Below are positions 1-64,000 of a stretch of 64,000 nt of DNA, one piece after another. Position 1 is the first letter of the stretch. Every line of letters starts with the position of its first letter. The position numbers were made by a program, and so were the translations under genes. Below the pieces are notes generated by a model. That model made no database searches, was not told the origin of the DNA, and worked only from the letters and a program-made list of their open reading frames with translations. The stretch is from Actinotalea endophytica (GTDB lineage: Bacteria; Actinomycetota; Actinomycetes; Actinomycetales; Cellulomonadaceae): positions 549,091 to 613,090 of the forward strand of contig NZ_JAOVZU010000001.1 of NCBI RefSeq assembly GCF_025717005.1, read 5' to 3'.

Positions 1-1
1 C

Positions 2-541
2 ACGGACCTCGGCGCCGAGGTGCTCGCGGAGGTCGACACCGTGCCCGCGACGGCCGACGACGAGGCCGCGGTGACCACCGCGGTGGCCGAGGCGACCATG
101 CGGATGGGCCGCACGATGGACACCGACGGGCTGCGCGACCTGCTGTACGCCGCCGCGGAGAGCCCGGTCTGGGACGACGTCGGCAACCGGTGCCTGACCT
201 GCATGAACTGCACGATGGTGTGCCCGACCTGCTTCTGCACCACGGTCCAGGACGTGTCGGTGCTCGGCAGCGCCGACGCCGAGCGGCGCCGGGTCTGGGA
301 CTCGTGCTTCTCCGAGGAGTTCGCCCACATCCACGGCGGCAGCCTGCGGACCGAGGTCCGCTCGCGGTACCGGCAGTGGCTGACCCACAAGCTCGCCGCG
401 TGGCAGGACCAGTTCGACGCGCTCGGCTGCGTCGGCTGCGGCCGGTGCATCACCTGGTGCCCGGTGGGCATCGACCTGACCGCGGAGGTCGCGAAGATCC
501 GCGCCTCGGCGGGGATCCCGGTGGCGGGAGGCATGCGATGA
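2..541 (+). CDS. hydB: [NiFe] hydrogenase beta subunit, 4Fe-4S electron-transfer protein (5' end outside window)
   Basis: Cytoplasmic iron-sulfur subunit that passes electrons between the hydrogenase core and the flavin subunit. The frame is open to the window edge, so this is the C-terminal part of a longer protein. Two ferredoxin-like cysteine sets are visible: CxxCxxCxxxCP at about 220 codons from... the stop side, lying at bases 191-223, and a second CxxCxxCxxxCP at bases 428-460. It is followed by genes for a flavin/NAD subunit, a small subunit and a large subunit, the same beta-gamma-delta-alpha order as the Pyrococcus hydBGDA (group 3b, sulfhydrogenase) operon. Its stop overlaps the next start (ATGA at 538-541), so the four are translated together. 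The family assignment is strong; the symbol follows the Pyrococcus naming. Confidence 0.85.
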
Positions 542-1395
542 CCACGACCCTGGACCGCCCGGGCCACTCGGTGCGCGACCACATGACGCCGTCGCGGTAC
601 CGGATCAGCCGGACGCGGCAGGACACCCGGGACACCTTCACGGTCGTCCTCGAACCGGTCGACGGCCCGATGCTGCACTACAAGGCCGGTCAGTTCACGA
701 TGCTCGACGCGTTCGGGGTCGGCGAGGTCCCGATCTCGATCAGCGGGGACCCGACCAGGCCCGGACCGCTCGAGCACACCATCCGGGACGTCGGCGCGGT
801 CACCCACGCGCTGATCGCCGCGCCGCGCGGCGCGGTGCTCGGCGTGCGTGGCCCGTACGGCACGTCGTGGGACGTCGCCGACGGTGAGGGCGGTGACGTC
901 GTCGTGGTCGCCGGCGGCATCGGTCTCGCTCCGCTGCGGCCCGCGCTGATGGAGATCGTCGCGCACCGCGAGCGGTACGGCCGGGTCGTGCTCCTGTACG
1001 GCGCTCGCACGCCGGAGGACATCCTGTTCGGCGACGAGCTGCGCAGCTGGGCACGCGACCGCGGCGTCGTCGTCGAGGTGACCGTCGACAACGGCCAGCA
1101 CGCGTGGCGCGGCAAGGTCGGCCTGGTCACCAACCTCGTGCCGCGCGCCGGCTTCGACCCGCACGCGACGCTCGCCCTGGTCTGCGGCCCGGAGGTGATG
1201 ATGCGCTCCGCGGCCCAGGCGCTCGTGGCGCGCGGCGTGCCGGGCGACCGGGTCCGGCTGTCGCTGGAGCGGAGCATGAAGTGCGGTGTCGGCCTGTGCG
1301 GCCACTGTCAGATCCGTGAGCTGTTCGCGTGCGTGGACGGGCCGGTGCTCGGCTACGACCGGCTCGCGCCCCTGCTGAGCATCCGGGAGCTGTGA
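538..1395 (+). CDS. hydG: [NiFe] hydrogenase gamma subunit, FAD/NAD(P)-binding reductase
   Basis: Diaphorase-type subunit (285 residues) that links the hydrogenase to NAD(P). It has ferredoxin-NADP reductase architecture: an FAD-binding barrel with the flavin motif near residues 63-69 (EVPISIS), a nucleotide-binding domain with a glycine-rich stretch at 125-131 (AGGIGLA) and CGPE at 217-220, and a C-terminal [2Fe-2S] site formed by C249, C254, C257 and C265. This cysteine tail is typical of the group 3b gamma subunit and of the PyrK/SudB family. The start at 538 overlaps the stop of the Fe-S subunit gene, and its own stop shares one base with the next ATG (TGATG). No longer start is plausible because the upstream frame is a shadow of hydB. 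Confidence 0.88.
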
Positions 1396-2222
1396 TGTTC
1401 GACGAGTCCCTGAGGTCGGCTGCACCGCCCAAGCTCGCGGTGTGGAAGTTCGCGTCCTGCGACGGCTGCCAGCTCAGCCTGCTCAACTGCGAGGAGGAGC
1501 TGCTCGCGGTCGCCGGCGCGGTGTCCATCGCCTACTTCCCGGAGGCGACCCGGGCCCAGGTCGAGGGGCCCTACGACGTGTCCCTCGTCGAGGGGTCGGT
1601 GACCACGCCGGAGGAGATCGAGCGGATCGGCCAGATCCGGGAGATGTCCAAGGTGGTCGTCACGCTCGGCGCCTGCGCGACGGCCGGCGGCATCCAGGCG
1701 TTGCGCAACTTCGCCGACGTGGCCGAGTTCCGGTCCGTGGTCTACGCGCACCCGGAGTACCTGTCCACGCTCGCCCGGTCGACGCCGATCTCGGCGCACG
1801 TGTCGGTCGACTACGAGCTGCGGGGCTGCCCGATCGACAAGGGCCAGCTCGTCGAGCTGCTCGGCGCGCTGGTGGAGCACCGCACGCCGCGGATCTCGAC
1901 GTACAGCGTGTGCGCGGAGTGCAAGCGGCGCGGCAACACCTGCGTCATGGTCGCGCACGGGACACCGTGCCTCGGGCCGGTCACCCAGGCCGGCTGCGGC
2001 GCCCTGTGCCCCGCGTTCGAGCGCGGGTGCTACGGCTGCTTCGGCCCGCAGAACACGCCGAACACGGCGTCGCTCACCGACCACCTGGTGCGCACCGGCA
2101 TGCCGCCGCAGGCCGCGATGCGGGTCTACCGGACGTTCAACGCCGCGTCGGAGCCGTTCCGGCGGGAGAGCGAGCGCCAGGAACGGGCGATGGCTGCGAG
2201 CGGGACGGGGGTCAAGCGATGA
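1395..2222 (+). CDS. hydD: [NiFe] hydrogenase delta (small) subunit
   Basis: Small subunit (275 residues) carrying the Fe-S relay next to the NiFe centre; related to the 20 kDa subunit of complex I. The proximal cluster motif CDGC is at residues 22-25, with further conserved cysteines in [16 protein letters not shown] and a cysteine-rich C-terminal block (about residues 175-220). There is no twin-arginine signal peptide, so the enzyme is cytoplasmic, as in group 3 hydrogenases. The ATG at 1395 shares its A with the stop of the flavin subunit gene; a GTG just before it (1392) is a weaker alternative. The stop overlaps the large-subunit start (ATGA, 2219-2222). Confidence 0.88.
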
Positions 2223-3523
2223 GCTCAGGTGTCTCCGAGCGGACCCAGACGCTCCAGGTCGGCATGCTGGCCCGCGTCGAGGGCGAGGGTGGCCTGCACG
2301 TCGAGATCCGAGACGGTCACGTCACCGACGTCGAGCTGCGGATCTTCGAGCCGCCGCGGTTCTACGAGGCGTTCCTGCGCGGCCGGGCGTTCACCGAGCC
2401 GCCTGACATCACCGCGCGGATCTGCGGCATCTGCCCGGTGGCCTACCAGTTCAGCTCCTGCATGGCGATCGAGGACGTCTGCGGGGTCACGGTGCCCGAG
2501 CACATCGGCGCGATGCGCCGGCTGCTGTACTGCGGCGAGTGGATCGAGAGCCACGCGCTGCACATGTACCTGCTGCACGCACCGGACTTCCTCGGCTACC
2601 CGGGCGCGATCGAGATGGCCGCCGACCACCCCGACGTCGTGGCCCGCGGGCTGCGGCTGAAGAAGACCGGCAACGACCTGATGGACCTGGTCGGCGGCCG
2701 GTCGGTGCACCCGATCAACGTCAAGGTCGGCGGCTTCTACCACCGGCCGAAGGCGGCCGAGCTGCACGCGTTCCGCCCGGCCTTGGAGCAGGCGCTCGAG
2801 GACGCGGTGGCGACCGTGCGGCTGGTCTCGACGTTCGACTTCCCGGACCTCGAGCAGACCGTCCCGTACCTGTCGCTGCGCCCGTCGACCGGCTACCCGA
2901 TCGAGGCCGGCGACGTGGTCACCACGCTCGGTGACGTGTGGCCGGTGCGGGACTTCCGCGAGCACCTCGCCGAGCTGCACGTGCCGCACTCGACGGCGCT
3001 GCACTCGACGCTGGACGGGGAGCCGTACGTGGTCGGGCCGCTCGCCCGGTACACGCTGAACCACGACCGGCTCTCGCCGCTGGCGAAGGAGCTCGCGCAC
3101 GAGGCGGGCCTCGGCCCGACCTGCCGGAACCCCTTCCGGTCGCTCGTGGTGCGCGCCGTCGAGCTGGTCGAGGCCATCGTGGAGGCCCTGCGGATCATCG
3201 ACGCGTGGGTCGACGGGGTCTCGGCGTCGGTGCCGGTCGAGCCGCGCGCGGGGATGGGCTTCGGGGCCACCGAGGCGCCGCGCGGCGTGCTGTTCCACCG
3301 GTACGCGCTCGACGACGACGGCACGATCCTGGACGCCCAGATCATGCCGCCGACCGCGCAGAACCAGCCGAGCATCGAGGCCGACCTGCGCGAGCTCGCG
3401 GAGCGGTGGGTGGCGGTGGGCGACCACGACCTCACGCACCGCTGCGAGCAGGCGATCCGGAACTACGACCCGTGCATCTCCTGCTCGGTGCACGACCTGG
3501 ACATCCGCATCGACCGGCACTGA
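2219..3523 (+). CDS. hydA: [NiFe] hydrogenase alpha (large) subunit, group 3b type
   Basis: Catalytic subunit (434 residues) that binds the NiFe(CN)2CO centre and interconverts H2 with protons and electrons. Both metal-binding motifs are intact: RICGIC at residues 68-73 and DPCISC at 417-422, the latter followed by H425. In the family, maturation proteases cut after this His, so the last nine residues (from D426) are a probable pro-peptide removed after nickel insertion. No hyp accessory genes or HybD-type protease are visible; they must lie elsewhere. The gene closes the four-gene operon and is followed by a GC-rich hairpin. In mycobacteria group 3b enzymes act under hypoxia; that this copy is a fermentative or NADPH-linked hydrogenase is inference. 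Confidence 0.9.
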
Positions 3524-3591
3524 GCGGACGCCGGCACGCACCACCGGCCCTGACCCGGACCGACCGGTCCCGGTCAGCCCAGCCCGGCCCG

Positions 3592-3619
3592 GCCCGGCCC
3601 CTGCCCGGCGGGGCCGGGC
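3592..3619. terminator. GC-rich hairpin between convergent genes
   Basis: A 10-bp perfect stem (3592-3601 with 3610-3619) and an 8-base loop sit between the end of the hydrogenase operon and the convergent SRPBCC gene. No U tract follows, which is usual for actinobacterial terminators. It could serve both strands. Confidence 0.5.
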
Positions 3620-3634
3620 TGCTGCGGGGCTCGG

Positions 3635-4270
3635 TCAGTCGCGTCCGGCCCGGTCCCGGATGCCGCGCAGCATGCGCTGGGTCATCAGCCAGCTGATCCA
3701 GGAGACCGGGAGCACGAGCCCGGGCGCCCAGCTGACGCGGTAGGCGTAGCGCTCGCGGACCAGGAGCCGCGTGCCGCCGTCACGCGGTTCGACGACGAAG
3801 GCCCAGGAGAAGTCGTACGGCGGTGCGTCGTCCTCGTCGTCGGGGTCGAGGGGCCCGGCGCCGAACAGCACCAGCGCGGCGTCCGGCTCGACGATCGCGG
3901 CGGCCAGCGGCACGCCCTCGGCGAGGTTCACCGGGTCGCCGACGGCGAGGTCCTGCCACTCGGGCACGATCCGGTCCGAGGAGTGGATCTCGAGCCCGAG
4001 CAGGTTCTCCAGGACGTCGTAGGAGTAGAACCCCGCTCGGCCCTGGCCGAGCTGCACGAGCCACGGCCAGACCGCGGCCGGCGGCGCGTCGATGTCGATC
4101 GCGCGCGTGGCGACCAGGTCGGGCACCGGGACGAGGCCGTCGCCGGGCAGGGTCCTGATCCGCTCGGTCGCGGTCGCCCCGCAGCCGAGCTGGGCGCGAT
4201 GAGCCGCACGGACCAGCGGGACGAGGGCGGCGGCGCCGGCGACGGTGAGCAGGACGGGGCGGATGCGCAT
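3635..4270 (-). CDS. Membrane-anchored SRPBCC/START-like protein
   Basis: Protein of 211 residues with one hydrophobic N-terminal segment (about residues 5-22) followed by a soluble SRPBCC-like (polyketide cyclase/START) domain. Recognisable family features are the RAIDIDAPPAAVWPWL opening strand-helix around residues 56-71, the YDVLENLLG region near 84-92 and a late strand-rich segment before a C-terminal helix. Proteins of this group bind hydrophobic ligands; no substrate can be inferred here. The start is the only in-frame ATG before the hydrophobic segment. It is convergent with the hydrogenase operon and divergent from the aldo-keto reductase 60 bases away, so it is probably transcribed alone. 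Confidence 0.7.
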   Translation of the reverse strand: MRIRPVLLTVAGAAALVPLVRAAHRAQLGCGATATERIRTLPGDGLVPVPDLVATRAIDIDAPPAAVWPWLVQLGQGRAGFYSYDVLENLLGLEIHSSDRIVPEWQDLAVGDPVNLAEGVPLAAAIVEPDAALVLFGAGPLDPDDEDDAPPYDFSWAFVVEPRDGGTRLLVRERYAYRVSWAPGLVLPVSWISWLMTQRMLRGIRDRAGRD

Positions 4271-4330
4271 GCGGCTAGCCAAGCGCGCGGGGCGCCGCGG
4301 CGCGAGGGTCGAGGGGCCTACGGTGGGTCG

Positions 4331-5368
4331 GTGAGCACTCTGCCCGCCTACCTCCCTGCCGCCGACCGCTACGACGCCATGGCCGCCGCGGGTGGGTACC
4401 GCCGCTGCGGGCGCAGCGGCCTCCTGCTGCCGCCGCTGTCGCTCGGCCTCTGGCACAACTTCGGCGAGACCAAGCCGTACGAGACGCAACGGGCGACGCT
4501 GCGCCGCGCGTTCGACCTCGGGATCACGCACCTGGACCTGGCGAACAACTACGGCCCGCCGTACGGCGCCGCGGAGGAGGCGTTCGGCCGGGTGATGGCG
4601 GCCGACCTGCGGCCCTACCGCGACGAGCTGGTGATCTCCACCAAGGCGGGCTACGACATGTGGCCCGGGCCGTACGGTGACGGCGGGTCGCGCAAGTACC
4701 TGCTGCGCTCGCTCGAGCAGTCGCTGACCCGGATGGGTCTGGACCACGTCGACATCTTCTACTCCCACCGGCCCGACCCCCTGACCCCGCTCGAGGAGAC
4801 CGTCGGGGCCCTGCTCACCGCGGTCGCGCAGGGCAAGGCGCTCTACGTCGGCATCTCGAACTACCCGGCGTCCCTGACCCGCCGGGTGGCCCAGATGCTG
4901 GCCGCGGAGGGCGTTCGGCTGCTGGTCCACCAGCCGCGCTACTCCATGCTGGACCGCGCGCTCGAGCAGGTCGCGGACGGGGAGTCGGAGCCGCTGCTCG
5001 AGGCGGTCGGGGAGCTCGGCGTCGGGGTCGCCGTCTTCAGCCCGCTCGCCCAGGGCCTGCTCACCGAGCGCTACCTGGACGGTGTGCCGGACGACTCGCG
5101 CGCCGCGGTCGGACACTTCCTGCGCTCCGAGCGGATCACGCCCGAGTACCTCTCGATGGTCCGCGGTCTGCGCGAGGTCGCGCAGGCACGCGGTCAGAGC
5201 GTGGCGCAGCTGGCGCTGTCCTGGGTCCTGCGCGACCCGCGGGTGACCACCGCGATCATCGGTGCCTCGAGCGTCCGGCAGCTCGAGGACAACGTCGCCG
5301 CGCTCGCTGCGCCGCCGTTGTCCGACGACGAGCTCGAGCGGATCGACACCCTGCTCGCGGGCTCGTGA
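4331..5368 (+). CDS. Aldo/keto reductase, L-glyceraldehyde 3-phosphate reductase family (YghZ-like)
   Basis: NADPH-dependent TIM-barrel reductase of 345 residues, the same length as E. coli YghZ (AKR14), which reduces L-glyceraldehyde 3-phosphate and methylglyoxal. The match is visible along the whole chain: SLGLWHNFGE, DLANNYGPP, STKAGYDMWPGPYG and GISNY. The catalytic tetrad is D69, Y74, K105 and H146. The GTG start at 4331 has a TACGGT -10-like hexamer ending exactly 6 bases upstream and only a poor Shine-Dalgarno, so the transcript may be leaderless. The stop overlaps the next gene's start (GTGA), so a two-gene unit with the following hydrolase is likely. A detoxification role is family knowledge, not shown here. 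Confidence 0.85.
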   Translation: MSTLPAYLPAADRYDAMAAAGGYRRCGRSGLLLPPLSLGLWHNFGETKPYETQRATLRRAFDLGITHLDLANNYGPPYGAAEEAFGRVMAADLRPYRDELVISTKAGYDMWPGPYGDGGSRKYLLRSLEQSLTRMGLDHVDIFYSHRPDPLTPLEETVGALLTAVAQGKALYVGISNYPASLTRRVAQMLAAEGVRLLVHQPRYSMLDRALEQVADGESEPLLEAVGELGVGVAVFSPLAQGLLTERYLDGVPDDSRAAVGHFLRSERITPEYLSMVRGLREVAQARGQSVAQLALSWVLRDPRVTTAIIGASSVRQLEDNVAALAAPPLSDDELERIDTLLAGS

Positions 5369-6216
5369 CACCGATGCCCGGCCGCGAACCGACACCCGAC
5401 CCGACGCGCGACCCGGTCTCCGGCCGGACCGGACACGTCGCATGGCACACGTGGGGCTCCGGTCCCGGAGTGCCGGTGGTGCTGCTGCACGGCGTCACCG
5501 ACGACGGCCTGTGCTGGGGGCCGTTCGCGCCCGGCTGGGCGCAGGGCCGTCGCGTCGTCGCGGTCGACGCGCGCGGCCACGGTGACACGCCCCTCGGCGA
5601 GCCCCCGTTCACGATCACGGCGCTCGCGGCCGACGTCGCGGCCGTGATCCGGGCCGAGCTCGGCGGCGGACCGGCCGTCGTGGTCGGGCACTCGATGGGT
5701 GGGCTGGTCGCCGAGGAGCTCGCGATCGCCGAACCGGCGCTCGTCGCCGCCCTGGTCCTCGAGGACCCGGCGTGGCGGGCGGACCCGGACGTGGACCGGA
5801 CCGGCGGACCCGCCCACCTGAACGAGGCGATCCGGATGAACGCGGCACGCACCGTCGAGGACCTGCTCGAGCTGGCGCCGGTGTGGAACCCGCAGTGGCC
5901 GGTGGCCGAGCTGGCGCCGTGGGCGCGGTCGAAGACCCGGGTGGACCCGCGGCTGGCCGACACGCCCCAGGTCTGGGACGCACGGGACTGGCCCGCGGTC
6001 CTGGACCAGGTGCGGGTGCCGGTCACCCTCCTGGTCGGCGACCCGGTGCTCGGCGCGATCGTCGACGAGCCGCAGGTCGAGGCGGTCGCCGCGCCGCTCG
6101 GTGACCGGTTGACCGTGGTGCACGCCGCGGCGGGTCACAACGTGCGACGTGAGGCGCCCGCGGTGGTGGACGCCGCGGTGCGCCGCGTCCTCGCGCTGGC
6201 CGACGCGGTGCGCTGA
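5365..6216 (+). CDS. Alpha/beta hydrolase
   Basis: Serine hydrolase of 283 residues with the alpha/beta fold. Visible elements are the oxyanion HG at residues 42-43, the nucleophile elbow GHSMGG with S110, a late Asp in LLVGDPVLG and the catalytic His in AAAGHNVRRE near residue 262. The N-terminal 20 residues are Pro/Arg-rich and not conserved-looking. Translation is probably coupled to the upstream aldo-keto reductase through the GTGA overlap at 5365-5368. Substrate unknown; esterases, peptidases and haloperoxidase-like enzymes share this pattern. It runs into the convergent epimerase gene with only 12 bases between stops. Confidence 0.75.
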   Translation: MTPMPGREPTPDPTRDPVSGRTGHVAWHTWGSGPGVPVVLLHGVTDDGLCWGPFAPGWAQGRRVVAVDARGHGDTPLGEPPFTITALAADVAAVIRAELGGGPAVVVGHSMGGLVAEELAIAEPALVAALVLEDPAWRADPDVDRTGGPAHLNEAIRMNAARTVEDLLELAPVWNPQWPVAELAPWARSKTRVDPRLADTPQVWDARDWPAVLDQVRVPVTLLVGDPVLGAIVDEPQVEAVAAPLGDRLTVVHAAAGHNVRREAPAVVDAAVRRVLALADAVR

Positions 6217-6228
6217 GACTCGCCGCGG

Positions 6229-7077
6229 TCAGACGTGGTCGCGCCAGGAGTGCTCGGGCGCGTACCCGATCAGGTCGCGGGCCGCGTCGATCCCGAGCAG
6301 GGTCTCGTTGCCGACCAGCTCGCGGGTCAGCGGGACGTCCGGGAAGACCTCGGCCATCAGGTCGGCGGAGGGCCGCGCCATGATCGTGTCCGCCGCGGCG
6401 ATGATGACGTTGTGGGACCCGCTGGTCTCCCGCTCCAGGCCCAGGCGGCAGGCGAGCGCGACGTCGCGCACGTCCACGTAGCCCCACAGGTTCCAGCGCC
6501 GCTTCTGTGCGTCGTCCTGGTACCCGGGCACCGCCGCGTAGTCCTCGACCGTGTGGATGTTGGACAGCCGTAGACCGACGAACGGGATCCCGGACCATCC
6601 GCTGATCAGCTCCGCGGCCTGCTCGCCGAGCACCTTCGACAGGGCGTAGGTGCTGTTCGGGACCGGGAAGTGGGCCTCGTCGACCGGCGCGTAGCGTGGC
6701 GGCACGTCGAACGGCAGGCCCAGGGTGGTCTCGCTGGAGGCCCAGACGACCTTGCGCAGCCCGAGGGTCTTCGCGGCGAGGAACATGTGGTGGTTGGCGG
6801 CCACGTTGACGTCCAGCGTCCGCGCGTCCGGGTAGCGCCCGTCCGACGGGATGTTGCCCAGGTGGATCACGGCGTCCACGCCCTCGAGGACCTCGACGGT
6901 CTGGCCGTGGTCGGTGAGGTCGGCGAGCATCAGCGGGGTGCCCAGGACCTCCACGGCGTCCGGCCCGGCCCGGCCCACCAGGTCGGTCGCCCGCACCTGG
7001 TACCCGTGTGCGAGCAGGTCCGCGACCACTGCTCGTCCGGCCTTGCCCCATGCCCCTGTGACCGCGATCGTCTCCAT
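6229..7077 (-). CDS. NAD(P)-dependent epimerase/dehydratase family protein
   Basis: Extended short-chain dehydrogenase of 282 residues. The nucleotide-binding GAWGKAG (G8, G11, G14) opens a Rossmann fold, acidic D32 after beta-2 favours NAD, and the catalytic Tyr-Lys pair is Y144/K148 in STYALSK, with serines at 114-115. The middle NVAANHHMFLAAK and ASSETTLG segments resemble NAD-dependent sugar epimerases and uronate dehydrogenase-like proteins. The actual substrate cannot be deduced. A CAGGAT hexamer ends 6 bases before the ATG. The gene is convergent with the upstream hydrolase and divergent from the MFS exporter, separated from it by a repeat-containing spacer. Confidence 0.75.
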   Translation of the reverse strand: METIAVTGAWGKAGRAVVADLLAHGYQVRATDLVGRAGPDAVEVLGTPLMLADLTDHGQTVEVLEGVDAVIHLGNIPSDGRYPDARTLDVNVAANHHMFLAAKTLGLRKVVWASSETTLGLPFDVPPRYAPVDEAHFPVPNSTYALSKVLGEQAAELISGWSGIPFVGLRLSNIHTVEDYAAVPGYQDDAQKRRWNLWGYVDVRDVALACRLGLERETSGSHNVIIAAADTIMARPSADLMAEVFPDVPLTRELVGNETLLGIDAARDLIGYAPEHSWRDHV

Positions 7078-7136
7078 GGCTCCATCCTGCCCGTGGGGTG
7101 TGCGGCGTGCTCGGGGTACGGGGACCGAACCTGGCC

Positions 7137-7185
7137 GACCGCGGACTCCGGACCGCGGACTCCGGACCGCGGACTCCGGACCGCG
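7137..7185. repeat. 14-bp tandem repeat, 3.5 copies
   Basis: The unit GACCGCGGACTCCG is repeated perfectly at 7137-7150, 7151-7164 and 7165-7178, followed by a half copy to 7185. It lies in the divergent spacer between the epimerase and the MFS exporter. Confidence 0.95.
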
Positions 7186-7273
7186 CACCCGGCGCGGGCC
7201 CGGGTGCCGGGACGCGCTCGGGCCCGGGCCCCGGACCGCACGGACCGGCCCACGGTCGTAGGCTCCGTGGTCG

Positions 7274-8701
7274 ATGAGCGACGTGAACGCCGAGCGTGCC
7301 GCCGGCCCGGCCGCACCCGACCCGCGACGGTGGAAGGCCCTCAGCGTCGCCCTCACCGCAGGGTTCATGACCCTGCTCGACGTGAGCATCGTCAACGTCG
7401 CCCTACCGTCGATCCGCGAGGCGCTCGGCGCCTCCGACGCCGCGCTGCAGTGGATCGTCTCCGGCTACGCGTTGAGCTTCGGCCTGGTGCTCGTGGCGTC
7501 CGGCCGGCTCGGCGACGCGCGGGGCCGCCGGACGATGTTCGTCGCGGGCGTCGCCGTGTTCACCCTGGCCAGCCTCACCGGTGGGCTGGCGCCGGCCGCC
7601 GGGTGGCTGGTCGCCGCACGGCTCGCCCAGGGTGTCGGTGGCGGCATGATCAACCCCCAGGTCTCCGGGTTGATCCAGCAGCTGTTCAGCGGCGCGGAGC
7701 GGGGCCGGGCCTTCGGCCGGCTCGGCACCACGATCGGGATCTCCACGGCGGTCGGCCCGGTGCTCGGCGGGGTGATCCTGGCCGCGATGGGCCCCGAGCA
7801 CGGCTGGCGCTGGGTGTTCCTGGTCAACCTTCCTGTGGGTCTGCTCACCATCGTCCTGGCCCGGTGCTACATCGACCCCGTGCGGGACCCCGAGCCCGCG
7901 CACGACCTCGACCCCTGGGGTGCGCTGCTGCTCGGCGTCGGCGTCGTCGGGGTGCTCTGGCCGCTGGTCTCCGAGGAGTGGGCTCCGGTCGACGCGGCCG
8001 TGCTCGCGGCGGGCGTGGTCGGTCTCGCGGCGTTCCTCTGGTGGGAGCGGCGCCAGGAGCGCCGCGGCCGGGTGCCGATGGTGCGGCCGTCGCTGTTCGC
8101 GCGGCAGGGCTTCGCCGCGGGTGCGTTGCTCGGGATGGTCTACTTCTCCGGCTTCACCGGGCTGTTCTTCGTGCTGACGTTGTACCTGCAGAGCGGCCTC
8201 GGCTACAGCCCGCTGCAGGCCGGGCTCACGATCACGCCGTTCGCGCTCGGGTCCGCGGTGACCGCCGCGGTCGGCGGTCGGCTGGTCAGCCGGATGGGCC
8301 GGTGGGTCGTGGTGGTCGGGCTCGTGGTGGTCGCGGTCGGCCTGGTCGCGACCGCCCTGGTGTTCGCCGCGGACCCCGGCGACGTGATCGGCTGGTGGCT
8401 GGTCGGGCCGCTGCTGGTCGCGGGGCTGGGCAGCGGGTTCGTGGTCTCGCCGAACGTGACCCTCACGCTCGAGCACGTCCCGGTGGCCCAGGCCGGCACG
8501 GCCGGCGGGGTGCTGAACACCGGTCAGCGGCTCGGGACCGCCGCAGGCGTCGCGCTCGTCGGTGCGCTGTACTTCCGCGGGGTCGCCGCCGGTGACGCCA
8601 CGACCGCCGCGGTCCACGGTCTGGTGACGACCGTCGCGCTGGTCACGGCTGCCCTCGTGGTGGCGGTCGTCGACGTGGTCCAGCGCGGCCGCACCGACTG
8701 A
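7274..8701 (+). CDS. MFS transporter, DHA2 (EmrB/QacA) drug exporter family
   Basis: Inner-membrane proton-coupled exporter of 475 residues with about 14 hydrophobic segments, the number typical of DHA2 antiporters. Family motifs are present: LDVSIVNVALP at 35-45, the loop 2-3 motif GRLGDARGRR at 77-86 and the antiporter motif C-like GPVLGG at 161-166. It probably expels a toxic compound or antibiotic; no substrate is suggested by context. A TAGGCT hexamer ends 9 bases before the ATG, so the 5' leader would be at most a few bases. No local regulator gene sits next to it, but the 14-bp tandem repeat lies about 90 bases upstream. Confidence 0.85.
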   Translation: MSDVNAERAAGPAAPDPRRWKALSVALTAGFMTLLDVSIVNVALPSIREALGASDAALQWIVSGYALSFGLVLVASGRLGDARGRRTMFVAGVAVFTLASLTGGLAPAAGWLVAARLAQGVGGGMINPQVSGLIQQLFSGAERGRAFGRLGTTIGISTAVGPVLGGVILAAMGPEHGWRWVFLVNLPVGLLTIVLARCYIDPVRDPEPAHDLDPWGALLLGVGVVGVLWPLVSEEWAPVDAAVLAAGVVGLAAFLWWERRQERRGRVPMVRPSLFARQGFAAGALLGMVYFSGFTGLFFVLTLYLQSGLGYSPLQAGLTITPFALGSAVTAAVGGRLVSRMGRWVVVVGLVVVAVGLVATALVFAADPGDVIGWWLVGPLLVAGLGSGFVVSPNVTLTLEHVPVAQAGTAGGVLNTGQRLGTAAGVALVGALYFRGVAAGDATTAAVHGLVTTVALVTAALVVAVVDVVQRGRTD

Positions 8702-8721
8702 CCGGCACTCGACCGTCGGCG

Positions 8722-8762
8722 GGTGCCGGTCGACCGGTCCGGGGGCCCGCCCGACCGGCACC
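8722..8762. terminator. Hairpin between convergent MFS and beta-galactosidase genes
   Basis: An 11-bp perfect inverted repeat (8722-8732 with 8752-8762, loop of 19 bases) fills the 84-base convergent spacer and could end transcription from both sides. Confidence 0.55.
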
Positions 8763-8785
8763 GAGGCGCCGGCCGGGCGGTCGGG

Positions 8786-11700
8786 TCAGCGGATGCCCTG
8801 GAAGCCGAACCGGAACTCGAGGTCGCCGGCGGGCAGCCGGAACTCCGGGTGCGGCTCGGCGCCCCACGAGTCGTCCCCGCCGACCCCGCGTCGCTGCAGC
8901 GCCGGGCGCAGGACGGTGTGCTGCACGGGTGGCAGGTCCACCGCGTGGCGGGCGTTCTCGACCTCGAACGGTGTCCACGGCAGCGCGGAGAGCTCCATGC
9001 CCTCGGCGCAGTCCAGCCGCAGGCCGGCGCCGCGATCGTCGGTGACGGTCGCCCAGCGCACCCCCGTGTGGCTGCCGGACTCCTGCGGCCGCATGTAGGT
9101 CGTGAGCTGGTCGGCGACGTCGGCGTCGTAGACCCCGAGGCGGGCGCCGTTGCGCCGGTCGACATAGCTCTCCGCCGGGCCGTCGCCGTACCAGCGGAGC
9201 CGGTGGAGGTCCGCATCGACCGTGAGCAGCATGCCGAGCTCGGGCAGGTCGGGCAGTCCCTCGCCCGGCCGCAGGTGCACGGTGACCTCCACGTGGCCGC
9301 CGCCGTCCACGCGGTAGGTGACGTCGCACTCGGTGGCGGGCGCGGTGGGCAGCTCGTAGGCGTACCGGATCTCGACCGCGTCCTCGCCGATCTCGACCGC
9401 GGGCACCGGCTGCCCGGGGCGAGGCCGGCGGTACCGGCTGGCCAGCAGCCACGGGCCGTCCCGGAACGGCATGCCCCACCCGCGCTCGTTCGACGTCGGT
9501 GCGTGCCAGAAGCTCGGGTAGGGGATGTCGCGCAGCAGCTCGTGCCCGCCGTCCGGGGTCAGGCCGAACCGGTAGGACACCAGCCCGCCGTGCAGCCTGG
9601 AGAACAGCGCGGTGAAGTGCTGCCCCCGGACCCCGACGTTGTGCGTGGACTCGATCACCTCGGGAGCCGCGGCCGGCACCCGACGAGCGGGGCGCGTGCC
9701 CGCCACGGTGAGCACCTCCTGCTGCCAGGCCACCTCGTGGCCCGCGGGGGCCCAGGCGGTCGCCTCCGCCAGCCGGAACGAGACGTCGACGGTGTACTCG
9801 CCGGGCGTCCGGGGCAGCTCCAGCGGCAGCGGGTAGGACCGCGTGGCCTGCGGCGCGACGTCCGTGTCCAGCCGGACCTCGCGCACCGTCACGCCCTCGC
9901 GGGCGAGGCGCACCACGCAGTCCAGGTGCGCCGTGCCGGTGAAGAGCTGACGGTTGTCGACCTCGACGGAGTCGTTGGTGACCGCGATCCGCAGCGGCTG
10001 GTAGAGGTAGCGAACCTCCTGCAGCGCCGGGGTCGGTGTGCGGTCGGCGAACACGATGCCGTTCGCGCTGAACTCGTAGTCGGCCGGTCGGTCGCCGAAG
10101 TCGCCGCCGTAGCCGGCGAACGTCCGCCCGTGCCGGTCGGTCGTGACCAGCGTCTGGTCGGCGAAGTCCCAGATGAAGCCGCCCTGGAACAGTGGGTCCT
10201 GGTAGGCGAGGTCGAGGTACTTGTCCACGGCCCCGAACGAGTTGCCCATCGAGTGCGCGTACTCGCACAGCACGTAGGGCTTGTCGCGGTGGGTGCTCAG
10301 GTACTCCTCGATCTCGGTGGCCGGCGCGTACATCCGGCTGACCACGTCCGTGGTGTCCGGGTAGCGCGGGTCCCAGTGCACGCCCTCGTAGTGCACCGGC
10401 CGGGTGTCGACCGAACGGAACCAGTCCGCCACGTCGGCGATGTTCTTCCCGCCGAACGACTCGTTGCCGCAGGACCACATCACGACGCACGCGTGGTTCT
10501 TGTCCCGCTCGACCGTGCTCGCCGCCCGGTCCATGAGGGTGGCGCGCCACTCCGGACGGTCGCCCGGCAGGGCCCGGGCCACGGTCAGCTCACCGCGGGC
10601 GACCTTGTCCCACATCCCGTGCGACTCGAGGTTCATCTCGTCGATCACGTAGAGGCCGTAGCGGTCGCACAGGTCGTAGAAGACCGAGCTGTTCGGGTAG
10701 TGGCTGGTCCGCACCGAGTCGATCCCGGCCGCCTTCATCAGCCGGATGTCCGCCTCGATCAGCTCGGCGGACATCACCCGGCCCTGCGGGCCGAACTCGT
10801 GACGGTTGACGCCCTTGAAGACGATCCGCTGCCCGTTGATCCGCAGCAGGCCGTCCTCGATGCCGAACCGCCGCACGCCGACCTTCTGCGGGACGACCTC
10901 GGTCACCGCGCCCTGGGCGTCGAGCACCTCGATCCGCAGGTCGTACAGGTACGGGTCCTCCGCGCTCCACAGCCGAGGCGCGGTGAGGTCGACGCCGAGG
11001 TCCCCGTCACCGAGGTCGGCGAGGTCGCCCACGCCGACCAGCGTCGCGCGCACCGAGCCGGGGCCGGCGAGCGCGGTGCTCAGCGTCACCCGGGCCGAGC
11101 CGAGGTCGTCGGCCACCTCGGTGCGGACCCGCAGGTCCTCGAGGTGCGTGGCGGGGCGGCGGTGCAGCACGACGTCACGGAACAGCCCGGAGAACCGGAA
11201 GAAGTCCTGGTCCTCGATCCAGGAGGCCGCGCTGAAGCGGACCACCTGGACCGCGAGCGCGTTCTCGCCGTCCACCAGGGCCGGGGTCAGGTCGAACTCG
11301 GACGGGGTGAACGAGTCGGTCGCGTAGCCGATCCAGGTCCCGTTGAGCCAGACCGCGAGCGCGCTCTCCGCACCGTGGAAGACGATCGTGAGGCGCTCAC
11401 CCGGGCCGAGCGGCTCGTCGAGCGTGAAGGTGGTGCGGTAGCCCGCGACCTGGTTCTCCCGGGTGGGCACCTGCCCGGGCTGGACGTCCGCGAGGCCGTC
11501 CCACGGGTACTGCACGTTGACGTACTGCGGCCGGCCGTAGCCGTGCAGCTGCAGGTGCCCCGGGACCGGGATGTCGTCCCAGCCGCTGGTGTCGAGCCCG
11601 GGCTGCTCCCAGCCGGGCAGAACCTGCGACGGGTTCTTCGCGTGGTGCAGCTTCCACAGCCCGTTGAGGCAGGTCTCCAGGCTGCTGCTGCCGCCGGCGA

Positions 11701-11800
11701 CCTCCTCGGCGGTGCGGAAGCAACGGTGGTCGGAGTGAGCCGGCAACCGGTTCTCCGACACGTAGGTGGGGTCGGCGACCCGGGCGATGTCGAACGTCAC
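8786..11800 (-). CDS. lacZ: Beta-galactosidase, glycoside hydrolase family 2
   Basis: Cytoplasmic retaining glycosidase of 1004 residues, close to the usual LacZ length. The sugar-binding jelly-roll, immunoglobulin-like and TIM-barrel domains follow in order. Landmarks are GVNRHEFGP (330-338), DEMNLESHG (387-395), the acid/base E447 in WSCGNES and the nucleophile E513 in LCEYAHSMGNS; the small-chain domain fills the C-terminus. There is no signal peptide, so the substrate must enter through the ABC importer encoded immediately upstream. The GTG start at 11800 overlaps the permease stop (GTGA), fixing the start and showing a single operon. Activity on beta-galactosides is expected from the family; arabinopyranosides or fucosides are possible. 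Confidence 0.92.
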   Translation of the reverse strand: MTFDIARVADPTYVSENRLPAHSDHRCFRTAEEVAGGSSSLETCLNGLWKLHHAKNPSQVLPGWEQPGLDTSGWDDIPVPGHLQLHGYGRPQYVNVQYPWDGLADVQPGQVPTRENQVAGYRTTFTLDEPLGPGERLTIVFHGAESALAVWLNGTWIGYATDSFTPSEFDLTPALVDGENALAVQVVRFSAASWIEDQDFFRFSGLFRDVVLHRRPATHLEDLRVRTEVADDLGSARVTLSTALAGPGSVRATLVGVGDLADLGDGDLGVDLTAPRLWSAEDPYLYDLRIEVLDAQGAVTEVVPQKVGVRRFGIEDGLLRINGQRIVFKGVNRHEFGPQGRVMSAELIEADIRLMKAAGIDSVRTSHYPNSSVFYDLCDRYGLYVIDEMNLESHGMWDKVARGELTVARALPGDRPEWRATLMDRAASTVERDKNHACVVMWSCGNESFGGKNIADVADWFRSVDTRPVHYEGVHWDPRYPDTTDVVSRMYAPATEIEEYLSTHRDKPYVLCEYAHSMGNSFGAVDKYLDLAYQDPLFQGGFIWDFADQTLVTTDRHGRTFAGYGGDFGDRPADYEFSANGIVFADRTPTPALQEVRYLYQPLRIAVTNDSVEVDNRQLFTGTAHLDCVVRLAREGVTVREVRLDTDVAPQATRSYPLPLELPRTPGEYTVDVSFRLAEATAWAPAGHEVAWQQEVLTVAGTRPARRVPAAAPEVIESTHNVGVRGQHFTALFSRLHGGLVSYRFGLTPDGGHELLRDIPYPSFWHAPTSNERGWGMPFRDGPWLLASRYRRPRPGQPVPAVEIGEDAVEIRYAYELPTAPATECDVTYRVDGGGHVEVTVHLRPGEGLPDLPELGMLLTVDADLHRLRWYGDGPAESYVDRRNGARLGVYDADVADQLTTYMRPQESGSHTGVRWATVTDDRGAGLRLDCAEGMELSALPWTPFEVENARHAVDLPPVQHTVLRPALQRRGVGGDDSWGAEPHPEFRLPAGDLEFRFGFQGIR

Positions 11801-12606
11801 TTGATGGCTCCCGTGATGCCCTCGGCGAAGCTGCGCTGCAGGATGAGGAAGATGACCATGGCCGGGAGCGACGCGATGAGCACGGCGAGCATCAGCATCC
11901 CGTAGTCGGTCACGTAGCCGGCCCTGATGTTGGACAGCAGGATCGGCAGGGTCTGGTACTCGTTGCTGATCAGGATCACCTTGGGCCACAGGAAGTTGTT
12001 CCAGGCAGTCATGAAGGTGATCACCGCGGCGGCCGCGAACGTCGGCCGCATGGTGGGCAGGTAGATCCGGGCGAAGATCGCGAGCTCCTTGAGCCCGTCC
12101 AGGCGTGCGGCCTCGATGATCTCCCGCGGGAACGACCGCGACGCCTGCCGGAACAGCAGGATCAGGAACGGTGTCGAGATCGCCGGCAGGATCACCGCGA
12201 GGGGCGAGTTCACCATGCCGAGGTCGGCGAAGAGGCGGAACAGCGGGATCATCGTCGCCGCGAACGGGATCATCACTGCGAGCAGCAGGAACCCCATCAG
12301 CCGGTCCTTGGCCCGGGTGTGGTAGACCTCGAAGCCGTACCCGGCGATCGAGGTGATCACGACCGCGAGCACGGTGGTGCTCACGGCGATGACCGTCGAG
12401 TGCCAGACGGACGACCAGAGCGGCTGCTGCGTCACGAGCGACTCGAAGTTCGCCATCAGGTTCGACCCGGGGATCAGGCGGGAGGCGAGCACGTCCTGAC
12501 TCGTGTTGGTCGCCGAGACGGCCATGTAGTAGAGCGGGAAGACCGACGCGAGGGCCGCGAATCCCAGGAACAGGTAGCCGGGCAGCCGGCGCAGGCGCCT
12601 AGTCAC
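11797..12606 (-). CDS. Sugar ABC transporter permease, MalG/LacG type
   Basis: Inner-membrane permease of 269 residues with six predicted helices and the cytoplasmic EAA loop at about residues 163-184 (EIIEAARLDGLKE), which docks the ATPase. It pairs with the permease upstream to form the channel of a CUT1 importer. The GTG start overlaps the upstream permease's last eight bases, and its own stop overlaps lacZ. No ATPase gene is in the operon; CUT1 systems in actinobacteria usually share a genome-wide MsiK ATPase, and that is the likely case here (inference). Confidence 0.9.
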   Translation of the reverse strand: MTRRLRRLPGYLFLGFAALASVFPLYYMAVSATNTSQDVLASRLIPGSNLMANFESLVTQQPLWSSVWHSTVIAVSTTVLAVVITSIAGYGFEVYHTRAKDRLMGFLLLAVMIPFAATMIPLFRLFADLGMVNSPLAVILPAISTPFLILLFRQASRSFPREIIEAARLDGLKELAIFARIYLPTMRPTFAAAAVITFMTAWNNFLWPKVILISNEYQTLPILLSNIRAGYVTDYGMLMLAVLIASLPAMVIFLILQRSFAEGITGAIK

Positions 12607-13573
12607 GTGTGTCTCCGATCTTGATCTGGGCGGCTGCCAGGATCGCGACCAGGATGAGGATCACGTAGGAGATGGCAGCGGCGTACCCGAAGTTCGGGCT
12701 GTTCCGGAACGACACGTTGTACAGGTAGTGCGAGATGGTCATCGACGTGTTGCCCGGACCGCCGTTGGTCAGGTTGTAGGACTCGTCGAACAGCTGCAGG
12801 GTCCCGTTGGTCGACATGATCGCGGTGAGCAGGATCATCGGCTTGAGCTGCGGGATCGTGACGTACCAGAAGGTCTTCGCCGGGCCGGCGCCGTCGATCT
12901 TGGCCGCCTCCAGGGTCGAGCGTTCGATCGTCTGGAGCCCGGCGAGGTAGAAGATCATGTTGTACCCGGTCCAGCGCCACAGCAGGCCGAGGATGATGAC
13001 CATCCGGGCCGACCAGGTCTGGCCGAGCCAGTTGACCGGGCTGTCCAGGAACCCGAGGGCCATGCCGATGTCGTTGACCAGGCCGTCGGTGGCGAACATC
13101 GTCCGGAACACCAGGGCGTAGGAGACCAGGCCCACGGCGCTCGGCAGGAAGATCGCGGTCCGCCACAGGCCCTTGAACCGCAGGTTCGGGTCGTTCAGCA
13201 GGTTCGCCAGGATCAGGGCCATCCCGAGCATGATCGGGACCTGGATGATCAGGTAGATGAAGGTGGTCGTCAGGGTCTGCTTGAGGATCTCGTCGTCGAG
13301 CATCCGCTGGTAGTTCAGCCACAGCGGGTCGGCGAACGACAGGTCCCTGCCGCGCCCGGTCTGCAGCGACAGGATCGCCGCCTGGATCATCGGCCAGAAG
13401 CTCATCAGCAGGATGACGAGCGAGGCCGGGATGAGGAACGTCCAGCCGGTCAGGCTGCGACGCCGCTCGAGGCCGGTGGACGTGCTCGGTGGACGGGAGC
13501 GCCGTCGCGAGGTCTTTCCCGGAGAGGTCGACGGTGTGGCACCGACCTCGGCCGGCACGGCTGGACGTGACAC
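12599..13573 (-). CDS. Sugar ABC transporter permease, MalF/LacF type
   Basis: First permease of the CUT1 importer, 324 residues from the GTG at 13573. I chose this start because GAGGGAAGG lies 7 bases upstream; a longer frame to 13645 would run through a stable hairpin and has no ribosome-binding site. After a basic, Ser/Thr/Pro-rich N-terminus of about 40 residues come six helices, and the EAA loop (STLEAAKIDGAGPAKT) sits in the C-terminal third. It is separated from the binding-protein gene by 84 bases containing a 16-bp stem, so it is probably expressed at a lower level than that protein. Confidence 0.9.
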   Translation of the reverse strand: MSRPAVPAEVGATPSTSPGKTSRRRSRPPSTSTGLERRRSLTGWTFLIPASLVILLMSFWPMIQAAILSLQTGRGRDLSFADPLWLNYQRMLDDEILKQTLTTTFIYLIIQVPIMLGMALILANLLNDPNLRFKGLWRTAIFLPSAVGLVSYALVFRTMFATDGLVNDIGMALGFLDSPVNWLGQTWSARMVIILGLLWRWTGYNMIFYLAGLQTIERSTLEAAKIDGAGPAKTFWYVTIPQLKPMILLTAIMSTNGTLQLFDESYNLTNGGPGNTSMTISHYLYNVSFRNSPNFGYAAAISYVILILVAILAAAQIKIGDTRD

Positions 13574-13607
13574 GGGTGCACCTTCCCTCGGTGGTCGGCT
13601 CGAGAGC

Positions 13608-13648
13608 CCGGTGGTGGGGGTCCGGTTCGTCGGGACCCCCACCACCGG
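13608..13648 (-). terminator. Intercistronic hairpin after the binding-protein gene
   Basis: A perfect 16-bp inverted repeat (13608-13623 with 13633-13648) with a 9-base loop lies between the binding-protein stop and the permease start. There is no U run. It probably acts as a partial terminator or 3' end protector giving excess binding protein over permease. Confidence 0.7.
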
Positions 13649-13657
13649 CCTGGGGCG

Positions 13658-14980
13658 TCAGCCGCCCATCGCGAACTCGACGGTCTGCTGCGCCTCCTCG
13701 AGGGCAGCGGACGGGTCGGTGCCGTTCAGGATCGCGGTGATGGCGACGCCCACCGCGTCACGGGCTTCGTAGTAGTAGACGCCCGTGTTGTTGCTGGGCA
13801 CCTTGGTGGCGAAGTCCACGACCAGGGCGTAGATCGCCTGGCCGCCGTAGAACTCCTGCGGCTCGGCGTACACGGCCGACTGACCGGCCGGGATCCAGTT
13901 GGCCAGTGCGCCGGACGCCGGGAGGATCGTGTCGTACAGCTCGGTCGAGCCGGCGAACGTCGAGTTCAGGAAGTCGGCCGCGAGCGCGTAGTCGGCGTTC
14001 GAGCTGATCGCCCAGGACGACCCACCGTTCGCGCTGTAGTTGGTCGCGCCGGCGACGCCGTCGAGCTTCGGCAGGTTGGTGACCGCCCACAGACCCGACT
14101 GGTCGGGTGCACTCTGGATGGACGCCGAGATCCACACGCCGTTGATCACGCCGGCGGTGTTCGAGTTCACGATCGTGTTGATGTACTCGTCCCACGAGTT
14201 GACCTCGACCAGGACGCCGGACTTGACGAGCCGGGTGTAGACGTCGATCGCCGCGTTGAGCGCGTCGTTGTCGGTGATGGTCGGGTTGCCCGCGTCGTCG
14301 AACAGGCTCGCGCCGGCACTCTGCAGCATCATCATGATCAGGTCGGTGGAGCCGGCCTGGCCGGTGAGCATCGGCTGGCCGGTCTTGGCCAGGACGTCCT
14401 CACCGAGGGTGATGAACTGGTCCCAGGTGATGTCGGTGAAGTCGTCGACCGTGTAGCCCGCGTCGGCGAGGATGTCGGTGCGGACCGCCTGGATCGCGGT
14501 GCCGTTGTCGAACGGCAGACCGTAGTTCACGCCGTCAACGGTGGAGTAGGCGACGACCGAGTCGGGGAACTGGCTGAAGTCGACGCCCGAGTCGGTGTAG
14601 TCCGAGAACAGGTCGGGGTAGTTGACGACGTTCTTCTGGTACGCGTTGTTCTGCATCAGGAAGATGTCCGGCAGCTGGTCGAGCTGGTTGGACTGGGCCA
14701 GCGTCGTCAGGTTCGTCTGCAGGTCGTCCCACGAGACCTCGGTGATGTCGAGCGAGAAGTCCGGGTGGTCCTGCTGGTAGATCTTCTCGGCGGCCTGCAT
14801 CGCGTAGATGTTGAAGTTGGGGTCCCAGCACCAGACGGAGAGGGTGCCGCCGCCGCTCGCCGAGCTGCTGGACCCGCTGGTGTCGTCACCACCGCCGCTG
14901 CTGCTGCTGGAGCAGGCACTGAGCGCGGCAGCGAGCGTGAGGACCGCTGCTCCCGCCGTGAACTTCCGGAACGTGGTCAT
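13658..14980 (-). CDS. Sugar ABC transporter substrate-binding lipoprotein
   Basis: Extracellular type 1 (CUT1) solute-binding protein of 440 residues. The signal peptide ends in the lipobox LSAC with C23 as the lipidated residue, followed by a Ser/Gly linker to about residue 52. The mature part shows the family pattern, including GLPFDNGTAIQAV and NGGSSWAISS. The ATG at 14980 has AGAAGGGG upstream; the longer frame to 15007 adds residues that do not belong to a signal peptide. It is the first gene of the importer-lacZ operon and faces the LacI regulator. The ligand is probably a beta-galactoside or galactose-containing oligosaccharide, judged from lacZ. Confidence 0.9.
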   Translation of the reverse strand: MTTFRKFTAGAAVLTLAAALSACSSSSSGGGDDTSGSSSSASGGGTLSVWCWDPNFNIYAMQAAEKIYQQDHPDFSLDITEVSWDDLQTNLTTLAQSNQLDQLPDIFLMQNNAYQKNVVNYPDLFSDYTDSGVDFSQFPDSVVAYSTVDGVNYGLPFDNGTAIQAVRTDILADAGYTVDDFTDITWDQFITLGEDVLAKTGQPMLTGQAGSTDLIMMMLQSAGASLFDDAGNPTITDNDALNAAIDVYTRLVKSGVLVEVNSWDEYINTIVNSNTAGVINGVWISASIQSAPDQSGLWAVTNLPKLDGVAGATNYSANGGSSWAISSNADYALAADFLNSTFAGSTELYDTILPASGALANWIPAGQSAVYAEPQEFYGGQAIYALVVDFATKVPSNNTGVYYYEARDAVGVAITAILNGTDPSAALEEAQQTVEFAMGG

Positions 14981-15298
14981 CTGAACCCCTTCTGTCACCA
15001 ACCTCATCGAGGTCGGGGCGACCTCGATGCCCCACGGCGTCCGGCCCTCACCCTTCCGGGTGCCGACCGACGACCTCCGCGTCGTTGCGGCCGGGTGGGT
15101 CCGGAGCGCGTTGCACCGACTCCCTTGTGGTGCCTCGCCGCTCTCCGAGCGCCGAAATGTTTAGGTGAACATTGCCACGTCCCCCGCGCGGTCGTCACCC
15201 CTTCGATGGATCACGTTTCCGTAACGTCGGGCCCCCCGGCACGGATCCGCGCCGAGACAGTGGTGACGTCAACATCCGGCGCACTAGGATCATCGCCC
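14981..15298. promoter_or_regulatory. Divergent control region of the galactoside operon and its LacI regulator
   Basis: This 318-base spacer holds no gene. It contains an 18-bp LacI-type operator (15156-15173) and, before the regulator, a TAGGAT hexamer at 15285-15290 preceded by GTGACG at 15263-15268 (16-base spacer), a plausible regulator promoter with little or no leader. I cannot place the operon's own -10/-35 with confidence. Confidence 0.6.
15156..15173. promoter_or_regulatory. LacI-family operator
   Basis: AATGTTTAGGTGAACATT is an 18-bp inverted repeat with perfect 6-bp arms (AATGTT/AACATT). It lies in the spacer between the operon and the LacI gene and has the same outer half-sites and spacing as the operator before araB. 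Confidence 0.75.
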
Positions 15299-16327
15299 AT
15301 GGGCGTGACGCCGAGCCGCGGCCGCCGAAAGACAGGGCCGTCGATCGAGGATGTCGCGCGCCTTGCGGGAGTCTCCGCGCAGACCGTGTCGAGGGTCTCC
15401 ACCGGCGCGAACGTGGTGCGACCGGACACCCGGGAACGTGTGCTGCTCGCCATGCAACAGCTCGGGTACGCCCCGAACCGGGCCGCCCGGGCCCTGCGCA
15501 GCGGCACCTACGGCACCATCGGCCTGGTCGCGCACCGGTTCGGCCGGACCGGTGAGGCGCTGACCACCGAGGCGCTGGTCCGGGCCGCCGAGGCCGAGGA
15601 CTACTCCGTCACGCTGCTCACCGTGCAGAACCCGGCCGAGGGGTGGGAGCCCGCGGCCCACCGGCTGCCGCACCAGGCGATCGACGGACTGGTGATCATC
15701 CGGGCGGAGCGGGCCACCGCCGACTCGCTCGCCCTGCCGGTGGGCATGCCGATCGCGGTGTCCGACTCGCGGTTCGGCGGACACTACCCGTCGGTGGTGG
15801 CCGACCAGGTCCAGGGCAGCATCGACGCCGTGCGTCACCTGCTGGACCTCGGGCACCAGACGGTTCACCACGTCGCCGGGCCCGAGGTCTCCGAGCCGGC
15901 CCGGGTCCGCGCCGGGGCGTGGCGACGCTGCCTCGAGGAGGCCGGTCGCCGGCCGCCGCCGGTGTGGCAGGGGGACTGGAGCGCGGAGTCCGGGTACCAG
16001 GCGGGGCTCGGGATCGCGCTGGATCCCGCGGTCACCGCGGTCTACTGCGCGAACGACGAGATGGCCTTCGGCGTGATGCGCGCCCTGCACGAGGCGGGCC
16101 GCCGGGTCCCGGAGGACGTGTCGGTCGTGGGGTTCGACGCGATCGGCCTGAGCGGCTACTCCTACCCGCCGCTGACCACCGTCCGCCAGGACTTCACCCA
16201 GATGGGCCGTGAGCTCGTGCGCCTGGTGCTCGACCAGGTGCGCTCCGGGGCCCGGGCCGGTCACGAGCGGGTGCTGGTGCCCACCGAGCTGGTCGTACGC
16301 GGGACGACCGCCCCGCCGCGCGCCTGA
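15299..16327 (+). CDS. LacI-family transcriptional regulator of the galactoside operon
   Basis: Repressor of 342 residues: an N-terminal LacI helix-turn-helix (SIEDVARLAGVSAQTVSRV, about residues 16-34), hinge helix NRAARAL near 63-69 and a periplasmic-binding-protein-like sensor domain. It faces the importer-lacZ operon and very probably represses it until a galactoside or derived sugar binds. The ATG at 15299 follows a TAGGAT hexamer by 8 bases without a clear Shine-Dalgarno, so the mRNA may be nearly leaderless. The recognition helix (VSAQTVSRV) is almost the same as that of the arabinose regulator (VSHQTVSRV), matching the similar operators. Confidence 0.88.
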   Translation: MGVTPSRGRRKTGPSIEDVARLAGVSAQTVSRVSTGANVVRPDTRERVLLAMQQLGYAPNRAARALRSGTYGTIGLVAHRFGRTGEALTTEALVRAAEAEDYSVTLLTVQNPAEGWEPAAHRLPHQAIDGLVIIRAERATADSLALPVGMPIAVSDSRFGGHYPSVVADQVQGSIDAVRHLLDLGHQTVHHVAGPEVSEPARVRAGAWRRCLEEAGRRPPPVWQGDWSAESGYQAGLGIALDPAVTAVYCANDEMAFGVMRALHEAGRRVPEDVSVVGFDAIGLSGYSYPPLTTVRQDFTQMGRELVRLVLDQVRSGARAGHERVLVPTELVVRGTTAPPRA

Positions 16328-16376
16328 GTCAGCGCCCCGGAACCCGCTGCCCGGCCCGGTCGGGTCCGCGCAGCCC

Positions 16377-17177
16377 TCAGCTCGACGTGTCCGCCACGAC
16401 CACGTCTGCGGTCCACGGGCGGCCCGCACGCGACGGGGCCTGCAGCTCGACCTTCCACACGTCGGACAGCACCTCGGCGAGACCCTCCGGGCTGCGCGGG
16501 TCGGCGCCGGTCTGGAGCAGGTGCCGGGCCACCAGGCCGCGGGTGTGCTTCGCCATGTGGCTGACCACGCTGCGCCCGGTCGGTCCGTCGCGGAGCACGC
16601 GCACCTCGACGGTCCGGTCCGCCACCGCGGTCGCACGGCCCATCGCGAGGTAGCTCGACGAGCGCAGGTCGACCAGCAGCCCGCGGGGGCCGAGCGCCTC
16701 GGCGAGGACCTCCGGGAGCACGGCGCGCCACAGCGGCTCGAGGCCGCCGAGCTCGGCCCCGTCCGGCTCGACGAGCGCCGCGCACACGTTCAGCCGGTAC
16801 GGCGGGATCCGGTCGCGAGGCCGCAGCGCGCCCCAGAGGCCGGACACCACGACCAGGCGTGCGGCGGCCCGCCGGCGGGCCGCCGCGGACAGCGTCGGCG
16901 CGTCGAGCCCGTCGAACAGCACGCCGGTGAAGACCTCGAGCGCGGGCCGGGCCGGGAGCTCGAGGATCCGGGCGTCGCGCGCGAGCTCGTCGGCGAGCGA
17001 GGGCCCCACCCCGAACCGGCGGAGGGCGTCGCCCCGGGTGCAGCTGGCGAGCGTCGCCGCGAGGACGCGGTCCCTGGTGCCGGCCAGCGCGGGGAAGCTC
17101 AGCGACGACGGGTCGACCGGGTGGCCGCGCCGCGCGGGTGCCGCCTTGGCCTCCGAGGGCGGCAGCACGATGAGCAC
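16377..17177 (-). CDS. yaaA: Peroxide stress protein YaaA family (UPF0246)
   Basis: Protein of 266 residues of the YaaA/DUF328 family. The diagnostic N-terminus LIVLPPSEAK is present, as are FTGVLFDGLD, VVSGLWGALRPRDRIPPYRLN and the HMAKHTRGL region of the C-terminal half. E. coli YaaA lowers intracellular iron under peroxide stress and binds DNA; transfer of that role is by homology. The GTG start at 17177 is preceded by TAGGGT ending 6 bases upstream and has no Shine-Dalgarno, so it is a likely leaderless gene. It is convergent with the LacI gene. Confidence 0.85.
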   Translation of the reverse strand: MLIVLPPSEAKAAPARRGHPVDPSSLSFPALAGTRDRVLAATLASCTRGDALRRFGVGPSLADELARDARILELPARPALEVFTGVLFDGLDAPTLSAAARRRAAARLVVVSGLWGALRPRDRIPPYRLNVCAALVEPDGAELGGLEPLWRAVLPEVLAEALGPRGLLVDLRSSSYLAMGRATAVADRTVEVRVLRDGPTGRSVVSHMAKHTRGLVARHLLQTGADPRSPEGLAEVLSDVWKVELQAPSRAGRPWTADVVVADTSS

Positions 17178-17279
17178 GGCCCGACCCTACGTCGAACCGC
17201 GGGGCCGCCGGGTCGGGCGACCACGGGCAGGGCGGTGCCGCACCTGTGCCGCCGGACCGGCTCCCGACCGCAGACGCGA

Positions 17280-17307
17280 CGACGGCCGCCCCGAAGGACG
17301 GCCGTCG
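17280..17307 (-). terminator. Probable terminator downstream of glpK
   Basis: A perfect 9-bp stem (17280-17288 with 17299-17307) with a 10-base loop lies about 60 bases past the glpK stop in the direction of transcription. No U run follows. Confidence 0.55.
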
Positions 17308-17366
17308 CCACGAGGACCGGGAGGCACCGATCCCGGTCCGCGTGCGGGATCACTCCATCAGGTGCC

Positions 17367-18884
17367 TCACTCGGTGTCCTCGTCCACCCAGTTGAAGGTC
17401 TTGGTGACGGCCTTCTTCCAGTTCCGGTAGGTCTTCTCGCGGTGGCCCTCGTCCATCGCGGGCGTCCAGCGCTTGTCCTCGGCCCAGTTGTCGATGACGT
17501 CCTGCTCGCCGGACCAGAAGTCGACCGCGATGCCGGCCGCGTAGGCCGCGCCGAGCGCCGTGGTCTCCGCGACCTTCGGGCGCACCACGTGCACGCCGAG
17601 GACGTCGGCCTGGAACTGCATCAGGGTCTCGTTGGCGATCATGCCGCCGTCGACCTTGAGCTCCTTCAGCTCGACACCGGAGTCCGCCTCCATGGCGTCC
17701 AGCACCTCGCGGGTCTGGAAGGCGGTGGCCTCCAGGGCCGCGCGGGCGATGTGGCCCTTGTTGACGTACCGGGTCAGGCCGACGAGCGCACCGCGTGCGT
17801 CCGCCCGCCAGTACGGCGCGAACAGGCCGGAGAACGCCGGCACGAAGTACGCGCCGCCGTTGTCCTCGACCGTCTTGGCCAGGTCCTCGACCTCGGGGGC
17901 CGAGGAGATGATGCCGAGGTTGTCGCGCAGCCACTGGATCAGCGAGCCGGTCACCGCGATCGAGCCCTCGAGGGCGTAGATCGGGGCCCTCTCGCCGATC
18001 TTGTAGCACACGGTGGTGAGCAGGCCGTTCTTCGACGGGACCGGCTCGGTACCGGTGTTCAGCAGCATGAAGTTGCCGGTGCCGTAGGTGTTCTTCGCGT
18101 CGCCGACGTTGAAGCACGCCTGGCCGAACGTCGCGGCCTGCTGGTCGCCGAGGATGCCGGAGATCGGCACGCCCGGGACCATGCCGCCCTGGCGGCCGTG
18201 GCCGTACACCTCGGACGAGGACTTGATCTCGGGGAGCATGGACATCGGGATGCCCATCTCGCCGGCGATCTCGGCGTCCCAGCTGAGGGTCGCGAGGTCC
18301 ATCAGCATGGTGCGCGAGGCGTTGGTCACGTCGGTCACGTGCACGCCGCCGTCGACGCCGCCGGTCATGTTCCACAGCACCCACGCGTCGGTGTTGCCGA
18401 ACGCGAGCTGGCCGGCCTCGGCCTTCGCCCGGGCGCCCTCGACGTTGTCCAGGATCCAGCGGATCTTCGGGCCCGAGAAGTAGGTCGCCAGCGGGAGGCC
18501 GACCCGGTCCTTGTAGCGCTCGGCGCCGCCGCCGAGGGCAGCGAGCTCGTCGCAGATCTTGTTGGTGCGGGTGTCCTGCCAGACGATCGCGTTGTAGACC
18601 GGCTCGCCCGTGGTGCGGTCCCAGACCACCGCGGTCTCGCGCTGGTTGGTGATACCGACCGCGGCGATGTCCTTGTGCGTGAGGTTGGCACGGGTCAGCG
18701 CGAGGCCGACCACCTCACGGACGTTCACCCAGATCTCCGTCGGGTCGTGCTCGACCCAGCCCGGCTTGGGGAAGATCTGCTCGTGCTCCTTCTGGCCGGT
18801 GGACACGATGAGGCCGCTGTGGTCGAAGACGATCGCACGCGAGCTCGTCGTGCCCTGGTCGATGGCGAGGATGTAGTCAGCCAT
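17367..18884 (-). CDS. glpK: Glycerol kinase
   Basis: ATP-dependent kinase (505 residues, normal family length) that makes sn-glycerol 3-phosphate and traps glycerol in the cell. FGGY-family features are clear: the phosphate-1 motif [10 protein letters not shown] at residues 9-18, [17 protein letters not shown], the [14 protein letters not shown] region and the adenosine-binding DGGMIANE segment. Start ATG 18884 has AAGGACGG upstream. It is the last of glpD-glpF-glpK on the minus strand, 209 bases behind glpF with hairpins between. Control by the divergent SorC regulator is inferred. Confidence 0.95.
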
Positions 18885-19048
18885 GTCCGTCCTTCGTCGG
18901 TTGTCGCTTCGCGGTGAGTCGCACCGCTGCGAGGGGGGTTGCCCCCAGGTGTCGGGGTCGGGGACCCCGGTTCGGGCGCTCGTGGCACCCGGTCATGCTG
19001 TGCGACGGCCCTGCGGCCGACGCGATGGGGGCAGGAGGCCCCTGAGAC

Positions 19049-19084
19049 GGGGTGCGGAACCCGTGGGGGTGGGTCCCGCACCCC
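19049..19084 (-). terminator. Hairpin after glpF
   Basis: GGGGTGCGG (19049-19057) pairs with CCGCACCCC (19076-19084) just past the glpF stop. Together with other G/C-rich stems in the 209-base glpF-glpK spacer it could attenuate read-through into glpK. Confidence 0.5.
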
Positions 19085-19093
19085 GCTGACTCA

Positions 19094-19825
19094 TCAGGCG
19101 AGGTACCACTGGCCGACGAGACCGGCCAGTGCGCCACCGACGATCGGGCCGAGGACCGGGACCCAGGAGTAGGCCCAGTCGCTCGAGCCCTTGCCGGGGA
19201 TCGGCAGGAGGGCGTGCGCGATGCGGGGTGCCAGGTCGCGGTTCGGGTTGATGGCGTACCCGGTCGGGCCGCCGAGGCTGATGCCGATGCCGACCACGAG
19301 CAGGGCGACGGCGAGCGGGCCGAGGCCCGACGGGGTCGGCCCGAAGGCCAGGATGACGAACACCAGCACGAAGGTGCCGATGACCTCGGTGATGAAGTTC
19401 CAGGTGTAGCTGCGGATCTCCGGGCCGGTCGAGAACACGGCGAGCTTGATGGCCGGGTCGGCCTGCTCGTCGAAGTGCTTCTTGTAGGCCAGCCAGGCCA
19501 GCACGGCACCCAGGAACGCGCCGAGCATCTCACCGCCGAGGTAGACCATCGCGTTGCTGAAGTTCGCGGCGACCCCCGGTGCGAACTCCGCCGCGCCGTT
19601 GGCCAGCAGGCCGATCGTGACGGCGAAGTTCAGGTGCGCACCGGACTTGTACGCCACGTACACACCGGCGAACACGCCGAGGCCCCACCCGAAGTTGATG
19701 AGCAGCCAGCCGCCGTTGTTGCCCTTCGTCTTGGGCAGGATGACGTTGGCCACGACACCAGCACCCAGCAGCAGCAGCATCGCCGTGCCGAGGGTCTCGG
19801 AGACGAAGACTTCTCCCAATGTCAT
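19094..19825 (-). CDS. glpF: Glycerol uptake facilitator (MIP/aquaglyceroporin)
   Basis: Membrane channel of 243 residues with six helices and two half-helices, letting glycerol diffuse in. The two signature loops deviate from the classical NPA: the first reads HLNFAVT (N66-F67-A68) and the second reads NPNRD (N193-P194-N195) while keeping the selectivity-filter Arg (R196) and Asp. The context (between glpD and glpK) and GYAINP/RDLAPR support a glycerol channel. GAGGAAG precedes the ATG. A compact hairpin separates it from glpD upstream. Confidence 0.88.
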   Translation of the reverse strand: MTLGEVFVSETLGTAMLLLLGAGVVANVILPKTKGNNGGWLLINFGWGLGVFAGVYVAYKSGAHLNFAVTIGLLANGAAEFAPGVAANFSNAMVYLGGEMLGAFLGAVLAWLAYKKHFDEQADPAIKLAVFSTGPEIRSYTWNFITEVIGTFVLVFVILAFGPTPSGLGPLAVALLVVGIGISLGGPTGYAINPNRDLAPRIAHALLPIPGKGSSDWAYSWVPVLGPIVGGALAGLVGQWYLA

Positions 19826-19902
19826 GTGCGCTTCCTCGTTTCACTCGCGGACTTCGTTGTCACGTGCGCCCCGGACGGCGCCCGGGGGATCCAGAGGTGA
19901 GA

Positions 19903-19920
19903 CCCCGGGAGCGCCCGGGG
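19903..19920 (-). terminator. Hairpin after glpD
   Basis: CCCCGGG (19903-19909) and CCCGGGG (19914-19920) form a tight stem with a 4-base loop 22-39 bases past the glpD stop. It may partly end the glpD transcript before glpF. Confidence 0.5.
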
Positions 19921-19941
19921 GGATCGGGGGGTGGTGCTGGT

Positions 19942-21702
19942 CTAGGCGGTCGCGTGCTCCTTGGATCCGAGCGGGACCATCGGGGCGATGTCGGCAGCCT
20001 TCAGGCGGATGGCCTCGGCCTTCTCGTCGCCGTACTCGTGGGACGCGGCCTCCTCCGCTTCGCACCGAGCCCGGTACGAGGCGATCTCCGCGGCCTTGCG
20101 CTTGGCGTCCCAGCCGAGCCGCTCGGCGACCAGGTCGGCGATCTCGTCGATCGCGCCGAGGCCGCGGTCGCGCTGCTCGTAGACCAGGCGGGTGCGGTGC
20201 AGCATGACGTCCTCGAGGTGCAGCACGCCTTCGTGGGTGGCGGCGTAGGCGACCTCGGCCCGCAGGTACGCGGGCGCACCCTCGAGCGGCTTGCCGAGCG
20301 ACGGGTCGGCCTCGACGGTGTCGATGATCTCCGAGAGCATCGAGCCGTACCGGTGCAGCAGGTGGTCGACCATCGCCGTGGTCCAGCCGTACGTGGTCGC
20401 GATGCGGGCCGCCTGGCGCTGCAGGACCGCGTGGCCCTCGGCGCCGGCCAGCGGGATCCGGTCGGTCAGCGACGGCAGGCTCGCGGACCGCTCGCCGATC
20501 GCGAAGTCCACGGCGTCCTTGGCCATCACGCGGTACGTGGTGAGCTTGCCGCCCGCGATGACCGTGAGGCCAGGCGTGGGGGAGGCGACGGTGTGCTCGC
20601 GCGAGACCTTGGCCGAGGAGGTGCCCTCCTTGGTCCCCGGCTGCAGGAGCGGGCGGAGCCCGGCCCACGAGCCGATCACGTCGTCGCGGGTCAGCGGGGT
20701 GGCGAGCACGGCGTTCGCGTGCTCGATCACGTAGTCGATGTCCTCGGCCGTGGCGACCGGGTGGACCAGCTCCTGCTTCCACTCGGTGTCGGTGGTCCCG
20801 ATCACCCAGTAGCGCGACCACGGGATCACGAAGAGCACGCTCTTCTCGGTCTGCAGGATCAGGCCGACCTCGCCGCGGATCCGCTCGCGCGGGACGACGA
20901 TGTGGATGCCCTTCGAGGCGAGCACGTGCAGGCCGCCCTCGGTGCCGGCCAGCGCCTCGGTCTCCTCGGTCCACACGCCGGTGGCGTTGATCACCTGGTC
21001 GGCGTGGCAGGTGAACTTCTTCCCGGTCTCGAGGTCGACCAGGACGGCGCCGTTGACCACGCCGGTGCCGCGCTTGGTCAGCTCGACGACCTGGGTGCGG
21101 CTGGCGGCGTAGGCGCCGTAGCTCACGGCGGTGCGGATCAGGGTGGCGACCAGTCGGGCGTCGTCCACGCTCGCGTCGTAGTAGCGCACCGCGCCGACCG
21201 CGGCGTCGTGCCGCAGGTCGGGGAACATCCGCTCCATGCCCGGGCGGGACACGTGCCGGTGCCACGGCATGGCGCGCTTGCCCGGGGCGATCGAGGCGAG
21301 CGTGTCGTAGAGCGCGACGCCGGCGCCGACGTAGGCGCGCTCCCAGTACGCGTTCTCCAGCGGGTAGAGGAACGACACGGGCCGGACCAGGTGCGGGGCG
21401 ATCTTCTTGAGCAGCAGGTCGCGCTCGGTCAGCGCCTCGTGCACCAGGTGGAAGTCGAGCATCTGCAGGTAGCGCAGGCCGCCGTGGACGAGCTTGCTGG
21501 ACCGGCTCGAGGTGCCGCTGGACCAGTCCTGCGCCTCGACGATGCCGACCCGCAGGCCACGCGTCACGGCGTCGAGAGCGATCCCGGCCCCGGTGACCCC
21601 ACCGCCGATGACGAGGACGTCGATCTCGTTGCCCTCACCGGTGGCGGCCAGGGCGTCCAGGGCTCGCTGCCGGGTCTGCGGTGTCAGGGCTACCGTCTTC
21701 AC
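19942..21702 (-). CDS. glpD: Aerobic glycerol-3-phosphate dehydrogenase
   Basis: FAD enzyme of 586 residues that oxidises sn-glycerol 3-phosphate to dihydroxyacetone phosphate and feeds electrons to quinones at the membrane. The dinucleotide motif IGGGVTGAG is at residues 32-40, followed by SSGTSSRSSKLVHGGLRYL, the FAD/substrate signature of GlpD, and a C-terminal cap domain. The GTG at 21702 is chosen because GAGGAGG lies 5-11 bases upstream; a longer frame to 21852 would cross the operator and lacks homology. It leads the glpD-F-K group and is divergent from the SorC regulator. Confidence 0.94.
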   Translation of the reverse strand: MKTVALTPQTRQRALDALAATGEGNEIDVLVIGGGVTGAGIALDAVTRGLRVGIVEAQDWSSGTSSRSSKLVHGGLRYLQMLDFHLVHEALTERDLLLKKIAPHLVRPVSFLYPLENAYWERAYVGAGVALYDTLASIAPGKRAMPWHRHVSRPGMERMFPDLRHDAAVGAVRYYDASVDDARLVATLIRTAVSYGAYAASRTQVVELTKRGTGVVNGAVLVDLETGKKFTCHADQVINATGVWTEETEALAGTEGGLHVLASKGIHIVVPRERIRGEVGLILQTEKSVLFVIPWSRYWVIGTTDTEWKQELVHPVATAEDIDYVIEHANAVLATPLTRDDVIGSWAGLRPLLQPGTKEGTSSAKVSREHTVASPTPGLTVIAGGKLTTYRVMAKDAVDFAIGERSASLPSLTDRIPLAGAEGHAVLQRQAARIATTYGWTTAMVDHLLHRYGSMLSEIIDTVEADPSLGKPLEGAPAYLRAEVAYAATHEGVLHLEDVMLHRTRLVYEQRDRGLGAIDEIADLVAERLGWDAKRKAAEIASYRARCEAEEAASHEYGDEKAEAIRLKAADIAPMVPLGSKEHATA

Positions 21703-21822
21703 ACTCGTCCTCCTCGACGTCCTGCACTTCTTGGCCCTCGGTTCTGACCGGTGGTGCTGATGGGTCCGAGGTCCCGTCTCGGCCCTATGCTGGTCACCGC
21801 GCGAACGAACGCGCAACCCAGG

Positions 21823-21836
21823 TGCACAAATGTGCA
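21823..21836. promoter_or_regulatory. Palindromic operator between glpD and the SorC regulator
   Basis: TGCACA-AA-TGTGCA is a perfect 6+2+6 inverted repeat, 33 bases before the regulator start and about 120 bases before glpD. It is the best candidate binding site for the SorC protein in the divergent spacer. Confidence 0.65.
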
Positions 21837-21868
21837 ACAGGTCGACCGGCACGGCCCAGGGAGGTGTC

Positions 21869-22819
21869 GTGGACGACGAGGACGTCCTGCGTGCGGCGTC
21901 GATGTACTACCTGCAGGACATGAAGATGGAGGTCATCGCGCGGCACCTGAACACGTCGCGATCGACCGTCTCGAGGCTCATCAAGAAGGCGCGCAGCAGC
22001 GGGATCGTGGAGATCCACCTGCGCCCGGCGCGCACCCGGGCACCCGGTCTGACCCGCACGATCGCCCGGCGGTACGGCATCGAGGCCTACGTCGCGCCGG
22101 TGTCCGACTCCGCGAGCGACGTCGAGCGGCTCGACCAGGTCGCCATCACCACCTCCAAGCTCATCTCGGCGTGGTTCGACTCCGACATGGTGCTCGGCAT
22201 CGCGTGGGGCACGACCCTCGCGGCGATCGGCCGGCGGTTGACCCCGAAACCCACCCGGAACAGTGCCGTCGTCCAGCTCAACGGTGCGGCGAACACGCGC
22301 ACGAGCGGGTTCGAGTACGCCTCCGACCTGATCTCCGGGTTCGCCGCCGCGTTCGACGCGACGGTGCACCACTTCCCGGTCCCCGCGTTCTTCGACTACC
22401 CGGAGACCAAGGCGGCCATGTGGCGCGAGCGCTCGGTCAAACGTGTGCTCGACGTGCAACGACGTGCAGACATCGCGCTGTTCGGCGTCGGGGCGGTCAG
22501 CGGTGGTCTGCCGTCCCACGTCTACTCGGCCGGCTACCTCGAGCCGGAGGACATCGAGCTCCTGCACCGTGAGGGTGTGGTCGGCGACGTCTGCACCGTC
22601 TTCCTGCGCGGGGACGGCAGCTACCAGGACATCCCGATCAACGAGCGCGCGACCGGCCCCACACCCGAGGAGCTCCAGCGGATCGGCCGGCGGGTCTGTG
22701 CCGTCGCCGGCGACGCGAAGGTCGCGCCGCTGCGGGCCGCGCTCGCCGCCGGCGTCGTGACCGACCTGGTCATCGACGAGCTCACCGCCGAGGCGTTGGT
22801 CGCGGGGCCAGTAGCGTGA
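21869..22819 (+). CDS. SorC/DeoR-type sugar-binding transcriptional regulator (glycerol locus)
   Basis: Regulator of 316 residues: N-terminal helix-turn-helix (MKMEVIARHLNTSRSTVSRLIKKA, about residues 18-41) and a SorC effector domain that in the family binds a phosphorylated sugar or polyol. The GTG at 21869 has AGGGAGG 4 bases upstream; an ATG-like start 39 bases earlier would overlap the palindrome and has no ribosome site. Its divergent position next to glpD, plus the TGCACAAATGTGCA palindrome, suggests control of glpDFK in response to glycerol 3-phosphate or a similar ligand; that is inference. Many actinobacteria use such a regulator instead of GlpR. Confidence 0.82.
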   Translation: MDDEDVLRAASMYYLQDMKMEVIARHLNTSRSTVSRLIKKARSSGIVEIHLRPARTRAPGLTRTIARRYGIEAYVAPVSDSASDVERLDQVAITTSKLISAWFDSDMVLGIAWGTTLAAIGRRLTPKPTRNSAVVQLNGAANTRTSGFEYASDLISGFAAAFDATVHHFPVPAFFDYPETKAAMWRERSVKRVLDVQRRADIALFGVGAVSGGLPSHVYSAGYLEPEDIELLHREGVVGDVCTVFLRGDGSYQDIPINERATGPTPEELQRIGRRVCAVAGDAKVAPLRAALAAGVVTDLVIDELTAEALVAGPVA

Positions 22820-22823
22820 GCGC

Positions 22824-23339
22824 GTGACCGGAACCGTACGGCTGCGCGCCGCGCTGCCCCGCGACGTCAAGGCGATCCGCGACCTGGTCGCCCCGTACGC
22901 CGAGTCCAGGATCCTGCTGGCCAAGGAGCTGGTCGGCTACTACGAGGCGATCCAGGAGTTCGTCGTCGCCGAGGGCGAGGACGGTGAGGTGCTCGGCTGC
23001 GGTGCGCTGCACGTGATGTGGTCCGACCTCGCCGAGGTGCGCACGCTCGCCGTGCACCCCGACCACCGACGGACCGGCGTGGGCCACTCTCTGCTGATCG
23101 CGCTGCTCGACCGCGCGCGCGCCCTGGGCCTGGCTCGGGTCTTCTGCTTGACGTTCGAGGTCGACTTCTTCGCGTCGCACGGCTTCCGCGCGATCGCCGG
23201 GACGCCGGTCGACCCCGAGGTGTTCGCCGAGCTGCTGCGCTCGCACGACGACGGGGTCGCCGAGTTCCTCGACCTCGCGCACGTGAAGCCGAACACGCTC
23301 GGCAACACCCGGATGCTGATCGACCTCAGCCCGCGCTGA
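22824..23339 (+). CDS. argA: Amino-acid N-acetyltransferase (N-acetylglutamate synthase, Rv2747 type)
   Basis: GNAT enzyme of 171 residues catalysing acetyl-CoA plus L-glutamate to N-acetylglutamate, the first step of arginine synthesis. It is a short form without an amino-acid-kinase domain, like M. tuberculosis Rv2747: shared blocks are GCGALHVMWSDLAEVRTLAV, the acetyl-CoA loop HRRTGVGH, LTFEVDFFASHGF and the C-terminal FLDLAHVKPNTLGN. The GTG at 22824 has TAGCGT ending 6 bases upstream and no Shine-Dalgarno, so leaderless translation is likely although it lies 4 bases past the SorC stop. Its 3' end overlaps the convergent gene by 14 bases. Confidence 0.88.
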   Translation: MTGTVRLRAALPRDVKAIRDLVAPYAESRILLAKELVGYYEAIQEFVVAEGEDGEVLGCGALHVMWSDLAEVRTLAVHPDHRRTGVGHSLLIALLDRARALGLARVFCLTFEVDFFASHGFRAIAGTPVDPEVFAELLRSHDDGVAEFLDLAHVKPNTLGNTRMLIDLSPR

Positions 23340-24930
23340 CCTGCCAGGTCGCGAGCCAGCCGCCACCGGTGTCGTTGGCGGCGTCCACGACGACCGTCCA
23401 GGAGCCTCCGCGGAAGGTGCCCGACGCGCGGTCGATGCCGTCGTGGTCCGGGGCCCGGTGCGTCTGCTCGTCGGCGAGGGCGTACCCGGCCCCCGCCATG
23501 GCCGCCTTGATCCGGTCCCACGTCGCCGCGTCGGTCCAGGACTGACCGACCACCCACGCCTGGTCGCCGATCTGGTCGAAGTCCTGGGCGTCGACCCCGT
23601 CGAACGTCGTCGCGCCCCCGCCGACCACCGGTACGTCCGCCGGAACCGGTGCCGGGTCGTAGGCGAACCAGCTGGCGGCCGAGATCAGGGCGACCTCGGC
23701 ATCGGCGTCGTCGCCGAGAGCCGGCGTCAGATCGACCCCGACCACCGACCTCGTCCAGATCTCGATCGGGATCGACTCGTCCAGCGGTTCGCCGGTCCGG
23801 CAGTCGGCGATCCCGCCGAGGCTCACGAGGTCCTCGGCGTTGACGCGCGAGTGACGACCGAGGGTGGTGCCGACCTGGGGCCCGGAGGCAGGCTGCGCAC
23901 CGGCGTTCACGACGACGCCGTCCTGCGTGATCACCCAGGACAGCTCGGTGAACCGTACGTCGCCGTAGCTCGCCGGTCCGTCGTCGACCACGGCGACGGA
24001 GAAGTACGGCGCGCCGCCGTTGCGCTGCCAGGTGGTCTCTGCGGAGACCTGACCGAGGGCGGTCGGCTCGAGACCGGCCGCGCTCTGCCCGCAGGTCGGC
24101 AGGTCGGGCGCCGAGCTCGGCACCGGCTCCGGGTCGCCGATCTCCAAGGTCCGCGGCCCGGCGGCGAGCAGCAGGGTGCCCGGCCCGCCGTACGCCACGT
24201 CGTCGACCGTCACCGCGGCCAGCGGCACCACCTCGTAGAGGTCATAGGCGCCGTTCGGCAGCATGTCCAGGCTCACGACCTCGTTCTCCGACGAGCGCCC
24301 GCGCAGCCCGGGGATGCACGAGGTCAGGACGACCGGGCCCGGGGAGACGAGCGAGGAGGTCGGCTCGGTCGAGCCGACCGGCGACGCGGTCATCGCCCCG
24401 GTCCCGACCGCCACGACGCTGCCGGCCCACGGCCCCTCGCGGGCGACGACCGCGATCGTGATCGGCCCGCCTGCCTTGCCGTAGAAGCCCACGTCGCTGG
24501 CCAGCGAGGCCGTGGGGATGACGGCCTGGTCCGCGGGGAGCACGCCGTCGATCGGGTCCACGGTCAGGACCAGCTGCGCGCCGGCCGGGGCGTCGAGCAC
24601 CGGCGCGGCGTCCTCGCACTGCGGCACGGCCGCGACGGTCGCGGCGCTCGGCCAGGAGCCGGTCGGGCTGGGGGAGGTGCTCGGCGCCGGCGTCGGGTCG
24701 ATCGTCTGCGTGGGCGCGACCGGCGGCTGCGGTGTACCGCCGAGGTGCAGCAGCGACAGGCCGAGCGCACCCGCCGCGGCCGCGCCCGCGAGCCCGGCGA
24801 CCACGGTCCCGGCGAACCGCCGGCGTCCCCGGCGGGTGCTCGCCAGCACGTCGGCCAGCTCGGTGTCGTCCAGCCCGCCGCGATCCGCCGCGCCGGCGGC
24901 GATCTGCTCGAACGCGTCGGCGAGGTTCAT
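23326..24930 (-). CDS. Membrane-anchored protein encoded with an ECF sigma factor (putative anti-sigma or sensor)
   Basis: Protein of 534 residues. A cytoplasmic N-terminus of about 39 residues (acidic, then RRGRRRF) is followed by one membrane helix (about 40-63), a Pro/Thr/Ser linker (about 65-95) and a large extracytoplasmic part with no family I recognise. The start ATG overlaps the stop of the sigma-factor gene, the usual arrangement for an anti-sigma factor, but the cytoplasmic part is shorter than a zinc-binding ZAS domain and shows no HxxxCxxC motif. It may instead be an exported target or sensor of the sigma factor. The C-terminus (GGSWTVVVDA) looks like a small beta-rich domain. Confidence 0.6.
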   Translation of the reverse strand: MNLADAFEQIAAGAADRGGLDDTELADVLASTRRGRRRFAGTVVAGLAGAAAAGALGLSLLHLGGTPQPPVAPTQTIDPTPAPSTSPSPTGSWPSAATVAAVPQCEDAAPVLDAPAGAQLVLTVDPIDGVLPADQAVIPTASLASDVGFYGKAGGPITIAVVAREGPWAGSVVAVGTGAMTASPVGSTEPTSSLVSPGPVVLTSCIPGLRGRSSENEVVSLDMLPNGAYDLYEVVPLAAVTVDDVAYGGPGTLLLAAGPRTLEIGDPEPVPSSAPDLPTCGQSAAGLEPTALGQVSAETTWQRNGGAPYFSVAVVDDGPASYGDVRFTELSWVITQDGVVVNAGAQPASGPQVGTTLGRHSRVNAEDLVSLGGIADCRTGEPLDESIPIEIWTRSVVGVDLTPALGDDADAEVALISAASWFAYDPAPVPADVPVVGGGATTFDGVDAQDFDQIGDQAWVVGQSWTDAATWDRIKAAMAGAGYALADEQTHRAPDHDGIDRASGTFRGGSWTVVVDAANDTGGGWLATWQVSAG

Positions 24931-25457
24931 CGCTCCCCCTCCGTCAGGTCCACCGTGAGGCGTTCGTCGGACCCGAGCGGTCCCAGCGTGTCCTCGAGTC
25001 GACGGAGCCCGTCGGACAGGTAGCGCTTCGCGGTGCCCTCGCTGATCCCCAGGCGACGTGCCAGCTCGGGCACCGTGAGGTCGTCGTAGAACCGCAGCAC
25101 CACGCAGGCCCGCTCGCGCGGCGGCAGGCCGGACAGCGCCTGCTGGACGACGACCTGGTCGTCGGTCTGCGCGGTCGGGTCCGGGGCGACGGCCGGGGCG
25201 GCCGCCAGGTGCCGGCGCCCGGCCCACGTGCGATCACGGCGGTGCTCGTCGAGGAAGGCGTGCAGCACGGCGCGACGCACGTAGCCCTCCGTCGCCTGCG
25301 GGCCGAGCACGCGTGCGGGCCGCGACCACGAGCGCACCAGCGCCTCCTGCACGAGGTCGTGCGCGCGGGGCAGGTCACCGCAGAGCAGGTACGCGTAGCC
25401 GACCAGGGCGGCGCCGCGCCGGGTCGCCAGCGCAGTCAGCTCGTCCTGCCAGGCCAT
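24927..25457 (-). CDS. RNA polymerase sigma factor, ECF subfamily (SigE/SigM-like)
   Basis: Sigma-70 family protein of 176 residues. Region 2 (about residues 8-75, with ahDLVQEALVRSW and the YVRRAVLHAFLDEHRR core-binding/-10 helices) is joined by a linker to region 4 (about 105-160), which carries the helix-turn-helix LTVPELARRLGISEGTAKRYL. It has the common actinobacterial SigE/SACE_1925-like layout. GGGGGCGGAG precedes the ATG. Its stop overlaps the start of the membrane protein downstream, suggesting that that protein modulates it. No promoter matching a known ECF consensus was identified. Confidence 0.85.
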   Translation of the reverse strand: MAWQDELTALATRRGAALVGYAYLLCGDLPRAHDLVQEALVRSWSRPARVLGPQATEGYVRRAVLHAFLDEHRRDRTWAGRRHLAAAPAVAPDPTAQTDDQVVVQQALSGLPPRERACVVLRFYDDLTVPELARRLGISEGTAKRYLSDGLRRLEDTLGPLGSDERLTVDLTEGER

Positions 25458-25518
25458 CTCCGCCCCCTCTCACCGACATCAACGACGGAGGGCGGCGAAA
25501 CGTTGGGTGCCGACGGCC

Positions 25519-25872
25519 TCAGCGCGGGCCGACGACCTCGACCTCCGGGTAGCGGCCGGCGAGGTCCAGCATGCCGACACAGTCGACCACCACGGCGACC
25601 AGGTCCGTCACGGCGCGGGTGAGCTCGACCTCGCCGCGCTCCCAGAGGAGCAGCAGGCCCGGCCCGAGCTCGACCGGGGGATGGCCGGCGGCCTCGACGA
25701 CGGCCGCGCCGCTGACCACCGTGATGATCCGGCGGTGCTGCGTGGCGGGGTGCTCCAGCGTTCCTCCCGCCGGTACCCGGACCACGCTGACCTCTGCGGT
25801 ACCCATGACCGGGGGCAGCACGTCGAGCGCGACGTCGTCGTCGCGTCTGGCCGGCATCGTGTACAGGCGCAC
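25519..25872 (-). CDS. Small cupin-domain protein
   Basis: Protein of 117 residues predicted to form a single cupin barrel. The VRVPAGGTLEHPATQHRRIITVVSG stretch (seen as VPAGGTLEH and ITVVSG) corresponds to cupin motif 1, with H41 and H47 as the only obvious metal-binding candidates, and a short second motif follows around residues 68-80. Similar short proteins are HutD-like or mannose-6-phosphate isomerase-like cupins of unknown role. The GTG start is the first in a clear frame; there is no strong Shine-Dalgarno. Function not assigned. Confidence 0.6.
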   Translation of the reverse strand: MRLYTMPARRDDDVALDVLPPVMGTAEVSVVRVPAGGTLEHPATQHRRIITVVSGAAVVEAAGHPPVELGPGLLLLWERGEVELTRAVTDLVAVVVDCVGMLDLAGRYPEVEVVGPR

Positions 25873-25929
25873 CCCGACAGAGTGGCGGCCGACGGGGTCG
25901 CCCGGGTGGGGCCTCAGTCCTGGACCGCC

Positions 25930-26886
25930 TCAGTCCTGCACCGCTTTGACGATCGTCACCACGCGGGTCAGCTCGTCGCGGTCGGCCGGCGAGAGCGGGC
26001 GCCGCAGCCGCTCCGCGTCCTCCAGGGTCCACAGCGCGTTGCAGACCTCGCGCAGCACGACCCAGTCACGGGTCCGGTCGCGGTCCAGCCCCAGCACGTC
26101 GACCACGGCGTCGAGCCGTCGCTGCAGGACGGGCCGGGGTGCGGCGGCCACCTCGTCCCACCGGTTCCACAGCAGCGGGGCGACCTCGTAGTGCGGGTCG
26201 CCGCTGAGCGGCTTGGGGTCGATCACCAGCCACGGTTCGCGATCCGCGGCCAGCACGTTCTCGTAGTGCGCATCGGTGTGGATCAGCGTCCCGTCGGTCT
26301 CCGGGTCCGCGGCGAACGCCTCCCCGAGCGAGACGGCCTGCTCGACCATCCGGTGCGGTACCGGCGCCGAGCGGGGCAGGGCCGCGAGCCGCTCGGTCCA
26401 CCGGGCCACCGAGCGGGACAGCGTCCCGAGCTGCGGCGGTGCGGGGCGGTGCAGGCGGCTCAGCAGGCCTGCGGTCACCTCGCACGCGGTCACGTCGTCG
26501 AGCGTCGTGAGGTCCCTGGGGTGGGCCCGTTCGAGCAGCAGGGCCCAGCGGTGCGGGTCGGCGCGCAGCAGCAGGACGGCGCCCTGGCCGTGCCAGCGCT
26601 GCAGCGCGAGGGCTTCGTGGCGAGCCTCCTCGTGCGGCCAGCCGAGCTTGATGACGGCGGCGTCGCCGTCGGCGGTGCGCACCGGGACCACCAGCGAGCA
26701 CCGGCCGTGGGTCGGGTCGCCGTCCGGGGTGAGTGCCCACTCGTCGAGCAGGTCCGCGGCGCTGCGCGGCAGCGCGTCGAGCCAGGTCTGCCAGGGCTCG
26801 CCGAAGCCGGGCAGTGCGAGCAGCCCGTCGGGCACGCGGATCCGGGGGCTGCGCCCGGGCTCGCCGCGGGTCGCGTCGGCGGTCAC
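25930..26886 (-). CDS. Aminoglycoside/hydroxyurea phosphotransferase-like kinase
   Basis: Kinase-fold protein of 318 residues of the APH(6)/Hur family (streptomycin 6-kinase and hydroxyurea kinase relatives). The phosphate-transfer loop HTDAHYENVL contains the catalytic Asp and the metal-binding Asn, and the second metal site is in VIDPKPLSGDPHYE. The N-lobe shows AAVIKLGWP with the ATP-binding Lys. The GTG start overlaps the mutY stop (GTGA), so the gene is translated after mutY. Chromosomal homologues are common in actinobacteria and need not confer resistance; substrate unknown. Confidence 0.75.
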   Translation of the reverse strand: MTADATRGEPGRSPRIRVPDGLLALPGFGEPWQTWLDALPRSAADLLDEWALTPDGDPTHGRCSLVVPVRTADGDAAVIKLGWPHEEARHEALALQRWHGQGAVLLLRADPHRWALLLERAHPRDLTTLDDVTACEVTAGLLSRLHRPAPPQLGTLSRSVARWTERLAALPRSAPVPHRMVEQAVSLGEAFAADPETDGTLIHTDAHYENVLAADREPWLVIDPKPLSGDPHYEVAPLLWNRWDEVAAAPRPVLQRRLDAVVDVLGLDRDRTRDWVVLREVCNALWTLEDAERLRRPLSPADRDELTRVVTIVKAVQD

Positions 26887-27761
26887 CGGGCGCCTCCACG
26901 CGGCAGGCGCCAGAGGTCGCCGTGCCGTTCGACCAGCCCGTCCGCCGTCAGACCGGCCAGAGCGCGCTCGAGCTGCTCCCGGTCCGGCCAGGCCGCGACG
27001 ACCTCGCTGTGCGGGACGGGCGCCGGGGCGTCGCGCAGCAGGCCCATGACCGTGCCGCGCGCCTGCCGGTCCGTGCCGTGCCACGCCTGGCGCCGCCGGG
27101 TCTCCGCGAGGGCGTCGGCCGGGCGGCCCTCGGCCAGCCAGGCGCACCGGTCGGCGAGCGGGCACGAGTCGCAGCCCGGGTTGCGCGCGGTGCACACGAG
27201 GGCGCCGAGCTCCATCACCGCCGCGTTCCACCGGGCGGCGGTGGGCTCGTCGGCGGGAACCACGGCCGCCGCGCGGTCCCGCTCGGCACGGGTCAGGTGG
27301 GGTGCCGGCAGCGCGGCGCCGTCGACCGCGCGGGCGAGCACCCGACGGATGTTCGTGTCGAGCACCACCGAGCGCCGGCCGAACGCGAAGGCCGCGACCG
27401 CGGCGGCGGTGTACTCGCCGATGCCCGGCAGGGTCCTCAAGGTCGCCTCGTCGTCCGGCAGCACCCCGCCGTGCTCCTCGACCACGGCGACCGCACAGGC
27501 GTGCAGGCGCAGTGCGCGGCGTGGGTAGCCGAGGCGGCCCCAGGCCCGCAGGACCTCGTCGGGCCTCGCGCTCGCGAGCTCGCGCGGGCCGGGCCAGCGC
27601 TCCTGCCACGCACGCCAGACCGGCAGCACCCGCACGACCGGGGTCTGCTGCAGCATCACCTCGCTGACCAGGACGCCCCACGGCGTCCGATCGGCAGCGC
27701 GCCACGGCAGGTCGCGGCGGTGCTCCTCATACCAGACGAGCACCGGAGCGACGAGAGACAC
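26883..27761 (-). CDS. mutY: A/G-specific adenine glycosylase
   Basis: Base-excision repair enzyme of 292 residues removing adenine paired with 8-oxoguanine. The catalytic E34 (SEVMLQQT), the helix-hairpin-helix LPGIGEYTAA (111-120), the catalytic D135 (VVLDTNIRR) and the [4Fe-4S] loop C190-x6-C197-x2-C200-x5-C206 are all present. The C-terminal NUDIX-like 8-oxoG recognition domain is short or absent, as in other actinobacterial MutY. The GTG at 27761 begins the conserved part; the frame upstream is not conserved. It shares an overlap with the phosphotransferase gene and sits near radA and disA. Confidence 0.92.
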   Translation of the reverse strand: MSLVAPVLVWYEEHRRDLPWRAADRTPWGVLVSEVMLQQTPVVRVLPVWRAWQERWPGPRELASARPDEVLRAWGRLGYPRRALRLHACAVAVVEEHGGVLPDDEATLRTLPGIGEYTAAAVAAFAFGRRSVVLDTNIRRVLARAVDGAALPAPHLTRAERDRAAAVVPADEPTAARWNAAVMELGALVCTARNPGCDSCPLADRCAWLAEGRPADALAETRRRQAWHGTDRQARGTVMGLLRDAPAPVPHSEVVAAWPDREQLERALAGLTADGLVERHGDLWRLPRGGAR

Positions 27762-27878
27762 GCCCCGATGATGCCTGATCGGCACGGCATCCGATCGGCG
27801 CGGCACCGCAGCCCGGCGCCGGGCCCGACGTACCGTGGCGGTGCAGGGGGCGGACCAGGTCGACGGAGCGGAGGGGCG

Positions 27879-28523
27879 ATGAGCGCACTGCTGCACCCCG
27901 TGGGGCCACGACCGCCGCGGGTCTACTGGTTGCGCCGGGTCGTCGCGCTGGTCGCGGTCGCCGCGGTGGTCGCGCTGGCGCTCGTGCTCGGCAACGCGTT
28001 GGTCGGCGGTTCGTCGGCTGACGGTGCCACCGCCGACCCGAGCGCCGCAGCGGACCCCGGCAGCGGCACCGACGCCGGCACCGGCACCGAGGGCGACGCT
28101 CAGGACGGCTCGACCGACACGGGCGACGGGCCAGTGGCCTGCACGCCCGAACAGCTCTCCCTCAGCCTGACGGCCGACGCGCGCACCTATCCGGCCGGCT
28201 CGAACCCGGTGTTCACCGTGGCGATCACGAACGTCGGTGACTCGAGCTGCACGGTCGATGCCGGCGAGCTCAACCGGCAGATCCTGGTGAGCTCCGGCTC
28301 GGACCGGATCTGGGCCTCGACCGACTGCCCGGCGGACACGAGCGAGCGGATCCTGCTGCTCGCGGCCGGCGCGCGGGACGAGTCCGCGTACACCTGGCCG
28401 CGGGTGCGCTCCGACGAGGCGTGCTCGGAGGGTCTGCCGGCACCGCGCGCAGGCACCTACACGGCGACGGCGAGCCTCGCCGGGGCGTCGAGCACCGCTG
28501 CGGTCTTCGACCTGCAGGACTGA
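27879..28523 (+). CDS. Secreted or membrane-anchored protein of unknown function
   Basis: Protein of 214 residues: a basic N-terminus, one membrane helix (about residues 23-44), an Asp/Gly/Thr/Ala-rich linker (about 46-85) and an extracytoplasmic immunoglobulin-like domain with four Cys (one in ACTPEQL, one in SSCTVDAG, DCPAD and EACSEG) that could form two disulfides. Such domains resemble DUF4232-type proteins. GGAGGGG lies 5 bases before the ATG. The 3' end carries a 29-bp tandem duplication that repeats the last codons and the stop. Divergent from mutY; no functional context. Confidence 0.7.
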   Translation: MSALLHPVGPRPPRVYWLRRVVALVAVAAVVALALVLGNALVGGSSADGATADPSAAADPGSGTDAGTGTEGDAQDGSTDTGDGPVACTPEQLSLSLTADARTYPAGSNPVFTVAITNVGDSSCTVDAGELNRQILVSSGSDRIWASTDCPADTSERILLLAAGARDESAYTWPRVRSDEACSEGLPAPRAGTYTATASLAGASSTAAVFDLQD

Positions 28524-28553
28524 GCGCTGCGGTCTTCGAGCTGCAGGACTGAG
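28496..28553. repeat. 29-bp tandem duplication across a stop codon
   Basis: Bases 28496-28524 are repeated at 28525-28553 with one mismatch (C to G at unit position 16). The first copy encodes the last residues and the TGA of the preceding gene; the second copy lies behind the stop in another frame. Confidence 0.95.
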
Positions 28554-28576
28554 CCCGGCCCGTCGCTCGGCTCCCG

Positions 28577-28993
28577 CTACTCCTGAGCGGCGAGGAGCTC
28601 GGCGAGCCGGCTGGGCGTGGACCGCAGCAGGCAGAACTCGTTGCCCTGCGGGTCGGCCAGCACGTGCCACGGCACGTCGCCCTGGCCGACGTCCACCGTC
28701 GTGGCCCCGAGTGCGAGCAGCCGTGCGAGCTCGGTCTCCTGGTCGGTCCCGTCGGCCGGGCGCAGGTCCAGGTGCAGCCGGTTCTTGACCGACTTCGCCT
28801 CGGGCACCCGGATGAAGAGGAGCCCGCCGGTGCCGGGGCCGGTCCGGCCGACACCCTCGCCCTGCGGCGCGGCGACCCAGACCTCGTCCTCGTCGTCCTC
28901 ATCGACCTGCCAGCCCAGCACGTCGGCCCACCAGCGGGCCAGGGGGAGGGGGTCGGTGCTGTCGATGTTCAGGTGCCCGATCACGATCGCCAT
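28577..28993 (-). CDS. VOC-superfamily (glyoxalase/bleomycin-resistance-like) protein
   Basis: Protein of 138 residues with two beta-alpha-beta-beta-beta halves typical of the vicinal oxygen chelate fold: HLNIDSTDPLPLARWWADVLGW opens the first half and NRLHLDLRPAD with LLALGATTVD the second, ending in DPQGNEFCLLRS. This is the short actinobacterial VOC type; no metal or substrate can be inferred. TAGGTT ends 6 bases before the ATG and there is no Shine-Dalgarno, so it is a likely leaderless gene. Confidence 0.8.
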   Translation of the reverse strand: MAIVIGHLNIDSTDPLPLARWWADVLGWQVDEDDEDEVWVAAPQGEGVGRTGPGTGGLLFIRVPEAKSVKNRLHLDLRPADGTDQETELARLLALGATTVDVGQGDVPWHVLADPQGNEFCLLRSTPSRLAELLAAQE

Positions 28994-29048
28994 GGAGCGA
29001 ACCTAGGTGGGCGCGATCGGCCCGCGCGAGCCGAATTGGCCGGACGCC

Positions 29049-30113
29049 TCAGACGTAGCGTTCGAGGATCGAGGACTCGGCCAGGCGGGACAGGCCCTCA
29101 CGCACCGTGCGGGCGCGCTGCTCGCCGACCCCGTCCACGGTCATCAGCTCCTCGACGCCGGCAGCGAGCAGGCGCTGCAGGCCGCCGAAGTGCGCGACCA
29201 GGCGCTCCACGATGCTCGGCGGGATCCGCGGGACCTTCGACAGCAGGCGCGTCCCGCGCGGTCCGACCGCCCCGTCGAGCGAGTCGTCGATCACGGCGAG
29301 GCCGAGCACGCGGGCGATCTGGCTGAGCTCGAGCAGCTCGTTGGCGTCCATCCCGGCGAGCGCCTCCTGGACCTCGGCCATGCGCTCGGGGCTGGGCGTG
29401 TCCAGGTAGTCGCGGATCACGAGCTGGCGGTCCGTCGACACCCCGCCGACCAGCTCGTCGAGCTGCAGGGCCATCAGGCGGCCGTCGGTGCCGAGCTCGA
29501 CCACGTAGCCGGCGATCTCCTCGGAGATCCGGCGGACCATCTCCAGACGCTGGACCACCGAGGCGACGTCGCGCACCGTGACGAGGTCCTCGATCTCGAG
29601 CGCGGACAGCGTGCCGCTGACCTCGTCGAGCCGGGCCTTGTAGCGCTCGAGCGTGGCCAGCGCCTGGTTGGCGCGGGACTGGATGACGTCGGAGCCCTCG
29701 AGCACGTGCCGCGAGCCACCCGCGTAGATCGCGATGATCTGCATCGACTGGCTCACCGAGACCACGGCGAAGCCGGACTGCTTGGCCACCCGCTCGGCGG
29801 TGCGGTGCCGGGTACCGGACTCGGTGGTCTCGATGGTCGGGTCCGGCAGGAGCTGCACGGCGGCCCGCACGATCCGGTGGCCGTCCACCACGACGGCGCC
29901 GTCCATCTTGGCGAGCTCGCGCAGCCTGGTCGCGGAGAACTCCACGTCGAGCACGAAGCCGCCGGAGCACATCGCCTCGACGGTGTCGTCGAAGCCGAGC
30001 ACGATCAGCGCGCCGGTGCGTCCGCGGAGGATCCGCTCGAGCCCGTCGCGCAGCTCGGTGCCGGGAGCGGCAGCGGCGAGCGTCGACCGCAGCAGGTCGT
30101 CGGCGGGAGTCAC
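29049..30113 (-). CDS. disA: DNA integrity scanning diadenylate cyclase
   Basis: Octameric protein of 354 residues that makes cyclic di-AMP from two ATP and scans DNA for branched structures. The DAC domain contains DGA at 71-73 and the RHR motif at 102-104; a helical spine follows, then C-terminal helix-hairpin-helix DNA-binding motifs ([12 protein letters not shown] and [16 protein letters not shown]). The GTG start at 30113 is preceded at 6 bases by TAGGAT on the coding strand, whose TAG is the stop codon of radA, so disA may have its own leaderless promoter besides read-through from radA. The radA-disA order is conserved in actinobacteria. Confidence 0.95.
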
Positions 30114-30125
30114 GTGCGGATCCTA
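30114..30125 (-). promoter_or_regulatory. -10 hexamer for disA embedded in the radA stop codon
   Basis: On the minus strand TAGGAT (30125-30120) is followed by six bases and the disA GTG. The first three bases are the radA stop. It fits the actinobacterial TANNNT pattern for leaderless transcripts. Confidence 0.5.
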
Positions 30126-31562
30126 GTCGTTCGGTGGCTCCGGGCCCGGCTCGCGAGCGGGTGAGGTTCCGCGCCCGGCGAGTGCGAGGGAGACCGCCTC
30201 GGAGAGGTGGTGCGCCTCGAGCAGGTGCATGCCCTCCGGGACCCGGTCGGACGCCGCGGTCCCGGCCGGCACCACGGCCCGACGGAAGCCGAGGCGGGCT
30301 GCCTCGGCGAGCCGGCGCCCGAGGCCCAGGACGGTGCGGATCTCACCCGCGAGACCGACCTCGCCGAACGCGACCAGGTCCGGTGCGACCCGCCGGTCGG
30401 TCGCGGCGCTGGCCACCGCGAGGGCGATCGCGAGGTCGGCGGCGGGTTCGGCGACCCGCGCGCCGCCCACCGTGGAGACGTAGACGTCGCGGTCGCCGAG
30501 CGGCAGGCCGGCGCGCCGCTGCTCGACGGCGAGCACCATCGCGACCCGGGAGCCGTCGACGCCGCTCGTGGTGCGTCGCGGGTTGGACAGGGCGGTCGGG
30601 ACGACGAGCGCCTGCACCTCGGTCGCGAGCGGGCGTCGGCCCTCGAGGGTCACCGTCACGCAGGTGCCGGGCACCTGGTGGTCGCCGCGCGAGACGAACA
30701 GCCCGCTCGGGTCGGCCAGCTCGACGATCCCGGTGTCGTTGAGGTCGAAGCAGCCGACCTCGTCGGTGGGGCCGAACCGGTTCTTGGTCGCGCGCAGCAG
30801 CCGCAGCCGGGTGTGCCGGTCGCCGTCGAACTGGCAGACCACGTCGACCAGGTGCTCGAGGGTCCGGGGTCCGGCGACCGCGCCGTCCTTGGTGACGTGG
30901 CCGACGAGCAGCGCCGGGATCGCGCGCTGCTTGGCCACGGCGATGAGGGCGGCGGCGACCTCGCGCACCTGGGACACGCCGCCGGGCGACCCCTCGACCT
31001 GGGTGGAGGTCACGGTCTGCACGGAGTCGAGCACGAGCACGGTCGGCTCGGCCTGCTCGACATGGCCGAGCACGGTGCCGAGATCGGTCTCTGCGGCCAG
31101 GAGCAGGCCGGGCGACACCGCGCCGATCCGCTCGGCCCGCAGCCGCACCTGGCCCGCGGACTCCTCTCCGGTCAGGTAGAGGACGCGTGCGCCGGGCTCG
31201 CGACCGAGCCGACCGGCGACGTCGAGCAGCAGCGTCGACTTGCCCACGCCGGGCTCGCCGGCGAGCAGCACGACGGCACCGGGGACCAGGCCCCCGCCGA
31301 GCACGCGGTCGAGCTCGCCCACACCGGTGGGCCGGGCCCGCGCGGTCTCGACGTCGATCTCGCCGATCGGCCGCGCTGCGCGTGCGCCGGGGGAGGTCGG
31401 GGTGGTGCGCGGCCCGGTCGGTGCGGCGTCCTCGACCACCGAGCCCCAGGTCTGGCACTCGCCGCAGCGGCCGACCCACTTCGCGGTGGTCCAGCCGCAC
31501 TCGGTGCAGGTGAAGCCGGGCCGTGCGGCCCGGGACCTGGTGCGTGAGGTGGTGCTGGTCAC
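30123..31562 (-). CDS. radA: DNA repair protein RadA
   Basis: RecA-like helicase of 479 residues that extends heteroduplex DNA during recombination. N-terminal zinc finger C19/C22/C33/C36, Walker A GEPGVGKST at 102-110, Walker B-type VLVLDSVQTV, the RadA-specific KNRFG motif near residue 258 and a C-terminal Lon-protease-like domain are in the normal order. ACGGTA on the plus strand gives TACCGT ending 6 bases before the GTG on the coding strand, with no Shine-Dalgarno, so it is a likely leaderless mRNA. Nine bases separate it from disA. Confidence 0.95.
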   Translation of the reverse strand: MTSTTSRTRSRAARPGFTCTECGWTTAKWVGRCGECQTWGSVVEDAAPTGPRTTPTSPGARAARPIGEIDVETARARPTGVGELDRVLGGGLVPGAVVLLAGEPGVGKSTLLLDVAGRLGREPGARVLYLTGEESAGQVRLRAERIGAVSPGLLLAAETDLGTVLGHVEQAEPTVLVLDSVQTVTSTQVEGSPGGVSQVREVAAALIAVAKQRAIPALLVGHVTKDGAVAGPRTLEHLVDVVCQFDGDRHTRLRLLRATKNRFGPTDEVGCFDLNDTGIVELADPSGLFVSRGDHQVPGTCVTVTLEGRRPLATEVQALVVPTALSNPRRTTSGVDGSRVAMVLAVEQRRAGLPLGDRDVYVSTVGGARVAEPAADLAIALAVASAATDRRVAPDLVAFGEVGLAGEIRTVLGLGRRLAEAARLGFRRAVVPAGTAASDRVPEGMHLLEAHHLSEAVSLALAGRGTSPAREPGPEPPND

Positions 31563-31609
31563 CCCGGCACGGTAGCGCCCGGGACCGACGCCGCCGCGGA
31601 ACCGCCGGA

Positions 31610-31671
31610 CGAGTGGTCGGCCGTGGGTCGGCCGGTGGTCGGCCGGGCGGTCGCCCCGTGGTCGGCCGGTG
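31610..31671. repeat. Degenerate 11-bp tandem repeat
   Basis: About five copies of a unit close to CCGGTGGTCGG occur in a row in the divergent spacer between radA and the TetR gene. The copies vary at two or three positions. Confidence 0.6.
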
Positions 31672-31711
31672 TGCGGTGGGGTGGCCGACGACCCGGCGCG
31701 CAGGAACGTCC

Positions 31712-31757
31712 TTGCCTCCGGCTGAACGCGCGTTTAGGATCCTGAACATGCGTTCAG
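31712..31757 (+). promoter_or_regulatory. TetR promoter with two palindromic operators
   Basis: CTGAACGCGCGTTTAG (31722-31737) and CTGAACATGCGTTCAG (31742-31757) are 16-bp palindromes 20 bp apart, centre to centre. The second covers the ATG of the TetR gene and the first covers the -10. TTGCCT (31712-31717), 17 bases, then TAGGAT (31735-31740) form a promoter whose start would fall at or next to the ATG. Confidence 0.75.
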
Positions 31758-32413
31758 TCGAGTCCCGTGACGACGCGACGGCCCGCTCCCGGATCCGGGA
31801 CGCGGCCCTGCGCCGGTTCGCCGCCGACGGTCTCGGCGTCGGGATCCGCGCGATCGCCACCGACGCCGGCGTGAGCCCCGCGCTCGTCCTCCACCACTTC
31901 GGGTCCAAGGACGGTCTGCGGGACGCGTGCGACGACCACGCGTTCGCGGTGATCCGGGAGGTCAAGCGGGTCGCGCTCGGTCCGACCGGGCCCGACCAGC
32001 TCCTGGTCCAGCTCGCGTCGGTGGCCGAGTACGCCCCGGTCGCCGGGTACCTGATGCGCGCGATGCAGAGCGGCGGCCCCCGTGGCCGCGAGGCCTTCGA
32101 GCACTTCGTGTCCGACGCCGAGCAGTACGTCGCCGAGGGTGTCGCCGCAGGGACCCTGCGGCCCAGCCGGGACGAGAAGGCCCGGATCCGGTGGCTGACC
32201 CTGTCCGGGATGGGTGCGATGCTGCTCGCCCTCGCGCTCGAGGACCCGCCGCCCGACGACCTCGCCGCGTGGCTGCAGCGCTACACCGCCGAGATCAGCC
32301 TGCCCGCGCTGGAGGCGTTCACCGAGGGCGTGCTGACCGACCGGCGGATGCTCGACGCCTACCTCTCCTACGTGTCCGACCCGCCGGCCCGGGACGAGAC
32401 CGCAGCCTCCTGA
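31748..32413 (+). CDS. TetR-family regulator of the adjacent ABC exporter
   Basis: Repressor of 221 residues. The N-terminal three-helix DNA-binding domain (IRDAALRRFAADGLG through VSPALVLHHFGSKDGLR) spans about residues 15-58 and the rest is a helical ligand domain. The ATG at 31748 lies inside a 16-bp palindrome, and an upstream copy overlaps the -10, pointing to autorepression. The ABC exporter genes follow in the same direction after 66 bases and are probably the other target. Ligand unknown; the exporter suggests a drug-like compound. Confidence 0.85.
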   Translation: MRSVESRDDATARSRIRDAALRRFAADGLGVGIRAIATDAGVSPALVLHHFGSKDGLRDACDDHAFAVIREVKRVALGPTGPDQLLVQLASVAEYAPVAGYLMRAMQSGGPRGREAFEHFVSDAEQYVAEGVAAGTLRPSRDEKARIRWLTLSGMGAMLLALALEDPPPDDLAAWLQRYTAEISLPALEAFTEGVLTDRRMLDAYLSYVSDPPARDETAAS

Positions 32414-32479
32414 GGCCGCGTCCGACCCCGACCCCGACGACCCGTCGGCCCGACGCCGACGTCCCGAGAAGAGACACCC

Positions 32480-33397
32480 ATGACCCCTGTCATCGAGATC
32501 ACGGACCTGACCAAGACCTTCGGCAGCGTGACCGCGCTGGACCACCTCGACCTGACCGTCGAGGCCGGCGAGGTGCACGGCTTCCTCGGCCCCAACGGGG
32601 CCGGCAAGACCACGACCCTGCGCATCCTGCTCGGCCTCCTGCGCGCCGACTCGGGCTCCGCCACCCTGCTGGGCGGCGACCCCTGGCGCGACGTGGCGAC
32701 CCTGCACCGCCGGCTCGCCTACGTGCCCGGTGACGTGGCGCTGTGGCCGAACCTGACCGGCGGCGAGGTGATCGACCTGCTCGGCCGGTTGCGTGGCGGC
32801 CTGGACCCCGCGCGCCGCGCGGCGCTGCTCGAGCGCTTCGACCTCGACCCGAGCAAGAAGGGCCGCGCGTACTCCAAGGGCAACCGGCAGAAGGTCGCGC
32901 TCGTCGCGGCGCTGGCCTCGGACGTCGAGCTGCTCCTGCTCGACGAGCCGACCTCGGGCCTCGACCCGCTGATGGAGGCCGAGTTCCGCGCCGTCGTGCG
33001 TGAGCTCGCCGCGGGCGGCGCCACGGTGCTGCTCTCCAGCCACATCCTGTCCGAGGCCGAGGCGCTCTCGGACCGGGTGAGCATCATCCGGCACGGCCGG
33101 GTGGTCGAGACCGGCACGCTCGAGCAGCTGCGGCACCTCACCCGGACCGCCGTGACCGTGGACGTGCTCCGCGCCCCGGACGGCCTCGACGCCCTCCCGG
33201 GTGTGTACGACGTCCGGGTCGAGCCGCACGGTGACGGTGCTCGCTTGGCCTGTGAGGTCGACGCTCCAGCCCTGGAGAGCTTGCTCACTGTGCTCCAGGG
33301 CGCCGGCGTGCGGGCGCTGACCAGTGCGCCGCCCACGCTCGAAGAGCTCTTCCTGCGCCACTACAGCGACGACCTCGCCGGTGCGGGTGTGCAGTGA
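32480..33397 (+). CDS. ABC exporter ATP-binding protein
   Basis: ATPase of 305 residues of the drug-exporter (DrrA/CcmA-like) group. Walker [10 protein letters not shown] at 37-45, Walker [14 protein letters not shown] and the H-loop SSHILSEAE are intact. The signature motif is YSKGNRQK in place of LSGGQ, which is a recurring variant of this exporter group. About 90 C-terminal residues form an accessory domain after the ATPase core. It overlaps the permease gene by one base and is preceded by the TetR gene, so it very likely energises efflux by the following 12-TM protein. Confidence 0.88.
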
Positions 33398-35049
33398 TGG
33401 CCGCCACGACGATGGCCGGCCGTCGCACCCAGGCGCCCGCGGCCACCGCCCTCGCCCGATTCACGGGAACCGGTCCTCTGGTCCGGCTCGCCCTGCGACG
33501 TGACCGCGTACTCGCTCCTGTGTGGATCGCGGTATTTGCCTTCTCAGCGGCAGGTTCTGCGGCGGCCACGATCGGCATCTACCCGACCGAGGCCAGCAGG
33601 GTCCAGATCGCCGACACGCTCAACAGCAGCGCCTCCTCTGCCGCGTTCTACGGGCCGATCCTCGACCCGACCTCGATGGGTCAGGTCTCCCTGTTCAAGA
33701 TGTACGCCTTCGGCGCGGCGATGGTCGGTCTGCTCGGCCTGTTCCTCGTCGCCCGGCACACCCGCGGCGAGGAGGAGGACGGACGCACCGAGCTCGTCGG
33801 GGCCGGGGTGGTCGGGCGCTGGGCGCCCCTGGCCGCGGCGCTGACCTGGACCACGATCGTGCTGGTCGTGCTCGGCCTGGTCACCGCGGTGAGCCTGGTC
33901 GGCGCCGGCCTGGACGTGGTGGGCTCGCTGTCCTTCGCCCTCGCCTGGCTCGTCACGGGCCTCGCGTTCACGGCGATCGGCGCGGTCACCGCACAGGTCG
34001 CCACGACGTCGCGGGGCGCGAAGGGACTGGCCGGCGGCCTGCTGGGGCTGGCCTACCTGATCCGGGCCGTGGCCGACGGCTCGGCCGACGGCGAGCTCGT
34101 CGGCCTGCGCTGGATGTCTCCGGTGGGCTGGGCGCAGGAGGTGCACGCGTTCGCCGACCCGCGCTGGTCGGTCGGCGTGCTCGGGCTCGCGTTCTTCCTG
34201 CTGGTGTCCGCGATCGCGTTCGCGCTGGTCGACCGGCGCGACCTCGGGGCCGGTCTGCTGCCGGACCGCGCGGGAGCCGCGAGCGCGCCGCGGTCCCTGT
34301 CCGGCGGGCTCGGCCTGGCGTGGCGGCTGCACCGCGGGCTGCTGGCGGGCTGGGTGCTCGGCGCTGCGCTGCTCTCGATGGTGCTCGGCGGGCTGGTGGC
34401 CAACCTCGGCGGATTCGTCGACGAGGGCATGCAGGACATGCTCGCGGCGCTCGGCGGCCAGCAGGGGCTCGAGGACACGTTCGTGGCGGTCGAGTGGTCG
34501 TTCATCGGGACGTTCTTCGGCGCCTACGCGATCGCGGCCCTGCTGCGGTTGCGCAGCGAGGAGGCCACCGGTCGGTCCGAGAACCTGCTCGCGACGCCGT
34601 TGACCCGGCCGCGGTGGGCCGCGTCGCACCTGATCGCGTCGATCGGCGGGGTCGTCACGCTCCTCGTCGTCACCGGGACGCTGACCGGCTTCTCGATCTC
34701 GCGCTCGCTCGGCGACAGCGCGTGGTGGTCGAAGTCGGCGAGCGCCGCAGCCGTGCAGCTTCCGGCGATCCTGGTGATGGTCGGCCTGACGATCCTCGCG
34801 ATCGGCCTCGTGCCCCGGTTCGCGGTGGGCCTGTCCTGGGGGCTGTTCGTCGCGTTCTTCCTGCTGGGTGAGATCGGCGCGCTGCTCGAGCTCCCGCAGT
34901 GGGTGATGGACCTGTCGCCGTTCGCCCACACGCCTCGGCTGCCCGGCGGCGACCTGAACGTGCCGGCGCTGGTGATCCTCACCGTGCTCGGGCTGGGACT
35001 GATCGGGGCAGGCGTGGCGGCCTACCGGCGGCGCGACCTCGAGGCCTGA
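33397..35049 (+). CDS. ABC exporter permease, polyketide-antibiotic exporter type
   Basis: Integral membrane protein of 550 residues with about 12 hydrophobic segments in two halves of six, like the TipX/polyketide-antibiotic ABC-2 exporters of actinobacteria. The N-terminal half has the LALRRDRVLAPVW opening, and the second half begins around residue 300 with an analogous LAWRLHRGLLAGWVLG stretch, showing internal duplication. The ATG at 33397 shares its A with the ATPase stop; a GTG one codon earlier is the alternative. It forms the membrane part of the TetR-controlled exporter. Substrate unknown. Confidence 0.85.
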   Translation: MAATTMAGRRTQAPAATALARFTGTGPLVRLALRRDRVLAPVWIAVFAFSAAGSAAATIGIYPTEASRVQIADTLNSSASSAAFYGPILDPTSMGQVSLFKMYAFGAAMVGLLGLFLVARHTRGEEEDGRTELVGAGVVGRWAPLAAALTWTTIVLVVLGLVTAVSLVGAGLDVVGSLSFALAWLVTGLAFTAIGAVTAQVATTSRGAKGLAGGLLGLAYLIRAVADGSADGELVGLRWMSPVGWAQEVHAFADPRWSVGVLGLAFFLLVSAIAFALVDRRDLGAGLLPDRAGAASAPRSLSGGLGLAWRLHRGLLAGWVLGAALLSMVLGGLVANLGGFVDEGMQDMLAALGGQQGLEDTFVAVEWSFIGTFFGAYAIAALLRLRSEEATGRSENLLATPLTRPRWAASHLIASIGGVVTLLVVTGTLTGFSISRSLGDSAWWSKSASAAAVQLPAILVMVGLTILAIGLVPRFAVGLSWGLFVAFFLLGEIGALLELPQWVMDLSPFAHTPRLPGGDLNVPALVILTVLGLGLIGAGVAAYRRRDLEA

Positions 35050-35058
35050 CGGCGTGAA

Positions 35059-35101
35059 CCGGGCCGGGCGCCCCGTCCCGAGGGTCGGGCGCCCGGCCCG
35101 G
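35059..35101 (+). terminator. Strong hairpin after the ABC exporter
   Basis: A 15-bp perfect stem (35059-35073 with 35087-35101) and a 13-base loop lie 10 bases past the permease stop. Confidence 0.7.
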
Positions 35102-35187
35102 GCCTGCAGCCTGCACCTCGGCGCAGGGCCTACGCTGACCGGGGGCCCGGCGGGGACCGCGGCCCGGAGCCGAGGAAAGACGCAGGT

Positions 35188-35871
35188 ATGACTGAGAGCC
35201 ACGCACGCGCCAAGCCCTCGCGCAGGCTGCCCGTCTGGGTGTGGATCGTCTCCGGGGTGCTCCTCGTCGGCGTGGCCGCGACCGGCGCGCTGCTGATGGT
35301 CAACCGCGGGGGCGGGCCGGTCCCGCCCGAGGCCGAGGTGGTCACCCTCCCGGTGCCGACGCCGACCGTGACCGCGATCGACCGCGAGCCCGGGACGGAG
35401 TTCTACGACGCCTTGCCGTCGGAGGTGCTCGCGTTCGCGCTGGCCGACACCGGGGACGCCCCCGAGCTGGTCGGCGACGGTGCGCTCGAGGCGTACTGGA
35501 TGGACTACTCCGACGGCAGCCAGGAGGTCTCGGTGCTCGCCGGGCAGTGGGAGACCGCGGAGGAGGCCGACGCCGTCTACGGCCGGCTCGCCGACGCGGC
35601 GTCCGCGGACGCCGCGGTGCCCAGCGCGACGGCGGAGCCGTCCACGGAGACCGAGGACACGTCCGCGATGGCCGACGAGACGACCTCGGCGGCGCCGAGC
35701 GCCGTCGAGGAGGGTGCCGTGCTGGTCGACGGCCAGGAGGTCGGCAGCTACACGATCGCGTCGCACGCCGACGGGACCGCGCTCGCGGTCTGGTCCAACG
35801 GCACGGTGGTCCTCACCGCGTCGGGTCCGCTCGCCGCCGTGCGTGACGTGTACGAGGCCTTCCCGCTGTGA
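35188..35871 (+). CDS. Membrane-anchored protein of unknown function
   Basis: Protein of 227 residues: a basic N-terminus, one helix (about 15-38), a Pro/Val/Thr-rich linker and an extracytoplasmic domain interrupted by a low-complexity Ala/Ser/Thr/Glu stretch (about 133-176). The flanking parts (YWMDYSDGSQEVSVLAGQW and a final ALAVWSNGTVVLTASG strand pair) look like one small alpha-beta fold. A TACGCT hexamer at 35130-35135 and GAGGAAAG upstream of the ATG give a normal leader. The stop overlaps proC (GTGA); no functional link is evident. Confidence 0.65.
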   Translation: MTESHARAKPSRRLPVWVWIVSGVLLVGVAATGALLMVNRGGGPVPPEAEVVTLPVPTPTVTAIDREPGTEFYDALPSEVLAFALADTGDAPELVGDGALEAYWMDYSDGSQEVSVLAGQWETAEEADAVYGRLADAASADAAVPSATAEPSTETEDTSAMADETTSAAPSAVEEGAVLVDGQEVGSYTIASHADGTALAVWSNGTVVLTASGPLAAVRDVYEAFPL

Positions 35872-36698
35872 GCGGCTCCGAGGCCGTCGGGCTGCTCGGC
35901 GCCGGCGTGATGGGCGAGGCGCTGCTCGCGGCGGTGCTGCGCGTCGTCCCGGCCGACCGGGTGCTGGTGTCCGAGGCGAACCCCGAGCGGGCCGCCGCGG
36001 TCGCCGCGAAGCACGGCGTGCGCGCGGACGCCACGCCGGCCGAGGTGGCGGCCGCGAGCGACGTGCTGGTCGTGGCGCTCAAGCCGAAGGACGTGCCGGC
36101 GGTGCTTGCCTCGATCGCGCCGGCGCTGCGCCCGGGGGCGCTCGTGGTGAGCGTGGCCGCGGGGTTGTCCACCGCGACGCTGGCCGCGCCGCTGCCGGAG
36201 GGCACCGCGGTGGTCCGGGTCATGCCGAACACACCTGCCGTGGTCGGCAAGGGTGCGGCCGCGATCTGCCCCGGCGCCTACGCCACCACCGCGCACCTGG
36301 ACACCGTGCAGCAGCTGCTGGCGCCGACCGGCCTGGTGGTCCGGGTCGGCGAGGCCGACATGGACGCGGTGACCGCGATCTCCGGGTCCGGCCCGGCGTA
36401 CGTGTTCTACCTGGTCGACGCGCTCGCGGAGGCGGGCGTGCTGCTCGGACTCACCCGTGCGCAGGCGATGGACCTGGCCAGGGCCACGTTCCTCGGAGCG
36501 GCCGAGCTGCTCGAGCAGACCGGTGAGCACCCGGTGGTGCTCCGGGAGCGGGTCTCCTCGCCGGGCGGGACGACCGTGGCCGGCCTGCGGGCGCTCGACG
36601 CCCACGGCGTGCGTGCCGCGGTGATCGCCGCGGCCGAGGCGGCACGGGACCGCAGCCGCGAGCTCGGGGCACCGCCCGCGTCGTCGGGCCGGGACTGA
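35868..36698 (+). CDS. proC: Pyrroline-5-carboxylate reductase
   Basis: NAD(P)H-dependent enzyme of 276 residues performing the last step of proline synthesis. The Rossmann motif GLLGAGVMG is at residues 8-16, VMPNTPA marks the central strand and the substrate/dimer domain shows AISGSGPAYVF and SPGGTTVAGL, the ProC signature. The GTG start overlaps the preceding stop. It is followed after 10 bases by the arabinose regulator, which has its own strong Shine-Dalgarno. Confidence 0.93.
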   Translation: MSGSEAVGLLGAGVMGEALLAAVLRVVPADRVLVSEANPERAAAVAAKHGVRADATPAEVAAASDVLVVALKPKDVPAVLASIAPALRPGALVVSVAAGLSTATLAAPLPEGTAVVRVMPNTPAVVGKGAAAICPGAYATTAHLDTVQQLLAPTGLVVRVGEADMDAVTAISGSGPAYVFYLVDALAEAGVLLGLTRAQAMDLARATFLGAAELLEQTGEHPVVLRERVSSPGGTTVAGLRALDAHGVRAAVIAAAEAARDRSRELGAPPASSGRD

Positions 36699-36708
36699 GG
36701 GGGACGAC

Positions 36709-37734
36709 GTGAACGGAGCCCGGCCGCCGGCGATGAGCGATGTCGCGGCTCTCGCGGGCGTGTCCCACCAGACCGTGTCCCGGGTGCTCAACGAGCACCC
36801 GAGCGTGCGGCCGGAGACCCGGGAGCGCGTGCTCGAGGCGATCGCCACGCTGGGCTACCGGCGCAACGTCGCGGCCCGGACCCTGGTCACCCGCAGGTCC
36901 GACACGATCGGCGTGATCACCAGCGCGTCGGACCTGTTCGGTCCGATCAGCACCCTGATCGCCGTCGAGCACGCGGCGCGCGAGCACGGCCTGTTCGTGT
37001 CCGTGGCGAGCGTCACGGACTTCAGCGGCGAGGCGATGCGCCACACGCTGGAGCACTTCATGGCCCAGGGCGTGGACGGTGTGGTCGTGATCGCTGCCGG
37101 CGACGACGCGATCGAGGCGGCACGCACCTTCGACGCACCCGTCCCGGTGGTCGCCGTCGGTCCGAGCGACCTGCCCGCGGGCACGGTCCACACCGTCGCG
37201 GTCGACCACTACACCGGCGCGCGGCTGGCGACCCGGCACCTGCTCGACCTCGGGCACACCCGGATCGGTCACCTCGCCGGCCCGCAGGACTGGGTCGACG
37301 GGCGCGAACGTCTGCGCGGCTGGCGGGACGAGATGGCCGACGCCGGGCTGTCGCCCGCGGAGCCGATGATGTGCGACTGGAGCGCGGACTGCGGCTACCG
37401 CGTGGGTCGCGAGCTCGTGGCGGACCCCGAGCGGCCGACCGCGCTGTTCACCGGGAACGACCAGCTCGCGCTCGGTGTCGTGCACGCCTGCACCGAGGCG
37501 GGGGTGCGGGTCCCGGAGGACCTGTCGGTGGTCGGCTTCGACGACATCGCCGGTGCGGCGCACTTCTCACCGCCGCTGACCACGGTCCGGCAGGAGTTCG
37601 ACACGCTCGGCCGGGCGTGCCTGCGTCAGCTGCGTGCCTTGCTCGCCGGTGAGCAGGTGGATCCGCAGTCCATCGGGCCGAGCCTCGTCGTGCGGCGCAG
37701 CACGGCCCCGCCGCGCGCCCCGCAGAGGGCTTGA
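36709..37734 (+). CDS. araR: LacI-family arabinose regulator
   Basis: Repressor of 341 residues with the LacI helix-turn-helix MSDVAALAGVSHQTVSRVLN (about residues 7-26), hinge and type 1 periplasmic-binding-protein domain. It directly precedes araBDA and an operator of matching symmetry, so it is very probably the L-arabinose-responsive repressor; the symbol follows function, since the B. subtilis AraR is of a different (GntR-LacI) build. GAGGGGG precedes the GTG by 6 bases. The stop codon TGA is part of the TTGACA -35 hexamer of the araB promoter. Confidence 0.82.
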   Translation: MNGARPPAMSDVAALAGVSHQTVSRVLNEHPSVRPETRERVLEAIATLGYRRNVAARTLVTRRSDTIGVITSASDLFGPISTLIAVEHAAREHGLFVSVASVTDFSGEAMRHTLEHFMAQGVDGVVVIAAGDDAIEAARTFDAPVPVVAVGPSDLPAGTVHTVAVDHYTGARLATRHLLDLGHTRIGHLAGPQDWVDGRERLRGWRDEMADAGLSPAEPMMCDWSADCGYRVGRELVADPERPTALFTGNDQLALGVVHACTEAGVRVPEDLSVVGFDDIAGAAHFSPPLTTVRQEFDTLGRACLRQLRALLAGEQVDPQSIGPSLVVRRSTAPPRAPQRA

Positions 37735-37759
37735 CAACCGCAATGTGAACGCTAACATT
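37731..37759 (+). promoter_or_regulatory. araBDA promoter and LacI-type operator
   Basis: TTGACA (37731-37736), 16 bases, then TAACAT (37753-37758) form a sigma-70-type promoter. The 18-bp imperfect palindrome AATGTGAACGCTAACATT (37742-37759) covers the spacer and the -10, so a bound repressor would block RNA polymerase. Confidence 0.8.
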
Positions 37760-37810
37760 CTCGACCAGAACCCCTGGACGAGCTTCGCAACGACGCGAAT
37801 GGAGCAGTGC

Positions 37811-39412
37811 ATGACCACCCACGACGGCACCGACGCGCACGCGACGATCTCCGACGGCCGGGCGGTGCTGGGCATCGAGCTCGGCTCGACCCGGATCAAG
37901 GCCGTCCTCGTCACCCCGGCCGGCGTCCCGCTGGCGAGCGGCGGCCACGACTGGGAGAACCAGTTCGTCGACCGGATGTGGACCTACTCGCTCGACGCGG
38001 TGTGGACCGGGCTTCGGGCGGCCTACGCGGCACTGGTCGACGACGTCGAGGCGCGCTACGGCGTGCGCCCGACGAGCTTCGCCGCGATCGGCGTCTCGGC
38101 GATGATGCACGGCTACCTTGCGTTCGACGCCGACGGTGAGCTCCTCGCCCCGTTCCGGACCTGGCGCAACACGACCACCGAGCGCGCGGCGACCGAGCTC
38201 ACCGAGCTGCTCGGGTACAACATCCCGCTGCGCTGGTCGATCGCGCACCTGTACCAGGCGATCCTGGACGCCGAGCCGCACGTGCCGCAGGTCTCGTTCC
38301 TCACCACGCTCGCCGGGTACGTGCACTGGAGGCTGACCGGCGAGAAGGTGGTCGGCGTCGGCGACGCCTCCGGCATGTTCCCGATCGACCCCGCGACCCA
38401 CGACTACGACGCCGCACTGGTCGCGCGCTACGACTCGCACGTCGCCGGCCGCTGGAACGGCCCGGCCCTCGCGGACCTGCTGCCGCGGGTCCTGGTCGCC
38501 GGTCAGGACGCAGGTCGGCTGACCGCCGACGGCGCGGCCCTGCTCGACCCGAGCGGTGCGCTCGAGGGGGGCGTGCCGTTGTGCCCGCCCGAGGGTGATG
38601 CGGGCACCGGGATGGTCGCGACCAACGCGGTCGCTCCGCGGACCGGCAACATCAGCGTCGGGACCTCGATCTTCGCGATGATCGTGCTGGAGCGCCCGCT
38701 GACCCGCGTGCACACCGAGATCGACCTGGTGACCACGCCCGGCGGCGACCTGGTCGCGATGGTGCACTGCAACAACGGGGCGAGCGAGCTCGGCGCCTGG
38801 GCCGAGGTCTTCGGCCAGTTCGCGGCTGCGCTCGGCCACCCGTCGACCCCCGACGCGGTGTTCGGCGCCTTGCTCCGCGAGGCGCTCGCGGGCGAGGCCG
38901 ACGGCGGCGGCATGCTCGCCTACAACTACCTGGCCGGTGAGCCCGTGACCGGGCTGACCGAGGGGCGCCCGCTCGTGGTCCGCACGCCGGGCAGCCGGAT
39001 GACGCTGGCCAACCTCATGCGTGCCCAGGTCTACGGCGTCTTCGGGACGCTCGCGCTGGGCATGCGCGTGCTCGACGACGAGGGTGTCGAGCTGGACGCG
39101 ATGTTCGCGCACGGCGGCCTGTTCAAGACCGAGGGCGTGGCGCAGCGGCTCCTCGCCGCGGCGCTCGGCACGTCCGTGGCGGTCGGGGAGAGCGCGGGCG
39201 AGGGCGGCGCGTGGGGCATCGCGGTCCTGGCCGCCTACCTGGCCGTGGCCGGCGAGCAGGATCTCGGCACGTTCCTGACCGGCACGATCTTCGGCGACGC
39301 GGGCTCCGTGGTCGTCGAGCCCGACGCCGACGACGTCGCCGGCTTCGCCGCCTTCCTCGAGCGCTACAGCGCCGGGCTGGCGATCGAGGCGGCCGCGGCG
39401 GACGCGATCTGA
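37811..39412 (+). CDS. araB: Ribulokinase (FGGY family)
   Basis: Sugar kinase of 533 residues that phosphorylates L-ribulose to L-ribulose 5-phosphate. FGGY features are GIELGSTRIKAV at 21-32 (phosphate-1), the AIGVSAMMHGYLAF segment, TGNISVGTSIFAM (phosphate-2) and the C-terminal AHGGLFKTEGV adenosine region. I chose the ATG at 37811 because GGAG is 6 bases upstream; an ATG at 37799 would lack a ribosome site. The araD and araA neighbours fix the role, although family members acting on xylulose look similar. Under AraR control through the overlapping operator. Confidence 0.9.
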   Translation: MTTHDGTDAHATISDGRAVLGIELGSTRIKAVLVTPAGVPLASGGHDWENQFVDRMWTYSLDAVWTGLRAAYAALVDDVEARYGVRPTSFAAIGVSAMMHGYLAFDADGELLAPFRTWRNTTTERAATELTELLGYNIPLRWSIAHLYQAILDAEPHVPQVSFLTTLAGYVHWRLTGEKVVGVGDASGMFPIDPATHDYDAALVARYDSHVAGRWNGPALADLLPRVLVAGQDAGRLTADGAALLDPSGALEGGVPLCPPEGDAGTGMVATNAVAPRTGNISVGTSIFAMIVLERPLTRVHTEIDLVTTPGGDLVAMVHCNNGASELGAWAEVFGQFAAALGHPSTPDAVFGALLREALAGEADGGGMLAYNYLAGEPVTGLTEGRPLVVRTPGSRMTLANLMRAQVYGVFGTLALGMRVLDDEGVELDAMFAHGGLFKTEGVAQRLLAAALGTSVAVGESAGEGGAWGIAVLAAYLAVAGEQDLGTFLTGTIFGDAGSVVVEPDADDVAGFAAFLERYSAGLAIEAAAADAI

Positions 39413-39428
39413 GACGAGGAGGAGCGAC

Positions 39429-40121
39429 GTGGTGAAGGGGCTGGCCGACTACCCGGCCGAGGTGCGCGAGGAGGTCGCGAGGCTGCGGCAGGTGGTGTGC
39501 GACCTGCACGCCGAGCTGCCGCGCTGGGGGCTGGTGGTGTGGACCGCGGGCAACGTGTCGCAGCGGCTGACGACCGCCGACCTGCTCGTCATCAAGCCGT
39601 CCGGGGTCTCCTACGACGAGCTCACGCCCGAGTCGATGGTGGTCTGCGACCTGGACGGCGAGCTCGTGGACGGCACCCGCTCCCCGTCCTCCGACACCGC
39701 CGCGCACGCGTACGTCTACCGGCACATGCCCGAGGTCTACGGCGTCGTGCACACCCACTCGACGTACGCGACCGCCTGGGCCGCGCGTGGCGAGCCGGTG
39801 CCGTGCGTGCTCACCATGATGGGCGACGAGTTCGGCGGCGACATCCCGATCGGCCCGTTCGCCCTGATCGGCGACGACTCGATCGGGCGCGGCATCGTCG
39901 AGACCCTGCGCGAGTCGCGCAGCCCCGCCGTGCTGATGCAGAACCACGGCCCGTTCACGATCGGCAAGGACGGCAAGGCCGCGGTCAAGACCGCGGCGAT
40001 GGTCGAGGAGGTCGCGCGGACCGTGCACATCGCGCGCCAGCTCGGCGAGCCGATCCCGATCGCGCAGCACCACATCGACTCGCTCTACGCGCGCTACCAG
40101 AACGTCTACGGCCAGCACTAG
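39429..40121 (+). CDS. araD: L-ribulose-5-phosphate 4-epimerase
   Basis: Zinc class II aldolase-fold enzyme of 230 residues converting L-ribulose 5-phosphate to D-xylulose 5-phosphate, which enters the pentose phosphate pathway. Zinc ligands H108 and H110 (VHTHSTYATAW) and H173 (MQNHGPF) are present, as are the phosphate-binding GNVSQR and KPSG loops. GAGGAGGAG precedes the GTG; a second GTG directly after is possible. Middle gene of araBDA. Confidence 0.93.
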   Translation: MVKGLADYPAEVREEVARLRQVVCDLHAELPRWGLVVWTAGNVSQRLTTADLLVIKPSGVSYDELTPESMVVCDLDGELVDGTRSPSSDTAAHAYVYRHMPEVYGVVHTHSTYATAWAARGEPVPCVLTMMGDEFGGDIPIGPFALIGDDSIGRGIVETLRESRSPAVLMQNHGPFTIGKDGKAAVKTAAMVEEVARTVHIARQLGEPIPIAQHHIDSLYARYQNVYGQH

Positions 40122-40219
40122 GGCCGGCACTGAGCAGCAGCAGGCGCTGAGCCGGCCAGAACCAGCAGTCAGCCGACCCGGACGAGCATCGGGCCGGCAC
40201 GCACCGAGGAGAGATCAGC

Positions 40220-41728
40220 ATGACCAAGCCGTACGCCGACCGCGAGGTCTGGTTCCTGACCGGGAGCCAGACGCTCTACGGCGAGGAGACCCTGCGCCAG
40301 GTCGCCGAGCAGTCCCAGGAGGTCGCGCGGGCGCTGGACGCCTCGCCCGACGTGCCCGTGAGCGTCGTGTGGAAGCCGGTGCTCAAGGACACCGAGTCGA
40401 TCCGCCGCGCGATGATCGACGCGTCCTCGGACGACCGGGTGCTCGGTGTGATCACCTGGATGCACACGTTCAGCCCGTCGAAGATGTGGATCGCCGGTCT
40501 GAACGAGCTGCGCAAGCCGCTCCTGCACCTGCACACCCAGGCGAACGTCGAGCTGCCCTGGAGCACGATCGACTTCGACTTCATGAACCTCAACCAGGCC
40601 GCGCACGGCGACCGCGAGCACGGGTACATCCAGTCCAGGATGGGCGTCGCGCGGACCACGGTCGCGGGGCACGTGAGCAACCCTGCGGTCACGGCACGGG
40701 TCGGCACCTGGGTGCGTGCGGCGGCCGGCTGGGCTGCCACGCACGACCTGCGCCTGGTCCGGTTCGGCGACAACATGCGCTACGTCGCGGTCACCGAGGG
40801 CGACAAGACCGAGGCCGAGATCACCTTCGGGGTCGCGGTCAACACCTGGGGCGTCAACGAGCTCGCCGACGCGGTCGCCGCGGTCGCCCCGAGCGAGATC
40901 GACGTGCTGGTCGCCGAGTACGAGGACCTGTACGACGTGGTGCCCGAGCTCCGGGCCGGCGGTGAGCGGCACGAGTCGCTGCGGTACGCCGCCGCGCAGG
41001 AGGTCGCGCTCGAGCGGTTCCTGACCGAGAAGGGCGCGACCGCGTTCACCACGACGTTCGAGGACCTCGGCGCGCTGCGCCAGCTGCCCGGCATGGCCGT
41101 GCAGCGGCTGATGGGCAAGGGCTACGGCTTCGGTGCCGAGGGTGACTGGAAGACCTCGGTGCTGGTGCGCGCGGCCAAGGTGATGGGCGAGGGTCTGCCC
41201 GGCGGCGCGAGCCTGATGGAGGACTACACCTACGACCTCACGCCGGGCCAGGAGCTGATCCTCGGTGCGCACATGCTCGAGATCTGCCCGTCGCTGACCA
41301 CCGCCAAGCCGACCGTGGAGATCCACCCGCTGGGCATCGGTGGCAAGGAGGACCCGGTCCGGATGGTCTTCGACACCGACCCGGGCCCGGGCGTCGTGGT
41401 GGCGATGTCGGACATGCGCGACCGGTTCCGGCTCACCGCGAACGTGGTCGACGTCATCGCTCCGCCCGCGCCGCTGCCGCACCTGCCGGTGGCCCGCGCG
41501 GTGTGGCGGCCGCAGCCCGACTTCACGACGTCGGCGGAGGCGTGGCTGACCGCGGGCGCGGCGCACCACACGGTGCTCTCGACCGCGGTGGGAGTCGACG
41601 CGTTCGAGATCTTCGCCGACCTGGCCCGCACCGAGCTGCTCGTGATCGACGAGCACACCACCCGGCGCGGCTTCCGCGACCAGGTCCGCGCGAACCAGGC
41701 GTACTACCGACTGGCCCAGGGATTCTGA
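40220..41728 (+). CDS. araA: L-arabinose isomerase
   Basis: Manganese-dependent isomerase of 502 residues (family about 500) converting L-arabinose to L-ribulose. Typical blocks are [15 protein letters not shown] at the N-terminus, [22 protein letters not shown] and the active-site [16 protein letters not shown] region. GAGGAGAG precedes the ATG. A 98-base spacer after araD contains a 7-bp hairpin (40122-40128 with 40151-40157) and two copies of GGGCCGGCAC. The gene ends the araBDA operon at a strong terminator. Confidence 0.96.
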
Positions 41729-41729
41729 C

Positions 41730-41768
41730 CGAAAGCCCCCGCGGGGCCCGACCCCGCGGGGGCTTTCG
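41730..41768 (+). terminator. araBDA terminator
   Basis: A perfect 17-bp stem (41730-41746 with 41752-41768) with a 5-base loop begins right after the araA stop; the 3' side is CTTTCG followed by CACTTT. Confidence 0.9.
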
Positions 41769-41974
41769 CTCACTTTCGGTGTGAGCGTGAACATCGTCAT
41801 CACCCTCAGGAAGCCCCGATCGGGCCACTGAGGCGATCCGCTATGCATCGTTGCAGGTGGGGGGCCATTCCGGGCCGTTCGACCCGGGTGTTTCAAGTCG
41901 TGACATCGTCGTTATGGTTTCGCAATCAGAAGTTGCGTTCAAGAAGTTGACGGACAGTGGAGAGGGCCGCAAGA
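41769..41974 (+). promoter_or_regulatory. Control region of the DeoR gene and ChvE importer
   Basis: No gene is seen in these 206 bases, which are less GC-rich than their surroundings. The direct repeat AGAAGTTG occurs at 41928-41935 and 41942-41949, and TTCAAG at 41892 and 41938. TATGGT at 41913-41918 could be a -10. Direct repeats suit a DeoR-type repressor; the assignment is tentative. Confidence 0.4.
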
Positions 41975-42787
41975 GTGAGCACCGTGCTCAATGAGGAGAT
42001 CGAGGCGCTGCCCGTCGCGGTGCGGCGCGAGCGGATGCTCGCGCTGATCGCGGAGCGCCAGTTCGTGCGGGTCGCCGACCTCGCGGACGCCTTCGGGATC
42101 TCCGAGGTCACGGTGCGCGGCGACCTCGCCGCCCTGGAGACCAGCCACGGTGTGCGGCGGGTGCGCGGCGGCGTGCTCGCCCCCACCCGCCTGGTCGCGG
42201 CCGAGCGTTCGTTCGAGCAGGTGTCGAGCGAGCTCGCCGAGGAGAAGGCCGCGATCGGCGCCTACGTCGCCGGCCTGGTCGAGCCCGGCTCGAGCGTGCT
42301 GCTCGACGTCGGCACCACCACGACCGCGGTGGCCCGCGCGCTGGTGGCCCGCACCGACCTCGACCACGTCACCGTCATCACGAACGGGCTCACCGTGGCG
42401 CTCGAGCTCGAGGAGGCCGTCGGCCGGATCACGGTCGTGGTCACCGGCGGCACCCTGCGCCGGCTGCAGCACTCGCTGGTCGACCCGCTGGCCACCGTGC
42501 TGCTCGAGCGCCTGCGGGTGGACCTCGCGGTGCTCGGCTGCAACGGCATCGACGCCGACCACGGGGTGACGAACCTCAACCTGCCCGAGGCGGAGCTCAA
42601 GCGCCGGATGATCGCGATCGCCGACCGCACCGTGGTGGTCGCCGACGGCTCGAAGCTCGGGCAGGCGCACCTCGGTCGGGTCGCCGCCCTGGACGAGGTG
42701 GACCAGCTGGTCACCGGCGAGTCCGCGGCCGCGGACGAGATCGCGCGACTGCGTCGCGCAGGACTGGAGGTCATCCGTGCCGGGTGA
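41975..42787 (+). CDS. DeoR/GlpR-family transcriptional regulator
   Basis: Repressor of 270 residues with an N-terminal winged helix (RRERMLALIAERQFVRVADL through ISEVTVRGDLAAL, about residues 14-58) and a DeoR sensor domain (DVGTTTTAVARAL, GGTLRRLQHSLVDP, ADGSKLGQ) of the ISOCOT fold that in the family binds a sugar phosphate. The GTG at 41975 has GGAGAGGG 8 bases upstream. It precedes the ChvE-GguAB importer and probably controls it in response to a pentose or hexose phosphate (inference). Confidence 0.85.
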   Translation: MSTVLNEEIEALPVAVRRERMLALIAERQFVRVADLADAFGISEVTVRGDLAALETSHGVRRVRGGVLAPTRLVAAERSFEQVSSELAEEKAAIGAYVAGLVEPGSSVLLDVGTTTTAVARALVARTDLDHVTVITNGLTVALELEEAVGRITVVVTGGTLRRLQHSLVDPLATVLLERLRVDLAVLGCNGIDADHGVTNLNLPEAELKRRMIAIADRTVVVADGSKLGQAHLGRVAALDEVDQLVTGESAAADEIARLRRAGLEVIRAG

Positions 42788-42800
42788 CCACCACACGACT

Positions 42801-42826
42801 TCCTGACCGGTCCGACCAGGTCAGGA
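42801..42826 (+). terminator. Hairpin between the DeoR gene and chvE
   Basis: TCCTGACC (42801-42808) and GGTCAGGA (42819-42826) form an 8-bp stem with a 10-base loop in the 104-base spacer. It could separate regulator and importer transcripts. Confidence 0.45.
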
Positions 42827-42891
42827 GCGGGCCGGTCCGGAAGAGCGGGACCGCCCACCTTCAGGAAGAGCAGTTCTCGAGGAGGAGACAG

Positions 42892-44067
42892 ATGAGTCTG
42901 AAGAAGTTCGTCGCCGCGGCGGCGGGCGTGACCATCGCGCTGAGCCTTGCCGCGTGCAGCGGCGGCGGCGCGGGTGCGACCGACGACACGTCGAGCAGCG
43001 ACACCAGCAGCAGCAGCGACAGCGGCTCCATGGAGGGTGGTCTGATCGGCGTCGCGATGCCGACCCAGACCTCGTCGCGGTGGATCGCCGACGGCAACGC
43101 CGTGAAGTCCGGTCTGGAGGACCTCGGCTACTCCGTGGACCTGCAGTACGCGAACAACGACATCCCCACCCAGCAGCAGCAGATCGACGGCATGATCTCC
43201 AAGGGCGCGGAGGCCCTGATCATCGCGGCGATCGACGGCACCACGCTGTCCGGCCAGCTGCAGACCGCAGCCGACAAGGGCATCCCGATCATCAGCTACG
43301 ACCGCCTGATCCGGGACTCGGAGAACGTCGACTTCTACGTCACGTTCGACAACTTCAAGGTCGGCGTGCAGCAGGCCACCTCGCTGCTCGTCGGTCTGGG
43401 CATCCTCAACGAGGACGGCTCGGAGGGTGACGCGACCGGCCCGTTCAACATCGAGCTGTTCGCCGGTTCGCTGGACGACAACAACGCGTTCTTCTTCTTC
43501 AACGGCGCGATGTCGATCCTGCAGCCGCTGATCGACGACGGCACGCTCGTCGTGAAGTCCGGTCAGACCAAGATCGAGCAGGTCAACATCCTCCGGTGGG
43601 AGCAGGAGACCGCGCAGAAGCGCATGGAGGACCTGCTGACCTCGACCTACTCCGACGGCTCGAAGGTCCAGGGCGTCCTGTCGCCGTACGACGGTCTGTC
43701 CCGCGGCATCATCACCGCGCTGCAGAACGCCGGCTACCCGGCGACCATCTCCGAGGGCTTCCCGGTCGTCACCGGTCAGGACGCCGAGATCGAGTCGGTC
43801 AAGTTCATCGCCGACGACGTGCAGTTCTCGACGATCTTCAAGGACACCCGTCTGCTCGCCGACCAGGCTGTGACGGTGGCCCAGGCCTACCTGAACGGTG
43901 AGACGCCCGAGGCGAACGACACCGAGACGTACGACAACGGCGTCAAGGTCGTCCCGTCGTACCTGCTCGAGTCGACGATCATCTACGCCGACAACATCCA
44001 GTCCCAGCTGGTCGACACCGGCTACTGGACGGCCGACGAGGTGGCCTCCGGCATCGCCGCAGGCTGA
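42892..44067 (+). CDS. chvE: Multiple monosaccharide ABC transporter substrate-binding lipoprotein (ChvE-like)
   Basis: Extracellular binding protein of 391 residues for the CUT2 importer encoded next to it. A lipobox LAAC places the lipid on C22, followed by a Ser/Asp/Gly linker to about residue 47. The mature domain follows ChvE closely in pattern: [39 protein letters not shown] and the YDGLSRGII hinge segment. GGAGGAG precedes the ATG at 42892. ChvE proteins bind arabinose, xylose, galactose and glucose; next to araBDA, L-arabinose is the obvious ligand. Confidence 0.9.
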
Positions 44068-44080
44068 GTGCTGTCGAGCT

Positions 44081-44158
44081 GATCGGCCGGCCCAGGCCGG
44101 CACGCCGCGACACCGGTCCGGGGGAGCACGAGCCCCCCGGGCCGGTGCCCGGCCGATC
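44081..44158 (+). terminator. Nested hairpin between chvE and gguA
   Basis: An outer 10-bp inverted repeat (44081-44090 with 44149-44158) encloses a 14-bp stem with one wobble pair (44111-44124 with 44134-44147, 9-base loop). It probably acts as a partial terminator favouring the binding protein. Confidence 0.7.
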
Positions 44159-44185
44159 GCGGCCCCCACGAGAGGCGAGGAAGCC

Positions 44186-45727
44186 ATGACTGATCACATC
44201 TTGGAGATGCGTGACATCACCAAGACCTTCCCCGGCGTCAAGGCGCTCCAGGACGTCACGCTCGAGGTCGAACGCGGCGAGATCCACGCGATCTGCGGCG
44301 AGAACGGCGCGGGCAAGTCGACCCTGATGAAGGTGCTCTCGGGTGTCTACCCGTTCGGGACCTACGAGGGCGACATCGTCTTCGAGGGCGAGCACGCCAA
44401 GTTCCACTCGATCAACGACTCCGAGGCCAAGGGCATCGTCATCATCCACCAGGAGCTGGCGCTGATCCCCTTCCTGTCGGTCGCGGAGAACATCTTCCTG
44501 GGCAACGAGCGGCGTGGCCGCGGTGGCCTGGTGGACTGGAACAAGACCAACGTCGAGGCCGCGAAGCTGCTCGAGCGCGTCGGCCTGCACGAGAACCCGA
44601 CGACCCCGGTCGGTCTGCTCGGCGTCGGCAAGCAGCAGCTCATCGAGATCGCGAAGGCGCTGAGCAAGGAGGTCAAGCTCCTCATCCTGGACGAGCCGAC
44701 CGCCGCGCTGAACGACCAGGACTCCGCGCACCTGCTCGGCCTGCTGCGCCAGCTCAAGGAGCACGGCATCACGTCGATCATGATCTCGCACAAGCTGAAC
44801 GAGATCGCCGACATCGCGGACAGCACCACGATCATCCGTGACGGCCGGACGATCGAGACGATCGACATGCGCGACCCGGGCTCCACCCAGGACCGGATCA
44901 TCAAGGGCATGGTCGGCCGCGACCTCGAGCACCGCTACCCCGAGCGCACGCCGCAGATCGGCGAGGAGGTGCTCCGGGTCGAGGACTGGACCGTGCACCA
45001 CCCGACCCAGGTCGGTCGCGTGATGGTCGACAACGCCAGCTTCAACGTCCGCGCCGGCGAGGTCGTCGGCATCGCGGGCCTGATGGGGGCCGGGCGGACC
45101 GAGCTCGCGATGAGCATCTTCGGCCACTCGTACGGGCGCGACATCTCCGGCCGCGTGTACAAGAACGGCGAGGAGGTCAAGACCCACACGGTGGCGGACT
45201 GCATCGCCAACGGCATCGCGTACGCGACCGAGGACCGCAAGACCTACGGGCTCAACCTCATCGAGGACGTCAAGCGGAACATCTCGGCCGCGGGTCTGCA
45301 CAAGCTGTCCAGCCGCGGCTGGGTCAACGGCAACGAGGAGCTCAAGGTCGCCGAGGAGTACCGCAGCAGCCTCAACATCAAGACCCCGCACGTCCTGGTG
45401 CCGGCCGGCAAGCTGTCCGGCGGCAACCAGCAGAAGGTCGTGCTGTCGAAGTGGATCTACACCGACCCCGACGTGCTGATCCTCGACGAGCCGACCCGAG
45501 GCATCGACGTCGGTGCGAAGTACGAGATCTACACCATCATCAACCGGCTGGTCGCGGAGGGTAAGGCGGTCATCGTCATCTCCTCCGAGCTGCCCGAGCT
45601 GCTCGGCATCTGCGACCGGATCTACACGTTGGCCTTCGGCCGGATCACCGGCCAGGTCCCGGTCGCCGAGGCAACCCAGGAGAAGCTCATGGAGCTCATG
45701 ACCAAGGAGAAGGAGCAGGTGCGATGA
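44186..45727 (+). CDS. gguA: Multiple monosaccharide ABC transporter ATP-binding protein
   Basis: Double ATPase of 513 residues, the CUT2 layout with two nucleotide-binding halves. The first half has Walker [10 protein letters not shown] near residue 37, a degenerate signature ([10 protein letters not shown]) and [11 protein letters not shown]; the second lacks a canonical Walker A (GLMGAGRTE) but keeps the signature LSGGNQQKV and [11 protein letters not shown], the asymmetry normal for RbsA/XylG/GguA. It energises uptake through GguB. GAGGCGAGGAAG precedes the ATG. The stop overlaps gguB (ATGA). Confidence 0.93.
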
Positions 45728-46905
45728 GCGTCGTGGCCTCCATCAAGGAACTCTTCACCACGAACCTCCAGCGAAGCGGCATCTACCTCGCGTTCGTGGC
45801 GATCGTCGTGTTCTTCGCCGTGCGGACGAACGGACTGTCGCTCGGCCCGGAGAACCTCACCAACCTGGTGCTGCAGTACTCCTACATCCTGATCCTGGCG
45901 ATCGGCATGGTGATGGTGATCATCGCCGGCCACATCGACCTGTCGGTGGGTTCGGTCGTGGCGCTGGTCGGCGCGGTGAGCGCGATCTTCGTCGTCCGCC
46001 AGGGTCAGCCCTGGTGGGTCGGCATGATCGCGGGCCTCATCGTGGGCGCACTGATCGGGGCCTGGCAGGGCTTCTGGGTCGCGTACGTCGGGATCCCGGC
46101 GTTCATCGTGACCCTGGCCGGCATGCTCCTGTTCCGCGGCCTGACCGGTCTGGTGCTCAACAACCTGTCGCTCGGCCCGTTCAACAAGCCGTACACCCTG
46201 ATCGCGTCCGGCTTCTCCAACGGGCTCCTGGGCGGCAACGGGTACGACGTCTTCACGCTCGTCGTGTTCGCCATCGTGGCGGTCGCCTACGCGTGGAGCC
46301 AGTGGCGGGCGCGCAAGGCTCGCCTCGCCTACAACCAGTCCGTCCAGCCGCTGGCCCTGTTGGTCCTCCAGGTGGTCGTGGTCAGTGCCATCATCATGTG
46401 GTTCGCCTGGCAGATCTCCCACGACCGCGGCCTGCCGGTCGTGCTGATCATCCTCGCGGTCCTGATCATCGCCTACACCCTCGTGACGCAGAAGTCCGTC
46501 TTCGGCCGGCACGTCTACGCCCTGGGTGGCAACAAGACCGCGGCGGCGCTGTCCGGCGTCAAGGTCCGCCGGATCAACTTCGGCGTCATGCTCAACATGG
46601 GCGTGCTGGCCGGTGTGGCCGGTCTGGTCTTCTCGGCGCGGTCGAACGCGGCCCAGCCGGGCGCGGGCAACATGTTCGAGCTCGACGCGATCGCGGCCTG
46701 CTTCATCGGTGGTGCTGCCGTGACCGGTGGCGTCGGCACCGTGCCCGGCGCCATGGTCGGTGGTCTGATCATGGCCGTGATGAGCAACGGCATGCAGCTG
46801 CTCGGCATGGAGACGTCGCCGCAGCAGGTCGTCAAGGGCCTCGTGCTGCTGCTCGCGGTCGCCTTCGACGTGTGGAACAAGCGGCGGTCCGGCGCCGTGC
46901 GCTGA
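45724..46905 (+). CDS. gguB: Multiple monosaccharide ABC transporter permease
   Basis: CUT2 permease of 393 residues with about 10-11 helices, longer than RbsC (about 320) as is typical for GguB/XylH. The conserved [15 protein letters not shown] and [17 protein letters not shown] segments and the late [19 protein letters not shown] stretch mark the family. Start overlaps the gguA stop. It completes the ChvE-GguA-GguB importer. Immediately downstream the sequence turns into a low-complexity GC block. Confidence 0.93.
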
Positions 46906-47166
46906 ACCTCGCTGCAGGACGCGGATCGGCCCGGCCCCCCCGCGGGGGGGCCCGGCGCGTGCGCGGCCGCGGGGGGGGGCGGTGCGGGGGGGGGGCGGGG
47001 GGCGGGCGCCCGCGCCGCGGGCCCCCCCCACGCCGGTGCGGGCTCGGGTCCGGAGGGTCGTGCACCGGAAGGTGGCGGACCGGCCGGCGGCGGGCTGACG
47101 GGCGAGGGCACCGGTGCCGCGGATCGTGCCTGGCGGGACTTCTGCCTCCGTGAGGCGGACACGGTC
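46906..47166 (+). other. GC-only low-complexity junction with long G runs
   Basis: Between gguB and the patatin domain, bases about 46930-47040 are almost only G and C, with runs of nine and ten or more G. A short hairpin-like palindrome (around 46930-46955) could include the gguB terminator. The frame of the patatin gene stays open through this block back to the gguB stop but contains no ATG or GTG before 47167. The stretch from about 47119 already reads like patatin-family protein. It may be a real expansion or a sequencing/assembly problem. Confidence 0.6.
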
Positions 47167-48225
47167 GTGCTGGTCGCGCGATCGGGCGCCGACGTCCCGG
47201 ACGCCTCGGTGACCGGGGGAGCGAGCCGGCGGCCCGAGGTGGTGCTCGTCGGGCCGGCCCCCGCGCCGTCCCGTCGCGTCGCGTGGGGAGCGGCCGCGGA
47301 CGCGTGGCAGGTGACGCTGGTCGACGGCGAGGTCGCGGCGGGGGTGCGCGTGCTCGCCGACCGGCTGTGCGGTCGCTCGCTGGGCGTCGTCCTCGCGGGC
47401 GGTGCCGCGCGGTCGTTCGCGACGATCGGGGTGCTCCGTGAGCTCGAGGACCAGGGTCTGCGGATCGACCGCCTCGCCGGGACGAGCATGGGCGCCGTGG
47501 TCGCGGCGGCCTACGCGACGACCGGTGGGGGCGACGCGTTCGAGGAGGTCTGCTACGCCGAGTTCGTCCGCCGGAAGCCGTTCAACGACTGGGCGGTGCC
47601 GGCGCGCTCGCTGTCGAAGGGCGTCCGGGTCCGGCAGGGTCTGAGCCGGGGCCTCGGGGCGGACTCCGTGTTCGAGGGACTGTCGCGCCAGCTGCGGGTG
47701 GTGAGCGTGGACCTCACCAGCCGTGAGCGGCAGGTCCACGAGCGCGGCGGGCTGGTGGACGCGGTGCTCGCCTCGTCGCGCCTGCCGGTCCTGTTCCCGC
47801 CGCTGCCGCAGGACGACGGCCGCCTGCTCGTCGACGGCAGCGTGCTCGACAACCTCCCGACCGACCTCCTCGTCGAACGGGACGAAGGCCCGGTGGTGGC
47901 GGTGTCGATCGGGACCGGCGGCTCGGGGCGGCGGCCCGGGCGGCCCAAGGTGCCGTCGCTCGGCGACACGCTGCTGCGCACGATGACCATCGGCAGCGGC
48001 GGGGCGATCGAGGCCGCGCAGCGGTGCGGGGCGTGGGTGGTCGCGCCGTCGTCGGCGGGGACCGGGCTGCTCGAGTTCCACCAGTTCGACCGGATGGTCG
48101 CGGCGGGCCGGACGGCGGCGCGGGCGTTGCTGGAGCAGGCGGGTGGGGCGCTGGGGGTCGTTGACTCCGGAGGCGCCGCAGACGAGGTGCCGCCGGCCGG
48201 CGCCGACTCGGCGCTCGTCGGCTGA
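47167..48225 (+). CDS. Patatin-like phospholipase/NTE-type esterase, apparently missing its N-terminal half
   Basis: Serine-Asp lipid hydrolase domain of the patatin/neuropathy-target-esterase type, 352 residues from the first GTG. The nucleophile elbow GTSMG holds S107, the oxyanion loop is AGGAARSFA near 77-85 (Ala replaces one Gly of the usual GGGxR), and the dyad Asp is D223 in VDGSVLDN. Bacterial NTE homologues with this C-terminal domain carry a cyclic-nucleotide-binding N-terminus and a linker resembling the residues encoded at 47119-47166, before the first start codon. The gene therefore looks 5' truncated at the GC-rich junction; whether it is expressed is unknown. Confidence 0.7.
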   Translation: MLVARSGADVPDASVTGGASRRPEVVLVGPAPAPSRRVAWGAAADAWQVTLVDGEVAAGVRVLADRLCGRSLGVVLAGGAARSFATIGVLRELEDQGLRIDRLAGTSMGAVVAAAYATTGGGDAFEEVCYAEFVRRKPFNDWAVPARSLSKGVRVRQGLSRGLGADSVFEGLSRQLRVVSVDLTSRERQVHERGGLVDAVLASSRLPVLFPPLPQDDGRLLVDGSVLDNLPTDLLVERDEGPVVAVSIGTGGSGRRPGRPKVPSLGDTLLRTMTIGSGGAIEAAQRCGAWVVAPSSAGTGLLEFHQFDRMVAAGRTAARALLEQAGGALGVVDSGGAADEVPPAGADSALVG

Positions 48226-48359
48226 TCCGCGGCGACGTCGGGCGAGACGACGGCGACCGCGAACTCTCCCCGAGCCTCGCGCGAAGTCAGAGGCTGTCCG
48301 CGCGTCCCAGTCGTTCGAAGGACGACGGGGCGGGCGCCGCGCCCAGACGCGCGTCGAGG

Positions 48360-49577
48360 TCAGTCGCCGTCCTTGGGCGCCAGGAGCATGCGGTCGACGG
48401 CCGCCGGGTGGAACACCGTGTCCGCGACCAGCCTCGCCAGGCCGTGGACTCCGGGATCGGGGAGTGCGCTGGGCACGATGCGGAGGTTGCGGGTCGCCAG
48501 GGGAAGTGACCGGTGGTAGATGGCCTCGCGAGCGGTGGCCAGGAGGATGTCGTCCAGCGCGGCGAGCTGTCCGCCGACGACGACGACGGCCGGGTTGAGC
48601 ATGTTGACGATGTCGGAGATGGCGGTGCCGAGGATCGTCCCTGCGTGGCGGACGAGCGAGAGTGCCGTGCGGTTGCCACCTCGGACGGCGTTGACGACGT
48701 CGCTCACCGAGCTCGCCGCGTAGCCCGCTTCGGTGAGGTCCCGGGCGAGGGCCCACCCGCCGGCGTAGGCCTCGACGCAGCCGCGGTTGCCGCAGCGGCA
48801 CAGCGGGCCGTCGTCGTCCCGCCCGGTGAGGGAGACGTGACCGATGTCACCAGCCGCGCCGTCGGTGCCGCGGTAGAGCTCGCCACGGATGAGCAGCCCC
48901 GTGCCGATGCCCGTGCCGATCTTGACGAACACCATGTTCTCGACGTCCGGGAGCGCTCGGACGTGCTCGCCGAGGACCATCGCATTGGTGTCTTTCTCGA
49001 CGATCACCGAGCAGCCGTAGCGCTTGCGGAACGCGGCAGGGATGTCGTACTCGTGCCAGCCGGTCATGATCGGCGGGCTGACGACTCTGCCGGTGTCGTG
49101 GGCGACCGGTCCTGGAACGTCTATCCCGATGCCGATCACGTCGGCGGGAGTGCGCCCGTGGGCGCGCATCTGACGCTGGAAGCCGTGGTCCATCACGGTC
49201 AGGACCTCGATCGGTCCGGTCGTGATGTCGATGTCGAGGAGCTCCTCTCCGAGCACCTCGCCCGTGGCGTCACAGGCCGCCACTCGCATCCCGGTGGCGC
49301 CGGTGTCGGCGACGAGGATCACGCGTCGCCCGCGGGCGAGGCCGAACCGCTCGGCCGGCCGACCGCGGCCGAACACCGCGGTGGACCGGACTTCGAGCAG
49401 GCCGAGTCCGAGCAGGGTGTCGACTCGCTGAGAGACGGCCGTGCGGGAGATGCCCGTGCGGTGCGCGATGTCGAGCTTCGTGAGCCCCTCGGGCTCGCGC
49501 CGGATGAGCTGGAGGATCGCCCCAGGTCCGTCGAGCAGCCAGGCGGGGGCGGGAGTGGACTTGTCGCCGTCGACCAT
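48360..49577 (-). CDS. ROK-family transcriptional regulator (NagC/XylR type)
   Basis: Regulator of 405 residues: an N-terminal winged helix (LTKLDIAHRTGISRTAVSQRV, about residues 32-52) fused to a ROK kinase-like sugar-binding domain with DTGATGMRVAA, the GIDVPGPVAHDTG segment, KIGTGIGTGLL and the zinc motif CRCGNRGCVE. The ATG at 49577 lacks a Shine-Dalgarno but CATAAT ends 6 bases upstream, with TTGCGT 18 bases further up, so the mRNA is probably leaderless. It diverges from the FrcB-like importer operon and is its likely sugar-responsive repressor. Confidence 0.85.
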   Translation of the reverse strand: MVDGDKSTPAPAWLLDGPGAILQLIRREPEGLTKLDIAHRTGISRTAVSQRVDTLLGLGLLEVRSTAVFGRGRPAERFGLARGRRVILVADTGATGMRVAACDATGEVLGEELLDIDITTGPIEVLTVMDHGFQRQMRAHGRTPADVIGIGIDVPGPVAHDTGRVVSPPIMTGWHEYDIPAAFRKRYGCSVIVEKDTNAMVLGEHVRALPDVENMVFVKIGTGIGTGLLIRGELYRGTDGAAGDIGHVSLTGRDDDGPLCRCGNRGCVEAYAGGWALARDLTEAGYAASSVSDVVNAVRGGNRTALSLVRHAGTILGTAISDIVNMLNPAVVVVGGQLAALDDILLATAREAIYHRSLPLATRNLRIVPSALPDPGVHGLARLVADTVFHPAAVDRMLLAPKDGD

Positions 49578-49684
49578 GGAGGAATTATGCCTGAGAAAGT
49601 TGGATAGACGCAAGCGAAAGATGTAAGTGCTACGTTGAGCGGCAGACGCCACCCCCGGCGTCATCGCTCACCAAGGGAGTTGAG
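49578..49684. promoter_or_regulatory. Divergent control region of the FrcB-like operon
   Basis: This 107-base spacer is AT-richer than its flanks and holds the ROK gene's CATAAT element (minus strand, 49584-49589). GAAAG occurs twice in direct orientation about 20 bases apart (49594 and 49615), a possible ROK-protein site. GGGAG precedes the plus-strand ATG. Confidence 0.45.
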
Positions 49685-50773
49685 ATGTCAGTCTTCACTC
49701 GCCGCAGCGCCGTGCTGGCCAGCGTCGGGGTCGCCTCGGCCCTCGTCCTGGCGGGCTGCTCGGGCGGCGCCACCACCGACGACGGTTCGTCCTCGAGCGC
49801 CGCAGGCGGCGACGCCATCGGCGTCACGTTGATCACCAAGGACCCGAACGACCCGTTCTGGGTCGCGATGATCGACGGCGCCGAGCAGGCAGCCAAGGAC
49901 GCAGGCGTGGAGATCACCGTTGCGTCCGGCCGAGACCAGACCGACAGCGACAGCCAGATCCAGGCCATCGAGAACGCGATCCAGCGCGGCGACTCGGGCA
50001 TCCTCATCGCGAACAACGGCCCGGCCGTCAACGACGCGATCCAGAAGGCCGAGGACGCCGGCCTGATCGTCATCGCTCTCGACACGCCGACCACCCCGAT
50101 CGACCTCGTCGACGCCACCTTCGCCTCCGACAACCGGCTCGCCGGTCAGCTGATCGGCGAGTGGGCGGCGGCGAAGCTCGGCGGGGACGACGCGACGATC
50201 GCCCTCATCGACCTGTTCTCCGACAAGGTCGTGTCGGTCGACTACGAGCGCGACCAGGGCTTCCTCGCAGGCATGGGGATCGACGTCGCGGACGAGAACA
50301 TGAACGGCGACGAGGCGGCCACCGGCTCGTATTCCCAGGGCAGCTACGAGATCGTCTGCAACGAAGCATCGAACGGCGCCGAGGACGGTGGCCGTACGGC
50401 GATGGAGAAGTGCCTGTCGCTGAACCCCGACATCAACGTCGTCTACACGGCGAACGAACCGTCGGCTCTCGGTGCGGTCCAGGCGCTCAAGGCAGCGGGC
50501 AACGACAGTGCGCTGGTCGTGACGATCAACGGCAGCTGCGACGGCATCGCGGGCGTCGCCGACGGATCCTTCGGGGCGGACGCGCAGCAGTACCCGAGCA
50601 AGATGGGTTCCCTCGGGGTCCAGGCCGTCATCGACTACGTCAACAACGGCACCAAGCCCACGGCCGACGCCGGCAAGGACTTCACCAACACCGGCATCAC
50701 CCTGGTGACCGACCAGCCGGTCGACGGCGTCGACAGCATCGACTCGACCGCGGGCGCCGACGGCTGCTACTGA
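49685..50773 (+). CDS. Sugar ABC transporter substrate-binding lipoprotein (FrcB-like)
   Basis: CUT2 binding protein of 362 residues. The signal ends in LAGC with C25 lipidated, then a short Thr/Ser/Ala linker. The mature protein resembles fructose-binding FrcB: GVTLITKDPNDPFWVAM, the AIENAIQRGDSGILIANNG segment, IVIALDTPTTPIDLVDATFASDN and a final INGSCDGIAGV loop. Nearby catabolic genes suggest a ketose, a furanoside or a nucleoside-like ligand instead of plain ribose. First gene of an eight-gene operon; the following permease starts 36 bases downstream without a hairpin between. Confidence 0.88.
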   Translation: MSVFTRRSAVLASVGVASALVLAGCSGGATTDDGSSSSAAGGDAIGVTLITKDPNDPFWVAMIDGAEQAAKDAGVEITVASGRDQTDSDSQIQAIENAIQRGDSGILIANNGPAVNDAIQKAEDAGLIVIALDTPTTPIDLVDATFASDNRLAGQLIGEWAAAKLGGDDATIALIDLFSDKVVSVDYERDQGFLAGMGIDVADENMNGDEAATGSYSQGSYEIVCNEASNGAEDGGRTAMEKCLSLNPDINVVYTANEPSALGAVQALKAAGNDSALVVTINGSCDGIAGVADGSFGADAQQYPSKMGSLGVQAVIDYVNNGTKPTADAGKDFTNTGITLVTDQPVDGVDSIDSTAGADGCY

Positions 50774-50809
50774 CGGGCGCGCGCACCGTCCACGTGAGGG
50801 AGAAGAGAC

Positions 50810-51850
50810 GTGACCACCACCCAAGGCCTCGGTGAGCTCACCGCGGCGGAACGGTTCCGGAGCAGGCCGCTCACGCGACTGCAACGCATCCAGCGCCTGC
50901 TGCACAAGCACCCCGAGATCAGCCCGCTCGTCGTGCTCGTGATCGCGTCCTTCGCCTTCCAGCTCGCCAGCGACCGCTTCCTCACGGCAAGCAACATGTC
51001 GCTGATCCTTCAGCAGGTCTCGATCATCGGTGCGCTGGCGGTCGGCCAGACGCTCGTCATCCTCACCGCGGGCATCGACCTCTCGGTCGGCGCGCTGATG
51101 ATCTTCGTGTCCATGGTGATGGGCTCCCTGGCAGGCAACGTCGGCCTGCCAGGGGCCCTCGCCCTGCTGGTCGGGTTCGCGATCGGCATGCTGGCCGGGC
51201 TGATCAACGGCGTGCTGGTGGCCGTGGTTCGGCTACCACCGTTCATTACGACCCTGGGCACCCTGAGCGTCTTCACCGCACTGGCCCTGCTGATGAGCCA
51301 CGGGACCTCGATCCAGGGCGACGACCTGGGGTCGGTGCTCACCTTCACCTCAGTGCCCGTCGCCATCGGGCCGTTCCAGCTCACCGTGGGCGTGATCCTG
51401 ATGATCGCGATGTACCTCGCACTGGGGTACTGCCTGAACTGGACGAGCTGGGGCCGGCACGTCTACGCGGTCGGCAGCGACGAGGACGCGTCACGCCTGG
51501 CCGGTGTGCGCACCCGACGCGTGCTGCTCAGCGTCTACGTCGCGGCCGGGTTGCTGGTCGCGCTGTCGGCCTGGGTCCTGATCGGGCGGAACAACGCCGC
51601 GACCACGAGCGCCGCGGTGGACGCGAACCTCGACTCGATCACTGCCGTGGTCATCGGCGGGACGAGCCTCTTCGGCGGTCGCGGACGCCTCACGGGCACC
51701 TTCATCGGGGCGCTGACGGTAGGCGTCTTCCGCAACGGCCTCTCCCTGGCGCGCGTCGACGTGCTCTACCAGACCCTCGCGATCGGCATCCTGATCATCG
51801 CTGCCGTCGCGCTCGACCAGTGGATCCGCCGGACGGGGGCCCAGCGATGA
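50810..51850 (+). CDS. Sugar ABC transporter permease (FrcC/RbsC-like)
   Basis: CUT2 permease of 346 residues with about 9-10 helices after a 35-residue cytoplasmic N-terminus. Family marks are VGQTLVILTAGIDLSVGAL, PPFITTLGTLSVFTAL and the cytoplasmic GVRTRRVLLSVYVAAG loop before VVIGGTSLFGGRGRL. AGGGAGAAGAG lies before the GTG. The stop overlaps the ATPase start (ATGA). Confidence 0.9.
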   Translation: MTTTQGLGELTAAERFRSRPLTRLQRIQRLLHKHPEISPLVVLVIASFAFQLASDRFLTASNMSLILQQVSIIGALAVGQTLVILTAGIDLSVGALMIFVSMVMGSLAGNVGLPGALALLVGFAIGMLAGLINGVLVAVVRLPPFITTLGTLSVFTALALLMSHGTSIQGDDLGSVLTFTSVPVAIGPFQLTVGVILMIAMYLALGYCLNWTSWGRHVYAVGSDEDASRLAGVRTRRVLLSVYVAAGLLVALSAWVLIGRNNAATTSAAVDANLDSITAVVIGGTSLFGGRGRLTGTFIGALTVGVFRNGLSLARVDVLYQTLAIGILIIAAVALDQWIRRTGAQR

Positions 51851-52641
51851 GCGCCACGACGACCGCCACGACGACCGCCACGCCCGTCCTGTCCGCCCGT
51901 GGCCTGGTCAAGACCTACGGCCCGGTCGTCGCCATCGACGGCATCGACGTGGACCTGTACCCCGGCGAGGTCCTCGCCGTGATCGGCGACAACGGCGCAG
52001 GCAAGTCGACGCTGATCAAGTGCCTCACCGGGGCTGAGATTCCCGACGTCGGCACCATCGAGGTGGACGGTGAGCGCCAGGACTTCCGCACCCCGCAGGA
52101 CGCCCGGGAGGCCGGCATCGAGACGGTCTACCAGACCCTCTCGCTCGCACCGCACCTGGACATCGCGGCCAACCTGTTCCTCGGCCGGGAGCTCCGCCGT
52201 CCTGGCCCGCTCGGGGGCGTCCTGCGCATGCTCGACCGCACCGCGATGCGCCGGCAGGCCGAGGAGAAGGTCAGCGCCCTGGGTATCCGGACCATCCAGG
52301 ACATCAGCCAGATCGTCGAGACCTTGTCCGGCGGGCAGCGCCAGGCCGTCGCGATCGCGCGGGCCGTCGCGTTCGGCTCTCGGATCATCGTGCTCGACGA
52401 GCCGACCGCCGCGCTCGGTGTGCGCGAGACCGCCCAGGTCCTCGAGGTGGTCGAAGGGCTCCGTGAACGTGGCATGTCCGTCGTGCTGATCAGCCACAAC
52501 ATGCCCAACGTGTTCCAGGTGGCCGACCGCATCCTGATCCAGCGGCTGGGCCGGGTCGCGGGCGTGGTCACCCCGAAGACCCACACAGCGGCCGAGGCCG
52601 TCGCGATCATGACCGGCGCGGCAAGCCTCGGCGAGGAGTGA
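51847..52641 (+). CDS. Sugar ABC transporter ATP-binding protein (FrcA-like)
   Basis: Single-domain ATPase of 264 residues, like FrcA and unlike the two-domain RbsA. Walker A GDNGAGKST near residue 43, signature LSGGQRQAV, Walker [12 protein letters not shown] and the H-loop VLISHNMPNV are intact. The N-terminus starts with a Thr/Ala repeat. It starts inside the permease stop and probably works as a homodimer with two copies of the permease. The single-ATPase form supports relation to the fructose-type importers. Confidence 0.9.
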   Translation: MSATTTATTTATPVLSARGLVKTYGPVVAIDGIDVDLYPGEVLAVIGDNGAGKSTLIKCLTGAEIPDVGTIEVDGERQDFRTPQDAREAGIETVYQTLSLAPHLDIAANLFLGRELRRPGPLGGVLRMLDRTAMRRQAEEKVSALGIRTIQDISQIVETLSGGQRQAVAIARAVAFGSRIIVLDEPTAALGVRETAQVLEVVEGLRERGMSVVLISHNMPNVFQVADRILIQRLGRVAGVVTPKTHTAAEAVAIMTGAASLGEE

Positions 52642-52646
52642 CCACG

Positions 52647-53657
52647 ATGACCGCCAAGAAGATCATCCTCGACACCGATCCCGGGGTCGGGATCCCGGGG
52701 ACCGACGCGGACGACCCGATCGCGATCCTGCTCGCCCTCGCGCATCCTGGCGTGGAGCTGGTCGGTGTGACGACGACCTTCGGCAACTGCCCGCCCGCGC
52801 TCTCCGCGCGAGGAGCGGCGGCCGTGCTCCTCGCGGCCGGACGCCCCGACATCCCAGTGGTTCCGGGCTCCCCCGAGCCCCTCGACGGTGAGCTCGCCGA
52901 GGTGCTGGTGCAGGCCTACGCGGGGGCTCGCGGTCGCGAGGGCCGGATCCCGCTGCCGGCGACTCCCGAGGTCGATCGTGATGCGGCCGACTTCATCATC
53001 GACACGGCCCGCTCGGCGCCGGGTGAGATCACGGTCGTCGCGATCGGCCCGCAGACGAACCTCGCCACGGCTCTGCGGCGTGACCCGGCACTTGCCGGTT
53101 ACCTCGCCGGCGTGGTCTTCATGGGCGGAGGCCTGGGGATCGAGCCCACCTTCGGGCGGGGCAACATCACCCCCGTCGCCGAGTGCAACATCTACTTCGA
53201 CCCGGTCGCGGCCGACATCGTCATGCGCTCCGGGGTCGACCTGACGATGGTCAGCCTCGACGTGACGAACCCGGCGACGGGGCTGCTCCTGACCGAGGAC
53301 GTGATCCGCACGGTCGACCCGGACGAGTCGGCGGTCGGTCGGATCTTCGCGGACATCAGCTCGACGTACCTCGAAGCGCCGATGTTCGACTGGGGGCACG
53401 GGTGCGTGCTCTACGACCCGCTCGCGGTGCTCGCTGCCGCCGACCCGAGCGTCGGCACCTACGAGGACATGGCGATCGCGATCGAGACGCTCGGTGAGCA
53501 CACCCGCGGCCAGACAGTCCCGCTGCGTGACGCGCCGCCCAACGTCCACGTCATGGTGACCGTCGATGGGACAGCCGCCGTGCGCGAGGTCGTCGACCAG
53601 ATCCGTCGGCTGTCCGTCGAGACGGCCACAGCAGGGAAGAAGGACTCCCGTGAGTGA
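52647..53657 (+). CDS. Nucleoside-hydrolase-family protein with altered catalytic motifs
   Basis: Calcium-dependent N-ribohydrolase fold (IUNH family), 336 residues. The N-terminal Asp motif is split: D9-T-D11-P-G is followed by an inserted VGIPGTDA before D22-D23, where classical enzymes have DxDPGxDD. VTTTFGNCP and the C-terminal Asp in VLYDPLAV follow, but the residue before that Asp is Tyr instead of the His that serves as acid in inosine-uridine hydrolases. I chose the ATG at 52647 (GAGGAG 8 bases upstream) over a GTG at 52638. Within a sugar-import operon it may split an unusual glycosyl compound; true substrate unknown. Confidence 0.82.
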   Translation: MTAKKIILDTDPGVGIPGTDADDPIAILLALAHPGVELVGVTTTFGNCPPALSARGAAAVLLAAGRPDIPVVPGSPEPLDGELAEVLVQAYAGARGREGRIPLPATPEVDRDAADFIIDTARSAPGEITVVAIGPQTNLATALRRDPALAGYLAGVVFMGGGLGIEPTFGRGNITPVAECNIYFDPVAADIVMRSGVDLTMVSLDVTNPATGLLLTEDVIRTVDPDESAVGRIFADISSTYLEAPMFDWGHGCVLYDPLAVLAAADPSVGTYEDMAIAIETLGEHTRGQTVPLRDAPPNVHVMVTVDGTAAVREVVDQIRRLSVETATAGKKDSRE

Positions 53658-54534
53658 CACCCAGACCAACCCGCTCGGCGTCCATGCCCTCGTCTGGGCC
53701 GGGGACACCAGCGCCGCTTCGGTCGAGCGCGCCGTGCGGGAGACCGCCGCGGTCGGTTTCGACCTGCTCGAGTTCTCGCTGCACGACCTCGACAACCTCG
53801 ACGTGCCGGCGACGAAGGTGCTCCTCGAGGACGCCGGCCTTCAGGTGGCCTGCTCCCGCGGCCTCGCGTTCGACGCGGACGTGTCCAGTGACGACCCGGC
53901 GGTCGTGGCGCGCGGCGCCGACCTCCTCGCGGCCTCGCTCGCCGCGACCGTCGGGCTCGGGGGCAAGGTCTTCACCGGAGCGCTGTACAGCGCTCTGGGC
54001 AAGTACCCCCGCCCGCTGACCGCTGCCGGTCGGGCCAACGCCGTCGCCGTGATCAAGGACCTCGCCACGCAGGCGGCGTCGGACGACGTGACGCTCGGCC
54101 TCGAGATCTGCAACCGGTACGAGACCAACGTGGTCAACACCGCGCGTGACGCGCTGCGGCTGGCCGACGACATCGGCGCCGACAACGTCAAGATCCACCT
54201 CGACACCTATCACATGAACATCGAGGAGGACGACCTGGTCCGCCCCGTCCTCGAGGTCGGCGACCGGCTCGGCTACGTGCACATCGGGGAGAACCACCGA
54301 GGACACCTCGGTTCGGGACACCTGGACCTCACCGGCTTCTTCCACGCGCTCGGTGACATCGACTACCGCGGCCCGATCACCTTCGAGTCGTTCTCCAGCG
54401 CCGTCGTCGCCGAAGGGCTGTCCAACGACCTCGCGGTCTGGCGCGACCTGTGGACCGACGGCCGCGAGCTCGCCGAGCACGCGTGCGTGTACCTGACCAC
54501 GCTGCTCGCCGTCAGCCGGCCCGCGCGCGTCTGA
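53650..54534 (+). CDS. Sugar isomerase/epimerase, D-tagatose 3-epimerase/RhaI-like TIM barrel
   Basis: Xylose-isomerase-like TIM-barrel protein of 294 residues. Metal ligands of the ketose 3-epimerase group are visible: Glu in LEICNRYETN, Asp and His in HLDTYHMNIEE, His in the GENHRGHLGSGHLD region and Glu in ITFESFSS. Members interconvert free ketoses (fructose/psicose, tagatose/sorbose) at C3. The GTG start overlaps the hydrolase stop by eight bases, so the two are translationally linked. It most likely processes the sugar freed by the hydrolase or the GH32-like enzyme (inference). Confidence 0.82.
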   Translation: MSDTQTNPLGVHALVWAGDTSAASVERAVRETAAVGFDLLEFSLHDLDNLDVPATKVLLEDAGLQVACSRGLAFDADVSSDDPAVVARGADLLAASLAATVGLGGKVFTGALYSALGKYPRPLTAAGRANAVAVIKDLATQAASDDVTLGLEICNRYETNVVNTARDALRLADDIGADNVKIHLDTYHMNIEEDDLVRPVLEVGDRLGYVHIGENHRGHLGSGHLDLTGFFHALGDIDYRGPITFESFSSAVVAEGLSNDLAVWRDLWTDGRELAEHACVYLTTLLAVSRPARV

Positions 54535-54543
54535 GGCGACGTC

Positions 54544-55194
54544 GTGATCACCGTCGACCCGGCTCTGGTCGCCAGGCTGGAGTCCCTGATGGCGCGCCAC
54601 CGGCGCGTGCTCCTCGGGATCACCGGCGCGCCGGGCGCCGGCAAGTCGACTCTCGCCGAGGCGATCGTCGACCTCGTCGACCCCGACCGGCGAACCGCCG
54701 CGTGGGTGCCGATGGACGGCTACCACCTCGCCGACGTCGAGCTCGACCGGCTCGGTCGGCGGGCCCGCAAGGGGGCGATCGACACGTTCGACGGGCACGG
54801 GTACGTGTCGCTGCTCCGCCGGATCGCGCAGGAGACCACGACGACCGTTTACGCGCCCGCCTTCGACCGCTCGATCGAGCAGCCGATCGCGGGCAGCATC
54901 CCGGTGCTGCCGCAGGCGCGGCTCGTGGTGACCGAGGGCAACTACCTGCTCGACACCGAGGAGCCGTGGGGGGAGGTCCGCTCGGCGCTGACCGAGGTGT
55001 GGTTCTGCGACGTCGCGGCCGAGGTTCGGCAGGAGCGGCTGGTCGCGCGGCACGTCGAGTTCGGCAAGGCTCCTGACGCCGCGCGAGCCTGGGTCACGGA
55101 CGTCGACGAGGCCAACGCCCGCCGCATCATCGAAGCCCGCGACCGGGCGGCGTGCGTCGTCGTCGATGGTTCGTTGACGGCAGCGCTGACATGA
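54544..55194 (+). CDS. Nucleoside/sugar kinase with uridine-kinase (PRK) fold
   Basis: P-loop kinase of 216 residues: Walker A GAPGAGKST at 28-36, the MDGYHL substrate motif, DTFDGHGY and the lid segment VTEGNYLL. Close relatives annotated as nucleoside/nucleotide kinase or FrcK occur beside fructose-type importers, where the phosphate acceptor is thought to be a sugar. The GTG is 10 bases after the epimerase stop. The stop overlaps the next gene (ATGA). Whether it acts on a ketose or a nucleoside is open. Confidence 0.82.
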   Translation: MITVDPALVARLESLMARHRRVLLGITGAPGAGKSTLAEAIVDLVDPDRRTAAWVPMDGYHLADVELDRLGRRARKGAIDTFDGHGYVSLLRRIAQETTTTVYAPAFDRSIEQPIAGSIPVLPQARLVVTEGNYLLDTEEPWGEVRSALTEVWFCDVAAEVRQERLVARHVEFGKAPDAARAWVTDVDEANARRIIEARDRAACVVVDGSLTAALT

Positions 55195-56606
55195 GCCTCG
55201 TCCGTCGGCCACCGGCGGCCGCAGCGGCCGGTGACGCGATCCCGGTCCGGATCGACGGTGTGACCCACCTGTTCTACCTGTCGTCGCCGCCCGGGCCGCT
55301 GGAGTACCCGGGGCGGGTTCGCACCAGCTGGGAGCACGCGAGCTCGCGGGATCTCGTGCACTGGCGTCACCACGCGCCCGCGCTCGAGCCCGGCGGCGAG
55401 GGCGATGTCGATGCCGGCGGTGTGTGGACCGGATCGGTCGTGCAGCACGAGGGTGCGCTCTACCTCTTCTACACCGGGCACGACCCGGGTTCGGCCAACC
55501 CGCAGACGATCTGCCTGGCGATCAGCGACGACGGCGAGACGTTCACCCGCCACCCGGGCAACCCCCTCCTGCTGCCCCCGGCCGGGTGCGAGCCGGTCGA
55601 CTGGCGCGACCCATACGTCTTCTTCCACCCCGACGAGCAGGTCTGGTGGATGGTCATTGCGGCGCGCGCAGCGGAGGGGCCCTACTGGCGCCGCGGGACG
55701 ATCATGCTCGCGACGTCCACGGACTTGGTGACCTGGGCCGTCGAGGACGAGCCGCTCTACGCGCCAGGCACCACCTACTGCCCGGAGTGCCCGGAGCTGT
55801 GGCCGGTCGACGGCCGCTGGTACCTCGTCTACTCGCGGTTCGACGACGACGCGGGCACCGTCTACCGGGTGGCGGACAGCTCCCGCGGGCCGTTCCGCAC
55901 GCCGGCCGACGACTCGCTCGGCGGGCGTCGCTGGTACGCCGCCAAATCAGCGGAGGCCGATCACGGTCGGGTGTTCTTCGGCTGGTTGCACGACCGGGTC
56001 GGCGAGCGCTGGCTGTGGGGCGGCGACATGGCGTTGCCGAGGCTGGTCACCGCGCGGGACGACGGCACCCTGCAGGTTGCGCCGCTGCGCCAGGCCTGGC
56101 AGCTCGGTGAGACGTCGGCGACCTGGTCGGGCTCGCTGGGTGCACCGGGTCGGTCGACCGCGCACGAGGTGCTCCGGGACCTCCCGGATCGCTCCCACGT
56201 GACCGCGGCATTGAGCTTCGGCGACGCGCGCGCGGCGGAGATCCGACTCGAGGACGCGGACGCCGAGGGGTGGCGCCTGGTGCTCGACCCGGTCAGGGGA
56301 ACCGCTTCGCTGCGTCGTGAGCCCGCGCCGCTCGACGACTTCTGGACCGACCTCACGGCCCGCGGGACCGTGCACCGCGAGGTCGACGGCCAGGTTCTGA
56401 CCTCTGCGGCCCTCGGACCCTCCGCCGAACAGCTCTCGGTGGAGATCGTGCTGGACGGGGAGATCCTGGAGGTCTACCTGAACGACCACGCGGCGCTCAC
56501 CTGGCGCATCGAACGCGACCGGCCGCTGGGTCTGGTGGCGGTCTCGGACGACGGCGCAGTGACGTGGGATCTCGTGGTTCGTGCGTGGAGGCCGGCGGGA
56601 GCCTAG
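55191..56606 (+). CDS. Divergent glycoside hydrolase family 32-like enzyme
   Basis: Five-bladed beta-propeller glycosidase of 471 residues with a C-terminal beta-sandwich, related to levanases and invertases. The RDP motif (R139-D140-P141 in DWRDPYVFF) and the acid/base EC (E199 in YCPECPELW) are present. The classical WMNDPNG nucleophile motif is missing; D15 in AGDAIPVRIDG takes its position, as in intracellular GH32/GH43-like proteins of sugar operons. No signal peptide, so it works in the cytoplasm on imported substrate. The last gene of the operon, overlapping the kinase stop. Fructoside cleavage is likely but not certain. Confidence 0.78.
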   Translation: MSLVRRPPAAAAAGDAIPVRIDGVTHLFYLSSPPGPLEYPGRVRTSWEHASSRDLVHWRHHAPALEPGGEGDVDAGGVWTGSVVQHEGALYLFYTGHDPGSANPQTICLAISDDGETFTRHPGNPLLLPPAGCEPVDWRDPYVFFHPDEQVWWMVIAARAAEGPYWRRGTIMLATSTDLVTWAVEDEPLYAPGTTYCPECPELWPVDGRWYLVYSRFDDDAGTVYRVADSSRGPFRTPADDSLGGRRWYAAKSAEADHGRVFFGWLHDRVGERWLWGGDMALPRLVTARDDGTLQVAPLRQAWQLGETSATWSGSLGAPGRSTAHEVLRDLPDRSHVTAALSFGDARAAEIRLEDADAEGWRLVLDPVRGTASLRREPAPLDDFWTDLTARGTVHREVDGQVLTSAALGPSAEQLSVEIVLDGEILEVYLNDHAALTWRIERDRPLGLVAVSDDGAVTWDLVVRAWRPAGA

Positions 56607-57095
56607 GCGGCGGGTCGTCGGTATCGTCCTGCCATAGCCGTCCTCCTGCCCTGAGAGTCCGGCGGGCCGGCTCGGGAACACATGGCGTCGATCGACTATC
56701 GCTCAGTCACCGTGCACATCGCCAGAGGCTCGGGCACGTCGGCGACGACGCTCGCGGCGTCGGCGGCGGGTTCGTCAGCGGCCGGTCCGGCGCATCGCCG
56801 CTCCGGAGCCGAGGAACACCAGGCCGCCGCCCGCGATGACGAGCCACATGGGGAAGGGGTCGGTGACCACGAGGAGGCAGACGACGGCGGCCGCGATGCC
56901 GATGAGACCGACGATCATCATGGCCAGCCCCTGACTGTGCGCGACGTGGGGATGGGTAGACATGCGCGATCACCTTCTCAGCACGATTCTCGCGACCTGC
57001 GGCTGGACGGCTCAAGGGGCGAACGCCCCTGAACCGACCTCGGCCGGCCGCCGATCTGGCAGCCTGGACGGGCTGATCAAGATCCGGGGGTAGTG
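56607..57095. other. Spacer between GH32 gene and hydrolase pair
   Basis: Apart from the small membrane-protein gene on the minus strand (56775-56963) I see no gene or convincing terminator here; the reading frames on the plus strand lack homology and start sites. Confidence 0.5.
56775..56963 (-). CDS. Small two-helix membrane protein
   Basis: Predicted protein of 62 residues with two hydrophobic segments (about 13-32 and 36-55) separated by DPFPM and a basic C-terminal end, so both ends face the same side. GAAGGTGA lies upstream of the ATG at a workable distance. The segment composition is that of a real membrane protein, unlike the out-of-frame translations around it. No family is recognised, and it stands alone in a 489-base spacer. 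Confidence 0.5.
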   Translation of the reverse strand: MSTHPHVAHSQGLAMMIVGLIGIAAAVVCLLVVTDPFPMWLVIAGGGLVFLGSGAAMRRTGR

Positions 57096-57950
57096 ATGCA
57101 GATTCGGGATGTCTCGTTGTCCGTCGACGTCGCGGGCAGCGGGCCCCCGCTCGCGCTGATGCACGGCGGCCCGGGCGCCGACCACTGGAGCATGCAGCCG
57201 TTCCGGCGTCTGTCGGACGAGCACACCACCGTGTTCTACGACCACCGCTGCAACGGGCGCTCCGGCGGCGAGGCGTCCTCGCTGACCTGGGAGAACCTCA
57301 CCGCGGACGCCGACGCGCTGCGCGAGGCGCTCGGGTTCGACCGGTGGGCGGTGCTGGGCCACTCGTTCGGCGGGCACGTCGCACTCGAGTACGCGCTGCG
57401 CTACCCGGACCGGGTCTCCCACCTGGTGCTGCTCGACACGGCCGGCGAGGCCCGGTGGGCGCGTGACGAGGCCCCGGAGCTGCTCACCGCACGCGGGTTC
57501 CCGCCGGAGAAGGTCGAGCTGGTGCGGCGCTGGTTCCGCGGCGAGTTCGAGCCGAAGGAGATGATGCGGATCCTGATGCGCATCGGCCCCGCGTACTACT
57601 CGCGGCCCTCGACGTGGCTGGTGATGCGCGAGCTGCTCGAGGGCGGGTGGCGCGCGAAGACCCGGCCCGAGGCGCTGATCGAGGCCGGCAAGGTCCTGCT
57701 GCCCGGATGGTCGGTCATGGACCGGCTGCACGAGCTGCGCGTGCCGACCCTGGTGGTGGCCGGGGTCGACGACTTCCTCTTCCCGCCGGAGTGTCAGGAG
57801 CAGCTCGCAGCGGCGATCCCCGGCGCGCGGCTGGAGCTGGTCGAGGGCGCCGGGCACAACGCCCACTCCGAGCAGCCGGGGGTGACGTTGGGGCTCGTGC
57901 GGGAGTTCCTCGCCGGGCCGGGTGATGTTCCCGGGTCGGACGATGCCTGA
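57096..57950 (+). CDS. Alpha/beta hydrolase, proline-iminopeptidase-like
   Basis: Serine hydrolase of 284 residues. HGGPGADHW (oxyanion, about residues 23-31), YDHRCNGRS, the nucleophile elbow GHSFGGH with Ser near residue 89, the acid Asp in AGVDDFLFP and the His in GAGHNAHSE give the proline iminopeptidase/tropinesterase pattern. The ATG at 57096 follows GGGGG; a GTG one codon before is the alternative. Its last eight bases overlap a second hydrolase gene, so both are co-translated. Substrate unknown. Confidence 0.78.
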   Translation: MQIRDVSLSVDVAGSGPPLALMHGGPGADHWSMQPFRRLSDEHTTVFYDHRCNGRSGGEASSLTWENLTADADALREALGFDRWAVLGHSFGGHVALEYALRYPDRVSHLVLLDTAGEARWARDEAPELLTARGFPPEKVELVRRWFRGEFEPKEMMRILMRIGPAYYSRPSTWLVMRELLEGGWRAKTRPEALIEAGKVLLPGWSVMDRLHELRVPTLVVAGVDDFLFPPECQEQLAAAIPGARLELVEGAGHNAHSEQPGVTLGLVREFLAGPGDVPGSDDA

Positions 57951-58782
57951 GCGAGGTGACCGGCCGCGGGTCGGCGACCTGTTCGTCGACGTCGCGGGCG
58001 ACCCCGGGCAGCCGGCGATCGTGTTCGTGCACGGCGGCGGGCCGAGCGGCCGGATGTGGCGTGCGCACCTGGACGCGCTCGGCGACCGGTACCACTGCCT
58101 GGCGCCGGACCTGCCGGGGTTCGGGCGTAGCAACCACCTGGCGCCGGTGTCGCTGGACCAGGCGGCGGGGCTCGTCGCGGAGCTGATCGAGACCCGGGTG
58201 CCGGGCGGTCGGGCGAGCGTGGTCGGGTTGTCGTACGGCGGGTCGGTCGTGCTCTCGCTGATGGGCGGGCGTGCGGACGTCCTGGACCGCGTGGTGGTCG
58301 ACGGTGCGGGTGTGCTGACCTGGTGGGGAGACCGGCTGGTGATCGCCGGGGTGGCCGCGGTGTCGCCGATCATCCGGACGCGAGCCGTGCACGCTGTGCT
58401 CGGACGGGTCGGCATGAGCGGGCTCGCCGACGAGCTGCGCACCGCGTCACCGGCGGCCTTCCGGCGCGCGTTCGCCGAAGGCTGGGTGGCGCCGCTCTCG
58501 CGCGCGCTGCTCGCGGCACCGTGCCCGACCCTGCTGGTGGGTGGCGAGAACGAGCAGACCGTCCGGGCGTCGAACGCCGCGCTCGCGGCGCTGCTGCCGA
58601 GCGCCGAGGCGCGCTTCGCGCCGGCTCACGGCCACGGCTGGTTCGCGTGGGAGCTGGACCTGCACATCCGGATGGTCGAGGCGTGGGTCGCGGGTGGGGA
58701 GCTGCCGTCGGAGCTCGGGGTGGAGCCGCCGTCGCAGGCCGCGGTGGAGCGGGTGCTCGCACGGCTCAGCCCGCGTGGATGA
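57943..58782 (+). CDS. Alpha/beta hydrolase, second of a tandem pair
   Basis: Serine hydrolase of 279 residues, clearly different from its neighbour: VHGGGPSGRMW, APDLPGFGRS, the elbow GLSYGGS (Leu instead of His before Ser), a late acidic residue in VGGENEQT and the His in AHGHGW. The start is uncertain: the ATG at 57943 overlaps the preceding stop region, while an ATG at 57925 is also possible. The 3' end overlaps the convergent DeoR gene by 17 bases. Role unknown. Confidence 0.72.
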   Translation: MPERGDRPRVGDLFVDVAGDPGQPAIVFVHGGGPSGRMWRAHLDALGDRYHCLAPDLPGFGRSNHLAPVSLDQAAGLVAELIETRVPGGRASVVGLSYGGSVVLSLMGGRADVLDRVVVDGAGVLTWWGDRLVIAGVAAVSPIIRTRAVHAVLGRVGMSGLADELRTASPAAFRRAFAEGWVAPLSRALLAAPCPTLLVGGENEQTVRASNAALAALLPSAEARFAPAHGHGWFAWELDLHIRMVEAWVAGGELPSELGVEPPSQAAVERVLARLSPRG

Positions 58783-59524
58783 GCGGAACGCCGACCTGCT
58801 GGAGAGCGAGCACCGAGGGGTCGTCGGCGGGCGCGTCGGTGATGACGGCGGTGATGTCGGTGAAGGCGGCGACCTGGAACTGCGATGCGGCGCCGATCTT
58901 CTCCGAGCTCGCCAGCACGTAGGTGTCGGCCGAGCGGCGTGCCAGGGCGCGCTTCATCGCAGCCTCCTCGCTGTCGCCGGTGGTGAGCTGCCGCTCCGGG
59001 TGGACGCCCGTGACGCCGATGAAGCACAGGTCGGCGGAGAGCATCGACACCGCCTCGAGCGCGGCGGACCCGCACGTGACGATCGAGTGCTTGAACAGCC
59101 GCCCGCCGATCACCGTGACGTCGATCCGCGGGTGGGGGACCAGGGCGGCCGCGATCGTCGGGCTGTGCGTGATGACCGAGCACTCCAGCGACGGCGGTAG
59201 GGCGGCGACCAGGGCGAGGGCCGTGGTGCCGCCGTCGATGATCACGGTGCTGCCGGGGGTGACGAGGCGTGCCGCGGTGCGCGCGACCCGGGTCTTGCCG
59301 GCGGGCTCGATCGCCTCGCGCTGGGCGTAGGGAGCGACGGCGGGCGACGCGGGCAGGGCGCCGCCGTACACGCGCTGGCAGAGCCCCTCGGCCGCGAGCT
59401 CGCGCAGGTCCCGGCGGATGCTGTCCTCGGAGAGGTCGAGGTCGCGTGCTACCTGCTTGGCGACGATCTTGCCCTCGGCCGCCAGGCGGTCGAGGAGGTA
59501 CTGGCGGCGTTCGCTCGCGAGCAT
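58766..59524 (-). CDS. DeoR/GlpR-family transcriptional regulator
   Basis: Repressor of 252 residues: winged helix SERRQYLLDRLAAEG to LSEDSIRRDLRELAAEG (about residues 4-50) and the sensor domain with VIIDGGTTALAL, GGRLFKHSIVTCG and ASSEKIGAASQF. The ATG at 59524 has GAAGGAG 6 bases upstream. It diverges from a DUF4406-like gene 57 bases away. No sugar catabolic genes are adjacent, so its target is unclear; autoregulation or the divergent gene are the nearest candidates. Confidence 0.82.
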   Translation of the reverse strand: MLASERRQYLLDRLAAEGKIVAKQVARDLDLSEDSIRRDLRELAAEGLCQRVYGGALPASPAVAPYAQREAIEPAGKTRVARTAARLVTPGSTVIIDGGTTALALVAALPPSLECSVITHSPTIAAALVPHPRIDVTVIGGRLFKHSIVTCGSAALEAVSMLSADLCFIGVTGVHPERQLTTGDSEEAAMKRALARRSADTYVLASSEKIGAASQFQVAAFTDITAVITDAPADDPSVLALQQVGVPLIHAG

Positions 59525-59580
59525 TCGCACTCCTTCACGGTCTTGCACGATTCTACATGATGGGCTGTAAGGTCGCGGGC

Positions 59581-59976
59581 ATGACACAGCGTCCTTTGAT
59601 GATCCTGATCGCCGGCCCGTACCGGTCCGGCACCGGCGACGACCCTGAGCTGATGGCTGCGAACCTGCGGCGGCTCGAGGAGGCGGCTTGGCCGATCTTC
59701 CTGGCCGGGCATGTTCCGATGATCGGGGAGTGGGTCGCGCTGCCGGTGCTGGCCAGCGCCGGGGCGTCGGGGCCGCTGGATCCGCTCGCTGCGGAGGTGA
59801 TGTACCCGACGGCGGAGCGGCTGCTCCAGCACTGCGACGGGGTGCTGCGGCTGCCGGGGGAGTCGATCGGGGCGGATCAGGATGTCGCGATCGCGCTGGG
59901 GCGGGGGATTCCGGTGTACTGGCGGCTCGACGAGGTTCCGGGGGTCGCACAGGGCCCCGGACCGATCAGGAGGTGA
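59581..59976 (+). CDS. DUF4406-like (nucleoside deoxyribosyltransferase-fold) protein
   Basis: Protein of 131 residues with a single Rossmann-like fold: LMILIAGPYRSG at the N-terminus, ALPVLA and DPLAAEVMYPTAERLL in the middle and GADQDVAIALGRGIPVYW near the end. This resembles DUF4406 proteins, relatives of nucleoside 2-deoxyribosyltransferases, but their catalytic role is not established. The promoter region is short (57 bases shared with the divergent DeoR gene). The stop TGA is part of the Shine-Dalgarno sequence of the following tiny ORF. Confidence 0.65.
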   Translation: MTQRPLMILIAGPYRSGTGDDPELMAANLRRLEEAAWPIFLAGHVPMIGEWVALPVLASAGASGPLDPLAAEVMYPTAERLLQHCDGVLRLPGESIGADQDVAIALGRGIPVYWRLDEVPGVAQGPGPIRR

Positions 59977-59980
59977 GCCC

Positions 59981-60070
59981 ATGAGCCCACACGCGCCGGG
60001 GCGGCCCGGCTTGCCGCCGGTCGAGAGCCCGAGCGTGCCGCCTCGCGGGCCGGCGGGGCGGCGCTCATGA
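59981..60070 (+). CDS. 29-residue Pro/Arg-rich coupling ORF
   Basis: The ATG at 59981 has a near-perfect AGGAGGTGA 7 bases upstream, and the ORF runs 29 codons to a TGA that overlaps the esterase ATG (ATGA, 60067-60070). The esterase has no ribosome site of its own, so translating this small ORF probably delivers ribosomes to it. The peptide is rich in Pro, Gly and Arg with no recognisable function. Confidence 0.55.
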   Translation: MSPHAPGRPGLPPVESPSVPPRGPAGRRS

Positions 60071-61002
60071 CGAGTGACGCCGTCCACCCGGAGCTACGCC
60101 GATCCTTGAGGCGCGTCCCGCGGATGGACTTCCGGAAGCCCGCCGTCCGGACGCTCTCGCGCTGGGGCACGCGCCTCGCGCCGGGGCACCGCGTCCGCGG
60201 CGTCCGAACCCGCTGGGTCGATGCGGGTCCCGTCCGAGCCCGTGTCTACGAGCCGCTCTCCTCCGGTGCGCCGCACCCCGGGCTGCTCTGGCTGCACGGC
60301 GGCGGGCTCGTGATCGGCGATCCCCGGCAGGACGACCGCCTCTGTGCGGGCGCCGCTGCCGAGCTCGGCATCACGGTCGTCTCCCCGCGGTACCGGCTGG
60401 CCCCGGAGCACCCGTTCCCGGCCGCGCTCGATGACGCCGCCGCCGCGTGGCGCTGGACGCAGGAGCACACGGCCGAGCTGGGCGTCGAGCCCGGCGCGGT
60501 CGCCCTCGGCGGCGAGAGCGCCGGCGGTGGGCTCGCCGCGTGCCTCGCCCAGCTGCTGCGGGACACCTCCGAGGATCGACCGGTCGCCCAGTGGCTGTTC
60601 GCCCCGATGCTCGACGACCGCACCGCCGCCCGACGCCACCTCGACGAGCTCGACCACCCGGTCTGGAACAACACCGCGAACCGCTTCGGCTGGCGTGCGT
60701 ACCTCGGGGTGGAGCCTGGGATCGAGGATCTTCGTGACTACGCGGCAGCAGCCCGGCGCCTCGACCTCTCGGGCCTGCCGCCGACGTGGATCTGTGCCGG
60801 AGACATCGAGCTGTTCCACGACGAGGTGGTCGACTACGCGACGCGGTTGGGGGACGCAGGAGTCGACACCACGCTCGACATCGTCCCTGGCGGCGCCCAC
60901 GGGTTCGAGAACTGGGCGGCCACCACGCCACTGGCGACCTCGCTGGTCGCGCGAGCGCGCGCCTGGCTCGGCGCTGTGCTCGATCGCGCCCGCGCGACCT
61001 GA
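60067..61002 (+). CDS. Alpha/beta hydrolase, hormone-sensitive-lipase family (acetyl esterase-like)
   Basis: Esterase of 311 residues of the HSL (family IV) type: the oxyanion motif HGGGLVIG near residues 77-84, YRLAPEHPFPAAL, the nucleophile elbow GESAGGG, acid Asp in AGDIELFHDE and the His in GGAHGFENW. It has no signal peptide. Translation seems coupled to the tiny upstream ORF. It ends at a hairpin facing the minus-strand island. Substrates of this family are short-chain acyl esters. Confidence 0.85.
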   Translation: MTSDAVHPELRRSLRRVPRMDFRKPAVRTLSRWGTRLAPGHRVRGVRTRWVDAGPVRARVYEPLSSGAPHPGLLWLHGGGLVIGDPRQDDRLCAGAAAELGITVVSPRYRLAPEHPFPAALDDAAAAWRWTQEHTAELGVEPGAVALGGESAGGGLAACLAQLLRDTSEDRPVAQWLFAPMLDDRTAARRHLDELDHPVWNNTANRFGWRAYLGVEPGIEDLRDYAAAARRLDLSGLPPTWICAGDIELFHDEVVDYATRLGDAGVDTTLDIVPGGAHGFENWAATTPLATSLVARARAWLGAVLDRARAT

Positions 61003-61042
61003 CGTCCGGTGGCCGCGCCGTGTCGGTGCGGAGCCGGCCGAC

Positions 61043-61060
61043 GGCCCCAGCCGTGGGGCC
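61043..61060. terminator. Terminator between esterase and the minus-strand island
   Basis: GGCCCCA (61043-61049) and TGGGGCC (61054-61060) form a 7-bp stem with a GCCG tetraloop in the 132-base convergent spacer. Confidence 0.6.
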
Positions 61061-61134
61061 GGGCCGGCCGTGAGCATAGTTCGCTCTCCTCGGCCGGCGG
61101 TTGCGGGGCTAGATCGTGACCATAGGTCGGGGAC

Positions 61135-61713
61135 TTAGGGGTGCGACCCCGCGTAGAACTCGTCCACGACCGGGGCCGAGCGGACCCAGAGGTCGCGGAG
61201 CCGCACCACGCAGTCGCGGGCCAACGCCGCTGGATCGATCCCAGGGCCTTCGACTGGCTCGACATAGCTCCAGAAGGCCCACCAGGTGTGGGTCTGGCCG
61301 CCGAGTTGGCTACGTAGCGGGGAGAACGCGGCGGTGAGTCCCCGCATGTGGGTCGGGTCGGCCTGGGCTCCGTCATCGCGCACTGCCACGTACGGCCACG
61401 GATCCCCTCGTCCGATCCCAAGGAGCGAGTCCGGGCGCCACTCGATCACCACCGCGACCAGGCCGGCGTCACGGCGCGGCCAGCTGACGCGGCGCATGCC
61501 GACTCGGGGCCGCTCGCCGCGATCGAGGTCGGCGTCGTAGGGCTCGGCGCCGAGCTCGGCGGCAAGCTCCTCGACGGCCGGCGCGAGCGCGAGCAGGTGG
61601 CGGTGCACGAGCTCGGAGCCCTCTTCACGCAAGTCAGCCCAGGTCTCAATGTCGCGCTGATGGTCGAGGTAGAACCATGCGCGGGCGTCAGCGTCATCGC
61701 GGATTTCAGACAT
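61135..61713 (-). CDS. Unknown 192-residue protein linked to a nuclease-like gene
   Basis: Protein of 192 residues with no family I recognise. It opens with an Asp-rich helix followed by a Glu/Ala/Leu helix pair (about residues 20-58), a basic strand (MRRVSWPRR), VAVVIEWRPDSL and an aromatic WWAFWSYVEP segment near residue 148 before a final helix. The ATG at 61713 lies inside the end of the upstream PD-(D/E)XK-like gene (8-base overlap), so it is translated with it. It may be a partner subunit of that nuclease; no catalytic motif is visible. Confidence 0.65.
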   Translation of the reverse strand: MSEIRDDADARAWFYLDHQRDIETWADLREEGSELVHRHLLALAPAVEELAAELGAEPYDADLDRGERPRVGMRRVSWPRRDAGLVAVVIEWRPDSLLGIGRGDPWPYVAVRDDGAQADPTHMRGLTAAFSPLRSQLGGQTHTWWAFWSYVEPVEGPGIDPAALARDCVVRLRDLWVRSAPVVDEFYAGSHP

Positions 61714-62482
61714 GGTGGTATGCCTCCAGGGTCTCGATGAAGTCCAGGACGCCGGGTTGGCATGGGCCACCTGCGACAGCCGCTCGCAGTAGCCCTGCGA
61801 CGTCCGCCCAGGAGAGGGGTTGCCATCGTTTCGCCGAGGCATTTGCCGTCATTGGCCTGCGTGAGCCGCGGGTGAGGAAGACGAAGGTCGGTGCCATCTC
61901 GTCAGCCCACAGGGTATGCAGGCGGTCGAGCTGGTCCGGTTGCTCCGGTGCGTACACCTTGGCTTCCACGACGAGCGTCCACGACGGTGCGTAGACGACC
62001 AGGTCGGCGCGGGTGGTCGGCAAGGTCTCGCCGGACGGGGTCTCCTGACGCGACTCCTCGGTGACCACGCGCACGTCGGCTCCCGCAACTGGCGCCTCCA
62101 GGCCGAGGTGCTCGGCAATCGCATCCAGGGCGGAGTTACCGAGTTGGTGGCGCCCGTCGGAGCGAAGTACCCAGGCCAGGCCACGGGTGAGGAGCACCTC
62201 GCTGTCCTGCAGCCGTAGCGCGGCGAGGAGTGTGCGGGCCCCGGACGTCCAGGCGCCGCGGGTGACCAGCGCCGCCTGTGTGTGCCGCATCTCGGCGAGA
62301 TTGGCTCCCCACTGGCGAACCTGCGCCTTCTGGCGCTCGACGACGGCGCGGTCCAACGCCGTCCACTCAGACCGCAGGCGGTCATGGTGGGCGTTCCACG
62401 CGAGTGCCTCGTCGGCGTTGCCGTAGATGCTGTTGGCGTCGCGCGCACCACGCGCCTGCCACCGCATCCCACTGTCGTCCAT
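61706..62482 (-). CDS. PD-(D/E)XK nuclease superfamily protein
   Basis: Protein of 258 residues. The C-terminal half has the nuclease signature: acidic E142/E143, D160 in TRADLVVYA and E173-A-K175 in LVVEAKVYA, followed by Q184 and a LDRL helix, the order seen in restriction-like endonucleases. The N-terminal 90 residues are helical and charged. It lies between a DUF262/HNH-RAMA gene and the 192-residue gene on the same strand, 106 bases after the former. This context suggests defence against phages or foreign DNA; that is inference. Confidence 0.7.
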   Translation of the reverse strand: MDDSGMRWQARGARDANSIYGNADEALAWNAHHDRLRSEWTALDRAVVERQKAQVRQWGANLAEMRHTQAALVTRGAWTSGARTLLAALRLQDSEVLLTRGLAWVLRSDGRHQLGNSALDAIAEHLGLEAPVAGADVRVVTEESRQETPSGETLPTTRADLVVYAPSWTLVVEAKVYAPEQPDQLDRLHTLWADEMAPTFVFLTRGSRRPMTANASAKRWQPLSWADVAGLLRAAVAGGPCQPGVLDFIETLEAYHHV

Positions 62483-62588
62483 CGCGTGCCATCTTCGCGC
62501 ACTTGGTCAAGGGCGCGTCAACGTCGGGCCGGGTGATCCGTTGGGGCAGGTCGAGCCCACGTGACGCGCGGCGGGCGTGCGGCGCCGT

Positions 62589-64000
62589 TCATCCCGCGTG
62601 TTCGGCAACGACCTCGGTCAGTGGGGCGACGCCGCCATCGCGCTCGAGGGCCCAGAACTCAAACCCGGAGATGTTGGTGACTTCGAGGTGCCGAGCGGCA
62701 TCGTCGAGGGTGTCGAACTCGTGGAGCCCGTCGATGAGGATGGTGCCGTCCTCACTAATGACGGCGTCGACCTGCCAGTCGGGGTCGACCGGGTCGAGGA
62801 GATCGCCGGGCTTCAGGATGCCCGCCGCGAGGAGCTCGGAGAGCGGCAGTTCTGCCGGCGCGGTGTCCTCAACCGTGACTGGCTCGGTGGGCGCGTGGGC
62901 TTGTCCGCCGCTGAGGAGCGCGAAGGCGTCCCGGATGACGGTCGAGATCTTCTGACGGCGGGCTTCAAGGAACTCGTCGTACTCCATGTGCTCCCAGCCG
63001 TCCGGCAGCGCGTGCCAGTAGTGCTGCTTCATCAGCCACTCCGAGTCCGCCCCGCGTTCGGCGACCAAGTCGGGCCAGTACTCGGCGGGTGGCCGGTCGG
63101 AGATAGCGATGTTCGTGGCCCAGTCGGTGGGTGCGAAGTTTGCGACCTGGTTGATTCGCTTCGTGTCGGTCGTGCCCAGGACGTTCTGCTGGTAGGCGCG
63201 CGGGAAGAGATGGTGGCCTTCGAGTCCCTTGATAGCGGGCAGCGCGGGGTCCATCCAGTCACGAACCTTCATATTGAGCATGAACATGTCGGCATCGAGG
63301 ATGTTCAGCGCGGCCAGGTAGCACTGGTAGACCGGCGACAAAGCCGTGCTCGAGGTGACTAGGTGCTGGGGCACGTTGAACGTCCAGTAGTCGTCCGTGA
63401 GCGCGGTCCTGATCGTCTGGTTGACCAGCCGCTCGAACCCTGCGGCATCACCGTTGGCCAGGCTCCCGAACATGTCGAGGTCCTTCTGGAGCTGCGACTC
63501 GCCCGAGCCGGTGTACCGGGAGGTCATCTGGGACATGAAGACCCACCGTGCGACCAGGATGCGCAGCCGCTGCAGATCGACACCGTATCGGGTGCGCCCG
63601 AGCATGAAGACGACGGAGCTGTAGACGAGGTTCATGTTGGACGTAATGCCCTTGCTGGACCGGAAGCCGGCCGTCTGGACGGCACGGATGAACTCCGTCC
63701 AGTTGACCCGGTCGGTGACGATCGGCAGCGCCTTCTGGAGCAGGCTGAGCTCGGCCGCCTGCCGGTCCGGGTCGACGACGCCACTGATCCGGTCCTTCGC
63801 CTGAAGCGCGGCGTAGGCATCGAGCAACTTCGCGCGGTTCTGCCCGACGGCGACCATGGCGCGCACGACATGTCCCGTCTCGACGGGGAGGAACGGGTTC
63901 TTGGGTGTCCAGTCGATGCGCCGCCCGGCAATCTCGCTCGCCCGGTCCGGAGTGACGCGGGAGTTGCGCGCGAAGTCCTCGATGCGCTCGCGGCCGTCCG
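62589..64000 (-). CDS. GmrSD-like (DUF262-type) protein with HNH region and C-terminal RAMA-like domain (N-terminus outside window)
   Basis: The frame is open to the window edge, so the visible 470 residues are the C-terminal part; the DUF262 ATPase/nuclease N-terminus is expected beyond it. A His-His-containing motif, GLEGHHLFPRAY, followed by Asn in NQVANFAPTDWATN, matches the HNH-type DUF1524 part of GmrSD and related modification-dependent restriction proteins. The last about 90 residues (LSELLAAGILKPGD, then DGTILIDG and ISGFEFWAL) read like a RAMA domain, found in restriction and methylase proteins. A GTG at 63866 is not the real start because conserved-looking sequence continues upstream of it. 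Confidence 0.7.
   Translation of the reverse strand, partial: DGRERIEDFARNSRVTPDRASEIAGRRIDWTPKNPFLPVETGHVVRAMVAVGQNRAKLLDAYAALQAKDRISGVVDPDRQAAELSLLQKALPIVTDRVNWTEFIRAVQTAGFRSSKGITSNMNLVYSSVVFMLGRTRYGVDLQRLRILVARWVFMSQMTSRYTGSGESQLQKDLDMFGSLANGDAAGFERLVNQTIRTALTDDYWTFNVPQHLVTSSTALSPVYQCYLAALNILDADMFMLNMKVRDWMDPALPAIKGLEGHHLFPRAYQQNVLGTTDTKRINQVANFAPTDWATNIAISDRPPAEYWPDLVAERGADSEWLMKQHYWHALPDGWEHMEYDEFLEARRQKISTVIRDAFALLSGGQAHAPTEPVTVEDTAPAELPLSELLAAGILKPGDLLDPVDPDWQVDAVISEDGTILIDGLHEFDTLDDAARHLEVTNISGFEFWALERDGGVAPLTEVVAEHAG

Follow-up and report, generated by a model that had tools for sequence, protein, structure and literature searches.

The closest described relatives of the largest protein studied here are the GmrSD/BrxU type IV restriction enzymes (PDB 7p9k and 7p9m; PMC4619093, PMC8565348), single chains that combine a DUF262 domain bearing the DGQQR motif with an HNH nuclease. 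DUF262–HNH proteins are described as NTP-stimulated nucleases for modified DNA in the accessible portions of PMC12707154 and PMC10952713. GmrSD proteins with extra C-terminal domains (DUF4357, DUF4268 and DNA_binding_1) and with type I restriction–modification (R-M) neighbours are already published in the available part of PMC4619093; in its main text the terms ‘RAMA’ and ‘AlbA’ occur 0 times. RAMA has been proposed as a reader of adenine methylation; one study was unable to confirm that it prefers 6mA (PMC11037411). A fusion of RAMA to DUF262 was not described in the literature searched; the available part of PMC12707154 only mentions work on RAMA–HNH fusions. The second family concerned is the PADLOC candidate PDC-S26 (PDDEXK_4), which is modelled as a single chain (351–415 aa among the models listed) and which, searched by name, gave nothing in the literature covered.

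We analysed a stretch of 64 000 nucleotides from Actinotalea endophytica (the window). A preliminary description of this DNA had reported three co-directed minus-strand genes at the window edge, the largest of them cut by it, and all three ORFs were found in these places. Host-genome sequence reaching past the edge (L005; window coordinate = L005 + 55909) completed the cut ORF to a gene of 699 aa (window 62589–64688, L005 6680–8779), for which we chose as start codon an ATG preceded by AGGGGAA. The locus contains the following features:

61135–61713, minus strand: 192-aa protein (P0001), most likely the C-terminal half of a PDDEXK_4/PDC-S26 protein (second copy, global alignment)
61706–61713, minus strand: 8-nt start/stop overlap of the P0002 and P0001 genes, ATGTCTGA (sequence; GTGTCTGA in the second copy, L132)
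61706–62482, minus strand: predicted PDDEXK_4 nuclease half of 258 aa (P0002) with D160/E173-x-K175 (Pfam, PADLOC, second copy)
62589–64688 (62589–64000 inside the window), minus strand: predicted GmrSD-type restriction enzyme with RAMA tail, 699 aa (P0003; ORF, Pfam, alignment, model)
P0003 aa 14–225, minus strand: GmrSD_N/DUF262 with DGQQR at 84–88 (Pfam, alignment)
P0003 aa ~489–530, minus strand: predicted HNH (conserved residues, predicted fold)
P0003 aa 608–691, minus strand: RAMA (Pfam)
65047–67488, past the edge, divergent from the GmrSD gene: hsdM (Pfam N6_Mtase)
67488–68699, past the edge, divergent from the GmrSD gene: hsdS (Methylase_S, E 1.6e-10)
68696–71803, past the edge, divergent from the GmrSD gene: hsdR (Pfam HSDR_N)
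71790–72515, past the edge, divergent from the GmrSD gene: ygjP, a YgjP-like peptidase gene (Pfam)
Beyond ygjP, past the edge, minus strand: HTH/PIN pair

The GmrSD gene is separated from the 258-aa gene by 106 bp; a simple scan detected no terminator in this gap, so that co-transcription of the GmrSD gene with the nuclease pair is possible. A search with 13-mers did not find an integration repeat at tRNA-Lys, and the island edges have no 14-mers in common.

We consider it probable (about 0.7) that at least two separate defence modules of known kinds lie side by side here, where a defence island ends, the second being a split PDDEXK_4 nuclease, and that the genes do not form one three-part machine. 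This reading follows from the assignment of the 192-aa protein as a nuclease half and from the occurrence of the nuclease pair without GmrSD in a second genome (L132). The first module would be a GmrSD-family enzyme of type IV, one chain that acts on modified DNA: its DUF262 domain would bind and hydrolyse nucleotide and thereby gate the HNH nuclease, and recognition of the modification would come from, or be extended by, the RAMA domain at the C-terminus. The second module would be a two-gene PDDEXK_4 (PADLOC PDC-S26) nuclease, in which the D...ExK site lies on the 258-aa product and the C-terminal domain would be a protein of its own, of 192 aa; the two would be made in step via the 8-nt overlap and may assemble into one nuclease. 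Just outside the window, hsdM-hsdS-hsdR-ygjP is a complete, ordinary type I R-M operon and constitutes a third, divergent module.

The GmrSD likeness claimed for the edge-cut protein is borne out by a match to GmrSD_N (Pfam E 3e-30). Its C-terminus, noted earlier as RAMA-like, matched RAMA at aa 608–691 with an E of 1.6e-5, which is below the curated cut-off. We assessed residue conservation in an alignment of 43 RAMA-class proteins, the window's own included: GmrSD_N was matched by 43 of 43, RAMA at E ≤ 0.01 by 31 (best 4.1e-19), and DGQQR (D84–R88), the motif of the nucleotide pocket, was invariant. The same holds for H493, N513 and N517, with E490, H492, L494, P496 and N526 conserved in at least 90% of the sequences. 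A Pfam match to DUF1524 or HNH was absent from the protein itself and from all 43 in the alignment. An AlphaFold2 model (mean pLDDT 86.5) gave BrxU as best PDB match in Foldseek (E 1.2e-11), followed by SspE (E 4e-6), and a sequence search of the PDB returned 7p9k, the same BrxU entry, as sole match. Because TM-scores against BrxU were low (0.30–0.36), the likeness may be confined to single domains and not extend to the way they are arranged. Lower Foldseek matches comprised CcrM (E 0.025) and MPND chains (E 0.4–0.8, probability 0.99–1.00, ~90 columns, target TM 0.62–0.64); judged by length these alignments would fall on the RAMA tail, and we regard the MPND matches as supportive only. The conserved H493/N513/N517 and the predicted fold resembling BrxU/SspE argue for the HNH nuclease that had been proposed. 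Sequence and model together suggest that the protein is a type IV restriction enzyme of the GmrSD type to which a RAMA reader domain has been added; its activity and target we infer. It resembles GmrSD/BrxU enzymes in uniting DUF262 with DGQQR and an HNH nuclease in a single chain and in adjoining type I R-M genes, which are enriched around GmrSD according to the available part of PMC4619093, and it differs from them by the additional C-terminal RAMA domain. Three PADLOC candidates are also similar, each with a best stretch that spans just part of the protein: the DUF262 families HEC-05 (E 7.5e-32) and PDC-M55C (E 3e-25) match the N-terminal part and PDC-S14 (E 4e-9) the tail.

GmrSD relatives at E ≤ 1e-20 occur in 21 of 297 genomes of the order, the window's own included. 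A scan of genome contigs yielded at least 555 confirmed relatives, and the best 80 made up our locus set, divided into 47 RAMA-class and 33 other loci by hand from tail length. One locus (L097), in which the match runs to aa 696, is possibly misfiled by this classing. SLFN_AlbA_2 was present in 12 of the 17 non-RAMA-class relatives scanned (of 33), and the remaining ones stop after the core. Exchange of the C-terminal domain on a common GmrSD core (RAMA, SLFN_AlbA_2 or none) provides a natural set for studying how type IV enzymes change their target. Because DUF4357 was matched by 5 of the 43 aligned RAMA-class proteins, part of this tail variety may equal what the available part of PMC4619093 describes. 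Of these best 80 loci (of at least 555 relatives), 14 have type I R-M genes no farther than 2.5 kb from GmrSD, a frequency in agreement with the enrichment reported for GmrSD neighbourhoods in that portion of PMC4619093. A tie of type I R-M specifically to RAMA was unsupported, as the loci with hsd genes at no more than 2.5 kb numbered 9 of 47 in the RAMA class and 5 of 33 outside it. Type I methyltransferases make 6mA, and a GmrSD-RAMA enzyme triggered by plain 6mA would therefore endanger its host. Presumably, then, RAMA reads another mark or context, or serves as a brake; with a type I system that methylates adenine as its neighbour, the RAMA form poses the question of self-protection and of what RAMA reads.

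The preliminary description had assigned the 258-aa protein to the PD-(D/E)XK nucleases, and this assignment is supported by a match to PDDEXK_4 (PF14281) above the Pfam cut-off (E 3.9e-6) and by conservation of the catalytic-type residues D160, E173 and K175 in the second copy (L132). The protein matches the first half of the PDC-S26 models (~400 aa, PADLOC) and shares with them the PF14281 core with D...ExK; the models describe a single chain, whereas two overlapping genes are found here and in L132. Genome contigs, plasmids and viral contigs (the last searched as alignment A5) gave no match to it, and phages gave one weak match (E 7e-5). Within the order 3 of 297 genomes were matched, its own and two weakly; the two weak matches were not recovered by tblastn. 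The 192-residue ORF, described before as overlapping, shares 8 nt with the nuclease gene and matches no family in Pfam, NCBIfam, PADLOC or PHROGs at E ≤ 1; plasmids and viral contigs gave no match to it. Two of 297 genomes of the order were matched, itself and one at E 8e-4 that proved antisense to a long ORF. Among 396 genomes of the phylum it was matched six times, by itself and by five candidates (E 6e-4 to 9e-3) that we discarded as spurious: no PDDEXK gene stands beside any of them at E ≤ 1e-3, two were not recovered by tblastn, and the rest either overlap long ORFs in another frame or on the opposite strand or, in L047, fall within a gene that to the eye looks unrelated.

What the 192-aa protein might be became apparent from two Streptomyces loci (L083 and L086), which encode a single-chain PDDEXK_4 protein of 396–398 aa. 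The 258-aa protein aligns with the first half of this chain (E 4e-19; by hhalign E 1.4e-14 over aa 82–257 of 258), and the remaining ~190 aa agree with the 192-aa protein in size and order. In global alignments the 192-aa protein scored higher against the two Streptomyces C-halves than 435 of 435 control ORFs (z 4.85 and 4.73), these two being the best of seven targets and many control ORFs being related GmrSD/Hsd proteins and not independent; against the C-halves of five other PDDEXK_4 proteins z ranged from -0.6 to 2.8. The L132 copy reached z 2.5 against the Streptomyces C-halves, with 4 of 435 controls equally good. For comparison, a global z of 4.7 was obtained between the C-half of L086 and that of a Novosphingobium family member (L135). 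Local and profile comparisons of the 192-aa protein with the single-chain C-half were not significant (BLASTP E 0.044 and 2.1; hhalign E 0.047 and 0.23, probability ~1% or less), a two-sequence profile built from the protein and its counterpart in L132 failed to retrieve the Streptomyces proteins, and the AlphaFold2 model of the 192-aa protein was unusable (pLDDT 42). Given the global match on the one hand and the local and profile values and the model on the other, we call it the C-terminal half only as the most likely assignment, not a proven one. That it is instead an unrelated small partner of the PDDEXK nuclease (an inhibitor, immunity or specificity subunit) would fit the missing family match and these non-significant comparisons; we consider it unlikely, though with some chance of being right, since size, position and order correspond to the half that the 258-aa gene lacks and the global scores exceed all controls. 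The small unknown subunit of the preliminary description thus most likely dissolves into a part of the nuclease, and the ‘unknown partner’ becomes a testable claim: that a candidate defence nuclease family built as one chain also exists in a conserved two-gene form. The existence of single-chain forms and the 8-nt overlap of the halves could also point to a sequencing error or a recent mutation in one ancestral gene. This is very improbable and largely refuted by the second pair: with the Streptomyces single chain as query, 394 genomes of the class yielded the window's genome and one other, from a different family (L132), in which a nuclease ORF of 232 aa and an ORF of 199 aa follow each other in the window's order, with 47% and 46% protein identity to the respective ORF and again an 8-nt overlap (GTGTCTGA; RTGTCTGA covers both). 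Two genes and their overlap kept across families speak against an error. The same query matched three plasmid records and no viral contig. The two-gene form is likely a conserved variant of the family, to judge from these sequences, and it would be new in so far as the family models are single-chain.

It had further been suggested that the three genes constitute one undescribed restriction arrangement, and a composite system, in which GmrSD-RAMA would detect modified DNA, with the PDDEXK pair working alongside it as second nuclease, has to be weighed. It would account for the shared strand and the close spacing of 106 bp, and there are parallels among the best 80 of at least 555 GmrSD relatives, where PDDEXK_4 exceeds the Pfam cut-off in four loci: in the two Streptomyces loci, close relatives of each other, the single-chain gene is adjacent and co-directed and starts ~190 bp after GmrSD-RAMA (the start being our choice), in Brachybacterium (L052) a PDDEXK_4 gene of the L043 type is adjacent and divergent, and in L057 the distance is ~7 kb. 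A further locus from the PDDEXK profile search (L074) was dropped, its Pfam match lying below cut-off and HSDR_N fitting as well. Within the class, PDDEXK_4 is uncommon, with matches in 2 of 246 genomes including the window's own. The association of GmrSD with PDDEXK_4 is therefore likely a loose one above background, although 4/80 and 2/246 come from different taxa and different methods and both families are of defence type and gather in islands. Against a composite system stand the 75 of these 80 loci, some on short contigs, without a PDDEXK_4 match, the Streptomyces GmrSD loci L082 and L084 without PDDEXK_4, and the five loci retrieved through similarity of their PDDEXK_4 gene (L132–L136), none of which has a GmrSD relative within the stretch; in the 19.9-kb stretch of L132 neither a GmrSD nor an hsd relative was detected (tblastn E ≤ 1e-3). 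We thus regard one composite system as improbable. Of the arrangement proposed earlier, the proximity of PDDEXK_4 to GmrSD in a few loci stands and the single unit does not: the 192-residue gene recurs next to the nuclease in L132, there without GmrSD, and no other locus showed the three as separate genes in the window's order, so that the trio recurs only as GmrSD-RAMA followed by the single-chain nuclease in Streptomyces. More improbable still is a two-nuclease system of GmrSD-RAMA and PDDEXK_4 that arose more than once, in which the RAMA enzyme would detect the modification and make the first cut and a two-subunit PDDEXK nuclease, assembled only if both halves are co-translated, would degrade the product. 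This idea draws on neighbouring genes that share a direction here and in Streptomyces and diverge in Brachybacterium.

The reading as separate modules also agrees with a copy of the GmrSD gene in other surroundings. The copy in L034/L050, from a genome of a different family (G030), is 93% identical and stands without PDDEXK_4; G030 and L005 have only L005 6681–8865 in common (the GmrSD gene and ~86 bp upstream, 91% nucleotide identity), and in the 16.7 kb of G030 neither the nuclease pair nor the window's hsd genes have a relative. On the GmrSD tree, setting the five rows labelled PDDEXK against the nine labelled hsd requires two changes or more, a count that leaves out 29 rows in no group. 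Base composition differs as well between the nuclease pair (GC 0.705 and 0.689) and the GmrSD gene (0.649), with values of 0.59–0.64 for hsdMSR and ygjP and of 0.73–0.75 for the four genes on the other side.

Inside the window, the GmrSD/PDDEXK_4 genes are adjoined by the following genes, assigned with Pfam, which do not belong to that three-gene finding:

57093-61002: genes encoding three alpha/beta-hydrolases and a DeoR-type repressor
58766-59533: the DeoR-type repressor gene

Past the window edge, the extended genomic stretch (L005) contains:

9138-16606 (65047-72515 in the window frame): complete type I R-M operon hsdM-hsdS-hsdR, then ygjP
16915-17999: HTH_17/excisionase-type protein and PIN-domain protein, adjoining the operon
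19082-19156: tRNA-Lys

The YgjP-like metallopeptidase gene follows hsdR and overlaps it, and the operon including this gene has a GC content of 0.59-0.64 compared to 0.72 in the window. The PIN-domain protein is RSP_2648-like, with a match below the cut-off; together with the HTH_17/excisionase-type gene it possibly constitutes a toxin-antitoxin pair.

Relatives lie at these loci in other genomes:

L037, 5633-14486: type I operon with GmrSD-RAMA inside
L034/L050 (other family), 5871-7984: GmrSD copy
L083 and L086 (Streptomyces), 6773-8917: ORF lying immediately upstream of the GmrSD-RAMA gene and a single-chain PDDEXK_4 gene
L043, 1423-2613; L052 (Brachybacterium), 7622-8803; L057, 795-1943: PDDEXK_4 relatives

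In L037, hsdS and hsdR flank GmrSD-RAMA within one operon, and a 115-aa ORF with a weak DUF4357 match (below cut-off) comes after it. The L034/L050 copy shares 93% identity with the window's GmrSD, yet is broken into two frames. SLFN_AlbA_2 replaces RAMA on the same GmrSD core in 12 of the 17 scanned relatives without a RAMA-length tail, including L099. The upstream ORF in L083 encodes a UvrD-type helicase, GajB-like according to PADLOC. In the three PDDEXK_4 relatives the E-x-K lysine appears to be substituted (ENF or ENY), a change that possibly renders them inactive or altered.
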